Positions 1 through 64,000 of a stretch of DNA of 64,000 nt are shown here, one piece after another. The position numbers and the translations under genes were made by a program. This stretch comes from Gari tellinella. Taxonomy: Eukaryota; Mollusca; Bivalvia; Cardiida; Psammobiidae. The notes under the pieces were generated by a model. The model saw only the letters and a program-made list of their open reading frames with translations. It made no database searches and was not told the origin of the DNA. Position 1 is the first letter of the stretch, and every line of letters begins with the position of its first letter. The stretch covers positions 69,081,832 to 69,145,831 of the forward strand of contig OV277862.1 in the NCBI GenBank assembly GCA_922989275.2, in the 5' to 3' direction.

Positions 1-53
1 TTATTCACTTTTTCTACAGCTTTTTAAAATCAAAGATTTTTCTGTCATTACAG

Positions 54-196
54 TCATTTGGCTTTGATCCAGAAGCTAAGGTGAATCTTGTGGACTTATC
101 AGCAGTCTTGGAGCAGGAACTTCTAAATGCTGATGAGCAGAACATGTGTCTCCATGCTGCAGCAATATCATACCAGCAGGAGCTGAGAACTCTGAA
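54..196 (+). CDS. NIN: ninein-family exon 1 (first in window)
   Basis: The acceptor is attacag and the donor gtatgt. It starts in phase 0 and leaves two bases of a Lys codon. It encodes FGFDPEAKVNLVDLSAVLEQ, a degenerate EF-hand-like stretch, then SYQQELRTL, where the long coiled coil of ninein proteins begins. A second acceptor-like ctacag at 14-19 is also in an open frame, so a 34-bp longer exon cannot be excluded. Confidence 0.85.
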
Positions 197-3100
197 GTAT
201 GTCTTACTGTCTTCATATTGAGTTATTCCCCTTGAATGAACTAAATTTCAGATTTAACATTGTAAACAAGAATGTATTGTTTTGTTGCAGTTCTTTTAAT
301 TGTTATCCATTTATTCTGTAGTCGCCTGTCTTCAAATCTAGAAACAGACCAATGGATAACAGGCTAAGCAAAAATTCTTTTTCAAACTCTTTGCGGTATT
401 TCAAGATAGGTGACTGCATTATAGACAAAATTAAAGCAGAAAGTTTGTACAGGAACTTTCCACTTTACTTGGTGGTCTGCATTAAACGCTTCCTCCTGTA
501 TTAAAGACACTTTATACTTTATTGGAGTGGTGGTTTGATTCATGCAGGCAGTTTCATCAATATTTGAGGATCTGATCAATACACATTACCAGTTGAAAGT
601 GCGATACAGAGTGATGTATTTAGCTCGAGAAGTTTTTGGCGGAAATAGCCGATCTGACGAGCGCCTTGGCGCGAGTCTGAGCGGTTGTTTCCGCCAAAAA
701 TGTCGAGAGGTAAATGCAACACTCTGTAGCGCACGTACTGTCAACTGGTAATGTGTTTATTATATGCCTTGAATACACACCAGAAACAACTAAATAGTTG
801 TTTAAATCATTTTATATCGCAAATTTATTAGGTGTTTGAAGCAGAACAAGACTTTTCGTTTGCCACAATGAATAACAAGGCACTTGCACATGTACGTAAA
901 TGACGTCACGTTAAATCGAAAGCGACGTCAGAGTAAAATACAAAGTAGCTGATACAAGGTGGCTGATACAGAATCTTGTATTTTACTGGGCAGATACACG
1001 CCGAAACGCTCGATATCATACAAAGGCATATAATAATTAATATTATTATCGATTTATGAATCACAATCGTTATTGTCTTCATTATTAATAAGATAATAAA
1101 TACACGTTACCAGTTTACAGTGCGATACAGAGTGATGTATTTAGCTCGAGACGTTTTTGGCGGAAATAGCCGATCTGACGAGCGCCTTGTCTGATTGGTT
1201 GTTTCCGCCAAAAATGCCGAGAGCTAAATGCAGCACTCTGTAGCGCGCTGCCAACTGGTGATGTGTTTATTATATGCCTTGAATACACTCCAAAACAACT
1301 TAATAGTTGTTTAAATCATTTTCTATCCAAAATTAATAAGTTATTCGAAGAAGAAAAAGATTGTTTGCATGCCACAAAGAATAACGCGGCACTTATACAT
1401 GTAAGTAAATGACGTCACGCTAAATCGATAGCGACGTCAGAGTAAAATACAAAGTGGCTGATACAAGGTGGCTGATACAGACTCTTGTATTTTACTCTGC
1501 AGATACATGCGGAAACGCTCGATATCATTTAAAGGCATATAATAAATCTGTAGACTGGTCATCATCATATTTTCATCTGTATCATCATCATTAGTATCAT
1601 CATCATTCTCATCTGACATCAATTTCATTATCAGAAAAAACATTGTTAGTATAAACATCATCATTATCATCATCAGTATAAGTATCAATATCATCAGCCT
1701 CATTACCATCATCATTACTATCATCATTAACCCATTACCTTAATAGCCTATTTCTAGTATTGAAGATAGTTGACCACATAAAGCAGGTTGAAAGTAAAGC
1801 AGAATGCGCCTTAAGGCGCATTCTGCTTTATTTTCAGCCTGCTTTAACCCTTTCCCCGATAGAAGCGCCTTTTAGCGCAAATGATTATTCCTCCGCTGAA
1901 GAAAATAGTTCCAATTCAATCAGTCATGAATATATATTATATGGAATATTTTCGATGATCTAGCGCATGGTGACTTAAAGCAGGCTGAAAGTAAAGCAGA
2001 ACGCGCCTAAGGGCGCATTCTGCTTTACTTTCAACCTGCTTTAATTGGTCACCTTTCTTCAATACTAGAAATAGGCTATCAGGTAAAGGGTTAAACAACC
2101 ATCTGCTTGGAAATGGAAAATACTTTTTATGGTACATATTCTTGAATGTATAAATTGGAACTATTTTCTTCAGTGGAAGAATAAATAAAAGACATAAAAA
2201 AGTGTATTTATGTGGTAATGGGTTAATGTTTTTTTAATTTGATGTATTCAGGTCTTCCCTGGAGCAGGCTGGCTGGGCTAAGGAGAAGCTGAAACTAGAC
2301 CTGGCTGAGGCCAACGCCCGCAACAGTCTGTTGGCCAAAGAAGTTGATGAGAGACACGCCTCCATGGAGAAATCTTCAGAGTCCAAACTCTTGTAAGTGA
2401 CACATTATTCTACAGACACCAACAATGAATTGTACAGTAAAAACTCTCTATTATGACCACTAAAGATTTTTTATTATTTGTGTTTAAAGCAGGTGCTTGC
2501 TTAAGGCAATGTGAAAGTGAAACAAAAATCTCTTTTGGGAGTATCAGAATGAAGAGGATACCTCTCTTTTGAACTTTCTGCTTTGATTTATCCTGTTTTA
2601 ACCCTTAACCCCTAACCTGTTTCTACTTCTGAAGATATGTGACCACTTGAAGCAGGTTGAAAGTACTTTAAGCCTGCTTTAAGCTTTTATCTGCTAGAAT
2701 ATAGAAAATGTTTCTTATGATTTTTATTTGTGACAGTATAAATTGGAACTATTTTCTTCATTAGAGGAATTAATTAAAGGCGTTAAAAGGCGTATTTCTG
2801 GGGTGATGGATTAACCATTGTCTTCATAGAAACTCACTTTCATGCCTTTATAATGCATGTGAATGCTTCTAACAAGTCCTGATAAAGATCGAGCCATAAG
2901 AAACTTTTCCTACATCCTGACAGATTGCTCACAGCTTGAAAACAGGCTTAGATTAAAGCAGAAATAATCCCCTTAATTCCAGTTTTGTTTTAAGCAGTAA
3001 CCAGTCTTAAAATGTGGAAACAAAATATTTCAAGGAAAGGGATGTTAAGCACCCACCGGCCTAGAGCATTGAATGTAAATCTGCTTTTGAGTACTCATAA

Positions 3101-6100
3101 CCACATGATTTTCCTATTTATCTGTCTGTCTGTCTGTTTGTCTGTCAATTCCACAATTTCTACAGATATTCATAAATGCAATATATATCACTAGCAACAC
3201 CTGTTTAACTTGTATATCCACACATAAATGTTCAAATGCAAAAATGATTACTTAGATTTGATGTTTTTGTCAGTTCAGTGCTTTGTAGGATCAAATCCAC
3301 TTACTTGTAAGTATGTATAATATGGTATATCCTTTCCTATATGTTATAAGCAGAGGGTGAATATATATGCTTTATTGGTTAAGACAAGAAGGTATGCAAA
3401 AAGGTCACTACATGTAGTTACTGTAACTTATTGGTTAAGAAAGCTTTATTTAAGCCCCAACTGCTACATATTTATTTTTGGGTTAACTCAACCACCCCTA
3501 AAACTTTAAATAGACAATTCCAGTTTCAAATTAAGTTAAGTTCATTATATTTTGGCTATTAAGGGTTGCTTTTTAAATTTTTAAAACAGGGTCAGGGTGT
3601 CAAAAAGTTTTTGGTTCCTGATGAAATGCACTGTTTCTCTTACGGAAATAGTTTTCACTTTATACAGTGATGAATATACACGATAAGAAATATTTTCTAT
3701 ATCCTAGCAGATGATAGTTCAAAGCAGACTGAAAGTAAAGCATAATGCACCTTAAGGCAATTCTGCTTTACTTTCAACCTGCTTTAAGTGTCTGCCTTTC
3801 TTCAGATGCAGAATAAGTTATGGGGTAGGTTAAATTAATAAAGGTTTGACTCTATATTCTTTCTGATGTTATTTATTTACAGGGCTGCTATATATTCATC
3901 ATGAAAAATCCTAAGATTTCAAAATGTTCTTTTTCTCATGTGCAATTTTATGCCATAGTCAATTTCTAGACACGTGACCACTTAAAGCAGGTTTGAAATA
4001 AAGCAGTATGCGCCTGAAGGTGCATTCTGCTTTACTTTCAGCCTGCTTTAAGCTGCCAACTGCAAGGATAAAAATCTGACGATTACGGAGAAATTTAGAG
4101 AAATGGCATCTTTGTATTATTATGGGCAACTTTAGTTTACTAGATATCAATGCAAGAACTAATGGTGGCTAGAGGCCAATTTAAAGAAAACAAAGTGGCA
4201 ATCACTTGTAGTAGATTTTATTCGAAGACCAGTGGCTGCATAAAGCAGACTAAGAATGAATCAGAAATCTCTTTTAGGCAGATTTATGCTTTACTTTCAG
4301 TCAGCTTAATGCAGCAAAACTTTGAGGGAAAAGGTCAAACTTAGTGATCTAAAAGACCGCAGTAACCCCAAATCTTTCCCATGAGGTCTGCAGGACTGTA
4401 ACTACCTTGTCGACCCTGTCTATGGTGAAAACCAGTATGATACATTTTACAAACAGTGTAGACCCTAATCAGAGAACTCCATATTGGGGCTCATATATCT
4501 GATTTGGACCTGCATTGTTTGTTTTACTTTTATTTATCTGAATTTAGGTCAACATGAACTAGACATTTTAAAAAGTGGATTGGCCTGTATGAAAAATCCA
4601 GCTTAGCAATGGTTAATCTATACAGTGTTTGGGTGATATTATTTTATTGTATTTGCCCATAAATGCTTCAAAGCCTTGTGACATCTATGGAAAGAAAGGT
4701 CAAGGCCAGTTGGGCATCTCGTTATCTCTTTGAAGTGGATGATTTGTTTATTCAGGAATATTTATAGATCCTCCCTATATCAAATCATTCACCTGGTTCT
4801 CTGTTATATAGACTAGGGACAACAGTGATAACTGTCAGGATATTTAGATTGATCAATGCATAGCAATTGGTATCTTAAATAGTAAGTAAAATTTATATGC
4901 AGTATTATATGGTACATGTATTTTCAAATATTGTAAAGCTCTACTGTTTTTATCAAATATTAAATAGGTAGAATAATTGATGATGTAAATAGAAGGTGGC
5001 AGCTTAAAGCAAAATTAAAGTAAAGCTAGAGGAGCTTTCTGCTTTACTGTCATCTTGCTTGAAGCAGCAATCTTTCTTTAACACACATAAACAGCCTTTT
5101 TTGAGTGGTTATAAAACTAGGGTTTTATTGTATACAGTTGCATTACAATAGTATCTTTTATTTAATTTTATTATTTAGGAGGGTGTTATTTTTTAGATGC
5201 CACTAGCTATAGTATTTGAACTTTTGTTTTTGGTGATTGTTTATTAAAAACATATTTTATTTATCTATTACTGGGTATCTATTTTTGACAGTGTGGCATA
5301 AAGTATAGACACTAGATAGTGGGTTTTAATGTTATTTAGCTCATAGGTACCAGAAAACTCCTATAAGAACATTAAGCAACCTCTAAACAATGAAGCATGG
5401 TGATCTTTCAAAATAGGTAAAGCTACATGATAAGGGCTTCTTCCATAGCTTCTTTTCATTATTTAAGATAGGTGTTTGCCTTTAAAGCAGGCTGAAAGTA
5501 AAGCAACAAAACTCACAATGGTAGCTTAAAGCAGGTTGAAAGTAAAGAAAAATGTGCCTTATAAGACCCATTCTGCTTTACTTTCAACCTGCTTTAAGGG
5601 ATCACATATTTTTAATACCAGAAACAGGCTATGGGGTAAAGGGTTAAGCAGTCACATGTCAGGATGTAAGAAACATTTTGATTTGCTGTTTATCAGAATA
5701 TGTAAAAGCCAGAAAAGAACATGTCTATGATGATTATAGATTCTATGTTGGGAATGATAAACAAGTCTACAAATGTGTTTTCCTTTCAATGGTTGCTTAA
5801 TACAAGTTTAACTGTACTATTATACATTCATTGGTATATGAGTCATATGATTTACATGTACCTGTATATAACAAATGTTAATTAACCTTTATCCTGCTAT
5901 TATATGGTCTGCTGACAGAGTATTTCCTGCAGAATTTTTTTTTTATTTATGCATGGAGAATTATTTAACCATTTCCTCCCTAGCCAATGTGTAAAGAACA
6001 GATCTCCAACAGTGTTAGCAGTGTATTGCTTAAAACAAGATGAAAGTAAAGCAGAAAGGAGCTACTTTACTTTCATTTTACTTTAAGCTATGGCCAGGCC

Positions 6101-9100
6101 TGTATCTAACGGCATCAATAAATATTCAATTGTGTTATTCATTTAGAGGAAGGGGTAAAATCTGATCAGGCTCCAAAATGTTGCCCTTCAGATTCAAATA
6201 AACATTCATAATTGTCAAAAAGTTGTCATTTTCTGCATTTTATCATACAGTGTTTGCGTTTAATTTGCATTTAAAGGGAAAACTATAATTTTAGCTATAT
6301 AAGGCTTAGTAAATGATGCATGTTCCACATATTATCTGTTGAAATTCTCAACTTCTCTCTTGGTTCTACTTTTAATGAAATCAAACCCATCTGATAAGAA
6401 GTTTGAATGCGGATCACACTACAAGCTTCTATAATAATATTTTACAAGTTGTTAAATAATATTTTGGTCCCATTAACCAATTACTCCATAGATGAACCTT
6501 TTTACACCTTTTATTTATTCTGCCACTGAAGAAATAAGTTCCACTTTAAACAGTCTTGAATCTATACCATAAGAAGTTTTTTCTATATATCCAAGTAGAT
6601 GGTAGCTTAAAGCAGGCTGAAAGCAAAGCAGAATGTGCCGTAAGGCTTTAAGTGGTCACCTACTTTCAATTGAAGAATCAGGCTTAGGCAAAGTAGTAAT
6701 GGGTTAAAAGCATTTAATTGCATTCTGAGAAAAGATGTACACTCAAAACAATTTAAATATATCCTAGCAGAAGGCAGCTTAAAGCAGGATGAAAGTGAAA
6801 CAGAATGCACTATAACGTGCATTCTGTTTTACTTCCAACTTGCTTTAGGTGGTCACCTGCACAAAGTCTTCAAAACTAGGAAAAGGCTATAAGATAAAGG
6901 GTTAAGAAGCCACATTTCTTTAAATTTTAAAAAAAACAAGCTATGGCAGAAGATTCAACTGAAATGAATAATGTTTCCACAACTGTTAGTATTATGTCAT
7001 AACAGGAGTGTTGAGAAGAAGTACCAGGAGCAGCTGAGAGGTGTACAGGCCGAGCTGGAGAGAGAGAGACAGAACTTTACGGCATATGCTGCACGCCATA
7101 AACAGAACATGGAGGCCGACATGGACGAACTCAAGCAGGAGGAGGCCAAACTTAGAAAACAGACCAGCCTCATGCAGAGAGTAAGTATAGTAGGATATCT
7201 GTCTCTGTAACCTGTTAACCCATATCCTGTTTCTAGTTTTGTAGAAAGGTGATCACATAAAACAGGTTGAAAGTAAAGCAGAATGCACCTCAGGTGCATT
7301 CTGCTTTACTTTCAGCCTGTTGTAATCTACGAACTGCTAGGATATATTAATTATATAAAAAAAAGATACTCATTTCTTACAATACATACTCATGACTGTA
7401 TAAATATTTAAACATTGAAACAAGTGTTGTCCTGATTGAAAAGATCCTGAGAAATTTAGCATGTGATCTTGATCCAATATTTCTAAAATTCAGTGAAAAT
7501 TACAAATCAGACAATCAATTTTATGTAAGATTGTTACACTGTTATTTGAGTTGTCCCTTGACACAATCAACCTACTTGCCATTTACAAATGGTGTACCTT
7601 GAAAAGTACACCTTTCCTATATATGCAAACAGTGTCAACCTGTCACCTAGATCAGAGGGCTACTCTGAAAGGAGCCCTTTAATCGGGTCTGCCTTTTTTG
7701 TTCTTTTGCTTTAATATAATTGTTAAATACCATAATAGTTAAAATTAGACCAGACTTTTTTAGACACTAGACTTGTCCCTTTCAAGTTTCCGGGGTAAAT
7801 CAGACATGTTTTCTGTATTTCTACAGGAGATTGGCAAGCTGAACAGTGATGTTACGGATGTGACTGGCCAGTTAGAGGAGTCAGATCGCCATAATCAGAG
7901 ACTGCAGCGAGAGATAGATGGCATGGTGGACATTCATCGCAAGGTTAACCTTTTACCCATTATCCCATTTCTAGTTTTTAAGACAGGTGACCACTTAAAG
8001 CAGGTTGAAAGTAAAGCAGAATGTGCCTTAAGGCACATTCTGATTCACTTTAACCCTGTTTTAAGCTACCATCTGCTAGGATATACTGGTTCACAATATT
8101 TCTTATGATTCATGACTGTAAATTAGAAACATTTTCTTCAGTGGAAGAATAAACTTTATGGATATTTATTTTACCTTAGTGGAAAAAATACCCTGGTACC
8201 CGGCATCTGATCTGGTTCCAATTTGTTTGCACTGGAAATAATAGTTTTAGCGTAAATACATGTTATTGCAAAGATGTTATATTTTGAATGTCAACCTCGT
8301 TTCCAAATATTGCAACAAACTAACGTGTAATACATAATACACTCGAAAACAATGAAATAGTAGAAATGTTTACATGTCATATTGTTTCTCACACTAGATG
8401 GCTGAGTTTGAGAGGGCTGGAATATTCACCCCAGAAGAACATAAATATGCCAAGGAGAAAATCGAAAGACTTGAGCAGGAGAATAAGGTAAGACCAGCAT
8501 AGTCAGTATGTAACCCTTTCCCTGGTAGCTTTATGGCAATATTCAAAAAGTGGATGCTCAAAGCAAGCTTAAAGTAAAGTAGAAAACTACTGGAGGAGCT
8601 TTCTGCTTTACTTTCGTCCACTCTTTAACCTATTCCCCCATAGAAGCACTTAATTTATTCCTCAACTGAAGAAAATAGTTCCAGTTTATATAGTCATAAA
8701 CATATACCTTAAATATTTTCTTTATCCTAGCAGATGATGGCTTAAAACAGGCTGAAAGTAAAGCTGAATGTGCTTAAGGCACATTCTGCTTTACTTTCAA
8801 CCTACTTTAATTATTCACCTGTCTTCAAAACTAGAAACATATTATGGGGTAAAGGATTTACCAATCACATGTCAGGATGTTACTATGACACATGTATAAG
8901 CACAGGGTAGTTGTTTGTAAAAGCAACTTTATGATGAATATTAATAAAGTAAAAGCATGACAAAGGCTTTACTTTAAGGAAAAGGATTAACTTGTTAATG
9001 CCTAGTGATGTACAGCAAAGCATTATACAAACAGTAGAGACCCCAAAATATGACATTTCACCAGGGCCCCAGTACAATTTGCCATAGTTGTTGAATATCC

Positions 9101-12100
9101 GGTAGTTGAAATAGAAAGTTTCACAAATATAGTTATGAAATACAATGTATGATTACAACATAGTTTCCATTTAACAATCTTATTTTTTATCAACCTTTCC
9201 AGCAAGCACAATTTGAGCATTTCTTATCTTGCATATTCATGACTGTATGAATTGGAACTATTTGCTTCAGTTGAGGAATAAATTAATGGTATATTGATGG
9301 AGTAATTGGTTAAGATTTAAATACTCTAATAACTACGTTTACTTGCTTACACATTGCTAAAAAAAGATAATACTTGAATGCATCATTGGAGGGTGACGTT
9401 GGGAAGGGTCTTGAATCACAGACACATTCTTTTGCCTGAGATTCAAGCATCATCTCTAAACATTTTGCTTGTCTCCCAGTTTCTGTCATTCTTGTAGAAG
9501 CTGGGAGCCAAGTCAAAGGGTTAGAGAATATATTTAAGTATCTTAAGTCTTAGAATGTTGCAGAAACTTTGAGTCCTCCTATAAGTGATAGAAGCCGTTT
9601 TTGAGGCTCAAGCCTCGAAACTTTTCTCTAGCCCTTTGACTTGGTTACCAGCTGCTACCAAAATAGCAGAAGCTAAACACCAAGCAAATGGGTCAGAGAT
9701 TCTTCATGAGTTTTAACCCTTTCCCCCCCATAGAAGCGTCTTTTAGCAGATTCAATTTACATTTTCACTGAAGAAAATAGTTCCAATTTATACAGTCATG
9801 AACGTGTAACATAAGAAATATTTTCTATATCCTAGCAGATGGAAGCTTAAAGCAGGTTGAAAGTAAAGCAGAATGCGCCTTTCAACCTGCTTTAAGCTTC
9901 CATCTTAAGGCTCATTCTGCTTTACTTTCAACCTGCTTTAAGTAGAAACATGTCTTCAAAGCTAGAAACAGGCTATGGGGTAAAGGGTTAATCTTAATGT
10001 TAATTCCTTGTCTTTCTATAAAAGAACCTGAAGGACCACAATGATGAGCTTAGGACAGAGTTGGAAGAGACAAAGATTCAGACCAGTCCCAACAGACGGG
10101 GCCTCGGAGCAGAATTGGCGGAAGGTCATACTCCAATCAGAAGAGATGGCTCCTTAATGTCAGATTACATCAAACCCGTGATTATGAAGAAAGCTTCCTT
10201 CTCATCAGCAGGTTAGTACACCTAATTAACATACAGTAGAACCCCTCTATAACGACCACTAAGTTGTTTCAAATATTAACCATTTAAGACAGGTGACTGC
10301 TTAAAGCAATGTGAAAGTGAAACAGAAAGCTCCTACAGGAGTGGTCGTAATAGAGGGGTTCTACTGTATTACTTTTCACCTCTATATTACAGATTACTTG
10401 TCACATCTATTTAACTGATTACTTTTCACTTCTATTTAACAGATTACTTTCCAATTCTATGTAAAAAAAAATAATGTCCACTTGTATCAACAGTCTACTT
10501 CACATCTCTATGCAACATAATATTTTTCATTTAACATGTTAATTTTAACCTTTATTTAAAATATTACTTTCAAGCTCTAGTTAAAGATTACTTGCCACCT
10601 GAATTTAAAAAAAAACTTATGTTCACCTCTTATTTGACAGATAATGTTCCCCTCGTTTTAACAGATTGTTTTTTCACCTCTAATTAACATATTATTCCCC
10701 TCTATTGAACAGAATACTTTTCACAATCTATTTTAACAGTTTATTTTTACTTCAATGCAACAGATTATATTTTACCTGTGTAGTAGAATACTTTTTACCT
10801 CTATGTAAAAAACCCTAATTTTTCACCTCCATTTATTAACATATTACTGTTTACTTCTATTCAACATATATTTACCTTTGATGCATAACTTTTCACCTCT
10901 CTTTAACAGATTACTCGGATGACGATGCCCAGCAGTTGCTAGAGCGTAGATTACAGCAACTACCAAGAGACGATGATGATATTAGTGAGTATATTATGCC
11001 AGGTGTATTTCAAATTTGGTACTACATGCGTGTGTACTGTAGATTCAAAGAGACACCTGACAAAATTATCACCATATGTACATGTACAATCTGTGTACAG
11101 TTGATACTCAAACAAAGAAACATGGTAGTCTCTGAAGATCAACAACTGCTTACAGGAATAAAGTAATGCAGAAAGCTCCTATAGGAGCTTTCTACATTAC
11201 TTTTGGTCTGTATTAAGCTGGCACATTGATATACACAATTGCATATTGATATTCTTTTGAGTGGCAGCTGACCTTAGGTTTAGGTGTATTTTAGAATAAA
11301 TTATAGAATATTATATAGCACTTATAGGATTTTTTTGCACATCCATTTTTTGTATAGCACTGTAAGATATAGTCATCACTTTCTTTGGACATGTATCTGC
11401 CTCAATCAAGTTTTTTAGTGGGTTTAATAATTACTACATGTATAAGCCTTTCCTTTATAGAACCAGCTTAGTAGAGCTTGTGACAGTTAAGTAGAGCATT
11501 TCAAAAGCTAAAATCCTTATGTTTCCACCAAACTGTATGATGTGTTTACTCATAAGAATCACTTTGTGGTGATTATAATGAGTAGTGATAGGGTTTCGTG
11601 GAACCATAAAGGAGAAACTATTGAAAATAAGTGTTAAAACCGGCTTTTACCTGAAGCCCTGATCATAGGATGCTTCACAACATATATTTCCTTTGACCTA
11701 CAGCTTTTATACTTGCAGCAGGCATACCTTTGGACAAACCGTGATAATTTTGACCCCTATAACCTTGACCTTGTTCTCAGCCTCTGTTTAAGTTTTGAAA
11801 TGTGTGTTTAAGTTTTGAGTGTTCACAATAATTATACCCTTTGACTTTAGCTTTCATAATTGCAGCACACATACGTTTAAGACAAGACCTTTCAATCAAC
11901 ATGAAAATTTGATCCTTGTGACTTTGACCTCAGCCTCAGCATTTTAGTTTAAAAAATGTACCACTGGCGAGCTTTGTTGTTTTCTGACAACTCTTTAGTT
12001 CATTTGCAACACTTTTTGTCAACTAGTAGTTTTTGTACCACAATGGAACCAGAATGTCAAACAGATTGGACCCTGATTGGTACATGGTGTCTCATCTGGA

Positions 12101-15100
12101 CCCAATCTGTTTGCAAAAGTATTCACTTGTTTTAACATCATCTAAATATCTTCCTGCCAGTGGTCACGGTATCAGATATTTTTGTACTCAGATCATGTCT
12201 TGGAAATAACGAATACAGTGGTCCCTCTCTACAACAACACCTAATTTGAGACAAAGATTGTGTGTGTTGTTCAGAGGGAAATGTTATACGGAAGGAAAAT
12301 AAAATCTTGGCTTACATTTGCAAACAGCTTGAATCCAGATCAGACGTAACACAGCGTCTGATCTGGATTCAAACTGTTTGTCACTCGTCATTCTATTTCT
12401 TCTGTCAAAATATCCACTAATACTTAATTTTGAGAAAAAAGGCAGGCAACATTTTTTAGCACATGATATTGCAGCAGTGCAAGCATAAGATAATTGTTTT
12501 GTTTGGGAAACAGTGGCAAGGGTCATTGTAAGGAGGGGTATAGTCTGAGGGCTGTTGTCAGGAGAGAGCACTGTATTCTCTGTAAATGGTTATCATTAAA
12601 ACGTACACGTCCTACCTTTTGAATGTATAACATCTGTACTGGCTATAATTATGCCATTGTGCTTTTTAATGCCAAAAAAAAGATTATGTTATGTTATGTT
12701 ATTGACATAAAGGGTGTCATCTATTGATTTACAATTACAGAGAGGGTAGGCAAATAATTGGATAATTTCATCATAGTACAAATGTATCATGTTCTGTACT
12801 GGTATGTTTTGTAGTAAAAACACTCAAAAAAGATCTTGCTAAACTGGGAATAACCTATGGCAAAGGTAAAGTACTGGTAAATTTTTAGGGTAAAGAAATA
12901 GTTTGTTTGGGGAAAGACATTTTTATTAAGCAGCCATTCTTTGGAGGAGATTCAGGGCAAAATAAAATCTTCATTTCTGCATTAGACCCTATGGTTTCAC
13001 AACTCATTAGAAACGTCTCTCCGAGAAAATTCTAATGAGTAGTAACACCATAGGATTTGGTGCTGAAATGAGTGAGAGAATGTTAAATTTGTTCAGTTTA
13101 CTCCCTCTTATCTGGAGTCCTGGAGATTGAAAATATCAGAGGAAAAAAACCTAACCCTTCACTGGCCTATAGCCTGTTTCTATTTTGAAGACAGGTTACC
13201 ACTTAGAGTAGGTTGATAACAAAGCAGAATGCGCCTTAAGTTTCTGGATTAGCTTTAAAGCTACTTTTTTTTCATTATTACATGTAGCATTCATCTGTTA
13301 AAATGACTGCTTACTTCATCTCTTTTTGAGTGGCTGCTTAATACAAGTTTGATTGTACATTATGTTGCCTCCAGTTAAGATATTTATTTTCAGCGGTTAA
13401 AATATGCCTGTGGGATTTTTGTTTTAGGAATGACTTTTGGGGAGGTTAAAGGAGTTATTGCATGCATAGTTTTGTTCTTATATTGGTTTGGAACATGAAA
13501 AGCTTACAGACAACTCTCCACACTCAGTCAATCAGCAAACACCTTTGAAATAGCAAACAGATTGGATTTTTACATTTCTTCAGTCTAGAAGTACTTTAAC
13601 CCTTTGAACCCTAATCCCGCATATAGGCATCCTTTTCAAACAGTATACATGTGAAACATGCACATGTCCTTTGCAAACAGTGAAGACCCAGATCAGAGGG
13701 CTCCGTAAGGAGCCCTCTGATCTGGGTATTCACTGTTTGTCATAATGCAAAACATTGACAAAAAACAACCCTTAAAAGTCAGAAATGGACTAGACTAAAA
13801 TGGAAACTGGGATTGTCCATTTGAAGTTTCAGGGAGGAAAGAGTTAACTAAATTTCACATGACAATTACAATGTAAATTGTAAAGAAGACAATTTTATGA
13901 CAGGAGCACTGTTTAACAACCATCTGTCGCAACCCTTTAGTAGCCTTTACCCCATAGCCTGTGTCTAGTTTTGAAGATAGGTGACCACTTAAAGCAGATT
14001 GAAAGTAAAGCAGAATGTGTCTTAAGGTACACCCTGCCTTACTTTCAGCCTGTTTTAAGCTACCATCTACTAGGATATAGAATATGTTTCTGATATGGAT
14101 AATCATGACTATATAAAGTGGCACTATTTTAAAAAAGGTTAAGTATGGGGCAATATGTTATACTGTAAAGAAAGCTAAGAAGGAATGGATTTAAATCTTA
14201 CAATTCATTGAGCGAATAATTATATATAAAAAACACATGTATATAGAGAAGCTTTTAGTTCTGCTTGCGGTTGATTTCAGGGAAAAGATTATTTGATTCT
14301 GCACATAGACAGGCCACAGGTAACGCTTGTAGTTTGTACATAGATCTAAACCAGTTGCTTGTATTTGAGTTCAATGTACAAAACATCCTAACATAACAGC
14401 TTTATATGTCAAGCTAGCAACAAATGCTTGTAGTTGTTAGAACATAGACCTAAATCAGTTGCTTGTGTTTAAGTTATAAAACATCCTTATTAACAGTTTT
14501 ACATGTCCAGCTAACAGTTAAAACTTGTAGTTGTTAGTACATACAGTAAATCCTCTCTACAATGACCACTAACTCAAAGGCTAATTGGTTGTATAAAAGA
14601 CAGGTGATAGCTTAAAGCAAGGTGACAGTAAAACAAAAAGCTCCTTAAGGAGCTTTTTGTTTTACTGTAACCTTGCTTTAAGCAGTCATCTGTGGTAAAC
14701 ACCTAATAATTTACATAATTTAGTGGTCATTATAGAGATGTTTTACTGTAGACTAAAACAGCAGTTGCTTGTGTTTGAGTTATAAATATTTAATCCCTCC
14801 TTACATAACAGTTTTAGATGTCCAGCTACCAGTTGCAGTAAAGCCCTGATAGTACATGCATGGTATAGAAGGCTCTATTAGTTATTAGTAGCTGCCTTAT
14901 TTTCCATTGTATGTTTTGGTAATTTGGTATTGACTGCTGGAGCCAAATATTGGAGGGGGGGACATTGAAATGTTGCATGTTAACTCTTTGCATGCTGGGT
15001 AATTTTTTGTAATTCATTTTCAAAACAGGGTCAGATTGTCAAACAGTTTGGATCCTGATGAGATTCCATGTTATGCGGCTTTTTATCAGGATCCAAATAG

Positions 15101-18100
15101 TTTTCAAAGTTTAATATGGTTCAGCTGCTAGGGTGCTAATTAAGTTAGGATGCTAAGATTTAATCACAATATTAATGTACATGTATGTAGAAAGTTTAGT
15201 CCCATGCTTTATAATAGTTTTAGATGCTTTAGTACCTGTAAACAGATGTATATAAATAGACTGTATAATTCTCAGGAATATATTTATATGGGAGTTTACT
15301 GATTGAAAACTACTGATTTTTAGCTCATCTGAGCTAGCTCAGGGTGAGCTTTTGCAATCCTTGAATGTCCGTCGTGTGTCGTCCGTCGTGCGGCGTCAAC
15401 AATTTTAGTGTTTACACTCTAGAGGCTACAATATTTATCCAATCTTTCTCAAACTTGCTCAGATGATATATTGCCATAAGAGTTCGGATGAGTTCGATTA
15501 TGGTTGAAATCAGACAAATAGGTAATGAGTTATCTACCTTTGAATTGCTGAAAATGCCATTTTTAACAGTGTTTACACTCTAGAGGCATCAATATTTATC
15601 CAATCTTTCTAAAACTTGCCCAGATTGTATATGACCATAAGAGTTCAAATGAGTTTTATTTTGGTTGAAATCGGACAAATAGATCAAGAGTTATCTACCT
15701 TTGAACTGCTGAAAATGCCATATATAACGGTGTTTACATTCTAGAGTTCAAAATTTTTATCCAATCTATCTCAAACTTACTCAGATTGTATATTACTATA
15801 AGAGTTCAGATGAGTTCGATTATGGTTGAAATCAGTCTAATAGGTCGACAGTTATCTACCTTTGAATTGCTGAAAATGCCATATTTAAGGGTGTTTACAC
15901 TCGAGAGGCCACATTTTATCCAATCTTTCTCAAACTTACTCAGATTGTATATTACCATAAGACTTCAGATGAGTTCAATTATGGTTATAATCGGATCAAT
16001 AGGTCAAGATTTATCTACCTTTGAATTGCTGAAAATGATATATTTAACAGTGTTTACGGTCTAGAGGCCACAATATTTATCCAAGCTCTCTCAAACTTGC
16101 CCAGATTGTATAATGACCATAAGAGTTCGAAAAAGGGTGATTATAGTTGAAATAAGACAAATAGATCAAGAGTGATCTACCTTTGAATTGCTGAAAATGC
16201 CATATTTTACAGCGTTTACACTCTTGCAACTACAGCTTTCAATGGATTTTGATTATACTTGTACACAAAGTATATAGCTATACGTTCTCTAGGGAGTGCA
16301 ATTATTGTTGAAATCTAATCACTGTGGCAAAAGTTACCTGCCCATGATATACTTTGAAATGCTAGAAAAGGCTTCATTTCAGTATCGTTTAAGCTCTAGT
16401 TATCTGCTTTTGATGTACTCTTCTATACTAGAGTAGGTCGACAAACTTGAATGGATTTAGAATAAAATGGGTGAAATTCAAAGGTAAAGCTATCTGGCTT
16501 CATTACAAATGGTGAGCGATATCAGGGCCTTCAGGCCCTCTTGTTTATTAACCCTTCTCCAGCTATTAGCATATATTGGTGTTTTTGAAAACAGTGTAGA
16601 TCCAGATCAGACAGCTCTTACAAGATCTGTGTGCCAAAAATCTGCACTTTTTCCTGGGGAAAAATATCTTATTTTATTTAGCCATGGTAATATAGATCTT
16701 TGTGTGGCTCAATTTTATATAAATATGAAAATTCTGTAGGAAAAGGGTTCTGTTTAACCTTGACATTTAACAAAAATACCTGTAAGTTTTATCAAACTAA
16801 CAATTACTAAAATGTAAAATACCGGTACAGAGCCCCATTCAGGTAAGATATTTAAATACTTAAACTTCCTCATGTCTTGGTTTAGTGGCGATATTAGTGA
16901 GAAAATGTTGAGTAACCCACTTTTATCTGGAGCCTTGGGACCCCTCTTACGAAATGTTGTACGACAAAATTTATTATTGTCTTAAGTCAGATTGTAAAAT
17001 TTCAATTATTTTATTTCGCCGTCTAATCCTGTCTTGTGATATCTCTTTAGAATCGTCTTGAAAATTACATGTATTTTAAAGTTTTGATTTACGACCGGTT
17101 TTTCGTGCAACGTTTTCTAAGATGAGCCCATGATTGGTAAGAGTTATTTAGATTTAGTACTGTGATTTGTTAAGGGTTTTATGTTCTTCGAGAATGTGTC
17201 AGGAGAAGTACTTTTTTTAAACCCTTCGTGACCATAATGATATTGTAACATACAGTATAAGTCCATTTATAAGCCCCTCAGGGTGATTCAAAGCCCCAAA
17301 ATTTATTCAGGGTTTCAGTGCTTGACTCTTTGCAGTCCAATTCGAAACAGTAGTACCTTAATTAATTTGCAAACAGTTTGGATCCAGATGAGATTATCCA
17401 GTAATGCGGTGTCTTATCAGGACCAAAAGTGTTTGACTCTCTGATCATATTTTAAAAGAATGTTTTGAAAATTCTAAATGTAGAAAAAGTGGATGACAGA
17501 GTTACGAAAGTTCAAAGTTTTTAGTTAAATCTAGTGGTTTTGGATTCTTTTTTTGGCAGACATTTGGGGGGAGAATATTAGACGGTTGAATTTAAAAAAG
17601 GATATACAATTTCTTGCCATTTGCTTCCATTATAATTATTATCATCTGTGTCTGCTCTTATATCTAGAATTTGGCCTTTAACTCCATAGCATGTTCGTAG
17701 TATTGAATATAGGTTACCACTTAAAGCAGGTTGAAAGTAAAGCAGAAGTTGAAGCCTTAAGGTGCATTCTACTTTACTATTAGCCTGCCCTATTTATAGC
17801 TCCCGTCTGCTAGAATATACATGTAGATTTGTTTTCTTTGGTACATATTCATGACTGAATAAATTTGAACTACATGTATGTACAGAAGTGGGGGAATGAA
17901 TTAAATATGTAAAAATGTGTATGGAGTAAAGGGTTAAGGCATTTTGACCAAAGAAACTTTGATTAGAGTGTTGAGTAATTCCCACCTAGTTAGGGAAAAT
18001 ACTATGTTGACTATTTTTTTATGCCCCCGGCATCTGTAGATGCAGAGGCATATAGTAATCGTCCTGTCCATCCATCCGTCCGTCCGTTCGTAACAAGGTT

Positions 18101-21100
18101 AAGTAGATTTTACCCTTTCGTCAAGCATCAACACCGCTTACTCCAATGCTTGGATACTTATACAGTTGTTGCCTTGGACCATTCCCTATCCACCAATATC
18201 ACCCAACCTTGATTTTGACTGTGACCTTGACCTAATTTGGACTTAGAATATTTTGAATAGGCTGTTTCTTGATAACTAGATTTTACCGTTTCGTCTAGCA
18301 TCAACACTACTTACTAGTTACTACAATGCTTCAATACTTATACAGTTATTGCCATGGACCATTACCAACTGACCCATATTACCCAAGCTCAGTTTAACCT
18401 TGACCTAATTGGGACTTAGAAAATATTCAGAATATATTGTCAAGGATCCCACTGGGGGCATAAGTGTTTATTGAAGGTGCAGTCTTGTTTTTGTTTTGTT
18501 TTGGATACCAGGCATTACAGAGTCTAGAACTATTAATTGAATGTTTTACTGATAAATGTTGTATCATTGGCAATGTCAGGTTTGGACAGCACAAGTGATA
18601 GAGAGACAATAGAACAACTGAATAAAGAGATACAAGACCTTCAGAAACGGTTTGAGATTGAGAGAAAAGACATAGAAGAAAGTTACAGACTTGAGATTGC
18701 CACAGTGGAAGAGAGACATGACCAGGAAAAGAAAGAGCTCATGCTGCATATAGAACATGACAAGGTAAAATAAGGCCTCTCAAATCATTTCTTGTTTTGA
18801 AATTAAACTTCATTCTATTTCCATGGTCAAACATGTCCTAGCTGCCAATCAATGGAAAAATGATTATTATTTGATAAAGATTGTAGCTTGACCCTCCTCT
18901 TGCTGTTGGTATACTGGTATATTGAATATTGTTTAAAACAGTGTATGGCGCAGGCCAGACATAAATGATCCCTTGGTGACAATCTTTTTTGAAAACAGTG
19001 TAGACTCAGATCAGAACAATCCTTAAGGAGTTGTCTAATCAGGGTCTGCAGAATTTACTTATAGGATCTGATTGGCAAGAGTCTGTCGTACTCTTTCCAA
19101 TGGATAGGTAATCTTATTACATTGTTCTGTGTATTATTGTTAAGATGATAGATGTTCAAGGTGAGTTGAGAATGATATAATTATGAATATTCATTGAGAA
19201 GAGTCAATGAAGTGCAGCCCAGAGATCCAATTCAAAGTTTAAGAAATAATTTCTTTACTCCCAAGCCAGAAAATCAATTGATGCGTTAAATTGCAAGTTT
19301 AATGAGCTTTTTATTGGTCAATTGAGCAGAATGCTCAAATCTGACCAATCAACCCTGAGGTCAATTTCAGACCCATCTAAAATGCTTCATAACCAGGGGT
19401 TCAGACTTTCCAACTTTGCAGAAAGTAAAAATCTAGATCAAACGTTTGCTAAGAAATGAGTATCTGCTCAAGATATAGCTATAATAAGCACTAGTTTTGC
19501 CTGATCATTTTGGCATAGATACCCCTTTACCACCCTATGGTCAACTTTTGCAAACAATTTTGATCCAGATTAATCTTTGAAAAACTGGTGAGAAGTATAC
19601 TTGTCCTATGCAAACAGTGTAGATCCTGATCAGAGGGCTCCCTAAGGAGCCCTCCGATCAGGCCCTACACATTCATTTTTAAATACATGTATACTGTGAA
19701 AACCAACCCTTAATAGTCAAAATGGGCTAGACTTAGTTTCGAACTGGAATATTCATTTAAAGTTTCATGGATGAATGAATTAAAAGAAGTAAAACTGTTT
19801 GTCCAATTTTGTTGTGCAGAAAAATCTTGAGACTGAGTTCCAGAAGCTACAGGAGGAGGCGTTAGCTGAGCTAGCTAAAGACTTGCAGAACAGCTTTGCC
19901 CAGGAGAAAGAAGACATAGTACATAAACATGAGTCAGAGAAAAACCACATCAGACAGCTACACACTGACGAGATACAAGAAATCATAGACAGGTACGATA
20001 GTATAAGACTTATACAAGAAATCATAGACAGGTGGGATAGTATAATGCTAATACAAGAAATCATAGACAGGTAGGGTAGTATAAAGTTTATAAATACAAG
20101 AAATCATGAACAGATAGAATCATACAGTAAAATCCCTCTATTACTGCTACTATAAAGAAGGCTAACTGATTGATAAAAAGCAGGTGACAAAGGATTATAC
20201 AAGAAATCATAGACAGGTAGGATAGTAAAAGACTATTACAAAAAATCATAAACTGGTGGGATAGTATAAGGCTTATACAAGAAATCATAGACAGGTAGGA
20301 TAGTTTAAGGCTAATACAAGAAATCATAGACAGGTAGGATAGTATATAGCTAATACAAGAAATCATAAACTGTTGGGATTGTATAAGGCTAGTACAAGAA
20401 ATGATAAACTGTTGGGATAGTATAAGGCTTATACAAGATATCATAAACTCGTGGGATAGTATAAGGCTAATTCAAGAAATCATAAACTGGTGGGATAGTA
20501 TAAGGCTAATACAAGAAATCATAAACTCGTGGGATAGTATAAGGCTAGTACAAGAAATCATAAACTGTTGGGATAGTATAAGGCTTATACAAGATATCAT
20601 AAACTCGTGGGATAGTATAAGGCTAATTCAAGAAATCATAAACTGGTGGGATAGTATAAGGCTAATACAAGAAATCATAAACTCGTGGGATAGTATAAGG
20701 CTAATACAAGAAATCATAAACTCGTGGGATATTATAAGGCTAATACAAGATATCATAAACTCGTGGGATATTATAAGGCTAATACAAGAAATCATAAACT
20801 CGTGGGATATTATAAGGCTAATACAAGAAATCATAAACTCGTGGGATATTATAAGGCTAATACAAGAAATCATAAACTCATGGGATATTATAAGGCTAAT
20901 ACAAGATATCATAAACTCGTGGGATAGTATAAGGCTAATTCAAGAAATCATAAACTGTTGGGATATTATAAGGCTAATACAAGAAATCATAAACTCGTGG
21001 GATAGTATAAAAGTACCAAGTTATAGTCTACTTTCAGTCCAAATGACCGCTCAGCCGACTGTACATTCACTCCCCTGATCAATACAGGCTTATATAAGGC

Positions 21101-24100
21101 TAATACAAGAATTCATAAACTTGTGGGATAATATCAGCTTAATACAAGAAATCATAGACAGGTAGGATAGTATAAGGTTAACAAGAAATCATAAACTGGT
21201 GGGATACAAGATAACAAAGGTTTAAACATTTCATTTATATTTGTAATTAAGGTATCAAGTTGAGGGTGACCACAACCTGAAATCCAAGGTTAAAGAGCTA
21301 AAGGCAAGACACAAACAGGATAGAGAAGAACTGGAGAGTGCATTAGACGATTCTGAAGCTAGAATACAAGAGCTTGAAGAACTCAAGACAAAACTAGAGC
21401 GACAGAAAAATGTGCTCCATGAACAGGTAGTTCAACTTGAGGAACATAATTCCGAACTTGAACAACACAATAGAGAGCTACAGAAAAAATCTGTTCAGAT
21501 AGAAGAATCATTAAAAACTCATTTAGAAGACAGTGAAGAAAAGATGTTGAAACAGAAAAGTGAAATGGAAGGCATGCTTACTAGACATTTAGAGAATGTG
21601 TCTGATGTTGAAGGAAAGAAGCATGACCTAGAAAATAGGTTGAAGAAACAAATAGATGAGGCAGAAAGGAAACACAAAGAGGACATTCAGGAATTAACTA
21701 ACCAAGTGGAAGTGCTAACAGAGAAACTAAAAAATGACAAACAGAAATTCACCGAACAAATGGAGGAGCTTAAAGATAAACACAAAGATGAGGCACAGGG
21801 ATTAACCAAACAGGTAGAAGTATTCAAGGAAGATAAAAAGAAAGTACAAAAACATAAAGAACAGATTGAAGCCGAACTGAGACAACACAAAGAGGACAAG
21901 TTGGATCTGCTAAGTCAGATTGAGAATCAGAAGAGAGAATTAAGAGAGTTGAGTCAACAGATGGCCCAGATGGAACTAGAATTAGGTCAACAGAGGGAAG
22001 AGATGGAAGTGTCGTTTAGGCAGGAAAAACAAGAGTTACAACAGTTGTATGAAGTGAGGCTTAAAGAGCTTCAGGAGGCTGTGAAAGACAAGGAAAGAGA
22101 GAAGGCAGATATTCTGGCAGGGGTACGTATTGAAGACCAGGCTCCGAGGTTATAAAGCGTTTTAGTTGAGTCTGAGTGTGTTCCCAAGCATTTGATTGGT
22201 CAGATTTGAGCCTAGGCTCAAATCTGACCAATCAAATGCTTGGGAACGAGTTTAGACTCAGCTCAAATGCTTTATAACCTGGGAGCCAGAAATGTCTGTA
22301 TAAAAAAAGAGAATTGTAGAAGGACTGGTAAAACATTTGTGGCCCGACAGGGACTTAACCTCAAGGTCTCTGGCATTCTGTGCCAGCACTCTAACCACTG
22401 AATCTAAGCCATCTGGAATTTAATGAATTTCCACCAGTGACCTGTACCCTGGCGGGCAGTATTAGAGCATCATTTAGGTTCCTATGTATTCTCTTTCCTG
22501 TCTTTGGGACGTCCATTTTGTCCAAAGTTGGCAGAAAGGGAGGTAAATTTGAAAACCATAACTTTTCAAACAGTTTTGATCCAGATTAGGACCCACATTT
22601 GTGGACCCTGATCTGGATCCAAATTGTTTGACACTTAGATCAAAGTTCTGTAAACATGTGGGTGAAAACAATACATTTCTGAAGACCTTGAAACTGATGG
22701 AAGAGCACAAGAAAATGACTATTACCCCATAGATGTCCATTTTCAATGCCTTTAATTTTATTCCTCCCCTGAAGAAAAAAGTTCCACTTTACACATTCAT
22801 GAATATGCACCATGTAAAATAAGTTCTATGTCCTAGCAGAGATTACCCTAAAGCTTAAAGCAGGCTGAAAGTAAACCAGAATGCACCTTAAGGCACATTC
22901 CGCTTTACTTTCAACCTGCTTTAAGTGGTCACCTGTCTTCAAGACTAGAACCAGAATATGGGGTAAAGGGTTAAGCATGCAAAGAGTACAGGTTATGTAG
23001 GTCAAATGTTTTTTTTTTTCATGTACAGGATGGGAATGGTCTGGCTGGTGGGGATAAGGAGGAATACAACAGACTTGTGGCCAGACTAACAGAGGAAGCT
23101 GAGAGGAAGGCACGAAGAAATGTCACTGAAAACTTCAGCCAGAAGGAGAAAGATCTTGAAGATGACTTTGATACTAAGAAATCAGAGCTGAGTATGTCAT
23201 TCGATGAGATCTGATGTCATATGTTGTGAATTCAATATTGGGTTAATTAGTCAAATCGTATGTAACATGTATATACATCATTGACACACAGTGTACCTGT
23301 GAGCAGTACACTTTTCCCATGCAAACAGTGTAGACCCAGATCCAAAGAGCCCTCTGATCATGGTCTGCACTGTTTTCATTTTCCAATATATAGTAACCTT
23401 TTATGGTTTTAAGCTGTCATCTGTCTTTTATGCAGTCAATAAGCCTTGTTTATAGTGGTCATAATAGAGAGGTTTTACTGTATTTCCTTCATAATTAAAC
23501 AGCCCATGTGTTTGAGAGAGAAAAGACAGAACTGATGGAGAAGTATGAGGATCAAGTGCGCAGCTTGAGGGCGGAGTTAGACCGCCTACAGGGCAAGTTA
23601 GAGGAGGAGCGTGAGGCCCTGGCACAGAGATATGAGGATGAGAGAGAGGCCCTGGAGGAGCAACTTGCACAGCAGATAAAAGAGGAACTAGAGGTAGGTT
23701 ACAGTTTTATCTGTTCCCCTATAGACAAACATGCAAATATTCAACTGTGTTAAACATATTACCCCATAACCTATTTGTGGTTTTGAAAACAATTTGTCCA
23801 CTTACAGCAGGCTGAAAGTAAAGCTGAATGCGCCTTAAGGCGCATTCGGCTTTATTTTCAACATTCTTTAACTACAATCTGCTAGGATATAGAAACTATT
23901 CTTTTGGTAAGTGTTCATGATTGTATAAATTAGAATTATTTTCTCCAGCAGAGGAATAGATTTCAATGCGCTTAAAGATGCTTCTATGGGATAAAGGGTT
24001 AATGCAAATGGCTGCTTAAAGCAAGATAAAAATAAAGCAGAAAGCTCCAACAGGAGCTTTCTGCTTTATTTTCATCTTGCTTTTATCTGTTCCCAGTATT

Positions 24101-27100
24101 TAACACCATCAATGAATATCCATTTGCTTATGTAGATGAGATGGTAGAGGCATCCTGTTGACCTAATGTGCTTCTATAGAGGAAAGGATCAAATAGACTA
24201 GCTTCAGCAATGGAAAATCTTTTATTGATAAATGAGATAGTTGTAAGCTTTGTTCAAGGGTTAAGCATTTGATTTTATAACCCTGTAGACATAAGTAAGA
24301 GGGTATTGTTTTGGATTGGCTATTTCTTTGTCTGTTTGTCTATCCATAACTTTGGCCTTGGCCATAATGTTGATACTGCATGTATTTGAGACTTCATATT
24401 TAACATATGTACTCAATTCAAGACGTCGTTGAGGTCAGTACAACTTGGGTCCTGTTTGACAAAGATCAAGGTCATTTATAGGAACAGGATAAATTGAACT
24501 ACATATGATAGAGACTTCATATAAGGCATGTGTACTCCACTCAAGAAGTCCATTAAGCTCAATGTAAATTAAATCATGTCATATGAAGGTCAATGTCATT
24601 GAACCCATTACCCAATAGTTGTTTCTAGTTTTGAAAATAACTGACTACTCAAAGCAGGTTGAAAGTAAAGCAGAATGCACCTTAAAACACATTCTGCTTT
24701 ACTTTCAGCCGACTGGGTAAAGAGGAACTTTTTTCTTCAGGGGAGGAATAAATAAAAGGTTTAAAAAGGAGTAATTATGGGGTAATGGGTTAAAGGTCAT
24801 GGTCACATCCATAGGAATAGTGTTTCACAAACACATCTTGTTTAAATACTTTTTATTAATTATCTTGTTATATCTTTCCCTTTTTTGTCACAAGTAGACA
24901 TGTATACTCAGCAAAAATAGAAACTTTACATGTGATTCTGATGCGTATAATTCTGTCTACAAACACAATTTTGCAGAAAACTTATTGTCTTTGAAAACTT
25001 TGGATCAATGTCTGCATGTTCTCGACAATGGTGATGAAAAAAGTCCAAACGTCACGTCGTAATTTGACGTCAAAATGCATAGGGGTCGATTTCAAATTTC
25101 TCAGAGATGTGAACGTGTGCGCAAGATGTGTTTAAATTCATTTTCCAGTTTTATTTTTAGTGACTTTTTGCATAAAATCACTTCAGTAGCGTGCATGCCC
25201 AAAGTCACGTCTAATGCACGCAACACTCTGTCTCTGATGTGCCGTCTAATGACGTCATATGAGATGACATGCAATTTTCGTAATCGAGCATTTCTGAGGT
25301 CGTTGGTCGTGTCAATCTGGTAATAATTCCGCATCCGTCGCCAAGTTTAACCCATACATGCTCTATGGGTTTTAGATCAGGTGACACCGCAGCCCATGTC
25401 ATGACGTTGACATTATTCTGGGCCTTGTGCGTGCAGTTAAGATCTGCCAAGTATACGGTCTACGGGTACGGGTAGGACCGTGACGTTGCTTCAGACGATT
25501 CCTTATTGTCTCAGCAGTGATCCCAAACTGCCGAGAAGTAATCGTTGTTGGAATGAAACGGTTGCGTCGGTACGTTAACGTAAGAGTGCGATCGACTCTA
25601 CGTGACGTCAACGATCTCGGGCGATCCTGAACTTACCCCGTAACTCTGTAACGAGTAGTCAGCTTATGAATTGTCTACAATATGCGTCCAAAATGACGCG
25701 TAACATCAGTTACTGACGCGTACGCCGTAAACATGCCAAATGGTCTGATTTCTGTGATTTTCAGAAAGCTGTGGCATCTCTTTTTTCAAACGCAGAAGTT
25801 TACAATTTTGTTTTTTCGGTGTTTGGCTAAAGCCTGCGTGTGTCTGTTGCATTAGATAAACTTGAAATCAACGCTGATTAGGTCAACTCGACGTCAGTGC
25901 TAAATACCGGAAGTGGAAAGCGTGCTACGTCGTGCGCGGTACAACTGAACAATAGTGTGGCTCTGTATGGTCTTTATCGATTTCTCCATTATGAAATGTG
26001 CGTATATTTCATAAAACGTCATTAAAACATCGTTTAAACCGGCTTTGAAGAATGTAAAGTTTCTACTTTTGCTAAGTATAGTATTGCAGAATTCTTATAT
26101 TAGTTTAATATGAGTATAGCCTTAGAATGATAAACACTCTTTTTATCAGTCTAGTAGATGGCGTCGGAGGGTAAGACAAAGTAGATTTACCAAACGAAAT
26201 CAACAGGTAAAACATGTTGTCAAAGCACAGTCATATAAGTTGTTGCTGATCATGATAATATTGTACCACAGTGACTATTTTTGTTTCAATGTCACTTTGT
26301 CACAGAAATGTTACACAGAGCTCCAGATAAGGGTTTGTCAAAAACTAAAATCTATTTTCTGCTTTAAACCCTATAACTCATTAAAGAGACGATTCTAATG
26401 AGTAGTTAAACCTTATGATTTGGTTTTGAAATGAGCGAGAAAATGTTGGATTTGTTCAAGTTACTCTCTCTTATCTGGAGCCCTGAATATATATCTGATA
26501 TGATAGATGTATGCACAAATAACTCAGGTAAGAATTTGATTGAATTCTTTTCTTTGATTTTGATACATTTGAACACCACAGTCACCTTTTTTTAGCTCAC
26601 CTGAGCCATAGGCTCAAAGTGAGCTATTGGGATGGCCCTGTGTCCGGCGTCCGGCGTCGTGCGTCGTCCGTCGTCCGTCGTCCGTCGTCGTTAACAATTG
26701 CTTCAAATGACATCTCCTCATATACCGCTTGACAGATTTCAACCAAACTTTACAGAAATGTTCCTTGGGTCAAGCTCTTTCAAATTTGTTCAAAGAATTA
26801 AAAACAATGCAGAAAAAATAAGGAAATCTTTAAAAATCTTCTTGTCAGAAACTGCAAGAGCCAGAGCTTAGATATTTGGCACACAGCATCATCTATAGGT
26901 CCTCTATCAAGTTTGTTCAAATTATGTCCCTAGGGTCAAAATTGGCCCCGCCCCGGGGGTCACAGTTTTACATAGAGTTATATAGTGAAATTTTCAAACG
27001 TCTTCTTCTCTGAAACTAATATGGCTAGAGCATTGATACTCAGCATGGTGACACTTCTAGATGTCCTTTACATATTTTGTTCAAATGGTTCCGGTCGGTT

Positions 27101-30100
27101 GCATAAGTAGGTCACAGGAGCTAAAAATAGATTTTTTCAATGAAAACTTTAAAAATCTTCTTGTCTGAAACTACAAGGGCCAGAGCTTAGATATTTGGCA
27201 CATAGCAGCATCTACTGGTCCTCTATCAAGTTTGTTTAAATTATGTTCCTGGGGTCAAAATTGGCCCCGCCCCGGGGGTCACAGTTTTACATAGAGTTAT
27301 ATAGTGAAATTTTCAAACGTCTTCTTCTCTGAAACTAATATGGCCAGAGCTTTGATATTCATCATGGTGACACTTCTAGATGTCCTTTACATATTTTCTT
27401 CAAATGGTTCCGGTCGGTTGCATAAGTAGGTCACAGCAGCTAAAAATAGTTTTTTTTTCAATGAAAACTTAAAAAATCTTCTTGTCTGAAACTACAAGGG
27501 CCAGAGCTTAGATATTTGGCACATAGCATCATCTACAGGTCCTCTATCAAGTTTGTTCAAATTATGTCCCTAGGGTCAAAATTGGCCGCGCCCCAGGGGT
27601 CACAGTTTTACATAGAGTTATATAGTGAAATTTTCAAACGTTTTCTTCTCTGAAACTAATACGGCCAGAGCTTTGATATTGATCATGGTGACACTTCTAG
27701 ATGTCCTTTACGTATTTTGTTCAAATGGTTCCAGTCTGTTGCATAAGTAGGTCACAGGAGCTAAAAAAAAAAAAAATTCAATGGAAACTTAAAAAAATCA
27801 TTTTGTCTAAAACCCTACTACCCTGATCTTAGATATTTGGCACATAGCATCATCTACAGGTCCTCTTTCAAGATTGTTCAAATTATGCCAATCGAGTAAA
27901 AAATGACTCTGTCCTGGACATAAATCTTTTTCTCCATTTTGTCAGTTATTCTCAGGTGAGCGAAATATGCCCCATGGGGCTCTTGTTTATACGAAACTGT
28001 AGTTAAAACAATTTATTTATGCTTTTTGGTGGATTACTAGGAAATAGCAGTGGATTATCACTTGACAATTTGTCTGTTTCAAGCAGTGGGATAATCGTCG
28101 TGCATGTTTCTTTTATGAATTTTCCCTGTAGGGCTCCTCAAGAATCGTAGTCAATCCTGTCTTATCGTTTAATCCCGGCAGCCTGATTTGTCACGAACTA
28201 CTCAACGAAAGAACACAAATCCAAGATCAAAAGTAATGACGTAATTCGGATGACGTCAAATCAATAAATCAGTGACTTCATTGTACAGCAAACTGTCACC
28301 AAAATCTGTTTGATATAAACCTTTGGCTCCACACGTGATAAATAATGTACTTTCACTTTCAATTGTCGAACAATTTTGTTTAAAAAGTGGCGTGAAAATA
28401 TACTGTCTGATGTTCACTCAATGGATTAAATTTCGATCTTACACTGAAAAAATACGTTTTCTCTATATATTGCTAATATAAGCGAGGCGTAATACGGGCA
28501 TTATGCACTGTTGTTCACATGGCTTCATGTTTTCTATCATATACTTTGTCACTTAATTATGTTGCTTGCACATACCAGGACTTATGCACATTATTTTGAA
28601 TAAAATTGAAATAAGTAAAGCATGTTGATGAGCACATATGAAGGTTATAAGCACCTAATTATGCCCTTTTCCATCATGTATGCACAATATCTGATGTTAA
28701 GTCTTCATTACCAACTGAAGTGTGTCCTTGGAAAATATGAATTGCAGTTATTTGATGTTTGGTTGCCATTTTAACTGTGCAGTGTGTTCCTGAATAGTCC
28801 TGATGTTGAAGTTTCTAAAATCATTTGTGCATTTCTTACTTAAGTCTTAAAATAAACATGCATAGACTTAAGTATAGTTCTTGGGTCACTAAGCTAGCCT
28901 TTGCTCTGGTCTTCATTTATTTTAACACATTACCCCATAGCAAGTATTAGTTTTGAAAACATGTGACCACTTAAAGCAGGTTGAAAGTAAAGCAGAATGC
29001 CGCATTCTGCTTTATTTCAGCCTGCTTTAAGCTACCATCTGCTAGAATATAGAAATTATTTATTATGGTACATATTCATGACTTTATCAATTGGAACTAT
29101 ATTCTTATGTGGAGGAATAAATAAAAGGCATATTTATGGGGTAATGGGTTAAGCAGTCATCTCTCTTTCTGAAACATTGGAAACACTATATGTTTTGTCT
29201 ACTACAGGAAGAGCTTTGTGAGCAGATGGAGGAGATCAAGGAAGCCTACGATGATGCCAAGCGTGGATTTGAAGCAGAGTCTAACCTGCTACATGAAGAG
29301 ATAGAGGATCTCAAACAGAGTCTGGACAAGGAGACCAAGAACAGAAAACAGCTGGAAGAACTGAGGAGAACTAACACTAAACTACAGCAAGAGAAGAGAC
29401 AGGTATAGAGAGGAGAAAGATTTACTTTCCTGTTTAACCCATTACCCACTAGCCAGTTTATAGATTGAAGACAGGTGACCACTTGAAGCAGGTTGAAAGT
29501 GAAACAGAATGCACATTAACCCATTACCCCATAGCCTGATTCTAATTTTGAAGATAGGGGACCACTTAAAGACATCTCCTGACGACCTTTTGGTCAAAAC
29601 GCATTGCCAGACAATTTCCTTGCAAAAAACATGGGTCTTGTGCATATTGAACCATTGAAGCGTCTTGTGTGAGACTCTACCTTTATATTTGATAGTTTGG
29701 TTAGAAATAACCATTGAAAATCACTAGAGCATGAGTATAATCTGGACATCACCAGGTAAACTGCACGTGATTTGACAGTTACATTGACACCTCCAGAACA
29801 ATATGCTGGTGGTGCCTCAATGGACTGAGGAAAAGTCTTTAAAGCAGGTTTAAGCTATTGTCTGATAGTATATAGAAAATATTTCTTATGACACACATTC
29901 ATAACTGTATAATAGTGGACTTATTTTCTTCAATGTTGTAAAAATTTAAAGGTGTAAAAGGGTATATTTATGGGGTAATGGGTTAAGGTGCATTTCTGCT
30001 TAACTTTCAACCTGTTTTAAGCTACCATCTGCTAATATGTAGAAAATATTTCTCATAATGCACATTCACGACTGTATAAAGAATTACTTTCTTCAGTAGA

Positions 30101-33100
30101 GGAATAAATTAGAGACATTAAACGGCATACTTATGTAGTAATGGGTTAAATTAAACTAAACAAGAATGCAACATATTTAAAATGTAGAAAATACTAGTTT
30201 TTGGAAAATTCAAGGAACTTTCTGTTTTGCTTTTACCATGCTTTTAGCTGCCACCTGTCTTTAACAATCATTTAGCTTTCTTTTTAGTGGTCGTAATGAA
30301 GGAGTTTTACTCATAACACTTTGCCCACTATGAACATATAGTATACCTTACCTACGTACGCTCCTTCTTTATCTTTGTACGAGCTAGCGGTCACTATTTT
30401 ACGATAGTGCCCGCTGAGCACGGTTGACGTCATATGATGACGTCGTGATGATTGCGTGATGAATTTTGAAATAACTGCTTAAGGAAGTGTTACCGTCACT
30501 TTTAGCAAATATTAGCCATGTCCGAGTAGATCTAGATCTACTTGTAAATAAAATGTGAACTGTATTTTGAATTGAAATTTATCTATGATAAATACATGTA
30601 TAAGACTCATAGAGATTAGTTGCGACTTAACAAGTTGATCTGTTTTAGACTATAAACGTCTAAATAATTTATTTTTTTTTTTACAAAACATTAGCTTTGA
30701 TTGTTTGCGATTTAATCAAAGATCATACAATAAATTTTAAAAATCAATTTTACATTATAAGATTCATAATATGGAAGGTAGATTCAAGTAGATCTATACA
30801 TAAGGAAGCTTACTAGTTACTACCGATGCAAAATTTTATTAAAGGGGTGGTAATCTATGCATAACTTAACAATACACAGACCTGTTTTGATCCTAATTAG
30901 AAGTGCGGTATACTATAAGAAATAGTACAGCCCACTTCGGGCCTCCTTGCATTATAGTGACCTCCCAGTCAGCCCCAAAATAATTTACGGCCCCAAGCCT
31001 TCGGCTTCGGGCCGTTAACTATTTTGGGGCTGACTGGTCGGTCACTATAATGCAATAAGGCCCTCAGCGGGCTGTACTATTTCTTATTTATTTTACCTGG
31101 AAAGAGTGCAGACTTTTGTCAGACAGATCCTGTAAGAAAACTGTTATGGCAGAGATCAGACATCTCTTGATGAAACCATCTGATCTGGGTCTACACCATT
31201 CAAAAAATGTAATTATAATAAACAACATTATGCAAATAGCAAGAGGAGAGTTTATAACCACACCTTTTCAGCATTGACCAATTGCTAGCATAATTTTACA
31301 AACATTAATTTCCTTGTATTTAAGGCAGAAAAGGGTCAGTATGAATTGAAAGAGACACTGGAGGAAACAAAGCATGCTCTTGAGGCCCGTATAGATGAAC
31401 TGATGGCTGAGAAAGAGGGTGCCATCTCAGCTGTGAAGGCGGAGTTTGTAGAGTCCTCCAGACAAAGTGGACGGGACAAGGTAACTAACATGAATTACAG
31501 TAAAACCCTCACTATATAGTGACCACTCAGATGAAGGCAGGCGACCACTTAAAGCAGGTTGAAAGTAAAGTTAAATGCATATTAAGGCACATTCTGCTTT
31601 ACTTTCAGCTTAGTTTAAACTACCGTCTGCTAGGATATACGACATATTTATTGTCCTGCATACGTATGACTGTATGAAAGTGGAACTATTTTCTTCCGTG
31701 GAAGAATAAATTATAGACATAAAAAGGGTATTTATGTAGTAATGGGTTAAATGAACCATTGGTAAACCTTTCCTACATTTTGCAAGCAGAAATAAAGCAG
31801 AAATCTCCTTCAGGAGAGCTTTGCTTTACTTAAGTAGCTGTTGGTATTACTGATCTACATGCAGTCTGCTTTAATTAAGCAGCAACCTGTCATAAACACT
31901 TAAAAGGAAGCTATGAAGGAAAGGGCTAAATACTTCTTGATATACTATTGCTTGTATTATGACGAACTATGGTAACACTTGTTTTAGGTTACCTTTGATG
32001 CTGTTCTTATGGAGAAGGAAGGCCTTGAGAAAGAACTAGGACAGCTTCAACAGGAGTTGGCCGAGCTGCAGAACAAGGCTGATTCTGTTGACAGACTTCA
32101 GGTAGGTTGAATGAGGTTTACCACAACGCACATTGTAAAGATTAAATAGCAAAAGTCACAGGGGAGAAAAATGCCTGTCATAATGCTTTTACATCAGTAT
32201 AGGAAGGTAGGGTATAATGGAACTTAGCCCATTATCCTCTAGCCTGATGTTTCTAGTTTTGAAGACAAGTGACCACTTAAAGCAGGTTGAAAATGCCTTA
32301 AGGTGCATTCTGCTTTACTTTCAACCTGCTGTAAGCAACCATCCTCTGGAATATAGAAACTTTAGTATGGTGTGTGTGCATTACTTTGTAAAGGGAAATT
32401 ATTTTCTTCTGCGGAGGAATAAGTTAAAGCTTAAAAATGTGTATATCTGGAGTAAAGGGCTAACAGCTGCTGACGAATCAGTGATGCTGAATATCTGTTC
32501 AGGGTACAGTATAGCCTCAGAAACCATTATTTAAACTCTCTTGAATTGGAAGTCTGAAAACTGAACACATTTTTGGGCCCAAAAATATTTTGTCCGTTTG
32601 CTCACCAATTAATTATGTAGAAACAAAGAAACAAATGGAAAATTTAACATAAAACCATTTCCTCATGGATACACATTTTTATATCTAATTTATTTTCCCA
32701 CTCAAGAAAATAGTTCCACCCTATTCATTTAAGAATATGTATCAAATCAAATCTTACCTATATCATAGCGGATGGTAGCTTAAAGCCGGTTTCAAATGAA
32801 GCAGACATTCTGCTTTACTTTCTGAAATAAATGAAAACAGGCTATGGGGTAATTGGCTCTGAATCCCATGTTTCATGTGTTGTGTTACAGGTGCAGGTGT
32901 CAACCCTGACGAGGGAGAATACCGACTTGACGGACCAGTTACAGTCAAGGCAGGAGAAGTCACAAGCACCTCTTCCAGAACATGCCCAGGTACAGTACAA
33001 GTCCTTTCTGCTTAACTTTTGTCCTGTGATATATGATATTTTGTGTGGCCACTGAACAAAAGTTTGATATTACAGTGCTTCCTCCCTACAAGAGCCCTCT

Positions 33101-36100
33101 GAACAACAATTCCCTCCATACAACAACACTTGCCACTGTTCCCTAAATAAGACAATTATGTCCAACCTTTTCATGGCTGCAATATCGTCTGCTAACATTG
33201 TTGCTAAAATTGATGTCTGCTGTTTTTCTCAAAGTCACATATTGGACAATTTGATAAAAAAAATGAGTGAGAAACAGCTCGAATCCAGATCAGATGCCGC
33301 TTGACGCAGCATCTAATCTGGATTCAAGCTGTTTGCAAATATATGTCAATTTCTCTCCCTATAACAACTATCTCCGAACAACACACACAATCTTTGTCTC
33401 CCATTGGGTGCTGTTGTAGAGAGGGAGCACTGTATTACATAAATTGTAGCATCATTCATATTCTATGTCACTGTATAAGTCACACTAGTGTTCAGTAAGC
33501 TTGAGGATAATTTCCCTTTCAGTGAGGAAACCAAGTATATACATCCTTTGTAAACAGTGTAGACCCAGACCATGATCAGAGGACTCCTTTAGGAGTCCTT
33601 GGATCTGGACAAGTGTACTCTTTACAGGTACACTGCTTGTCAAGGATGAGTATAACCATATTAAGCAACCACCAGTTTAAAACACTGAAAACTAAGTTAT
33701 GAGGGAAATGGCTACTTGAGAATAATACTTTCCATTCAATGATCTTTTAACCTATCTATTGCCTGGTAGAAGTGCAGTTCACTTTACACACTTAGTCTTC
33801 TTGCAAGCTGCTGGCCTGTATAAATCTGTAACTGACTTTTCCTTCCCTATTGAAACAGCAGTACAGTAGAGAAAACATTATCTCTCCCGTTTAAACGCAA
33901 AAAAAATGCAATGCTCTACACTGTAGAAAATTAAAACTTTAAAGGAATTTTCTAACTATTTACTTTAATCTGAGTGGCGAACAGTTTGGTTCCTGATCAG
34001 ACGCCGGGTTACCCGGCGTCTGATCAGGCTCCAAACTGTTTGCATCAGAAACAATAGTTTAAGGATAAATGCGTTTATTGGGAAAGATTAAGGTCTTCTC
34101 CACCGTATAATCTCAGACACTTTTGACCCAGCTGAGACATAGAGTTACTGCATGTACATTGTTGTCGATTGACATTGTTGTATACTATTTATATCATCAC
34201 TTTTGTATACTATTTGTATGGGAAACCTTAACCCATTCCTTCACAGCAAAAAGTAAAACTTACAGTACCTTTATCCAGCTGACCTAAGACAGTTGACTGC
34301 TTAAAGAAGATGGAAGTAAAGTAGAAAGCTTCTTTAGGAGTTTTCTTCATTAGTGTTTTCTTGCCTTAAGCTTGCACCTGTAATCTATGCCACATATGAA
34401 TATTGAGATTTATAACATAACAGACGACATGAGCGTTGAATAACACCCGTTGTTTAAATGTCATATATAACTAGTTATATAACTATGCAAATGAGGTACG
34501 CCACGACATCCTTTACTTGTGACGTCGTTAAAATGTGTTCTATGCGCGTTCGATTTCCAACGTCTTCATTCCATCAGGTAGATTCAATTTATAGATTTTG
34601 GGTGTAATTAATCAATATTAGATCTACATGAAAGTGTTTATTATTACATATAACAACATAAACATTATGCTAGTGAACGGGGTTAATTTGGAACAATTTT
34701 TTTCCTGTATAGATCTACTTATATCGCGCTTAGCATTCACTTGACCTCAAAGGCTGCGATAAATTATATTTCTAGGTTTTGTTATAAAAAGAATATAACA
34801 TTCGTGTTAATAATTTATTGGATTTATCAAACTCGTCGTTTTAGAAAAAGATAAAAACTCGACAAAGCCTTGTTTTTATCGTTTTCTAAAAGACTCGTTT
34901 AATAAATCCAATAAATTATCAACACTCATGTAATATCCTATATGTAGCACATATGTGGAGGAGTAGGTTGAGGTGCTCAAATGTGCCTCTGTGGAGGAAA
35001 GAGTTAATCCCTTCCTCAGCAACATATAAAGCACCATAGGATGTCTTTACCCTGCTCTGATTTATGCATTCTAATGAGGATTTAATTATCATTTGCATCA
35101 CATAATACACATTGATGTTTGGTGTATCCATAATCAAATAGTTTATCTCTTGCATGATGTTATGTTGTACTGACCACCGGGCTTCAGATAAAAACAAGTA
35201 AACTAAAATTTCGAAGTATTTTCTCTTGACCGTTTTCTCCATGAAACTTCAGTTTACAATTCCTGGTGTTTCGAATTGGATCTAGTCCATTTTATACGCC
35301 CGTCTTCAGAATATTTGCAAAATATCACCTTGGCATTTAGTGGTAACATAAGGATTGTACTTATATGAAATACAGTTAAGCCTCTGTATAACGACTACTA
35401 ATTTGTGTGAATTTTAAGGTTTTTAAGACAGGTGACCACTTAAAGCAAGGTAACAGTAAAACAGAAAGCTCCTTTGGAGCTTTCTGTTTTACTGTCACCT
35501 TGATTTAAGCTGTCACCTGTATTTTATACATTCAATTAGCCTTCGTTTTAGTGGTGGTAATAGAGAGGTTTTACTATACTCGCTTTATCTGGAAGCCTGA
35601 GTCATTAGACCTTGCACTATAGTTATTTGTCCCTCACAGAGAGCCATTAGTGAACTCACACGAGAGAAATCAGAGCTGGAAGAAAGGCTAGTTGATACGG
35701 AAAGTAAACTTGAAGAGATCGAAGAGATGGCTAAAAAATATACTCACCTACAGGTATAAACTTTGGTAAACATGAACAGTTCTGGGGCCCTGTCTTACGA
35801 AATGTCATACGATAAACATTGTCGTAAGTCAGATTCTAAAATTCTCAACAAAAAAAATTCTCCATCAGTCTTGTCCTGTCTTGTGGAATCTCTTTGGAAT
35901 TGTCTTAAAAAGATGATTCCAAAGAGATGTCAAACGGCAGGATTAGATTATATGTCTTTAAAGTTTTGACTTACAACCGTTTTTTATGTCACAACATTTC
36001 ATAAGACGGGCCCTGATCTTTAACTTTTCACTGCCTTTTGCTATTTGGACTATGATCAGACACTAAAGTAATTAACTCAGCATCTGATCAGGATCCAGAC

Positions 36101-39100
36101 TGTTTGACCCTCCTTAGATCAATGTTTGTAAATCATCAAAATATCAATCTTTGAAATTTACAAACATGCAGAGGACAGTTTTTAAGCAGATGATGTTATG
36201 ATCGCTTTTCAATTATAATTAACAAATCATGTCTAGAAATGCAGATTTAATCATTTTACAAAATGACGAGGTCATTTTTAAGCAAATGCTGTTATGGTAG
36301 TGAAAGGGTTTTCAGCAATAGTAAACAGTTCTTTATCAAGAAACAAGAGAGTATGTTAGGTTTTTTTCAGCAGAATTGTTGTGTACCTTAAGGGGCAAGG
36401 ATAGTAAATGACTGTGAACAGCTATTTCCCATGCCAAAAATGTAAACTTGATAACTTTGTTCATATTTAATTCTGTGACATGATACTGTATTCTTTGCCA
36501 GATGCAGATTATTTACAATCCTTTAATAAGGTAGTATAGTAACTGTTTATTATATACCTATCAATGATTTATAGAGATTTCTCAGTTAGATAAATTTGAT
36601 ATCGTCACTGTTGATATCATCACTACATGTAGTGATGATATCACTTTTGTGACGTCACGTCAAAATTAGTTAGTGACGTCGCAGTAATTTATTTTGTGTG
36701 TGATTTTTGTAAAAACGTCATTAAAATATATATAATAAATAGAATAATCAATTCCTTTGAATAGATATGAAAAATATATCACTCGAATGGGTTGTTATCT
36801 GGTTAAAAAACTCGTCCTGTGGACTCGTTTTTTAACCAGATAACAACCCATTCTCGTGATATATTTTTCATATCAATCCAAAGAAATTGATTATCCTCTA
36901 TTTATTACTACAATTAATGAAGAATTCTCAGAAAGAGACCTCCCTGACCAAGTGGTTATAACTTCATGACTAAAAATCATTAAGACTATGGTTAGTACTT
37001 GCTATTTTATTCTCATACTTGAGAGGTGAGACTCACAAACAATATCTAACCCTTGTGTCTGGCTCCAAGTTTCTACCAGAATAGCAGAAGATTTGAGCCA
37101 GACACAATTTCATTTCTTATTTCTCTATCTAATCCTGTCTTGTGACATCTCTTTGGAATCGTCTTTTAAGATGATTCCAAAGAGATGTCACAAGACAGGA
37201 TTAGATGGAGAAATAAATAATTGAGACTTTTATAGTCTGACTTACGACAACATTTGTCGTACGAAGTTTTATGAAACTGGTCCCAGGTGTACACTCCAGT
37301 AAAGACATTTTGAATTTTCATATGAGTAAACATTTTTGCTGTCTTATTGAGGGTTTCCAAGAACATACAAGCATCGGTGGATCTTTTTGAGTGTCCCTTT
37401 AATACAAGATTTGCTTATCATATTTCATACCAGTTTGACTTTGGTCAACTAAGCATTGGTCAGTCAGCTCTTGAAGAAAGTCTACTGGATACTCAGGATA
37501 AACTGGCTGACACTGAAGCTCAACTGTTCCAAGCAGAGAAAGAGCTTAAAGATGCTAATAGATATATAGATAAATACAGACTCATCAAGGTGAAATAATG
37601 CACAGACTGAAGTCTATAGAGGTGATGGTGGGGATCTTATTTTTAGCACTCTGGATTTCTTGAAAAGTTTTTTTCACCATTTTTTCATAGCTTGTCTGAG
37701 AGTTAAGAAAAAGTTTCTGGTTACTCTTATAGTCTCTGCCTTGCTTTAGCTCATATCTCGTGCTGTTAGCATGTTTCTAGTTTTGAAAACAGGTTACTAC
37801 TTAAAACAGGTTGAAAGTAAAGCAGCATATATATTCATAAAGAAGCATTCTGCTTTATGCTCAAATGTTGAGAGGTACTGGAAATGCCTTTTATATTCAT
37901 GTTCAGGATTTCTAAGATGAGATATAGCTTTCTTAGTGTATAAAAATTAGGACCGTAAAAACGTTTATCACATAATTTGCAGTCTGAGAGTTGTATAAAT
38001 ATCGTAATCCAGTAGTGGAATATCGTTTTTTGGGCTCCGGCCCAAATTGTTCATCCACAAGCGCTGCATGTAGCGGGATGCCAAACGACGTCATTTACTA
38101 TGACGTTAACGTAAACAATGTAACCTTTTGGCAGAAATTCTATATAGCGGAGGGTCTACAAAGTATGGCGTCAATCAATTTAATAGGTGCTTAGACTTGT
38201 TATGTGATAAATAGAATCTCGCATTCGTGCTCATTATTCATCAGTTTTAATAAACTTGTCGACTAAAATGAATATGACGCTCGCCAAGGCTTGCTTCATA
38301 TTATTTTAGGCAACTGGTTTATTAAAAATGATAAATAATGAGCACTCTTAGGAGATCCTCTATATGTATTTATGGGGTAAAGGTCACTCGTAGATTATTT
38401 TCTGCTTTTAAGTGCATTGACTGTTTACAGTAGACTCATACTAAAGAAAAAATCTCACTAAAGGAGATTACAGCTACTTTCAGCCAGTTTTGGCACCAAA
38501 AATGTTACTGATTACCACACATCATAATTATCTGTGGTCTCTATCACAACATGGTATAGGCATGGAATGAAATTTCTATCTCTGAGGAATAGGTGATGGC
38601 ATGAAAAGGCATTACTTTGAAGAAAAAGTTTGTTATAGTTGTGTGCCTAAAATTGGATGAAAGCGAAAATGAAAAACTGGTATAAATTTAGATATTTAGC
38701 CTTAGTTTGAGGTTTCCTAAATGACAGGTTTGTTACACTTCTTGACTTCATAAAATTATACAGAGAATGACCCCTGTATATGGAATAATCCGGTACCATA
38801 TTAGTTGGACTTTTTTCTCATGGAATTTTCAACCTTCTACATGCTACATGTATGGACCAACTTGTGATAACAACAAAGTTTGAACTCAGTTGAAACACTG
38901 AGTAGCTGTTTGACACTTTGATAATAATTTTTAAAAGAAACGGCAGATAAATCTCTCTGAGAATTGTTGCACTGTTGAAGTTTTGCAGATGACACTTGCA
39001 TAGCATGCTAAAACTGAAAGATATTTGGGTTTAGACCTGTTTTGCACATGTATGCATGTATTCTGTTCTTTTTGTTTGTTTTATTTGTTTAATGCTTAAA

Positions 39101-42100
39101 ATGCTGAACTCTTAACCTATTACCCCATAGCCTGTTTCTAGTTTTGAAGACAGGTGACCACTTAACTCTTTGAACACTAGTCATGCATATACGCGTAATT
39201 TGCAAACAGGGTGCATGTGAGTAGTACACTTGTCCTATGCAAACAGTGTCGATCCTGATCAGAGGGCTCCTAAAGGAGCCATCTGATCAGGATTTTCACT
39301 GTTTGTCATTTTGACAAGTTTTGTAAATATCAACCCTAAAAAGTCAAAAATTGACTTGACTAAATTGAAAATTAGAATTGTCCAATTGAGGTTTCAGGGT
39401 GGAAAGGGTTAAAGCAGGTTGAAAGTAAAGCAGAATATGCCTTTAGGCATATTCTGCTTTACTTTCAGCCTGATTTAAACTATCATCTGTTAGAATATAG
39501 AAAATATTTTTTATGATACATATCCATGAATGTACAAATTAGAACTATTTTGTTCAGTGGAGGAATAAATCAAAGGCGTAAAAAGGCGTATGGGTTAAAT
39601 GGAATCATTGTTTTCTTATAAATGATTTGTTTACATCGACTCTCAATGGTTTGTCCCAAAAAACAAAACAAAAAAATCAAAGTATGACAAACAGTGCAAT
39701 CCCTGATCATTAGCTCTCTGATCTGGGTTTACACTGTTGCAAAGTCAAATGATATCTTGTTTCAGGGTCATAAGATTATCATTGAGAATGAAAGTAGTTC
39801 TACTATTAAAAGCTTTACATCTTCCCAAAACTTTAAATCTATTAACATAAATTAAAAGGTTAATGACTAGATTGGCGTACCTGTCTGTACTGAATTAGAA
39901 AGTGAAAATCAACCTCTATATGCCTGTAAACAGTATAGGCATATCCTACAACTGTTCAGTACAGTAAAACCTCTCTATTATGACCACTAAATTTTGTTCA
40001 TAATCAGGTGTTTACCACAGGTGACTGCTTAAAGCAAGGTGACAGTATACGGAGCTTTCTGTTTTAATGTCATCTTGCTTTAAGCTGTCACCTGTCTTTT
40101 AAACAATCGATTAGCCTTTGTTTTTGTGGTCTTAACCCATTAATCCATAGCCTGTGTCTAGTTTTAAAGAAAGATGATCATTTAAAGAAGGTTGAAAGTA
40201 AAGCAGAAGGTGCATTCTGCTTTACTTTCAGCCTGCTTTAAGCTATTATCTGCTAAGATATAGATAATATTTCTTATGATATATATATTCATCACTGTAT
40301 AAAAGTGAACTATTTCTTCAGTGGAGGAATAAATTATATGAGTAATAAGGCATATTTATGGGGGAATGGGTTAAAAGAGAGGTTTTACTGTAGTCTTGAT
40401 GTTTTACAGAAAAAGTATGAGGATGTATGTAAGGAGAGAGACAGGAGTGTTGGTCTGGCCAAGAGCTTGAAGGAACAACTGAACAAGGTCAACAGTGGAC
40501 AGAACGAGGACATCGAAGACAAGGTAAACTAACCAGTCTGTTAATTTATTTTGAAGACAGGTTTATTCATTTTGAAGACAGGTAATCACTTAAAGCAGAT
40601 TTAAGGTAAAGCAGCATACGCCTTAAGGTGCAATCTGTTTACTTTCAGCATGCTTTAAGGTACCACCTGGTAGGATATGAAAAGAAAATATTTGTTATTG
40701 TACATATTCATGGCTGCTTAAAATTGAACTGGTTTCTTCAGAGGAGGAATAGATTAAAAGGCATAAAAATGTGTATCTTGGTTAAACCTGATCATTATGA
40801 GTCAAAAAGGAGCTTTCAATTTTATTTGTACCTTGATTTAAGCTGTCACCTGTCTTAAAATTGAACTGGTTTCTTCAGAGGAGGAATAGATTAAAAGGCA
40901 TAAAATGTGTATCTTGGTTAAACCTGATCATTATGAGTCAAAAAGGAGCTTTCAATTTTATTTGTACCTTGATTTAAGCTGTCACCTGTCTTAAACGTAA
41001 TAATGTACACAATTTTGGTAGAGAGGTTTTACTGTCTTCTTTATGTATGAGTTTGTAAACCCTGTATAGATGACATTTCAATGGACTTTTTCATTTTCTA
41101 AATTTTAACCAATTATTTTGACTATTCAGGCAGGGCTCCAGATAAGAGAGAGTAAGCTGAACAAATCCAACATTTCTCAAGTATTTCAGTACCAAATCCT
41201 TTAGTGTTACTACTCATCAGAATTGTCTCAAACTATAGAGTTTAATTGAGAAATAAAGATTTTAGTTTTTGAAATACTCCCCTTATCTGAAGGTCTGTTC
41301 AGGTGTTTGTCCCCAAAATATTTAACATTATAACAAACAGTGCATAAACTGATCATAGGGTTCCTTCAGAAACCATCTGATCTGGGTCTACACTGTTTGC
41401 AAATGAATGATATGCTTGTCTCTCATACAGTAAGGGTTAATTACTTGTGTAGAAGTTTTTACAAATAATTCAATTAAAGAATTCAGTGAAGAAAAGGGTG
41501 ATTCTGTACTATTGTAGAAGCAGTTAACCAAAGTTTTGGAGCAGAAAAAGTTGCTGGAGTCCCAGTTACAGCAGATCAGTGATAAGGTAATGATAAACTT
41601 AACTCTTTGCATGCTAGCGGTGGATACATGTGCCACAGGGATTAACTCTTTCCTCCCTGAAACTTTAAATGGACAATTCCAGTTTCCATTTTAGTCTAGT
41701 CCATTTCTGAATTTTAAGGGTTGTTTTTGTCAATGTTTGGCATCATGACAAACAGTGAAGACCCTGATCAGAGGGCTCCTTTCGGAGCCCTCTGATCTGG
41801 GTCTTCACTGTTTGCATAGGACAAGTGTACTATTCACATGTACACTGTTGAAAGGGACGCCTATATGCGGGACTAGGGTTCAAAGGGTTAATAAATTTCT
41901 TATGCTGCATATGCATGACTATAGATTATAACCATTTTCTTCAGTGGAGGAATAAGTTAAAGACATAAAAAGGTTTATCTATGGGGCAATGGGTTAACCC
42001 ATTACCCCGAAGCTGCTTTATAGTTTTGAAGACAGGTGACCACTAGCAGAAAGTAAAGCAGAATAAGCCGTAAGGTATATTTGCTTTACTTTCAACCTGC

Positions 42101-44445
42101 TTTAAGCAACTATCTACAAGGATCTAGAAAATATTTCTTATGCTGAATATTCATGACTATATAAAGTGGAATTTATATTCTTTAGTGGAGGAATAAATAA
42201 GAGGTGTGAAAAGCATATTTATGGGGTAATGGGTTAAGAATTGATATTGATGCTGATTTTCAGCTGCTGGAGGCCACTACGAACTTCTCCAAGAGCCAGT
42301 CTGAGCACCAACAAGAGCTTCAACATTGGCAGGACAGGTGTAGCGGCATGGTAGGCCTGGACAAGTACACCAACCTACAGATAGACCTCGTACATAACCA
42401 AAGATCACTCAGAGAAATGCAGGAATGGGCAAAAGCAAAGGAGGATATGGCCAGTAAAAATTTCAAAGGTAAGGTGTTCTGATGTAGATAGTCAAAGGTA
42501 AGGTGTTCTGATGTAGATAGTCAAATGTAAGGTGTTCTGATGTAAATAGTCAAAGGTAAAAATGTGCTTTTTTACCCATTGGACTCTAGTGATATGTGTT
42601 TACTTCCTTTACATACAATGTACCTGATAGAAGTACACTTGACATAATTTATTGCAAACAGTGTAGATCTAGATCAAAATCAAAACTTAGCGAAAGTTTC
42701 TTCTTTGGTTGAGTATACGCTACATCATAGTAACATACAGCAAGGGGGGCATCATATGTGTCATAGAGACATGGTCGTGTATTTAGTTTTTAATGTAAAA
42801 TACAGATGGCTGCCTAAGAACAGGCTGAAAAGTAGAGTTGAAATCTCCCTAAAGCAGAGCTCTGATTTGCGTTTTGCAAATTTTAATTATTCACCTGTAA
42901 AGATGTAGAAAACATTTCCCATGACTTGTAAATCAGGACACGAGAGAGGCATGAAAAGGTATTTCTGTGAGGAAAAAGGGGAGAAATAGTATTTCAGTGA
43001 GAGAAAAGGTTAACAGCTCATATAATGTATGAAATGACATTTCTTAGAGTGTAAGTGTTATTAAATGAAAACTTATTCTGTTTCAACAGTGACTTCTGAC
43101 ATGCATCTGGATGAGGTGACAGACCTTGAGGGTCGTAAACAGTTCCTGGAGGACAAATTGAAGACCCTGCAGCTTCTGCTAGACAACCATGTCAAAAAGT
43201 TCAAAGATCAGGTACATACCCTAGTGATATATGTTTTTCATTCCAATTCAGATGCAATGCAATGAAATGTTATACAGCACTCCCTCTCTTCAACGACACC
43301 TAAAGGGAGACAAAGATTGTGTGTGTTGTTCGAAGGGAGTCGTTATAGGGAGGGAAAGTGGATTACATTTGCAAACAGCATGAATCCAGATCAGACGCCG
43401 CGTAACGCGGCGTCTGATCGGGATTCAAGCTGTTTGTCACTCGTCATTAAGGTTTCTCTGTCAGAATTTCCATTATGCAACTTTGAGAAAAAACAGTAGA
43501 GGACAATTTTAAGCATGCAGTATTGTAGCAGTTAAAGCGTACGACATAGTTGTCTTGTTTAGGGAACTGCGGCAAGGGTCGTTGTAAGGAGGGAGTCGTT
43601 GTTGAGAGGGCCGTTGTAGGGAGGGAACCCTGTAGATGGCAACAATGTCATGTAACAGGAATACAGTGCATAAACATTCTTCTATTCAATATAACCCTTT
43701 TTACACTTGTAACTATTTCAACACTAAGGAAAGTATTCTCCTAGCTTAGGAAGTCCTGAAAATAAGACATAGAAGGCTTTTCCAGAATTTTTCCAAAAGG
43801 GAAATTACAGCAGACCTTAAGGCACATTCTGCTTTACTTTCAGCCTGCTTTAGCTACAATCTGCTATTATCCTCTGAATCAAAGTTAAAATGTGGCTAAG
43901 CCACGATTTAACTGTGATTTTCATCAGGTAAGTTTGATTCAGAGAGTTTGATTTATTGAGATTCAACTGTTTATGATTATTCAAATGTTTTAACTCTTTC
44001 CCACATAGAAGCGCCTTTTAGCGCATTCAATTTATCCCTCCACTGAAGAAAAAAGTTCCAATTTATACAGTCACAAATATGTATCCGAAGAAATATTTTC
44101 TAAATTCTAGCAGATGATAGCTTAAAGCAGGCTTAAAGTAAAGCAAAATGTGCCTTAAGGCACATTCTGCTTTACTTTCAACCTGCTTTAAGTGGTCACC
44201 TAAATGGGCTATGGGGTAAAGGGTTGATATTAAAGTTGATATTATAAATATTACAGCGTGAGACTGCAGAGAGGAGGAACATGCTGGTTGTGAACCTGTA
44301 CAAGGAGAATGCCGACCTCATGGACTCTTTGGCCAATGTGGAGGAGCAGAAAAAGGATGCCGTGTTACGCTGTTACCGTCTAGAAGATCAGTGCAATGAA
44401 CTGCGCAGAGCCTTTAGGAAAATGACAAATCTGGCCATAACTTGA
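54..44445 (+). CDS. NIN: Ninein-family (NIN/NINL) centrosomal coiled-coil protein, 3' part, 23 exons
   Basis: Exons: 54-196, 2252-2392, 7006-7180, 7827-7943, 8398-8487, 10025-10211, 10910-10984, 18580-18764, 19820-19992, 21252-22122, 23029-23191, 23503-23693, 29208-29402, 31325-31480, 31988-32101, 32891-32989, 35640-35753, 37464-37589, 40410-40523, 41518-41586, 42264-42468, 43090-43211, 44257-44445. All joins are GT-AG with matching phases, giving 1337 residues plus TGA. The visible start and the following LAKEVDERHASMEK-type coiled coil match the region after the EF-hands of vertebrate ninein and ninein-like proteins, and almost all the rest is charged heptad coiled coil. Family knowledge: ninein proteins anchor microtubules at the centrosome and subdistal appendages. 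NIN versus NINL cannot be settled; invertebrates usually carry one ancestral member. The 5' exons are off the window. Phase consistency over 23 joins argues for a live gene. Confidence 0.9.
578..1545. repeat. Tandem pair of about 450-bp foldback elements
   Basis: Two copies (578-1036 and 1099-1545) share aatacac(a/g)ttaccagt starts, an inner stem around tttttggcggaaatag / tttccgccaaaaat, CRE-like TGACGTCA motifs, and aaaggcatataata ends. Within each copy tattatatgcctt and aaggcatataata are inverted. Each half can fold into a long hairpin. They diverge by scattered substitutions and small indels, so the duplication is not very recent. Confidence 0.75.
1556..1740. repeat. ATC/CAT-rich degenerate microsatellite
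   Basis: Irregular run of atc and cat triplets broken by ttt and agt variants. The apparent Met/Ile-rich reverse-strand ORF is a by-product of the triplet repeat. Confidence 0.75.
1737..2226 (+). mobile_element. Family A TTAA MITE with a second copy nested inside
   Basis: The outer copy (+) starts TTAA at 1737 and ends gtaatggg-TTAA at 2226. An inverted copy of the same family sits between TTAA 1844-1847 and TTAA 2091-2094, next to the outer copy's core hairpin. Removing 243 bp plus one TTAA restores the outer element, which documents a TTAA target duplication. Confidence 0.8.
2252..2392 (+). CDS. NIN: ninein-family exon 2
   Basis: The acceptor is attcag and the donor gtaagt. Its first base completes the split Lys codon from exon 1, and it ends with two bases of Leu. 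It encodes LAKEVDERHASMEK and flanking heptads, among the segments most similar to vertebrate ninein (LMASEVDDHHAAIE type), which fixes both family and frame. Confidence 0.9.
2598..2814 (+). mobile_element. Family A TTAA MITE
   Basis: Starts ttaacccttaacccctaacc and ends tggggtgatggattaa. The core hairpin has shrunk: most of both inner arms are missing. Confidence 0.7.
2815..3640. other. Intron sequence without recognised features
   Basis: AT-rich intronic DNA. Only a short (TCTG)n tract near 3120-3146 stands out. Confidence 0.6.
3660..3832 (-). mobile_element. Family A MITE, partial
   Basis: Contains the reverse-orientation tail (tatacagtgatgaatata), the core hairpin with imperfect tip, and a degraded ttatggggtaggtta end. 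Confidence 0.6.
3883..4110. mobile_element. Family I-like MITE relic
   Basis: Starts cagggctgctat and carries aatcctaagatttc, as in the better copies at 47969 and 56828, around a family A core hairpin (3985-4050). The right end (gagaaatggc) is degraded. Confidence 0.5.
5536..5646 (-). mobile_element. Family A MITE, partial
   Basis: Core hairpin and the ggctatggggtaaagggttaa end are present. Just left of it, 5480-5530 carries an extra half-hairpin, so this copy is rearranged. Confidence 0.6.
6473..6707 (-). mobile_element. Family A TTAA MITE
   Basis: TTAA-flanked at both ends (attaaccaattactcc to gtaatgggttaa). The right arm of the core hairpin is deleted. Confidence 0.7.
6756..6904 (-). mobile_element. 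Family A MITE, truncated
   Basis: Core hairpin with tip ctataacgtgc and a right end aaaggctataagataaaggg before TTAA. The left third is missing. Confidence 0.6.
7006..7180 (+). CDS. NIN: ninein-family exon 3
   Basis: The acceptor is ataacag and the donor gtaagt. Coiled coil with SVEKKYQEQLRGVQAELERE and a following QEEAKLRKQ stretch, matching the ninein segment KERIAALKNELRKERE in position and pattern. It ends in phase 0. Confidence 0.9.
7214..7340 (+). mobile_element. Family A MITE, left half
   Basis: Left end, core hairpin (cacctcaggtg tip) and the start of the tail (ctacgaactgctaggatat) are present; the right end is not recognisable. It begins 34 bp after the exon 3 donor. Confidence 0.65.
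7827..7943 (+). CDS. NIN: ninein-family exon 4
   Basis: 39 codons of coiled coil (EIGKLNSDVTDV to MVDIHRK). The acceptor is tctacag and the donor AAG|gttaac. The TTAA inside that donor is also the left edge of a family A transposon (see the separate finding). Confidence 0.9.
7945..8168 (+). mobile_element. Family A MITE abutting the exon 4 splice donor
   Basis: Its left TTAA occupies bases +2 to +5 of the exon 4 donor (AAG|g-TTAA-cc). The core hairpin tip is gtgccttaaggcac; the tail carries ggatatactgg and the catgactgta motif, with a degraded right end. Confidence 0.6.
8398..8487 (+). CDS. NIN: ninein-family exon 5
   Basis: 30 codons with acceptor acactag and donor gtaaga, phase 0 on both sides. 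It encodes FERAGIFTPEEHKYAKEK, a short non-heptad linker, then IERLEQENK heptads. It corresponds to the position of the NIN/NINL linker before the NDELQ(S/A)ELE segment. Confidence 0.85.
8635..8860 (-). mobile_element. Family A TTAA MITE
   Basis: Starts ttaacctattcccccataga and ends attatggggtaaaggattta (one TTAA mutated to TTTA). Core hairpin with tip gtgcttaaggcac. Confidence 0.7.
9713..9991 (-). mobile_element. Family A TTAA MITE with rearranged hairpin
   Basis: TTAA at both ends. The core is not a simple hairpin: after the left arm (gcagaatgcgcc) the sequence turns back early (tttcaacctgctttaagctt), continues ccatcttaaggctc, and repeats the right arm, as if a polymerase switched template at the stem. 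Confidence 0.75.
10025..10211 (+). CDS. NIN: ninein-family exon 6
   Basis: The acceptor is ataaaag, a weak purine-rich tract. The donor is G|gttagt, leaving one base. It encodes DHNDELRTELEE, equivalent to vertebrate DRNDELQAELE, then a Ser/Pro/Arg-rich non-coiled segment (SPNRRGLG, SLMSDYIKP). Ninein proteins also break their coiled coil here. Confidence 0.85.
10232..10368 (+). mobile_element. Family B MITE (TA-CAGTA ends), shortened
   Basis: Starts tacagtagaacccctctata and ends gaggggttctactgta, with half of the core hairpin missing. It directly abuts the acceptor-derived array before exon 7. Confidence 0.65.
10369..10909 (+). repeat. Degenerate tandem array of 3' splice-site copies
   Basis: Roughly 20 imperfect units of about 25-33 bp with consensus attacttttcacctctattt then aacag, running without a break into the true acceptor of exon 7 (cacctctctttaacag|ATTACT). 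Each unit therefore contains a pyrimidine tract, an AG, and the first exon bases. Several units keep an intact tttaacag; others have lost the G or gained A runs. Confidence 0.8.
10910..10984 (+). CDS. NIN: ninein-family exon 7
   Basis: Short acidic exon (YSDDDAQQLLERRLQQLPRD then DDDI). The acceptor is tttaacag and the donor A|gtgagt. It joins exon 6 as GAT (Asp) and exon 8 as AGT (Ser). The intron just before it is filled with degenerate copies of its own 3' splice site. Confidence 0.85.
11150..11216. repeat. Isolated family B-type core hairpin
   Basis: Arms aatgcagaaagctcc / ggagctttctacatta around a ta centre, without recognisable transposon ends. Confidence 0.55.
11230..12200. other. Intron sequence, only weak repeats
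   Basis: Contains low-similarity tracts rich in cagcctc and ccttgacc phrases (11700-11960), typical of old interspersed repeats, and a weak hairpin around 12050-12120. No gene seen. Confidence 0.5.
12216..12573. mobile_element. Family C MITE (TA-CAGTG ends)
   Basis: CAGTGGTCCCTCTCTACAAC start and CTG-TA end as an inverted repeat with TA on both sides. The core hairpin is gaatccagatcagacgt and its complement. Pogo/Tigger-like by the CAG...CTG termini and TA target; non-autonomous. Confidence 0.75.
13600..13843. mobile_element. Family D TTAA MITE
   Basis: Flanked by TTAA (13596-13599, 13844-13847). The inner hairpin is gcaaacagtgaagaccca ... ggctcc-gtaa-ggagcc. It matches copies at 39166 and 41646, which are 242-244 bp in length. 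Confidence 0.8.
13946..14143 (+). mobile_element. Family A MITE
   Basis: Left end taccccatagcctgtgtc, core hairpin with one arm mutated, tail with catgactatataaa. The right end is degraded. Confidence 0.65.
14542..14750. mobile_element. Family B MITE (TA-CAGTAAA ends)
   Basis: Nearly complete: tacagtaaatcctctctaca to atgttttactgta. The core hairpin is a near-perfect 33-bp stem with aagctcc-TTAA-ggagctt at the tip and TTAA at each base. Confidence 0.8.
15321..16548. repeat. Bivalve-type repeat with 161-bp internal tandem units
   Basis: Begins agctcatctgagc ... gtgagct with a (gtccgtcgt) stretch and ends cagggccttcaggccctctt. Between lie about five tandem units starting gtgtttacactctagagg at 15408, 15569, 15730, 15891 and 16050 (period 161, one 159). 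The unit phrase ttgctgaaaatgccat is highly conserved. Confidence 0.8.
16938..17129. mobile_element. Family E MITE relic (GGGCC-type ends)
   Basis: Contains tacgaaatgttgtacgacaa, aatcctgtcttgtgatatct and ttacgaccggtttt, all found in the better copies at 35783, 50667 and 60526. The central hairpin's right arm is missing. Confidence 0.6.
17678..17937 (+). mobile_element. Family A TTAA MITE
   Basis: TTAA at both ends (ttaactccatagc; gagtaaagggttaa), core hairpin degraded at the tip, tail with catgactgaataaattt. Confidence 0.65.
18020..18462. mobile_element. Repeat with TATGCCCCC inverted ends
   Basis: Bounded by tatgcccccggcatct and actgggggcata. It has a CCGTCCGT tract and two internal units of about 175 bp, each starting tagattttaccntttcgtc (18104 and 18280) and carrying tatacagttnttgccntgga. 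Looks like a non-autonomous element with internal tandem repeats. Confidence 0.7.
18580..18764 (+). CDS. NIN: ninein-family exon 8
   Basis: The acceptor is atgtcag and the donor AAG|gtaaaa. It encodes SLDSTSDRETIEQLNKEIQD and a following KRFEIERKDIEESYRLEI coiled coil. It follows a 7.6-kb intron; the 1-to-1 phase match supports direct joining to exon 7. Confidence 0.85.
19545..19779. mobile_element. Family D MITE, left end eroded
   Basis: Hairpin gatcagagggctcc-ctaa-ggagccctccgatca and right end tttcatggatgaatgaa before TTAA 19780-19783. It ends 37 bp before exon 9. Confidence 0.65.
19820..19992 (+). CDS. NIN: ninein-family exon 9
   Basis: The acceptor is tgtgcag. The annotated donor AG|gtacga leaves two bases that join to exon 10 as Arg. 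It is coiled coil ending HTDEIQEIIDR. The last 20 bases plus the donor are the first unit of a 39-bp tandem array that fills the next intron; donor-like copies 39 and 78 bases downstream would add 13 or 26 codons in frame. Confidence 0.85.
19973..21211 (+). repeat. 39-bp minisatellite seeded from the exon 9 end and its donor
   Basis: The first unit is the last 20 bases of exon 9 plus the donor (atacaagaaatcatagacag|gtacga...). Units repeat every 39 bp, about 28 in all, broken by other sequence at about 20125-20190 and 21008-21088. Outer units keep acag|gtagga or acag|gtggga; central units read actcgtggga or actgttggga and have lost the donor. The period is 13 codons, so a 225-codon ORF of an IQEIINSWDSIRL unit appears; I regard that as a by-product. 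Confidence 0.9.
21252..22122 (+). CDS. NIN: ninein-family exon 10 (large coiled-coil exon)
   Basis: At 871 bp this is by far the largest exon: about 290 residues of uninterrupted heptad coiled coil rich in Glu, Lys and Gln, with repeated patterns such as KHKEDIQELTNQVEVLTEKL and KHKDEAQGLTKQVEV that suggest internal duplication. The acceptor is aattaag and the donor gtacgt. It likely forms a long parallel dimeric rod. Confidence 0.9.
22140..22287. repeat. 148-bp near-perfect palindrome after exon 10
   Basis: Arms meet at gagcctaggctc, extend through tcccaagcatttgattggtc and its complement, and end ggctccgaggttataaagc / gctttataacctgggagcc. It begins 18 bp into the intron. The arms match better than any other inverted repeat here apart from 55019-55177. 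Confidence 0.85.
22340..22410 (-). repeat. tRNA-like sequence (tRNA pseudogene or SINE head)
   Basis: On the reverse strand it carries gattcagtggttagagtgc (box A-like), a ctggc/gccag five-pair stem with a seven-base loop, and ggttaagtccc (box B-like). The loop lacks the conserved T before the anticodon and the acceptor stem pairs poorly, so it is not a working tRNA. Confidence 0.4.
22717..22974 (-). mobile_element. Family A TTAA MITE
   Basis: Full-length reverse copy: tattaccccatagatgtcc to aatatggggtaaagggttaa, core tip caccttaaggcac. It ends 55 bp before exon 11. Confidence 0.75.
23029..23191 (+). CDS. NIN: ninein-family exon 11
   Basis: The acceptor is atgtacag after a T10 tract; the donor is A|gtatgt. 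It starts with a Gly-rich hinge (DGNGLAGGDKEEY), then charged coiled coil (RLTEEAERKARRN). The glycine stretch probably breaks the rod after exon 10. Confidence 0.88.
23410..23481 (+). mobile_element. Family B MITE, right end only
   Basis: Carries tttaagctgtcatctgtctt ... tagtggtcataatagagagg and ttttactgta. It lies 22 bp upstream of the exon 12 start. Confidence 0.65.
23503..23693 (+). CDS. NIN: ninein-family exon 12
   Basis: The acceptor is attaaacag and the donor gtaggt. It encodes very acidic/basic coiled coil with a repeated pattern, EREALAQRYEDEREALEEQL. A family B transposon end lies 22 bp upstream of the acceptor. Confidence 0.88.
23750..24002 (+). mobile_element. Family A TTAA MITE
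   Basis: TTAA to TTAA, 253 bp, core tip gcgccttaaggcgc with perfect inner pairing. An adjacent family B-type hairpin (24013-24088, tip ctccaacaggag) follows directly. Confidence 0.75.
24281..24850. repeat. Imperfect tandem repeat interrupted by a family A MITE
   Basis: Two related units (gagacttcatattta.. near 24390 and gagacttcatataagg.. near 24512) with aaggtcaatgtcattga phrases. A family A MITE (24598-24793) splits the tract, which resumes as aaggtcatggtcacatcc. Confidence 0.6.
24903..26080 (-). mobile_element. Internally deleted Tc1/mariner element
   Basis: 29-bp terminal inverted repeats (24903-24931 and 26052-26080) match at 27 of 29 positions, start TATACTCAGCAAAAATAG and have TA flanks. 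Reverse-strand fragments encode a Tc1 helix-turn-helix (SRQFGITAETIRNRLKQ, about 25470-25600), then RRPYTWQILT, then SPDLKPIEHVW (about 25340-25390), the usual SPDLNPIEH motif before the last catalytic acid. The DDE core between them is missing and frames are broken, so the copy cannot be autonomous. Confidence 0.85.
26594..27990. repeat. Bivalve-type AGCTCACCTGAGCC repeat with 320-bp internal units
   Basis: Starts agctcacctgagccatagg and a gtcgtccgtcgt tract, ends ctcaggtgagcgaaatatgc and a ccatggggctcttgttt tail. The unit phrase catagagttatatagtgaaa recurs at 26971, 27290 and 27611, about 320 bp apart. No coding capacity seen. Confidence 0.85.
28000..28920. other. Intron sequence without recognised features
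   Basis: AT-rich; two TGACGTCA-like motifs near 28250, otherwise no gene or repeat I can support. Confidence 0.5.
28922..29152 (+). mobile_element. Family A TTAA MITE
   Basis: TTAA at both ends. The hairpin tip is shortened to agaatgccgcattct, still perfectly paired. Confidence 0.75.
29208..29402 (+). CDS. NIN: ninein-family exon 13
   Basis: 65 codons, acceptor ctacag, donor gtatag. It encodes EELCEQMEEIKEAYDDAKRG and an EEIEDLKQSL coiled coil. Phase 0 at both ends. Confidence 0.88.
29434..30149 (+). mobile_element. Triple nest of TTAA elements
   Basis: The outer family A copy runs TTAA 29434 to TTAA 30149. At its central hairpin TTAA (29516-29519 / 29983-29986) sits a second family A copy in the same orientation. 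Inside that copy, at the TTAA beside its core (29566-29569 / 29839-29842), sits a third, unrelated 269-bp insert with weakly inverted agac...ctcc / ggaaaagtct ends. Each layer rejoins cleanly when the inner one and one TTAA are removed. Confidence 0.8.
30914..31087. repeat. Long inverted repeat (foldback)
   Basis: Arms ataagaaatagtacagccc / gggctgtactatttcttat with an inner stem gtcagccccaaaataa and a short ccttcgg loop. The right arm has two small insertions. Confidence 0.8.
31325..31480 (+). CDS. NIN: ninein-family exon 14
   Basis: 52 codons, acceptor tatttaag, donor gtaact, phase 0. It encodes AEKGQYELKETLEETKHALE and a following coiled coil ending QSGRDK. Confidence 0.85.
31496..31750 (+). 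mobile_element. Chimeric MITE: family B left end, family A body
   Basis: The left end reads acagtaaaaccctcactata and tagtgaccact (family B), but from gaccacttaaagcaggttg onward it is family A through to gtaatgggttaa. The switch lies beside the shared hairpin core. Confidence 0.7.
31988..32101 (+). CDS. NIN: ninein-family exon 15
   Basis: 38 codons, acceptor gttttag, donor gtaggt, phase 0. Coiled coil (EKEGLEKELGQLQQELAELQ). It is one of four exons in this half that are exactly 114 bp. Confidence 0.85.
32222..32463 (+). mobile_element. Family A MITE
   Basis: Left end eroded (cttagcccattatcctctag), left hairpin arm shortened, right end ggagtaaagggctaac. Confidence 0.65.
32654..32862 (-). mobile_element. 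Family A MITE
   Basis: Reverse copy with most of the right hairpin arm gone, ending ggctatggggtaattgg. It stops 28 bp before exon 16. Confidence 0.65.
32891..32989 (+). CDS. NIN: ninein-family exon 16
   Basis: 33 codons, acceptor tgttacag, donor gtacag, phase 0. It encodes VQVSTLTRENTDLTDQLQS, then a Pro-containing end (APLPEHAQ) that should interrupt the helix. Confidence 0.85.
33073..33432. mobile_element. Family C MITE
   Basis: TA-CAGTGCTTCCTCCC to gagggagcactg-TA. Inner hairpin gaatccagatcagatgccgc and its complement, with compensating changes relative to other copies. Confidence 0.78.
33978..34046. repeat. Family F core hairpin
   Basis: Arms aacagtttggttcctgatca / tgatcaggctccaaactgtt around gacgccggg-tta-cccggcgtc. 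Confidence 0.7.
34797..34933. repeat. Long inverted repeat with actcg loop
   Basis: gtgttaataatttattggat paired with atccaataaattatcaacac, inner stem gttttagaaaaagataaaaa. Same design as 36734-36908 and 38210-38362. Confidence 0.75.
35371..35577. mobile_element. Family B MITE
   Basis: tacagttaagcctctgtata to tagagaggttttacta with full core hairpin (agctcctttggagct tip). Ends 63 bp before exon 17. Confidence 0.78.
35640..35753 (+). CDS. NIN: ninein-family exon 17
   Basis: 38 codons, acceptor cctcacag, donor gtataa, phase 0. Leucine-rich heptads (ELTREKSELEERLVDTESKL). Confidence 0.85.
35783..36014. mobile_element. Family E MITE (GGGGCCC ends)
   Basis: ggggccctgtcttacgaaat to cataagacgggccc, with a central hairpin ctctttggaattgtctt / aagatgattccaaagag. 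Confidence 0.75.
36597..36908. repeat. Two adjacent inverted repeats
   Basis: 36597-36660 is built on tgatatcatcactacatgta with a TGACGTCACGTCA beside it. 36734-36908 pairs aatagaataatcaattcctt with its complement and has a stem gggttgttatctggttaaaa around an actcgtcctgtggactcg loop. Confidence 0.75.
37119..37286. mobile_element. Family E MITE, left end missing
   Basis: Near-perfect stem ctaatcctgtcttgtgacat ... atgtcacaagacaggattag, followed by gacttacgacaac and a degenerate atgaaactggtccc end. A separate hairpin (37053-37104, gtgtctggctcc / gagccagacac) precedes it. Confidence 0.75.
37464..37589 (+). CDS. NIN: ninein-family exon 18
   Basis: 42 codons. The start is taken at ttggtcag|TCA because that keeps phase 0; the AG four bases further on would break the frame, and the earlier aactaag runs into a stop. 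The donor is AAG|gtgaaa. Coiled coil (LLDTQDKLADTEAQLFQAEK). Confidence 0.8.
38210..38362. repeat. Long inverted repeat
   Basis: Arms agaatctcgcattcgtgctc / gagcactcttaggagatcct with inner attattcatcagttttaata. Third member of the group at 34797 and 36734; the upstream DNA carries acgtcatt and tgacgtta motifs. Confidence 0.7.
39112..39598 (+). mobile_element. Family A MITE interrupted by a family D MITE
   Basis: Outer family A TTAA 39112 to 39598. A 243-bp family D element (39166-39408) is bounded by TTAA 39162-39165 and 39409-39412 at the base of the outer core hairpin. The outer tip is atgcctttaggcat, a paired variant. Confidence 0.82.
39960..40392. mobile_element. Family B MITE interrupted by a family A MITE
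   Basis: Family B starts tacagtaaaacctctctatt and ends agagaggttttactgta. A family A copy (TTAA 40132-40135 to 40371-40374) is inserted in its right arm after tttttgtggtc. The element ends 18 bp before exon 19. Confidence 0.78.
40410..40523 (+). CDS. NIN: ninein-family exon 19
   Basis: 38 codons, acceptor ttttacag, donor gtaaac, phase 0. It encodes KKYEDVCKERDRSVGLAKSL and NKVNSGQNEDIEDK. A family B element ends 18 bp before the exon. Confidence 0.85.
40717..40989. repeat. Tandem duplication of 137 bp spanning two MITE halves
   Basis: Two copies start cttaaaattgaactggtttc at 40717 and 40854. They differ by a single A in an A run, so the duplication is recent. The unit fuses a family A tail to a family B hairpin arm. 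Confidence 0.85.
41518..41586 (+). CDS. NIN: ninein-family exon 20
   Basis: Smallest exon: 23 codons, KQLTKVLEQKKLLESQLQQI then SDK. The acceptor is attgtag and the donor AAG|gtaatg, phase 0. Supported by heptad pattern and by frame continuity on both sides. Confidence 0.75.
41646..41887. mobile_element. Family D TTAA MITE
   Basis: Bounded by TTAA 41642-41645 and 41888-41891. Strong hairpin ctgatcagagggctcctttc / gagccctctgatctgg. The right TTAA joins a family A tail (41892-41993), which is followed at a shared TTAA by another family A copy. Confidence 0.82.
41998..42233 (+). mobile_element. Family A TTAA MITE
   Basis: cccattaccccgaagc to atggggtaatggg between TTAA sites; left hairpin arm partly deleted. 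Ends 26 bp before exon 21. Confidence 0.75.
42264..42468 (+). CDS. NIN: ninein-family exon 21
   Basis: The acceptor is gattttcag and the donor G|gtaagg. It encodes LLEATTNFSKSQSEHQQELQ and HWQDRCSGMVGLDKYTNLQI, less regular than the rod, with Trp and Cys. The donor and the last bases are tandemly copied just downstream (29-bp unit). Confidence 0.85.
42462..42560 (+). repeat. 29-bp tandem repeat seeded from the exon 21 donor
   Basis: Unit tcaaag|gtaaggtgttctg with atgtagatag. GT donors lie at 42469 (true), 42498, 42527 and 42556. The 29-bp period shifts frame, and downstream donors would add a TGA, unlike the in-frame array after exon 9. Confidence 0.88.
43090..43211 (+). CDS. NIN: ninein-family exon 22
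   Basis: The acceptor is tttcaacag and the donor gtacat. It joins exon 21 as GTG (Val). It encodes TDLEGRKQFLEDKLKTLQLL and DNHVKKFKDQ, coiled coil. Confidence 0.85.
43275..43632. mobile_element. Family C MITE
   Basis: TA-CAGCACTCCCTCTCTTC to gtagggagggaaccctg-TA. Core hairpin gatcagacgccgcg-taa-cgcggcgtctgatc. Confidence 0.8.
43990..44224 (-). mobile_element. Family A TTAA MITE
   Basis: Reverse copy, ttaactctttcccacataga to gctatggggtaaagggtt; core tip gtgccttaaggcac. It ends 32 bp before the last coding exon. Confidence 0.75.
44257..44445 (+). CDS. NIN: ninein-family terminal coding exon
   Basis: The acceptor is tattacag. It encodes NMLVVNLYKENADLMDSLAN and a YRLEDQCNELRRAFRKMTN tail, then TGA. 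A closing short helix after the last coiled coil is typical of the family's C-terminus. An AATAAA at 45048-45053 is a candidate polyadenylation signal about 600 bp downstream. Confidence 0.88.
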   Translation, partial: RETAERRNMLVVNLYKENADLMDSLANVEEQKKDAVLRCYRLEDQCNELRRAFRKMTNLAIT

Positions 44446-44520
44446 TCTGGCTATGATTCAATACCGTTAAACTTATGTGATTGGACCAGGCAATATATAA
44501 GCAAGGACATATCAAAACGT

Positions 44521-44608
44521 GAGTTGGTGCTTTATGCAAGACAAAATGAATGCAAAAAACTCCTTAAGGAACTTTCTGCATTAAGTTTGTCCTGCATTAT
44601 GCTGACAC
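44521..44608 (+). repeat. Hairpin in the probable 3' UTR
   Basis: Inverted repeat about 75 bp after the stop codon, built on AACTCC-TTAA-GGAACTTTC with arms extending to tgcattaagtttgtcctgc. It resembles the family B core hairpin. If the 3' UTR reaches the AATAAA at 45048 it would be transcribed as a stable stem. Confidence 0.6.
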
Positions 44609-44935
44609 TTTTTGTTCCAACTCTTAACTCATATTTGTTTATTACATGTATGTATATAATTATATTTATGTTTCTTAGCAACTAGTGTTGAGTCTAATGG
44701 GATAAAGCAATTTGTGGCGTCTCAACTGTTTGACAATACCCAATTAGGGAATGCTTAGCATTAAATGGGCTTTAATACCTCTTACCAAAGGCCTGTAATT
44801 AGATGTGTTCAATATGTGTAAATATGTGTTATGCACTGACAGATGTAAATACTATCAAACCTCGATAACTGGAACTTGTTTATGTGGTACAGATAATTGA
44901 AATTCCACAGGGAAAAAATGGGAAAGGTTAAAATA

Positions 44936-45260
44936 AGGTTACAAGATACAAGAAACTTTATTTATAGTCGGGTGTTTTCACAACATATATAACATTAGCT
45001 AAAAGCTATTTACCGACATAAAAAGTTTAAAACATAAGCTTCTTAACAATAAAATTAACTAACAGCCCCTAAATGATATCTAGCAGATGTTGGTCAAAAT
45101 CGGGTATAATAATAATAATAAGGGTACTCTAAATAGAGCAATCAGGAATTTGCGTCAACTGCTGTGCATACCAATCCATGCTCAAACATGGTTTGGTACA
45201 ACCCATCAGTTGACAAGATTTGTTGATCACTTTGTATAGAGTACAGATATTGACCCACAT
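44936..45260. repeat. Possible retroelement 3' tail
   Basis: aggttacaagatacaagaaa and ctttatt recurs as gttacaagatacaagataca near 58581, followed by different DNA each time. This suggests 5'-truncated retroposons in reverse orientation. A short (ATA)n run lies near 45110. Confidence 0.35.
45048..45053 (+). promoter_or_regulatory. Candidate polyadenylation signal
   Basis: First canonical AATAAA hexamer I see downstream of the ninein-family stop codon. It lies inside AT-rich DNA that also looks like the tail of a retroelement, so its use is uncertain. Confidence 0.3.
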
Positions 45261-45289
45261 TGGCCTGATTTCATTAGGGGTGTACTACC

Positions 45290-45543
45290 TTAAACCATTA
45301 GCCTGTTTCAAGATTTGATTATAGGTTGCTACTTAAAGCAGGTTGAAAGTAAAGCAGAGTGCGCCTAAAGGCGCATTCTGCTTTACTTTCAGCCTGCTTT
45401 AAGCTACAATCTTCCAGTCTTTATGAAATTTTTAATATTTACTTGATGAATTTTCAATACTGTATAAATTGGAACTATTTTATTATTAAAGTGGAAGAAT
45501 TAATTGAAGGCATAAAAGTTGTAATTATGGGGTAATGGGTTAA
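45290..45543 (+). mobile_element. Family A TTAA MITE
   Basis: Complete, core tip gcgcctaaaggcgc with perfect pairing, tail with gtataaattggaactatttt, ends gggtaatgggttaa. Confidence 0.78.
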
Positions 45544-46146
45544 TCAGGCTCCAGTTATAGAGGTCTGACTGTATGTCAGTTATTTATACTCAAAATTCCT
45601 CTTCATATACATTTAACATGTATTTATATTTTTGTATCTTGTTCATACATTATCATATCAGTCAAAACAGGGGTAAATGTTGTGTTGTTCACGATCAATT
45701 TGTCAATGTTTTGTCAAGTCAATTTATTCTCAACCCGTTTTAAACATCCCACTGTACGAATGAAGGAACTGTTTTCTATCTTTGTTGGGAAAAAGTAAAA
45801 GTGAAAAGGCTTTTTGATGAGGGACAGGGCTTAAATAAGTAAATTAACCCCAAATGATGCATATATTTACAAACAGTGTACCTGTGAAGAGTACATTTGT
45901 CATATGCAAAATAATGAAAGGTAGTCGGACTTGTTTCATTGGAAACTGAATTTTTTACATTTAAAGTTCAGGGGGTGAATGAGTGAAATGGCTTTGTCAT
46001 GTTTGCTTTTGTTTTCGAACTATTTTGGGTTTTCGAAAAGCAGGCTTGATCCTAATGGCAGCTGAATTTTTATTAAAGGTAACTTGTTATGATGGTTTGA
46101 TTTTATGGCATTTGATTTGAAAGACTTGGAAAAAATCATCATGATT

Positions 46147-46372
46147 TAAGCCACTACCCAATAAATATGCCTTTTATGCCTTTAAATAATTCCTCCACTG
46201 AAGAAAACAGTTCCACTTTATACAGTTATTAAAATCCACCATAAGAATTATATTCTATATCTGCAGATGGTAGCTTAAGGCAAGTTGAAAGTAAATCTGC
46301 TTTACTTATAACCTGCTTTAAGTGGTTGTGTGTCTTCAAAACAAGAAACATGCTATGGGGTAGTAGGATATC
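46147..46372 (-). mobile_element. Family A MITE
   Basis: Starts taagccactacccaataaat, shortened hairpin, ends catgctatggggtagtagg. A second partial copy (+) lies at 46540-46660. Confidence 0.65.
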
Positions 46373-47731
46373 GAACTGAATACTGGACATTAAAGAAAGG
46401 GTTATATGTTTCATCTTTATGGTTCTAGTTTATGTTTGGACCAAATATATAACAGTCAAATTTGTGTGATATGAACAGCCTCACAAAAGATTAGCAGTTG
46501 ACCACAGAACAAAAGTACTACAGATATCTTTGTCTCTTTAAGCCATAGCCTGATTCTAGTTTTGAAAATAGGTGACAGGTTGAACGCAAAGCAGAATGCA
46601 CCTTAAGGTGTATTCTGCTTTACTTTCAGACTGATTTAAGTTACCATCTGCTAGAATATAAGAAATGCTACAATATCTTCAATATTTTTAAAGGTAAAAG
46701 ATTGATCCTTCAAATAAAATTAAATGAAGGTAGATTCTGACTCTTCAGTGAAATTAAATGAAGGTGTTTGCACTCTGCAGTCGGGGTGAATCTTTCTAGT
46801 ATAGCTTTTTCTATGTTAAATATTATTCATATAGTTTATGTTACACTGCAGGCAGCACACATAATTCAGTAAAAGTTTGAAATGACTTTTTTTGTTTGTC
46901 TTTTATCTAATACCACTCATGAATGATAGTGAAAAAAGTCCTCAAAATCTGGTAAAATGCTTTAACCCATTTCTAATTATTCCTACACTAAGGAAAGTAG
47001 TCCCCACCCAGAAAGTCTTTAACAAAAATCCCAGTATGCTTAAAGCAAGTTGAAAGTAAAACAGACAGTTTCTTAATTAAGGAGAATTCTGTTTTACTTT
47101 TAACCTGCTTGGTTATGTGTAGTGATCTGAAAATGGTAGGCTCACTGGCCACCCCACAATGTACTCACACACTAAATTTGGTAGCCGTAACTTTGGTCAG
47201 GAACGTATATTTAGATATAATCTACGTTCCTGCTTTGGTGTACGAAATATGCTCCGGATAAGAGGTAGATCTACACGTATATGCACGAAACTCTCACCAC
47301 CACACACACTGTGCAACTACCATATTCCCCCCAAAGCCATGGCTAGGAGGCATACAAATAATGAAGGATGGGGACCAAGTTTGAATAAACACCCATTGAA
47401 GTTACAGAATTTATTTCACAGTATCAGGAACTTATATTAGATCTCTATATACGATCCTGACGGTATTAACCTTTGTTTAATGGATTTGTGATCACTAATG
47501 CAAGCAGTTTGCAACTAGATCTTATGCAATAAGAAATTGCAGACAGTCGAGCTTCTATATCTCGAACAAGCGTAGATCAACCGCGATGTATTCCGTATTT
47601 CTATAATTGGATTTCATCATTTCGGCCCCACTTAAGTCCAACATATCCATATCCTTATTTCAAAGTTAAAATGTGGTTGAGCCACGTTTTAACTTTAAAA
47701 TATGGATATGATCGATTTCGAAGTTTGGCTG

Positions 47732-47911
47732 TACAGTAAAACCTCTATTACGACCACTGAATTGTGTTCATAAACAAGAATTTACCACAGGTGACTGCGT
47801 AAAGCAAGTTGACAGTTTTACTGTCTCCTTGCTGTTTAAAAGCCGTCACCTTTCTTTTATACATTCAATTAGCCTTCGTTTTAGTGGTCGTAATAGAGAG
47901 TTTTTACTGTA
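47732..47911. mobile_element. Family B MITE, hairpin tip deleted
   Basis: tacagtaaaacctctattac to agtggtcgtaatagagag and ttttactgta; the inner stem is reduced to gacagttttactgtctcc. Confidence 0.7.
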
Positions 47912-47968
47912 TATGAACCCCAAGAACTGTTGCAGACGACAATTACACAGCATGCTAAAGGTTTGTGT

Positions 47969-48217
47969 CAGGGCTGCCATAAGTTGACATAAACAATCCT
48001 AAGATTTCCAAATGTGCATTTTTCAAGTGCGATTTTACGAATCGTACCTTTACCCAATCTCCTGTGTCTAGTTTTATTGACACGTGGCTGCTTAAAGCAG
48101 GCTGGAAGTAAAACAGAATGCGCCTTAAGGCGCATTCTGCTTTACTTTCAGCCTGCTTTAAGCTACTATTTACTGGAAATTTTTTTTTAGGAAAAATCCG
48201 GAGAAATGGCAGCCCTG
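47969..48217. mobile_element. Family I MITE (CAGGGCTGCCAT ends) with a family A core
   Basis: cagggctgccataagttgac to ggagaaatggcagccctg as terminal inverted repeats. The inside is the family A left half and core hairpin (gcgccttaaggcgc). Long ORFs across it on both strands come from this repeat. Confidence 0.75.
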
Positions 48218-48535
48218 AATTAACACAGTTCATAAAGCATAGCTCTTTCCCATATAATGAAACGAGACGCATTGTAAAAGAAAACAGAAAAGACATCTTC
48301 ATTTTGAAAATGCAGATTGCTTTTGAACTGAGTAGTTTGGAACCAGAACAGACGATGGATAAAGCCGCATTTGAGCTGTCGACAAACTGTGCAGTAAAGA
48401 TAAAGTTTATTTGGAAAGAAAAAACACCCCCGATTATTCCCGTTAAAAAGCATCGCAATAAAACGTAGAATGACAACCTTTCGACAATTCATGTTCATCT
48501 GAATAACAAACAGTTTCGAGCAAGAACAGTCACTC

Positions 48536-48779
48536 GGGGCCCGTTTTTCTAAACAACTTACGCAAATTATTTGCGTAAGTCAAACTTTTAAATTTTAATT
48601 TATATTTTTTATTATCACTTGCTACAAACAGCAAATAGCCAGATCAGAGGACGCGCTTTTAGCGCGTCCTCTGATCTGGTTATTTGCAGTTTGCAAACGT
48701 TTATGATCGAAAAATAAGAGTTAAACGATTTTGACGTACGCAAAATTTTTGCGTAAGTTGTTTAGTAAAACGGGCCCCA
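48536..48779. mobile_element. Family E-like MITE with a family F-type core
   Basis: ggggcccgtttttctaaaca to gtttagtaaaacgggcccc, inner tacgcaaattatttgcgta-type repeats, and a core gatcagaggacgcgc-tttta-gcgcgtcctctgatc. Confidence 0.75.
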
Positions 48780-49362
48780 GGCTCCAAACACGTATACTCT
48801 TCACATATATACCTTTTGTAAATGAATACATGTAGTATACTCTTCGCTAGGATTGAAGTTGTTAAGTATATAGTATACTTGTTTATAATTGAGTTGGACT
48901 TTTGGCCAATACGGGAAAGAGTTATTCTCAACGGCGCTGGTGTTGTCACGATGTGACCACTTTAAAAGCAGATTCATTGAAAGTAAAGCATAATACATCT
49001 TAGTGGGCAATCTGCTTTACTTTTCACCCTGCTGTAAGTAACCATTTGCTAGGATAAAGAAAATATTTCTTATTGTACATAGTCATGACTGTATAAAGTG
49101 AAACTATTTTCTTCAGCGGAGGAATGAATCAAAGGTGTAATAGAAACCAAAACTAGTGTATAGCCGTAGATGAACTGCCGAGTATAACTCATTTACCCAT
49201 GAAGCTTCAAATAGACAATCCAAATTTCCATTCAAGTCTAGTCCGCCATGATGGTTTCAAATCTTTGGAACCATCTATAGTAGATCTAGTATATTTTATT
49301 CCTCCATTTAGAAGAGCATTTTACATAAACAAAATATTCAGAAAAAGTAAACAAACAGTTCT

Positions 49363-49545
49363 ATACAGCTGAAACTGAATACTTCAAACTCGCTTAAATC
49401 GACCTACCATTATATCATTAGTAGAATACTGATAGTTCGAACTCGCGTTAGCTGAACATACCCACACCTCCAAGTCCCCTTTTAACTTCGAACTACGGGC
49501 ATGTTCAAACTAACGCGAGTTCGAAGTAATCTAGCTTCAACTGTA
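49363..49545. mobile_element. Pogo/Tigger-like MITE
   Basis: TA-CAGCTGAAACTGAATACTTC to agtaatctagcttcaactg-TA with inner inverted gttcgaactcgcgttagctg. Related to 52772-52959. Confidence 0.65.
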
Positions 49546-49619
49546 CTAATATATATACACGTGAGACAAAATGAAACGAACAGTAATGCACAACAGGGCT
49601 CCAGAAAAAAATAAGTAAA

Positions 49620-49811
49620 TTAACCCTTTCACCGCCAGAATCGCCTAAAGTCGAATTTGCAAACAGTTTTGATCCGTTTCGATAGTTCTTATTTCATACA
49701 ATCTTAATTCTAACTTTGAAATGATATTGCAGATAATTATATTAAAGCAGACGACAATATAATGGTGTAGGAGTAAAAAACTCAAAAATAATTTGGCGGT
49801 GAAAGGGTTAA
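49620..49811. mobile_element. TTAA MITE with ACCGCC ends
   Basis: TTAA-CCCTTTCACCGCCAGAATC and a matching ggcggtgaaaggg-TTAA end: a further family with TTAA targets and piggyBac-like CCC termini. Confidence 0.7.
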
Positions 49812-50666
49812 GTTGTTCAAATAGACAATCAAAATTTCCATTCAAGTCTAGTCAGCTATGATGGTTTCAAATATTTGGAACCATCTATAGTCAGCTTCAA
49901 AACTTTTATTCAGTCTAATCCACTAAAGAAACCAACGCCCAATAATGTTGTTGGGTACCATCAGTTCCTAAAAGGCGAAAGTTCGTTTCATTTTGAGAAC
50001 TATTAGATGAAACAGTTTGAAAACATGTTTTGTGTATGAATAATTTCCGGGCCAGGAAAATAGCATGCTGCTTTGGAATACTGTGTCATCCAGGGTCGTC
50101 GATTCCGCGGCTGTCGAATAGGGCTTCTTAGATATTTTTGATGAAATTTAAAGACCATGTGTATAGGTAATCTCCAAATGAAAAATATTCAATTGTCTAA
50201 AGCATTTACACATTTTGGTTTAGGCCAAATCCGGGTTTACAGGCTCTTTCAAGTATTATTCAAAGTTAAAATGTTTAATGTTTTTAAATAGAAATATTGT
50301 TTCAGAATTTTCACTATTTATCTCATGGTTTTCTTTTCATTTCATACCTATGAATTTCAGTTTGAAACCATCATCATTACTATCAAGTGATTTGATTTAC
50401 TAGTTAGGATTGTATTTCAAAATAACCGTGCATACCCTGCTCAGAGAGTTCCTTAAGGAGCCCTCCAACCAGGGTCTACACTGTTTGCATATGCCAAGCG
50501 TACTACATGTATTCACATGTACACTGTTTGTAGGGGGTCAATGAGATAGAACACAGGTAATGGTCTTGAATGCACTGTTTGAAGCAGTAGTGCATGTATC
50601 TGTAGACAACAGGCTGATAAATCTAAATGAATATTGTCTCGAAACCGGCTCAAATGGTATTCATCT

Positions 50667-50914
50667 GGGGCCCGTTTCATAAAACTTCGTACGACAAAAA
50701 CGGTCGTAAGTCAAACCTTTAAAGTACATTTAATTTCTGATTCCTCTATCTAATCCCGTCTTGTGACATCTTTTTGGAATCGTCTTTTCAAGACGATTCC
50801 AAAAAGATGTCACAAGACAGGATTAGATGGAGAAATAAATAAAACTTGAGACTTTTATAGTTTGACTTAGACTACGACAACATTTGTCGTAAGAATTTTT
50901 ATGAAACGGGCCCC
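50667..50914. mobile_element. Family E MITE, nearly intact
   Basis: ggggcccgtttcataaaact to ttatgaaacgggcccc. Central stem ctaatcccgtcttgtgacat / atgtcacaagacaggattag. It lies 25 bp from the ancestral stop codon of the TRIM-like locus. Confidence 0.82.
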
Positions 50915-50938
50915 TGAATAGCATGTCTGTGAATATAT

Positions 50939-52674
50939 TTACTCTAGCTGATACAGTCTGATGTAGTTACAATGTTCAGGTGTATCGCTGAAGCTGCTAA
51001 TATACAGTCTGCTGTCCTCATCGCCGTAAGCAATAGCGCCGGCGGAATAACGTACAAGTCACTGGTCAAGTTCAAATATGTTCAGAGTAAGGTCTCCTGT
51101 TGGAGCCAGTTGGTGAATGGTGTTGGTTTCACTGCTGCATACGTACACGGTACCATCCTTGCCTACAGCTACTCCTACTGGACACTTCAATTTGTCATGT
51201 TTATAGACCGAAATGATATGACCACTGAGAGTTATACTTGTAACCACGTGGGTCCTAATGTCAGTTACATAAGCAATGTTTTTGTCACAGTTCAGGGCAA
51301 TATGTCTAGGAGTGTTGAACAGCTTGCTGTTGTTGTGATCAGTGTTGAAACTGTTCACTGTTGTACCGGACATATCGATGATCTTTACGCTACCTGGCTG
51401 TTGACATGCGGTGATAAAGCTTGATCCATCGAAAGTCAGTCCTACAAGATTATCTTGTGTTGCTATGGTGTGGCTCGCCGATAGGACATCTGATACTGCC
51501 AGAATTTCTATTTTCCTTTCGTTTCCTATGGCAACGGCGACTTGGTTTGGTTTTATTTTTATGATATTAAACGGCTTTGATGATACAGATAATCGAGAAC
51601 TAACTCTGTTTTTGTTCAGGTCGACAAGTTTGACGGCTTTGTTATTATAGTCAGTTACCACCATACGGCATTTGTCCATTATTGCTATACCAGTGATATT
51701 ACACTCTTTTGAATCGTCCTCCGATTTCACGTTGATCTCTCGCACATATGTGGCCTTAGTGGGTGTGTCACCTTGTCGAATGGAAAATGACCATATGGCG
51801 GACAGTGTAGACATCATCTGTTGAACTTTCTCGTTTTGCTCAAAGGCATATTCCATTACTTTCACCCCACCATTTTCATTCATCTGTCTCTCGACTTCTG
51901 CAATACGCTGACAGAAAAGTTTGACTTTAACAAACAGCTGATTGATTTGACCAGCTTTAGCTTTTTTCTCTAAATCTTGTTCCATAGTTTTCACATCGGA
52001 GAGCAATGAAATGCAGTTTGCAGACACGCTTCTTACAATATCGTTATTTTCTTGATGTAGTTCAGATACTTTTCTTTTAGCAGCTTCTTCCAGTTTATCG
52101 AGCATCTTATTGATCCGTTTTCTGAATATTTGAATATCGGCGAGTGCTGTGGAGTTGTATTGCTCATTAGATTTTCTTGCATCGTTGATTTTTTCCTGTT
52201 GTTTTGTGATTGCCATTGCAAGCCTGTCTAAGTCTGCGGTCAAAGTTTGGTACTCCTTGCTAATCGTTGTATCAAAGGAGACATCCGGCACATAACTCTT
52301 TCCAGGGCAGGACATATGGTTCAAAGTAAGACAAACACTACAGCATATCTGGTCATGGGATTTGCAGAAATATTCCAACACCTTGTCAGAATGCTGTTGA
52401 CATTTCTCCGTAATTACGTCAGTGTTTGGAGTCTTCGGTTGTGTATTGGATTTGGGCATTGCTGACTTGTCGAGCACCGAGTGATTTTTAGTGCCGAAAA
52501 TTGACCATGGTAATCAATGCAAGTTTTACAAAGGTATTCAGAACAGTCCTCGCAATAACCGACAGCTTCCACGTGTTGTCTAGAGCTACATGGTTGGCAG
52601 AAAAACTGAAACATTTCCTCTGACGCACAAAGAATGGAGGCACTTAGATCCGTTTGTAATTCACTTTGCGCCAT
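50939..52674 (-). pseudogene. TRIM-like B-box / coiled-coil / beta-propeller gene with two disabling changes
   Basis: One intronless frame from ATG (52672-52674) to TAA (50939-50941) on the reverse strand, broken twice. B-box 1 (FCQPCSS, YCEDC, LCKTCIDYH) is followed by a one-base loss in an A5 run (52485-52489): the paralogue at 57.8 kb keeps the frame there. B-box 2 (CQQHSDKVLEYFC, CCSVC, NHMSC), a coiled coil and NHL-like propeller repeats follow. TGA at 51059-51061 then stops the frame, although it stays open for 39 more codons that read as a final propeller strand ending IRLYQLE. No RING is visible. Bivalves carry large expansions of such RING-less TRIM-like proteins, often linked to immunity. 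A base error in either spot would rescue part of it. Confidence 0.65.
51059..52459 (-). CDS. Surviving open block of the TRIM-like locus (466 codons)
   Basis: If the locus is still expressed, the longest ATG-initiated product starts MPKSNTQPKT and keeps B-box 2, the coiled coil (about residues 65-190) and five or so propeller repeats (TGIAIMD, VGLTFDGSSF, RHIALNCDKNIAYVTD, VGVAVGKDGTVYV). It lacks B-box 1 and the last propeller strand. The first methionine lies inside what was the linker between the two B-boxes, so I favour decay over a genuine short gene. Confidence 0.4.
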   Translation of the reverse strand: MPKSNTQPKTPNTDVITEKCQQHSDKVLEYFCKSHDQICCSVCLTLNHMSCPGKSYVPDVSFDTTISKEYQTLTADLDRLAMAITKQQEKINDARKSNEQYNSTALADIQIFRKRINKMLDKLEEAAKRKVSELHQENNDIVRSVSANCISLLSDVKTMEQDLEKKAKAGQINQLFVKVKLFCQRIAEVERQMNENGGVKVMEYAFEQNEKVQQMMSTLSAIWSFSIRQGDTPTKATYVREINVKSEDDSKECNITGIAIMDKCRMVVTDYNNKAVKLVDLNKNRVSSRLSVSSKPFNIIKIKPNQVAVAIGNERKIEILAVSDVLSASHTIATQDNLVGLTFDGSSFITACQQPGSVKIIDMSGTTVNSFNTDHNNSKLFNTPRHIALNCDKNIAYVTDIRTHVVTSITLSGHIISVYKHDKLKCPVGVAVGKDGTVYVCSSETNTIHQLAPTGDLTLNIFELDQ

Positions 52675-52771
52675 TGTACTTTGGTTGCTAAATAAATGTG
52701 TTAAATTGTATACATCAATCTAGTCTTTCTTGTTTTAAACAACACATTCCAATAGAATTCTTTTATCAAGA

Positions 52772-52959
52772 TACAGCCGAAACTGTATAATTCGAACTCG
52801 CGTTAGTTCGAACATACCCATATTTCAAAGTTAAACGTGGCTAAGCCACGTTTTAACTTTGAAATACGGGTATGTTCGACTTAAGCGAGATCGACTTATC
52901 GAAATTCAACTTATGAAATCCTGGAACGATCGAGTTCGAAGTATCGAGTTTCGACTGTA
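52772..52959. mobile_element. Pogo/Tigger-like MITE
   Basis: TA-CAGCCGAAACTGTATAATTCG to gtatcgagtttcgactg-TA. Inner stem catatttcaaagttaaacgt and complement around ggctaagcc. It lies about 100 bp upstream of the TRIM-like start codon. Confidence 0.7.
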
Positions 52960-53183
52960 CTTTAAAGTCCGATCTAACATCTATAACTACACGTATTTGC
53001 ATTTTCTAATCGCCAGCAATATCCGAACTCCTACCACATTGTTAATACTGCCTACCTACGGTGTGCTCGAAACTGGTTTTTTTCCTGTAATACAACACAA
53101 CGCAACGTTGGACCTTGAGAGGTACAGTAGAGACGTTGTTCTCTTCAAATAAACGCGATTATGCTAAAACAAGTATATCCAAT

Positions 53184-53251
53184 TGCAAACAGTTTGGAGC
53201 CAGATCAGACGCCTGGTTATCCGACGGTTTGATCAGACTTCAAACCGTTTG
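53184..53251. repeat. Family F core hairpin
   Basis: gcaaacagtttggagccaga ... cttcaaaccgtttgc; the inner stem is decayed. Confidence 0.6.
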
Positions 53252-53259
53252 CCACTCAG

Positions 53260-55015
53260 ATTTAAATGAATCGATAGAAATTTCTAACAAATGACATTTT
53301 CTTCATTTTATCGAAATTCTTTTGTGTTTTCCTTTGCGTTTAAGTGGGAAATAAAAACATCTTTCCACTGTAATCAGTCATTCTTTTGTTCTAAATGCAG
53401 TAAAGTGACTCATTCAGCTGTACGAGTAAGTGTTTTGACCGCGTTTTTCCTAATTGAATAAATCTTTATTTTTGAACACCAACAACGATCGAAAAAGAAG
53501 TTATCAACAGCAAACACTAAAGTCGATCTGCATTTTTGGCACAGCATAGGTTGGTGTTATAGAGTGTTGTTATTATACAATAAAATAAAATGTCAGGATA
53601 TGTTGTTTTTGATCTTCGATCCCATTTATTATCTGAACTCCCACTTATTAAATTATTCTTAATTCAACTTGCCCTTTAATAATCCACAAATGGGAATTAA
53701 CCAGTTTACTTTATTACTTACACCCAGAGTTACTACTAACATCAAGTGACGGGATTGATGATATTGAACACGCACGAGAAACGGTTGCCGCTTGGCTTAT
53801 TACTATTCTACACTGGAATATTCATTATCTCAAGGTAATTATACATATTTGATATCATACATCATCACCATCATTGTCATCGTCACCATCACTTTTTGTA
53901 ACATTTAGTCATTCTAGCATTATTGTAAATTAGTCATTTAGCTGTACATGTAATTGTAACTGGCTCACACTGTGTTTACGTATGTGTAATCATGCTAAGC
54001 TCCTCCATCCACAGCTTACTATGAACTGAAAGTTCATAGATTGTGTACATATACACTTACTTATTATTGTTAGCCTATTATATTTCAGATTCGTTATTGT
54101 TACCATTGATTACCATTTTCTTGAAATTGGTAGGCGTTATTTCAAACAATTATTATTATGAAAATCATTTCATAATCTTCCCCTTAACTTTGATATTTCC
54201 CTTAGCCGTTACATAAAGGGAAATACATTGTTACATACAGGAAAATAAATTGCAAAACAGTACAATATTTTCATGTATATGTTGGATTGTCAATTGAATA
54301 AACTTTTCCATTATTTTTGACAAGAATCTAAAATATTGGCATGACTTTTGTATTGTAAGCCTTTAATTAAGAGCCTACTGTTTGTGACACAAAGGACTTA
54401 ATATCTCTACATATCTTCTGTAATACCTTTATAATATTTTTTTCTTCTTATAAACTACATTAAAAACCAAGTCCATAAAAATAAGTACAAACTGGATAGG
54501 AAATCCTCCATATACATGTATTCTGCATCGTTGTTTAATATATTATGTGACCGTTTTCATTTAGAAATAGGCAAAACAAGTACACGCTGATCTTGCAATC
54601 CTTTGTGTAACAATATGAATTCAGTGATGTAACGGACCGTAAAATAATAGGTGCATAGCTCTCTCATTTCCCGAAATGAATGTCATAGTAAAGCATTTAC
54701 ACTTTAAGAAACTAGATGTATACTTCTTTGGCAATCAAACTCTTCTTTAAGCTTTATGTATCAGAAGAGAAATTTATTCCTTTCTTTAATGTAACATATT
54801 TGCTTCTTTTCTGTAACAGCCTATCACTAATAATATTGAAAAACTTTCAATCAACCATTGTTTTGATGCTAAGTAAGCAATTAATGAGCAGTGTTAACAG
54901 TTCTAAAATGTTTAGTTGTTTTATATACAGCTTGTTCATGTTTATCAAACTTTTGTAATATTTTTTTCAATATTCCAGATAGGGAATTAAATTAATAATA
55001 ATATATAAACTGCTC
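53260..55015. other. Intergenic AT-rich stretch
   Basis: No gene or element recognised. A short catcatcaccatcatt microsatellite lies near 53860-53893. Confidence 0.6.
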
Positions 55016-55018
55016 TTT

Positions 55019-55177
55019 TCTAATATTTCGACCTCTAAGGGCCCTTTTCAAAGAAAATCACGTCAAAACACACGTCACATTTTTGATTTTATGGCTGAAT
55101 GCATGTAACAAAAATGTGACGTGTGTTTTGACGTGATTTTCTTTAAAAAAAAAGGCCCTTAGAGGTCGAAATATTAG
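55019..55177. repeat. Near-perfect 159-bp palindrome
   Basis: tctaatatttcgacctctaa / ttagaggtcgaaatattaga, inner stem gaaaatcacgtcaaaacaca and complement, loop around gattttatggctgaatgcat. Almost no arm mismatches. Confidence 0.85.
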
Positions 55178-55820
55178 AAATAAAGCGGCGAAGGGGTAAA
55201 TATCTCCCGAATAATTTGGCGCCGAAAGGGTTAATGATTATTTATACTGAAACACCACTCTTTCCTGATGACACGTTCCTAGTTGGCATTAAAGTAATTA
55301 TTTTGTGTGTGCATGAATTTGCATATTCATCCATTCGCGTTATACGCGAAAGTTACCACACAGGAATAGTAGAGAGGAAATGTCATGTTGGGTTCAAGTC
55401 AGCGCGGCTAAAATTCTTTTTCTAAGTCCAAATTGTAATGTCGAAAAGCATGAAAAATCCTAGTAGACTTGGAGATTCACTGAAATACACACTGAAATAC
55501 ACACTGTGAATTTGCATTATGAATAAGACAATGAATAAAATTGATGAGTTCATCGGAATACCTGTGTCACCTGCCAGCAAGCATCAGCTGAGCATTCTCT
55601 TTCGATAAGAGACATTTCATTTCAAATTCTTTAGTAAAACAGAAGAAATCTGCAAGAAACGGAAATGTTGAAAAGGAGAATAAATCTCACAATATTAATG
55701 CAAGAGTTATGAACCTTGTGCAATACACTTCCACTTGTCATCAATCACGACAATTAATTAGAAAAATCCGCTTGCAGTATCGATCGTCAATAGGTACCTT
55801 AAACATAACACTTGTGTTTA

Positions 55821-56047
55821 CTCATTCTCCCCCTGAGACTTCAAATGGACGATCCCAACTTCCAATCAAGTCTAGTCCATTTTTGACTATAAAGGGTTGG
55901 TTTTTACAATACATTGCAAAATAACAAACAGTGTAGACCTTGATCAGAGGGCTCGTGGTCTCTTCATTTTTTGCATAGGACAAGAATACTCTGCACATGT
56001 TCATTGTTTACAAAAGACGCAAGAATGTGGTACTAGCGACCAGTAAG
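55821..56047. mobile_element. Family D MITE, degraded
   Basis: Carries gagacttcaaatggacgatc, tctagtccatttttgac, aacaaacagtgtagacc and ends before TTAA 56048-56051; the right hairpin arm is mostly lost. Confidence 0.6.
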
Positions 56048-56279
56048 TTAAAGAAGCGTCGAGAAGATCTAAAAAGGTGACTAATTGGTGCAATACAGAA
56101 GACAAGGGTAGACAGATACTGTGCTGCATTTCATTTATCTTGCCTTTAAGCTTGCATTTATTTATTTATTCATTATTCTTTTACATATTCTCAATCTCAT
56201 TTTGAATGTTGGTTGATGACCACCTGTTGAATAAATGCACATTACCAGTTCACCGTGTAGAACGCAGTACAGCGTTCCC

Positions 56280-56635
56280 TCCCTTCAACGGCCCTCCCAA
56301 CAAAAACTCCATCCTTACAACGACCCTTGCCGTTGTTCCCCAAACGAAACATTTATGTCCAACGTTTTATGGTTGCAATACCGTCTATTTAAATTTGTCG
56401 TCTGCAGATTTTAGCAAAGTTGCATACCGGCAAGAGGACATTTGATAGAATAAATAATTAAATATAATGACGAGTGACAAACAGATTGAATCCAGATCAG
56501 GCGCCGCTTTTACGCGGCGTCTGATCTGGATTCAAGCTGTTTGCAAATGTAAGCCAAGTCTTAATGTTCCCTCCCTCCGAACAACGCACACATTTTTTGT
56601 CTCCCAGTGGGTGTCGTTGTAGAGAGGGAGGACTG
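56280..56635. mobile_element. Family C MITE
   Basis: TA-CAGCGTTCCCTCCCTTC to gtagagagggaggactg-TA. Core hairpin gatcaggcgccgc-ttttac-gcggcgtctgatc. Confidence 0.8.
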
Positions 56636-56827
56636 TACATGGTGGAGCGGTGCCATATTATTCGGCAAAGAAAAACAATCGGTGAATAAAACGAATATGT
56701 TTCCTTTTACAGAACGGCTAGTTGTAAATTCTATATTGCACGGAATGCAGCTATCATTTATTAATTGTCGGCTAATCATTTTGATAACTCAGAGTGTCCT
56801 GGTTTTTCAAACACCGCAGCACAATGT

Positions 56828-57087
56828 CAGGGCTGCCATTTCTCCGGATTTTTCCTAAATCTTCGGATTTTTTTTTTACAGTACATGGTAGTTTAAAGCA
56901 ACCTGGAAGTAAAGCAGAATGCGCCTTAAGGCGCATTCTGCTTTACTTTCAACCTGCTTTAAGTATCACGTGTCTTAAAAACTAAAAACAGACTACTGGG
57001 TAAAAGGTATAATACGGAAGATCGCGCATTGAAAAATTGAAATTTTTAAAATCTTAGGATTTTTTTCATCAATTTATGGTAGCCCTG
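56828..57087. mobile_element. Family I MITE with 6-bp target duplication and a family A core
   Basis: cagggctgccatttctccgg to tttatggtagccctg, flanked by CAATGT at 56822-56827 and 57088-57093. The interior is the family A hairpin (gcgccttaaggcgc) with family A flanks. Confidence 0.8.
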
Positions 57088-57479
57088 CAATGTTCGTGGT
57101 CACAGCTTTCAGACGTTGTGAACACTAGTTTCAGTATTTTTCTTTTATTTCAAAGAGATGTTTTCAAACATTTTATCAGAAATGAAAGAGTACGATGTTA
57201 TACGATACATTCATTTTGATATAGTGAAAAACATGAATCTAATGAAACTAATGATTGCCAGAAAAGTGTTGTGTTGCACGTGCACCTCTCTCATCTTGCG
57301 GCACAGAAATTGACCCCCGTGCGGCACATCACCTTGTGTTGAAGTCTTTGAAAAACCAGGACACTCAAAGTTATCCACCTGGTAATTAAGCTGGCAATTG
57401 ATACATGATTGCTGCATTCCATGTGATATAGTATTTACAACTAGAAGTTCTGTAAAACAAATATTCGTTTTAACTCACC

Positions 57480-58141
57480 GAGTAAGAACGGGAAAGAATA
57501 ACTTTTTCTCCAATGTACATGTATACTTGCGCTATGATGTTTTCTTGTTATTTCGAGATTTCCCTGACTATCCCGTCTAAATCTGCAAACAGAGTCTTTT
57601 TTAACACCTGTCTAATTGTAATATCAAAGAAAAACATTCAGCACATAATTATTGTCTGAGGAAGAACTATGGTTTACACTATGACACACACTGCACAGCA
57701 AAGCTGGCTACCTTGGCAGACACATTCCATTGCCCTTTCAGAATGTTGCAGAACTTTCCTCTTGAGCATATTTTTAGTCATCCGTGGTTTGGATTTTGGC
57801 ATTCTTGTCTTGTCGAGCACTGTGTGGCCTTCCAGTGCAGAAAATTTACTATGATAATCAATGCAGGTTTGACAAAGGTATTCAGAACAGTCCTCACAGT
57901 AGCCTTCAGCCTCCACCTGCTTTTCTGAGCTACATGGTTGACAGAATAATTTAGATTCTTCCTCCGAATCTTTATCTGATTTGCTATCCGCCGACTCAGC
58001 TGCATCTTTGGCCTTTACGTCTGTATCTGGTTTGATATCAACCGACTCGGAGGCATCGTTGGCTTTTAAGTCTGGTTTGCTATCCGCCGACTTAGAGGCA
58101 TCTTTGGCTTTTAAGACTGTATTTGATTTGCTATCGGCCAT
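57480..58141 (-). pseudogene. Decayed paralogue of the TRIM-like B-box gene
   Basis: The start codon at 58139-58141 opens a Lys/Asp/Ser-rich stretch with about three repeats of a KAKDASxSADSKPD type (residues 8-60), then B-box 1 (FCQPCSS, YCEDCSEYLCQTC) and the start of B-box 2 (CVCQGSQLCCAVC). A frame break follows and TAA ends the 155-codon ORF at 57674. Beyond it, other frames still read NHSSSDNNYVLNV and FDITIRQVLKKTLFADLD, matching the intact copy, with a further stop. The coiled coil and propeller are missing. Confidence 0.7.
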
Positions 58142-58211
58142 TTTGTTATCGTAAACTCACAATATCAGAGAATAAACGTCAGGACAGACGTACCGGTACC
58201 TGTGTCAGAAG

Positions 58212-58427
58212 TTTAACCTATTTACTGCCTTAAGGTCAACACTGTTAAGCAACTATCGTCTGCATTTATTTCTCAAATTTAAACTTTAGGTAGTTTGACT
58301 TTAGAAATATTGTAATGAGTGTCAAATAGTTTGGACCCTGATCAGACGCCGCGTTACGCGGCGCCTGACCAGGATCCAAACTGTTTGCAAATAGATTGTA
58401 CTCGGGGTAAGGCAGTGAAAGGGTTAC
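58212..58427. mobile_element. Family F TTAA-type MITE
   Basis: ttaacctatttactgcctta to aaggcagtgaaagggtta as ends, with core hairpin ggaccctgatcagacgccgc / gcggcgcctgaccaggatcc. Confidence 0.7.
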
Positions 58428-58632
58428 TAAGTTCCAGTAGAATTTCACATGCTTAAATAATACCTAAAACTACGATCACAAGTTCTTATACCTTCTGCTA
58501 GTATTAATTTTGACATAAATTTCCTAATGTCGACAATCTGCTGACAAAGCTGAATACACACCCTATCTGCTTTGTCCTCGTTACAAGATACAAGATACAA
58601 GAAGCTTTATTTTTTGAGTATTTTTTTCCCAA

Positions 58633-58845
58633 TACAGTAAAACCTCCTTATAACGACCACTAAAACGAATGCTTATGACTTGTATAAAAGACAGGTGACA
58701 GCTTAAAGCAACGTGACAGTAAAACAAAACAGAAAGCTCCTAAAGGAGCTTTCTGTTTTAATGTCACTTTGCTTTAAGCAGTGACCTGCTTTGAACACAC
58801 AATATTAAACATAATTTAGCGCTCATAATAGGGAAGTTTTACTGT
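58633..58845. mobile_element. Family B MITE, nearly intact
   Basis: tacagtaaaacctccttata to aatagggaagttttactgta. Long hairpin with agctcc-taaa-ggagct tip. Immediately left, gttacaagatacaagataca marks a retroelement-like tail. Confidence 0.78.
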
Positions 58846-58849
58846 AATA

Positions 58850-59455
58850 CAACAAATTTTAAACTTTGAACTTTAATCTTTGACTCTTTCGGACATAACC
58901 TATCCTTCAGCTTATCGATTATACCTACCTTGGCTGATTGGCTTGGATAATTTGGTTAATTGCATTTCAACCTGATTTGAAATACCAGAGTAAACCACAA
59001 AACCGAAAATAGAATACAGGTTAAACATTACTCATTCTAGTTACAGGAGACTGAACGACTAATTTGACTTGACTTAAAAACTGTTTTGGTTAATGGATGC
59101 TACATGTAAGCGCCTAAACAAAGACGTATATATTAATTTAGGGGAAGGATATATGATAAACAATACATTTCAAGAAAATAATTCATGAGCCTGGTTGGGA
59201 TCGGGCCCTACGTGCAGAAAATTCAAAACAAGATATGAATCAAAAGTGTGGCCTTTAGCCTGCTCGACTATAAAGGCTTTCCTATCTGATGTAACGGTCT
59301 TTGCTATTATTTATGAATTGTATGGTATGTAGCGAAGATTAAAACAAAGATATTGTCTGATTTTTTCAGATCTGACCGAATTAATTTTAAAACAGAATAC
59401 CGGTAGTTCATAATGGTTAATAGGTAAGCAAGGACATTAAAACTATTATTTCCTT
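58850..59455. other. Intergenic stretch without recognised features
   Basis: No gene or repeat I can support. A degraded family F hairpin follows at about 59457-59525. Confidence 0.5.
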
Positions 59456-59629
59456 TACAAACAGGTTTGAACCGGATCAGACGCCAGGTAACCCGCCGTC
59501 TTATCAGGCTCCGACCTTTTTGCCACCCAGATTAAAAAAGATACTGGTACCATGAAGTATCAATACTTTGTGCTAGTACACATTTCTTAAAGTCTTAATT
59601 TTTTACAGTTGGGTGCATTGCGTTAGCAT

Positions 59630-59883
59630 TTAAGCAATTACCCCATAGCCCATTTCTAGTATTGAATAAAGGTTACCACTTAAAGAAGGTTGAAAGTAAA
59701 GCAGAATGCACCTTAAGGTGCATTCTGCTTTACTTTCAGCCTGCTTTAAGCTACCATCTGCTAGCATATGGAAACTATTTCTTATAATACATATTCATAA
59801 TTGTATAAATTGGAACTATTTTCTTGAGTGGAGGAATAAGTTAAATGCGCTAAAAGGCGCTTCTATGAGGGAAAGGGTTTTAA
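59630..59883 (+). mobile_element. Family A TTAA MITE, intact
   Basis: TTAA to TTAA, 254 bp, perfect hairpin tip caccttaaggtg, tail ggaggaataagttaaatgcg. Confidence 0.78.
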
Positions 59884-60059
59884 ACGGGAAAGAATAGCGT
59901 CTTCTCAACTGTACATTACATACAATAAATAAAACCACCAGGATCTCTAACAGGCTGTACGGAAATCATCAAGCCTAATGATCATCCCATTTTCAGTATT
60001 GGGATGTTTCATTCTAAAAATGAATCAGCCAGGTCAGAAGAAAACAACCAGCGACTTTT

Positions 60060-60396
60060 AGCGTATTTAATTTATTCCTCTGCTGAAGAAAATAGTTCCA
60101 GTTTATACCGTCATGAATAATTCCCATAGCAAATATTTTTATATAGCCTAGTAGATGGTAGTTTAATGCAGGCTGAAAGTAAAGCAGAATGTGCCTTAAG
60201 GCACATTCTGCTTTACTTTCAACCTGCTTTAAGTGATCACCTGCATTTAATGTCATAAACGTAGCAAATATTTTTATATAGCCTAGTAGATGGTAGTTTA
60301 ATGCAGGCTGAAAGTAAAGCAGAATGTGTACTTTCAACCTGCTTTAAGTGATCACCTGCATTTAATGTCATAAACGGGTTATTGGGTAAAGGGTTA
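60060..60396 (-). mobile_element. Family A MITE with a 135-bp internal tandem duplication
   Basis: The segment starting agcaaatatttttatatagc occurs at 60128 and 60263. The second copy lacks about 24 bp of the hairpin tip and so has lost one arm. Right end ttattgggtaaagggttaa. Confidence 0.78.
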
Positions 60397-60525
60397 ACAA
60401 ACGATACTAAACGGGAATACATGCAATAAAGATTACTTATAATAATCTTTATTACTTCCAGATAAGGAGAACGTACAATTTTTGTACAGTTTTGTTAACG
60501 CTGATGATATCTTTTAAACGGTCCA

Positions 60526-60770
60526 GGGGCCAATTTCATAAAAACTTCGTACGACAAATGTTGTCGAAAGTCAGATTATAAAACTCTCAATTATTATTTA
60601 GTTCTCCATCTTATCCTGTCTTGTGGTATCTCTTTGGAATCGTCTTGAAAAGACGACTCCAAAGAGATGTCACAAGACAGGATTAGATAGAGAAATCAGA
60701 AATTAAATGTGTTTTTAAGTTTTGACTTACGACCATTTTTGTCGTACGAAGTTTAACAAAACGGGCCCCA
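60526..60770. mobile_element. Family E MITE
   Basis: ggggccaatttcataaaaac to gtttaacaaaacgggcccc, central stem atcctgtcttgtggtatctc and its near complement. Confidence 0.8.
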
Positions 60771-61839
60771 GGATAGACACTGATTTACATGTTTACAAGT
60801 TTATACAAGTTTAAAAGTTTATTCAGATATAAGTCGAGGCCTAGTTTGGGCATGTGACATAGAACATGTTTACAACATTGGTTATATAACAGGAAGAACA
60901 GTGTTTAACCCTTATCATGTTGAGTTGTCGTCTGCTTTAAATGTGTGTCGTTAGCGTACTTAGGGGGAAGCTATTTAACCTGGAGACAATTTGAATATGA
61001 ATGCCAAACAGTTTGGATCCAGATTAGATGCCGCATACACGACGTATGCTTTTACTCCGAAAGCGGACCATCTACACTCAATATACTTGTCAATATTAGG
61101 TTATATTGACAATCTAATTGATCGTGGATGGACAATGTATTGACGAAAACCAGAGAGCTCAAATATTTATTGACGATTGATTTGTGTTTTTCCCTCACCA
61201 ACTGTATTGATCAGTATTTCATTATTGTTATATTAAAATATATTGATACGAATATTAACAAGGATGATCTAAGTAAGAATTGAACAAAATATTGATCAAT
61301 ATTGAGGGCAAAACATGATACTTTCAATACTATTGAGTTTACTATATTGGAAATTATATTGAGTGTGGATAATCCGCTTGACTACTGCAAACTACTTTAA
61401 TTCTAAGGAAACAAATACGTTTGGTGAGAAAGGTTAGTTTAACATATTTTATTCCATAATTTACTACATACTTTTTATAAAAAAAGACGATTGAACAATA
61501 TTGGAAAGGACTGGATCGAAGCAAACTTCTCAGACTATAGGACGGTGTCTCGCTTACTAGGTCAGGAACCAGGCTCGAAAGGTAGTATGGCGTGTTTTTA
61601 TTTACCATTTCATGGAAAAGTTTCGGTTTGTGATTTGCTCTTCTTTATCAAGGTGTTGCCAGCCAACTTCTTTTTTGAATTTCATTGATTAGTATTCTTT
61701 AAGTGGCACCAATGGCAATTCGAGCTGCATCATTTTATTTGTTTAAATCCTGCTTTTCGTAATATAAACAATCGTCCCATTTAATATCAGCAATAAAAAT
61801 AATTTGGGATTTAATTAAAGTATCAACCTTTTACCCCAT

Positions 61840-62340
61840 AGTCAGCTTCTTGTGTTGAAGATAGGTGATCACTTGAAGCAGGTTGAAAGTGGTGTAGAAA
61901 ATATACCCCGGACGAGATGTTTTATATAATGAGGCCAAATGTAAAGGTCAAGTTCATAATTACCTGGAAATGATACGTTACACTTCAAAACCCCATGACG
62001 TACTCACACGACACATTTGGAACTCCTATGGCTACTGTTGTATAGGTACTATCCTTCAGATAAGATTATTCAATTGTTCTATAATTTAGGTCAAAGATCA
62101 AGGTCAATGTCACATGGACAAAAAATATGTTTAGGGACACTTTGGCATCCCAAGATGTACACATATATCGAATGCTATCCCTAGCTTGGTATTGGAATAT
62201 ACCCCGAACAATAGGGATACGTACAAGACACGCACAGTCCAATTACTGTATGCGCCCAAGGCTATCATTGAGTACATTTATAACAACGAAATTGATATGT
62301 ACGTGTCATTATATCATAACAGGTCTCTTACACATGTATT
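61840..62340. repeat. Family A fragment plus old interspersed repeat
   Basis: 61828-61895 is a family A left end cut off in the hairpin. It is followed by two related stretches starting tataccccggacga and tataccccgaacaa, with aggtcaaagatcaaggtcaa phrases. Coding capacity not apparent. Confidence 0.45.
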
Positions 62341-62407
62341 AGTACGTTTACAATGTTTATAACTGCTGAATACTGTTCTTCGTTTTAAAACACCAGCCAA
62401 TTCTTGT

Positions 62408-62603
62408 TTAACCTATTATCCCCATTGAAGTGCCTATTAGCGCATTTATTTCCCCACTGAAGAAAACAGTTCTAAATTATACAGTCATAAACATGCATTA
62501 AAATAAATATTTCTATATATATCCTAGCAGATGGTAGCTTAAAACAGGCCGAAAGTGCACACCTGTCTTAAAAACTAGAAAAGGCTTTGGGGTAAAGAGT
62601 TAA
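62408..62603 (-). mobile_element. Family A TTAA MITE, hairpin lost
   Basis: ttaacctattatccccattg to aggctttggggtaaagagttaa; only the left hairpin base (ttaaaacaggccgaaagtg) remains. Confidence 0.7.
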
Positions 62604-62815
62604 AATTTACCATAATTCTACATTTCAAGTGTTATTTTGGGTATATAAGTCTTCGTTAAATCATAAATAAACCCGTAATCACTAACACCTTTTCAATGCT
62701 TGATACGCAAATTTGACAACATTTATCAAAATCGAGTAATCTTTGCACAAACATAGTTTTCAATATGCAGCATGTAGCGTCGAACTTTACAACAAAAAAT
62801 CTGGGAAAACGAGAC

Positions 62816-63170
62816 ATAGTGCTCCCTCCCTACAACGGCCATCCCAACAACGTCTCCCTCCTTACAACGACCATTGCCTCAGTTCCCTGAACAGGATAAT
62901 TATGTCTAACGCTTTTACTGCTGCAATATCGTCTGCTTAAAATTGTCTCCTGCTATTTTACTCAAAGTGACATAATGGTCATTTGACAGAAAAATATGAC
63001 AACTGATAAAACAGCTTGAATCCAGATCAGACGCCGCGTTACGCGACGTCTGATCTGAATTCAAGCTGTTTGAAAATGTACACTAATTTCCTTCCCTATA
63101 ACGACTCCATCCGAACAACGCAAACACTCTTTGTCTTCCATTGGGTATCGTTGTAGAGAGGGGGCAAAGT
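62816..63170. mobile_element. Family C MITE
   Basis: tagtgctccctccctacaac to tcgttgtagagagggggcaa, core hairpin gatcagacgccgcg-tta-cgcgacgtctgatc; terminal CAG/CTG bases mutated. Confidence 0.75.
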
Positions 63171-63325
63171 ATTTACAATTTTGGATATAGACTAAGCTCT
63201 TTCTAAATAGCTACAAAACACGTTTTGGAGTTCACCTCAGCAATGACAAGATAAGAAAGGGCAAAGATAAAAATGTAGGTCAGAAAATAGTACGAGCATA
63301 AGAATACCCGGTATTCGAATTAGAA

Positions 63326-64000
63326 ATGGGTTTTGATTTCACCGGCAAGAAGATATTGGTCACTGGAGCGGGTAGAGGTATCGGTCGAAGTCTTGTAATC
63401 GAAATAGTTAAGGCTGGTGGTCAGGTGTTCGGGTTAGGTCGCACGAAGGAACATCTAGACTCTCTTGTGGCGGAATGTCCGTGTGTTATTCCTATTCTAG
63501 TAGATTTGGCAGACTGGGATGCGACTCGTGTGGAAATAGAGAAACTTCCGGTACTAGATGGACTGGTCAACAATGCGGGTATTTCTATCGGATGGCAACC
63601 ATCTGTCGATGTCTCCAAGGATGACGTTGAGAAGACGATGAGAGTGAACGTTATGGGTGCTTTGAATGTGACTCAAATTGTTGCCAAGAAAATGATGGAA
63701 GTTGGCCGAGGCTCCATTGTAAATATATCCAGCACCGTAGGAATCAAGGCAATGAAAGAATGCATGTCTTATAATTTGTCCAAGGCAGCACTAGATATGA
63801 TGACCCGTCAGTTCGCCCTTGAACTCGGCCCTTACAACATCCGGGTCAATTCCGCTAACCCAACAGTAGTCTACACGGATATGGGGAAGATTCACTGGGG
63901 CGATGGACCAAAGGCCGTCAATCTCAGGGGCCAAACACCTATGGGCAGATTTGCAGAAGTACATGAAGTAGTTGGACCAGTGATGTATCTTCTGAGCGAC
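63326..64000 (+). CDS. DCXR: L-xylulose reductase-like short-chain dehydrogenase (5' 225 codons)
   Basis: Classical SDR running off the right edge with no intron in 675 bp. It begins MGFDFTGKKILVTGAGRGIG, with the TGxxxGIG nucleotide-binding motif at residues 14-20, then VFGLGR (an Arg suited to NADPH), LVDLADWDATR, the NNAG motif (VNNAGIS), the catalytic Ser in VNISSTVG, Tyr and Lys in YNLSK, and VNSANPTVVYTDMG, as in vertebrate DCXR (RVNAVNPTVV). DCXR reduces L-xylulose and other dicarbonyls with NADPH in the cytosol. All catalytic residues are present; about 20 C-terminal residues are off the window. The ATG is the first in frame and gives the usual N-terminus length. Confidence 0.9.
   Translation, partial: MGFDFTGKKILVTGAGRGIGRSLVIEIVKAGGQVFGLGRTKEHLDSLVAECPCVIPILVDLADWDATRVEIEKLPVLDGLVNNAGISIGWQPSVDVSKDDVEKTMRVNVMGALNVTQIVAKKMMEVGRGSIVNISSTVGIKAMKECMSYNLSKAALDMMTRQFALELGPYNIRVNSANPTVVYTDMGKIHWGDGPKAVNLRGQTPMGRFAEVHEVVGPVMYLLSD

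Follow-up and report, generated by a model that had tools for sequence, protein, structure and literature searches.

The 64,000-nucleotide stretch of Gari tellinella DNA analysed here (hereafter the window, to which all positions refer) carries on its + strand a coiled-coil gene of the ninein-like kind, which enters at the left end and stops near 44.5 kb according to a simple exon finder built on splice matrices and codon scores trained on the window. As judged from its predicted product the gene is ninein-like (NINL), since the 172 C-terminal residues of the model protein match ninein-like records of Mya arenaria (60 % identity), Dreissena (59 %), and Potamilus (55 %). Oyster, scallop, and pearl oyster proteins were among the other homologues of this region. 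A protein search with it, covering 358 candidates, gave 11 that reached E <= 10, and nine of these 11 we take to be bivalve proteins. Homology runs along the coiled coil as well as the C terminus, with 51 % identity over 1,148 aligned residues of the model protein. EF-hand Pfam domains are listed in the homologues' records; the gene's own 5' part lies upstream of the window. A Pfam scan that covered two separate pieces of the model, of 683 and 194 aa, gave nothing over a curated cut-off, and three PDB searches gave no significant match (best E 0.12).

Exon numbers follow the preliminary description, which counted them with the gene start upstream of the window; a 51-bp exon at 12815-12865 falls outside both that numbering and the exon-finder model that supplied the start of exon 9. 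Exon 9 (19820-19992, + strand, phase 0 to 2) is placed by gene models and homologues, its start and end coming from two different exon-finder runs, and the run that gave the start had an extended end. Intron 9 follows at 19993-21251 (1,259 nt), and the next exon of the gene model, exon 10, at 21252-22122; in exon 10, 94 of 290 residues are without a counterpart in the 11 homologues. A protein search with the region around the exon 9 junction found no match at E <= 0.001 among 3,373 candidates. When a paralogue without the array was sought as an outgroup in the same genome, the only two matches were the gene's own exons (116 of 296 candidates scored).

Array sequence accounts for 96 % of intron 9. 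The 39-bp minisatellite (19973-21203, + strand) was called by TRF at 19973-21010 and 21092-21206, and cutting into units resolved 28 of them, followed by the broken start of a 29th at 21204. Its first unit joins the last 20 bp of the exon (19973-19992) to the first 19 bp of the intron, so that the array at the exon 9 junction is real and begins, as had been proposed, with the exon end and its own 5' splice site. Seven of the 28 units (1, 2, 3, 5, 7, 8, and 27) are of a type we call A, ATAGACAG/GT (a slash marks the splice position throughout), and the exon half of unit 1 shows 0/20 differences from the other six. Units 9-26 are all of the B type (ATAAACT...), and B units 6 and 28 stand among the A units near the edges; the B count of 21/28 includes unit 4, which is degenerate and fits neither type. 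Unit 28 is partial (25 bp). The array is interrupted twice, first by an inserted dispersed repeat at about 20122-20189, similar copies of which (about 76-81 %) occur in the window and in sampled loci, and again at 21015-21092 (approximate limits, from unit cutting) by a segment without copies in the window or in 20 sampled loci. A search of the 1.6-Gb genome for the array returned at least 13 scored matches, all at the 19973-21203 locus. An open frame of 242 aa inside the array was rejected as coding evidence, since a stop-free unit stays stop-free when repeated.

Among the B units a higher-order repeat of four units (156 bp) is apparent: the mean distance between central units is minimal at lag 4 (0.045; lags 1-3 and 5-8 give 0.062-0.087), and units 10-13 differ from units 14-17 (156 bp each) by one base. 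The order of unit types together with the lag-4 minimum is the usual pattern of a minisatellite turning over centrally, and the near-identity of the two blocks suggests, for this one assembly, that turnover has been recent.

The window sequence alone does not reveal which is the older, the exon end or the array. Conceivably, the minisatellite was intronic to begin with and its first unit was taken into the exon afterwards, so that the match at the boundary would be secondary; the identity of the exon half of unit 1 with that of the other A units would fit such exonisation. The homologous proteins speak against it. The exon 9 junction, TDEIQEIID-R-YQVEGD with the codon of the central residue split in phase 2, aligns without a gap in 11/11 homologues, and the residues closing the exon have similar counterparts there at homologous positions (EIIDR against, e.g., KIIDS, ALIQR, and AIIKS). 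With two Mya records, two Saccostrea species, and two near-copies of the Argopecten protein among them, the 11 represent fewer lineages than their number. Because the junction is ungapped and the exon-end residues have counterparts in all 11, the exon end is, on the protein alignment, older and the array derived from it. Exonisation was rejected on this ground and we consider it highly improbable, and the earlier proposal that the array grew out of the exon-intron junction is upheld.

The donor copies carried by the array were scored in bits with a donor matrix of nine positions. The native 5' splice site, CAG/GTACGA at 19993-19994 (+ strand, as are all further donors), scores 8.0 bits; in the corrected model, which has 22 other donors, it stands above 13 of these and below 9. 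Strong CAG/GT donors of 7.9-8.8 bits recur in 6 of the 27 further units, namely CAG/GTGGGA at 20032-20033 (7.9 bits), CAG/GTAGGG at 20071-20072 (8.8 bits), and CAG/GTAGGA at 20217, 20295, and 20334 (spanning 20217-20335) and at 21162-21163 (8.6 bits each), the last lying 90 nt 5' of the next exon with a stop upstream. Moderate CTG/GTGGGA donors (5.9 bits) occupy four units (20256, 20490, 20646, and 21199), in another 11 the GT is still present although the -1 G is gone (1.6-2.6 bits), and the remaining six lack the GT itself. The GT dinucleotides at 19993, 20032, and 20071 are thus where the preliminary description had placed them, and its statement that the next two units keep good donors is correct for 20032 and 20071 but too modest, as there are six strong copies rather than two, plus four moderate ones. 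Likewise, the loss of donors in central units is true of most units but not of all; TCGTGG occurs in 10 units and TGTTGG in 4. In the model's array-free introns, 38,417 bases contain 25 sites of >= 7.9 bits (0.65 per kb), so that intron 9 is by comparison unusually rich in competing donors. By this matrix the native site is not the top scorer, 20071 reaching 8.8 bits and four others 8.6, and the exon-finder runs disagreed in their choice: one took 20071, and the other, which placed the junction at 19993, got the next exon wrong.

The decay of donors in the array might reflect selection against surplus splice sites, as had been offered as one of two explanations. Position +1 is the column with the most inferred changes (5), and positions -1 to +2 together have 7 where 3.5 are expected; the third unit of the gene's second array (see below) also has a weakened donor. 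However, 4 of 39 windows of the same size have as many changes (11 of 39 when -2 to +5 is taken), so that the excess of donor mutations is not significant. Moreover, the counts rest on a tree of units, which is unreliable when units exchange sequence, and six strong and four moderate copies persist, two of the strong ones adjoining the native site. Selection is therefore a doubtful cause, and the other explanation put forward, amplification of a mutated unit, suffices.

Use of the donors at 20032 or 20071 would, as had been claimed, lengthen the protein by exactly 13 or 26 residues, open and in frame; by the matrix, both sites are close to the native one in strength. Reading on from the exon past the donor at 20071, an in-frame TAG is met at 20072-20074. 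The phase is also shifted by the third unit, which measures 43 bp as cut; hence only the first three donors (19993, 20032, and 20071) are in frame without a stop, and use of 20217, 20295, or 20334 would include the TAG at 20072. One could imagine that the extra in-frame donors are used to generate functional length isoforms of the coiled coil, the array serving as a source of protein repeats: the unit length is a multiple of 3, both extensions are open, and the scores of both sites are within the range of donors in this gene. Against this, the extra 13 or 26 residues were found at the junction in 0/11 homologous proteins, and the form spliced at 19993 outscores both longer forms against every one of the 11. 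A step of 13 residues would moreover move the heptad register by one, a stop follows once the third donor is passed, and the second array of the gene is out of frame, so that frame is no rule; in amphioxus, such copies reportedly seem not to disturb regular splicing (PMC3087553, PMC3902484). Functional isoforms of this origin thus appear improbable, and the suggestion that a coiled-coil protein gains tandem repeats by this route is not supported, as the homologues are without insertion, favour the native junction, and the frame closes past 20071.

The gene contains a second donor-copying array (42463-42559, + strand; TRF and donor scoring), with 3.3 copies of a 29-bp unit. It starts with the end of the exon at 42264-42468 and that exon's native donor AAG/GTAAGG at 42469, the top-scoring donor of the gene model, and GT copies follow at 42498, 42527, and 42556, the third unit having the weakened form AAT/GTAAGG. 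The junction at 42469 is likewise ungapped in the 11 homologues. A unit of 29 bp is not a multiple of 3 and an in-frame TGA lies between the native donor and its first copy; therefore, use of these copies would lead to a premature stop, and frame is evidently no condition for the growth of donor arrays.

How common such structures are was assessed at several scales. Within the window, a repeated strong donor is confined to these two among the TRF arrays whose units measure 12-200 bp. Placed at random 20,000 times, at least 2 of 17 arrays straddled the 3' end of an exon with P 0.017, a value that overstates the surprise because one of the two arrays was the starting finding itself. When the 400 bp downstream of each model donor were searched for near copies of the donor region, 2/23 donors had one, as did 5.5 % of 3,000 random positions; this does not stand out clearly from background, and no such copy was found for any acceptor tested. 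Elsewhere in the genome, the surroundings of 20 kinase exons (20 of 138 kinase matches; 190,020 bases in all), a sample too small for a rate, showed no convincing donor-repeating array; the candidates at two of these loci (L012 and L026, three rows) are preceded by open frames of 17 and 9 codons, which were judged not to be exons.

Taken together, we favour, with a probability of roughly 0.82, that the minisatellite arose by tandem duplication of a 39-bp piece across a pre-existing exon-intron junction and grew within the intron, the native donor still dominating and 20032 and 20071 possibly serving as minor sites. The layout and direction of growth are shown by the anatomy of the array and by the homologues. 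In this account, a small duplication of the segment straddling the junction of the ninein-like gene would have come first, followed by expansion within the intron through slippage or unequal exchange. The order of units suggests that the centre was then homogenised as a unit type with an already decayed donor expanded repeatedly, while older units with intact donors probably persisted near the edges. Normal mRNA would most likely still be made from the donor at 19993; since the matrix does not rank this site strongest, its dominance is argued from the homologues and from precedents. The copies at 20032 and 20071 may see low or moderate use, giving isoforms longer by 13 and 26 residues, and an mRNA spliced at any later copy would carry a premature stop. 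What the duplication account does not explain well is the length of the intron before the array: without it, intron 9 would measure about 67 nt (19 + 48), against 311 nt for the smallest other intron of the model.

An array making up nearly the whole of an intron, with CAGGT in its unit, also recalls the gain of introns by tandem duplication of exonic AGGT segments, known from the proposal of Rogers in 1989, from ATP2A1, and from SPOG_01682 of fission yeast, according to one account (PMC4974935). Both have tandem copies with AGGT, but there an exonic piece creates a new intron, whereas here the intron most likely pre-existed. Were intron 9 gained in this way, the duplicated segment should be wholly exonic; instead, the intron half of unit 1 matches the start of the next exon at 6/19 positions (random mean 5.2), and the homologues are continuous across the junction, so that the 19 bp would have been non-coding beforehand. 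We rejected such an origin, which seems barely credible on these grounds, and retain duplication across an existing junction. On top of that origin, the array might act as a live "tuner", alleles differing in copy number and donor state setting the mix of normal, +13, +26, and premature-stop mRNAs in a gene prone to such events, its donor at 42469 having been multiplied independently; this we regard as an unlikely elaboration.

The arrays add a mollusc gene to the minisatellites at exon boundaries termed "mirages", with homologous proteins fixing the order of events, exon first and array later. Two natural arrays of competing donors in a single gene, one initially in frame and one not, are also convenient natural material for asking how the spliceosome selects one of several near-identical donors. 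The finding leaves views of what is possible unchanged. Our literature search for minisatellites or tandem repeats at intron splice sites of molluscs or bivalves retrieved no case in the texts it reached, which is no proof of absence, and the accessible parts of PMC12783039 and PMC3862624 contain none.

The closest parallels come from elsewhere. In amphioxus, mirages are described as repeats of 10 to 160 bp units that span an exon boundary, have AG/GT in many but not all copies, are unstable in length, and apparently retain regular splicing (PMC3087553, PMC3902484); similar repeats are named for PGBD5. By the features that can be judged from sequence, the array in intron 9 is a mirage-type boundary minisatellite: both arrays have minisatellite-size tandem units (39 bp x 28 and 29 bp x 3.3), the 39-bp unit lies across what the 11/11 homologues indicate to be a genuine exon-intron boundary, with the authentic copy at one end, and many but not all further copies keep splice signals (6 strong, 4 moderate, 11 weak, and 6 without GT, of 27). 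As in amphioxus, intronic copies stand beside the authentic one, many keep AG/GT, and concerted evolution acts within the cluster with the boundary excluded (PMC3087553, PMC3902484). In contrast to amphioxus, the host is a mollusc and not a cephalochordate, 28 units of 39 bp fill nearly the whole intron, and one gene carries two arrays. A similar arrangement is found in the 31-bp VNTR of human CBS, c.1444_1467+7(16_21), with 16 to 21 copies, whose unit, going by its name, runs from 24 coding bases to intron position +7 and thus comprises an exon end plus donor (PMC2630376). There, the unit is 31 bp and varies between people; here, it is 39 bp, a multiple of 3, and was seen in one assembly. Thus, this type of structure is already known from amphioxus and human genes, and the array of Gari tellinella is a new example of it.

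Judged from the alignment of the model protein, the coiled coil has gained coding sequence in the exon at 21252-22122, directly downstream of the array-bearing intron: 94 of the exon's 290 residues are without counterpart among the 11 homologues, falling into runs of 35 and 58 together with one further residue. Inside the 39-bp array itself lies a dispersed repeat of ~68 bp (20122-20189), similar copies of which occur near 23415, 30249, 35511, 47845, and 58632.

A 51-bp exon at 12815-12865, whose limits were set by hand reading, encodes KTLKKDLAKLGITYGKG; its counterpart is IRTLKKELAKLGIPYGKG in one Mya record (P0002), and the other (P0001) contains none. On this sequence comparison, it is perhaps a conserved cassette exon.

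A second donor-copying array, with a 29-bp unit (42463-42559), sits at a separate exon end of the same ninein-like gene, is independent of the 39-bp array, and is out of frame. Two larger tandem arrays, 161 bp x 5.1 (15407-16224) and 321 bp x 3.3 (26823-27887), occupy other introns of the gene model, away from exon ends, and the tandem repeat finder also returned a tandem duplication of a 136-bp unit at 40717-40995 which, with 99% matches, is apparently recent. The minus strand carries two long open frames, at 51059-52513 and 57674-58156, which we take to resemble B-box/NHL (TRIM-like) proteins.
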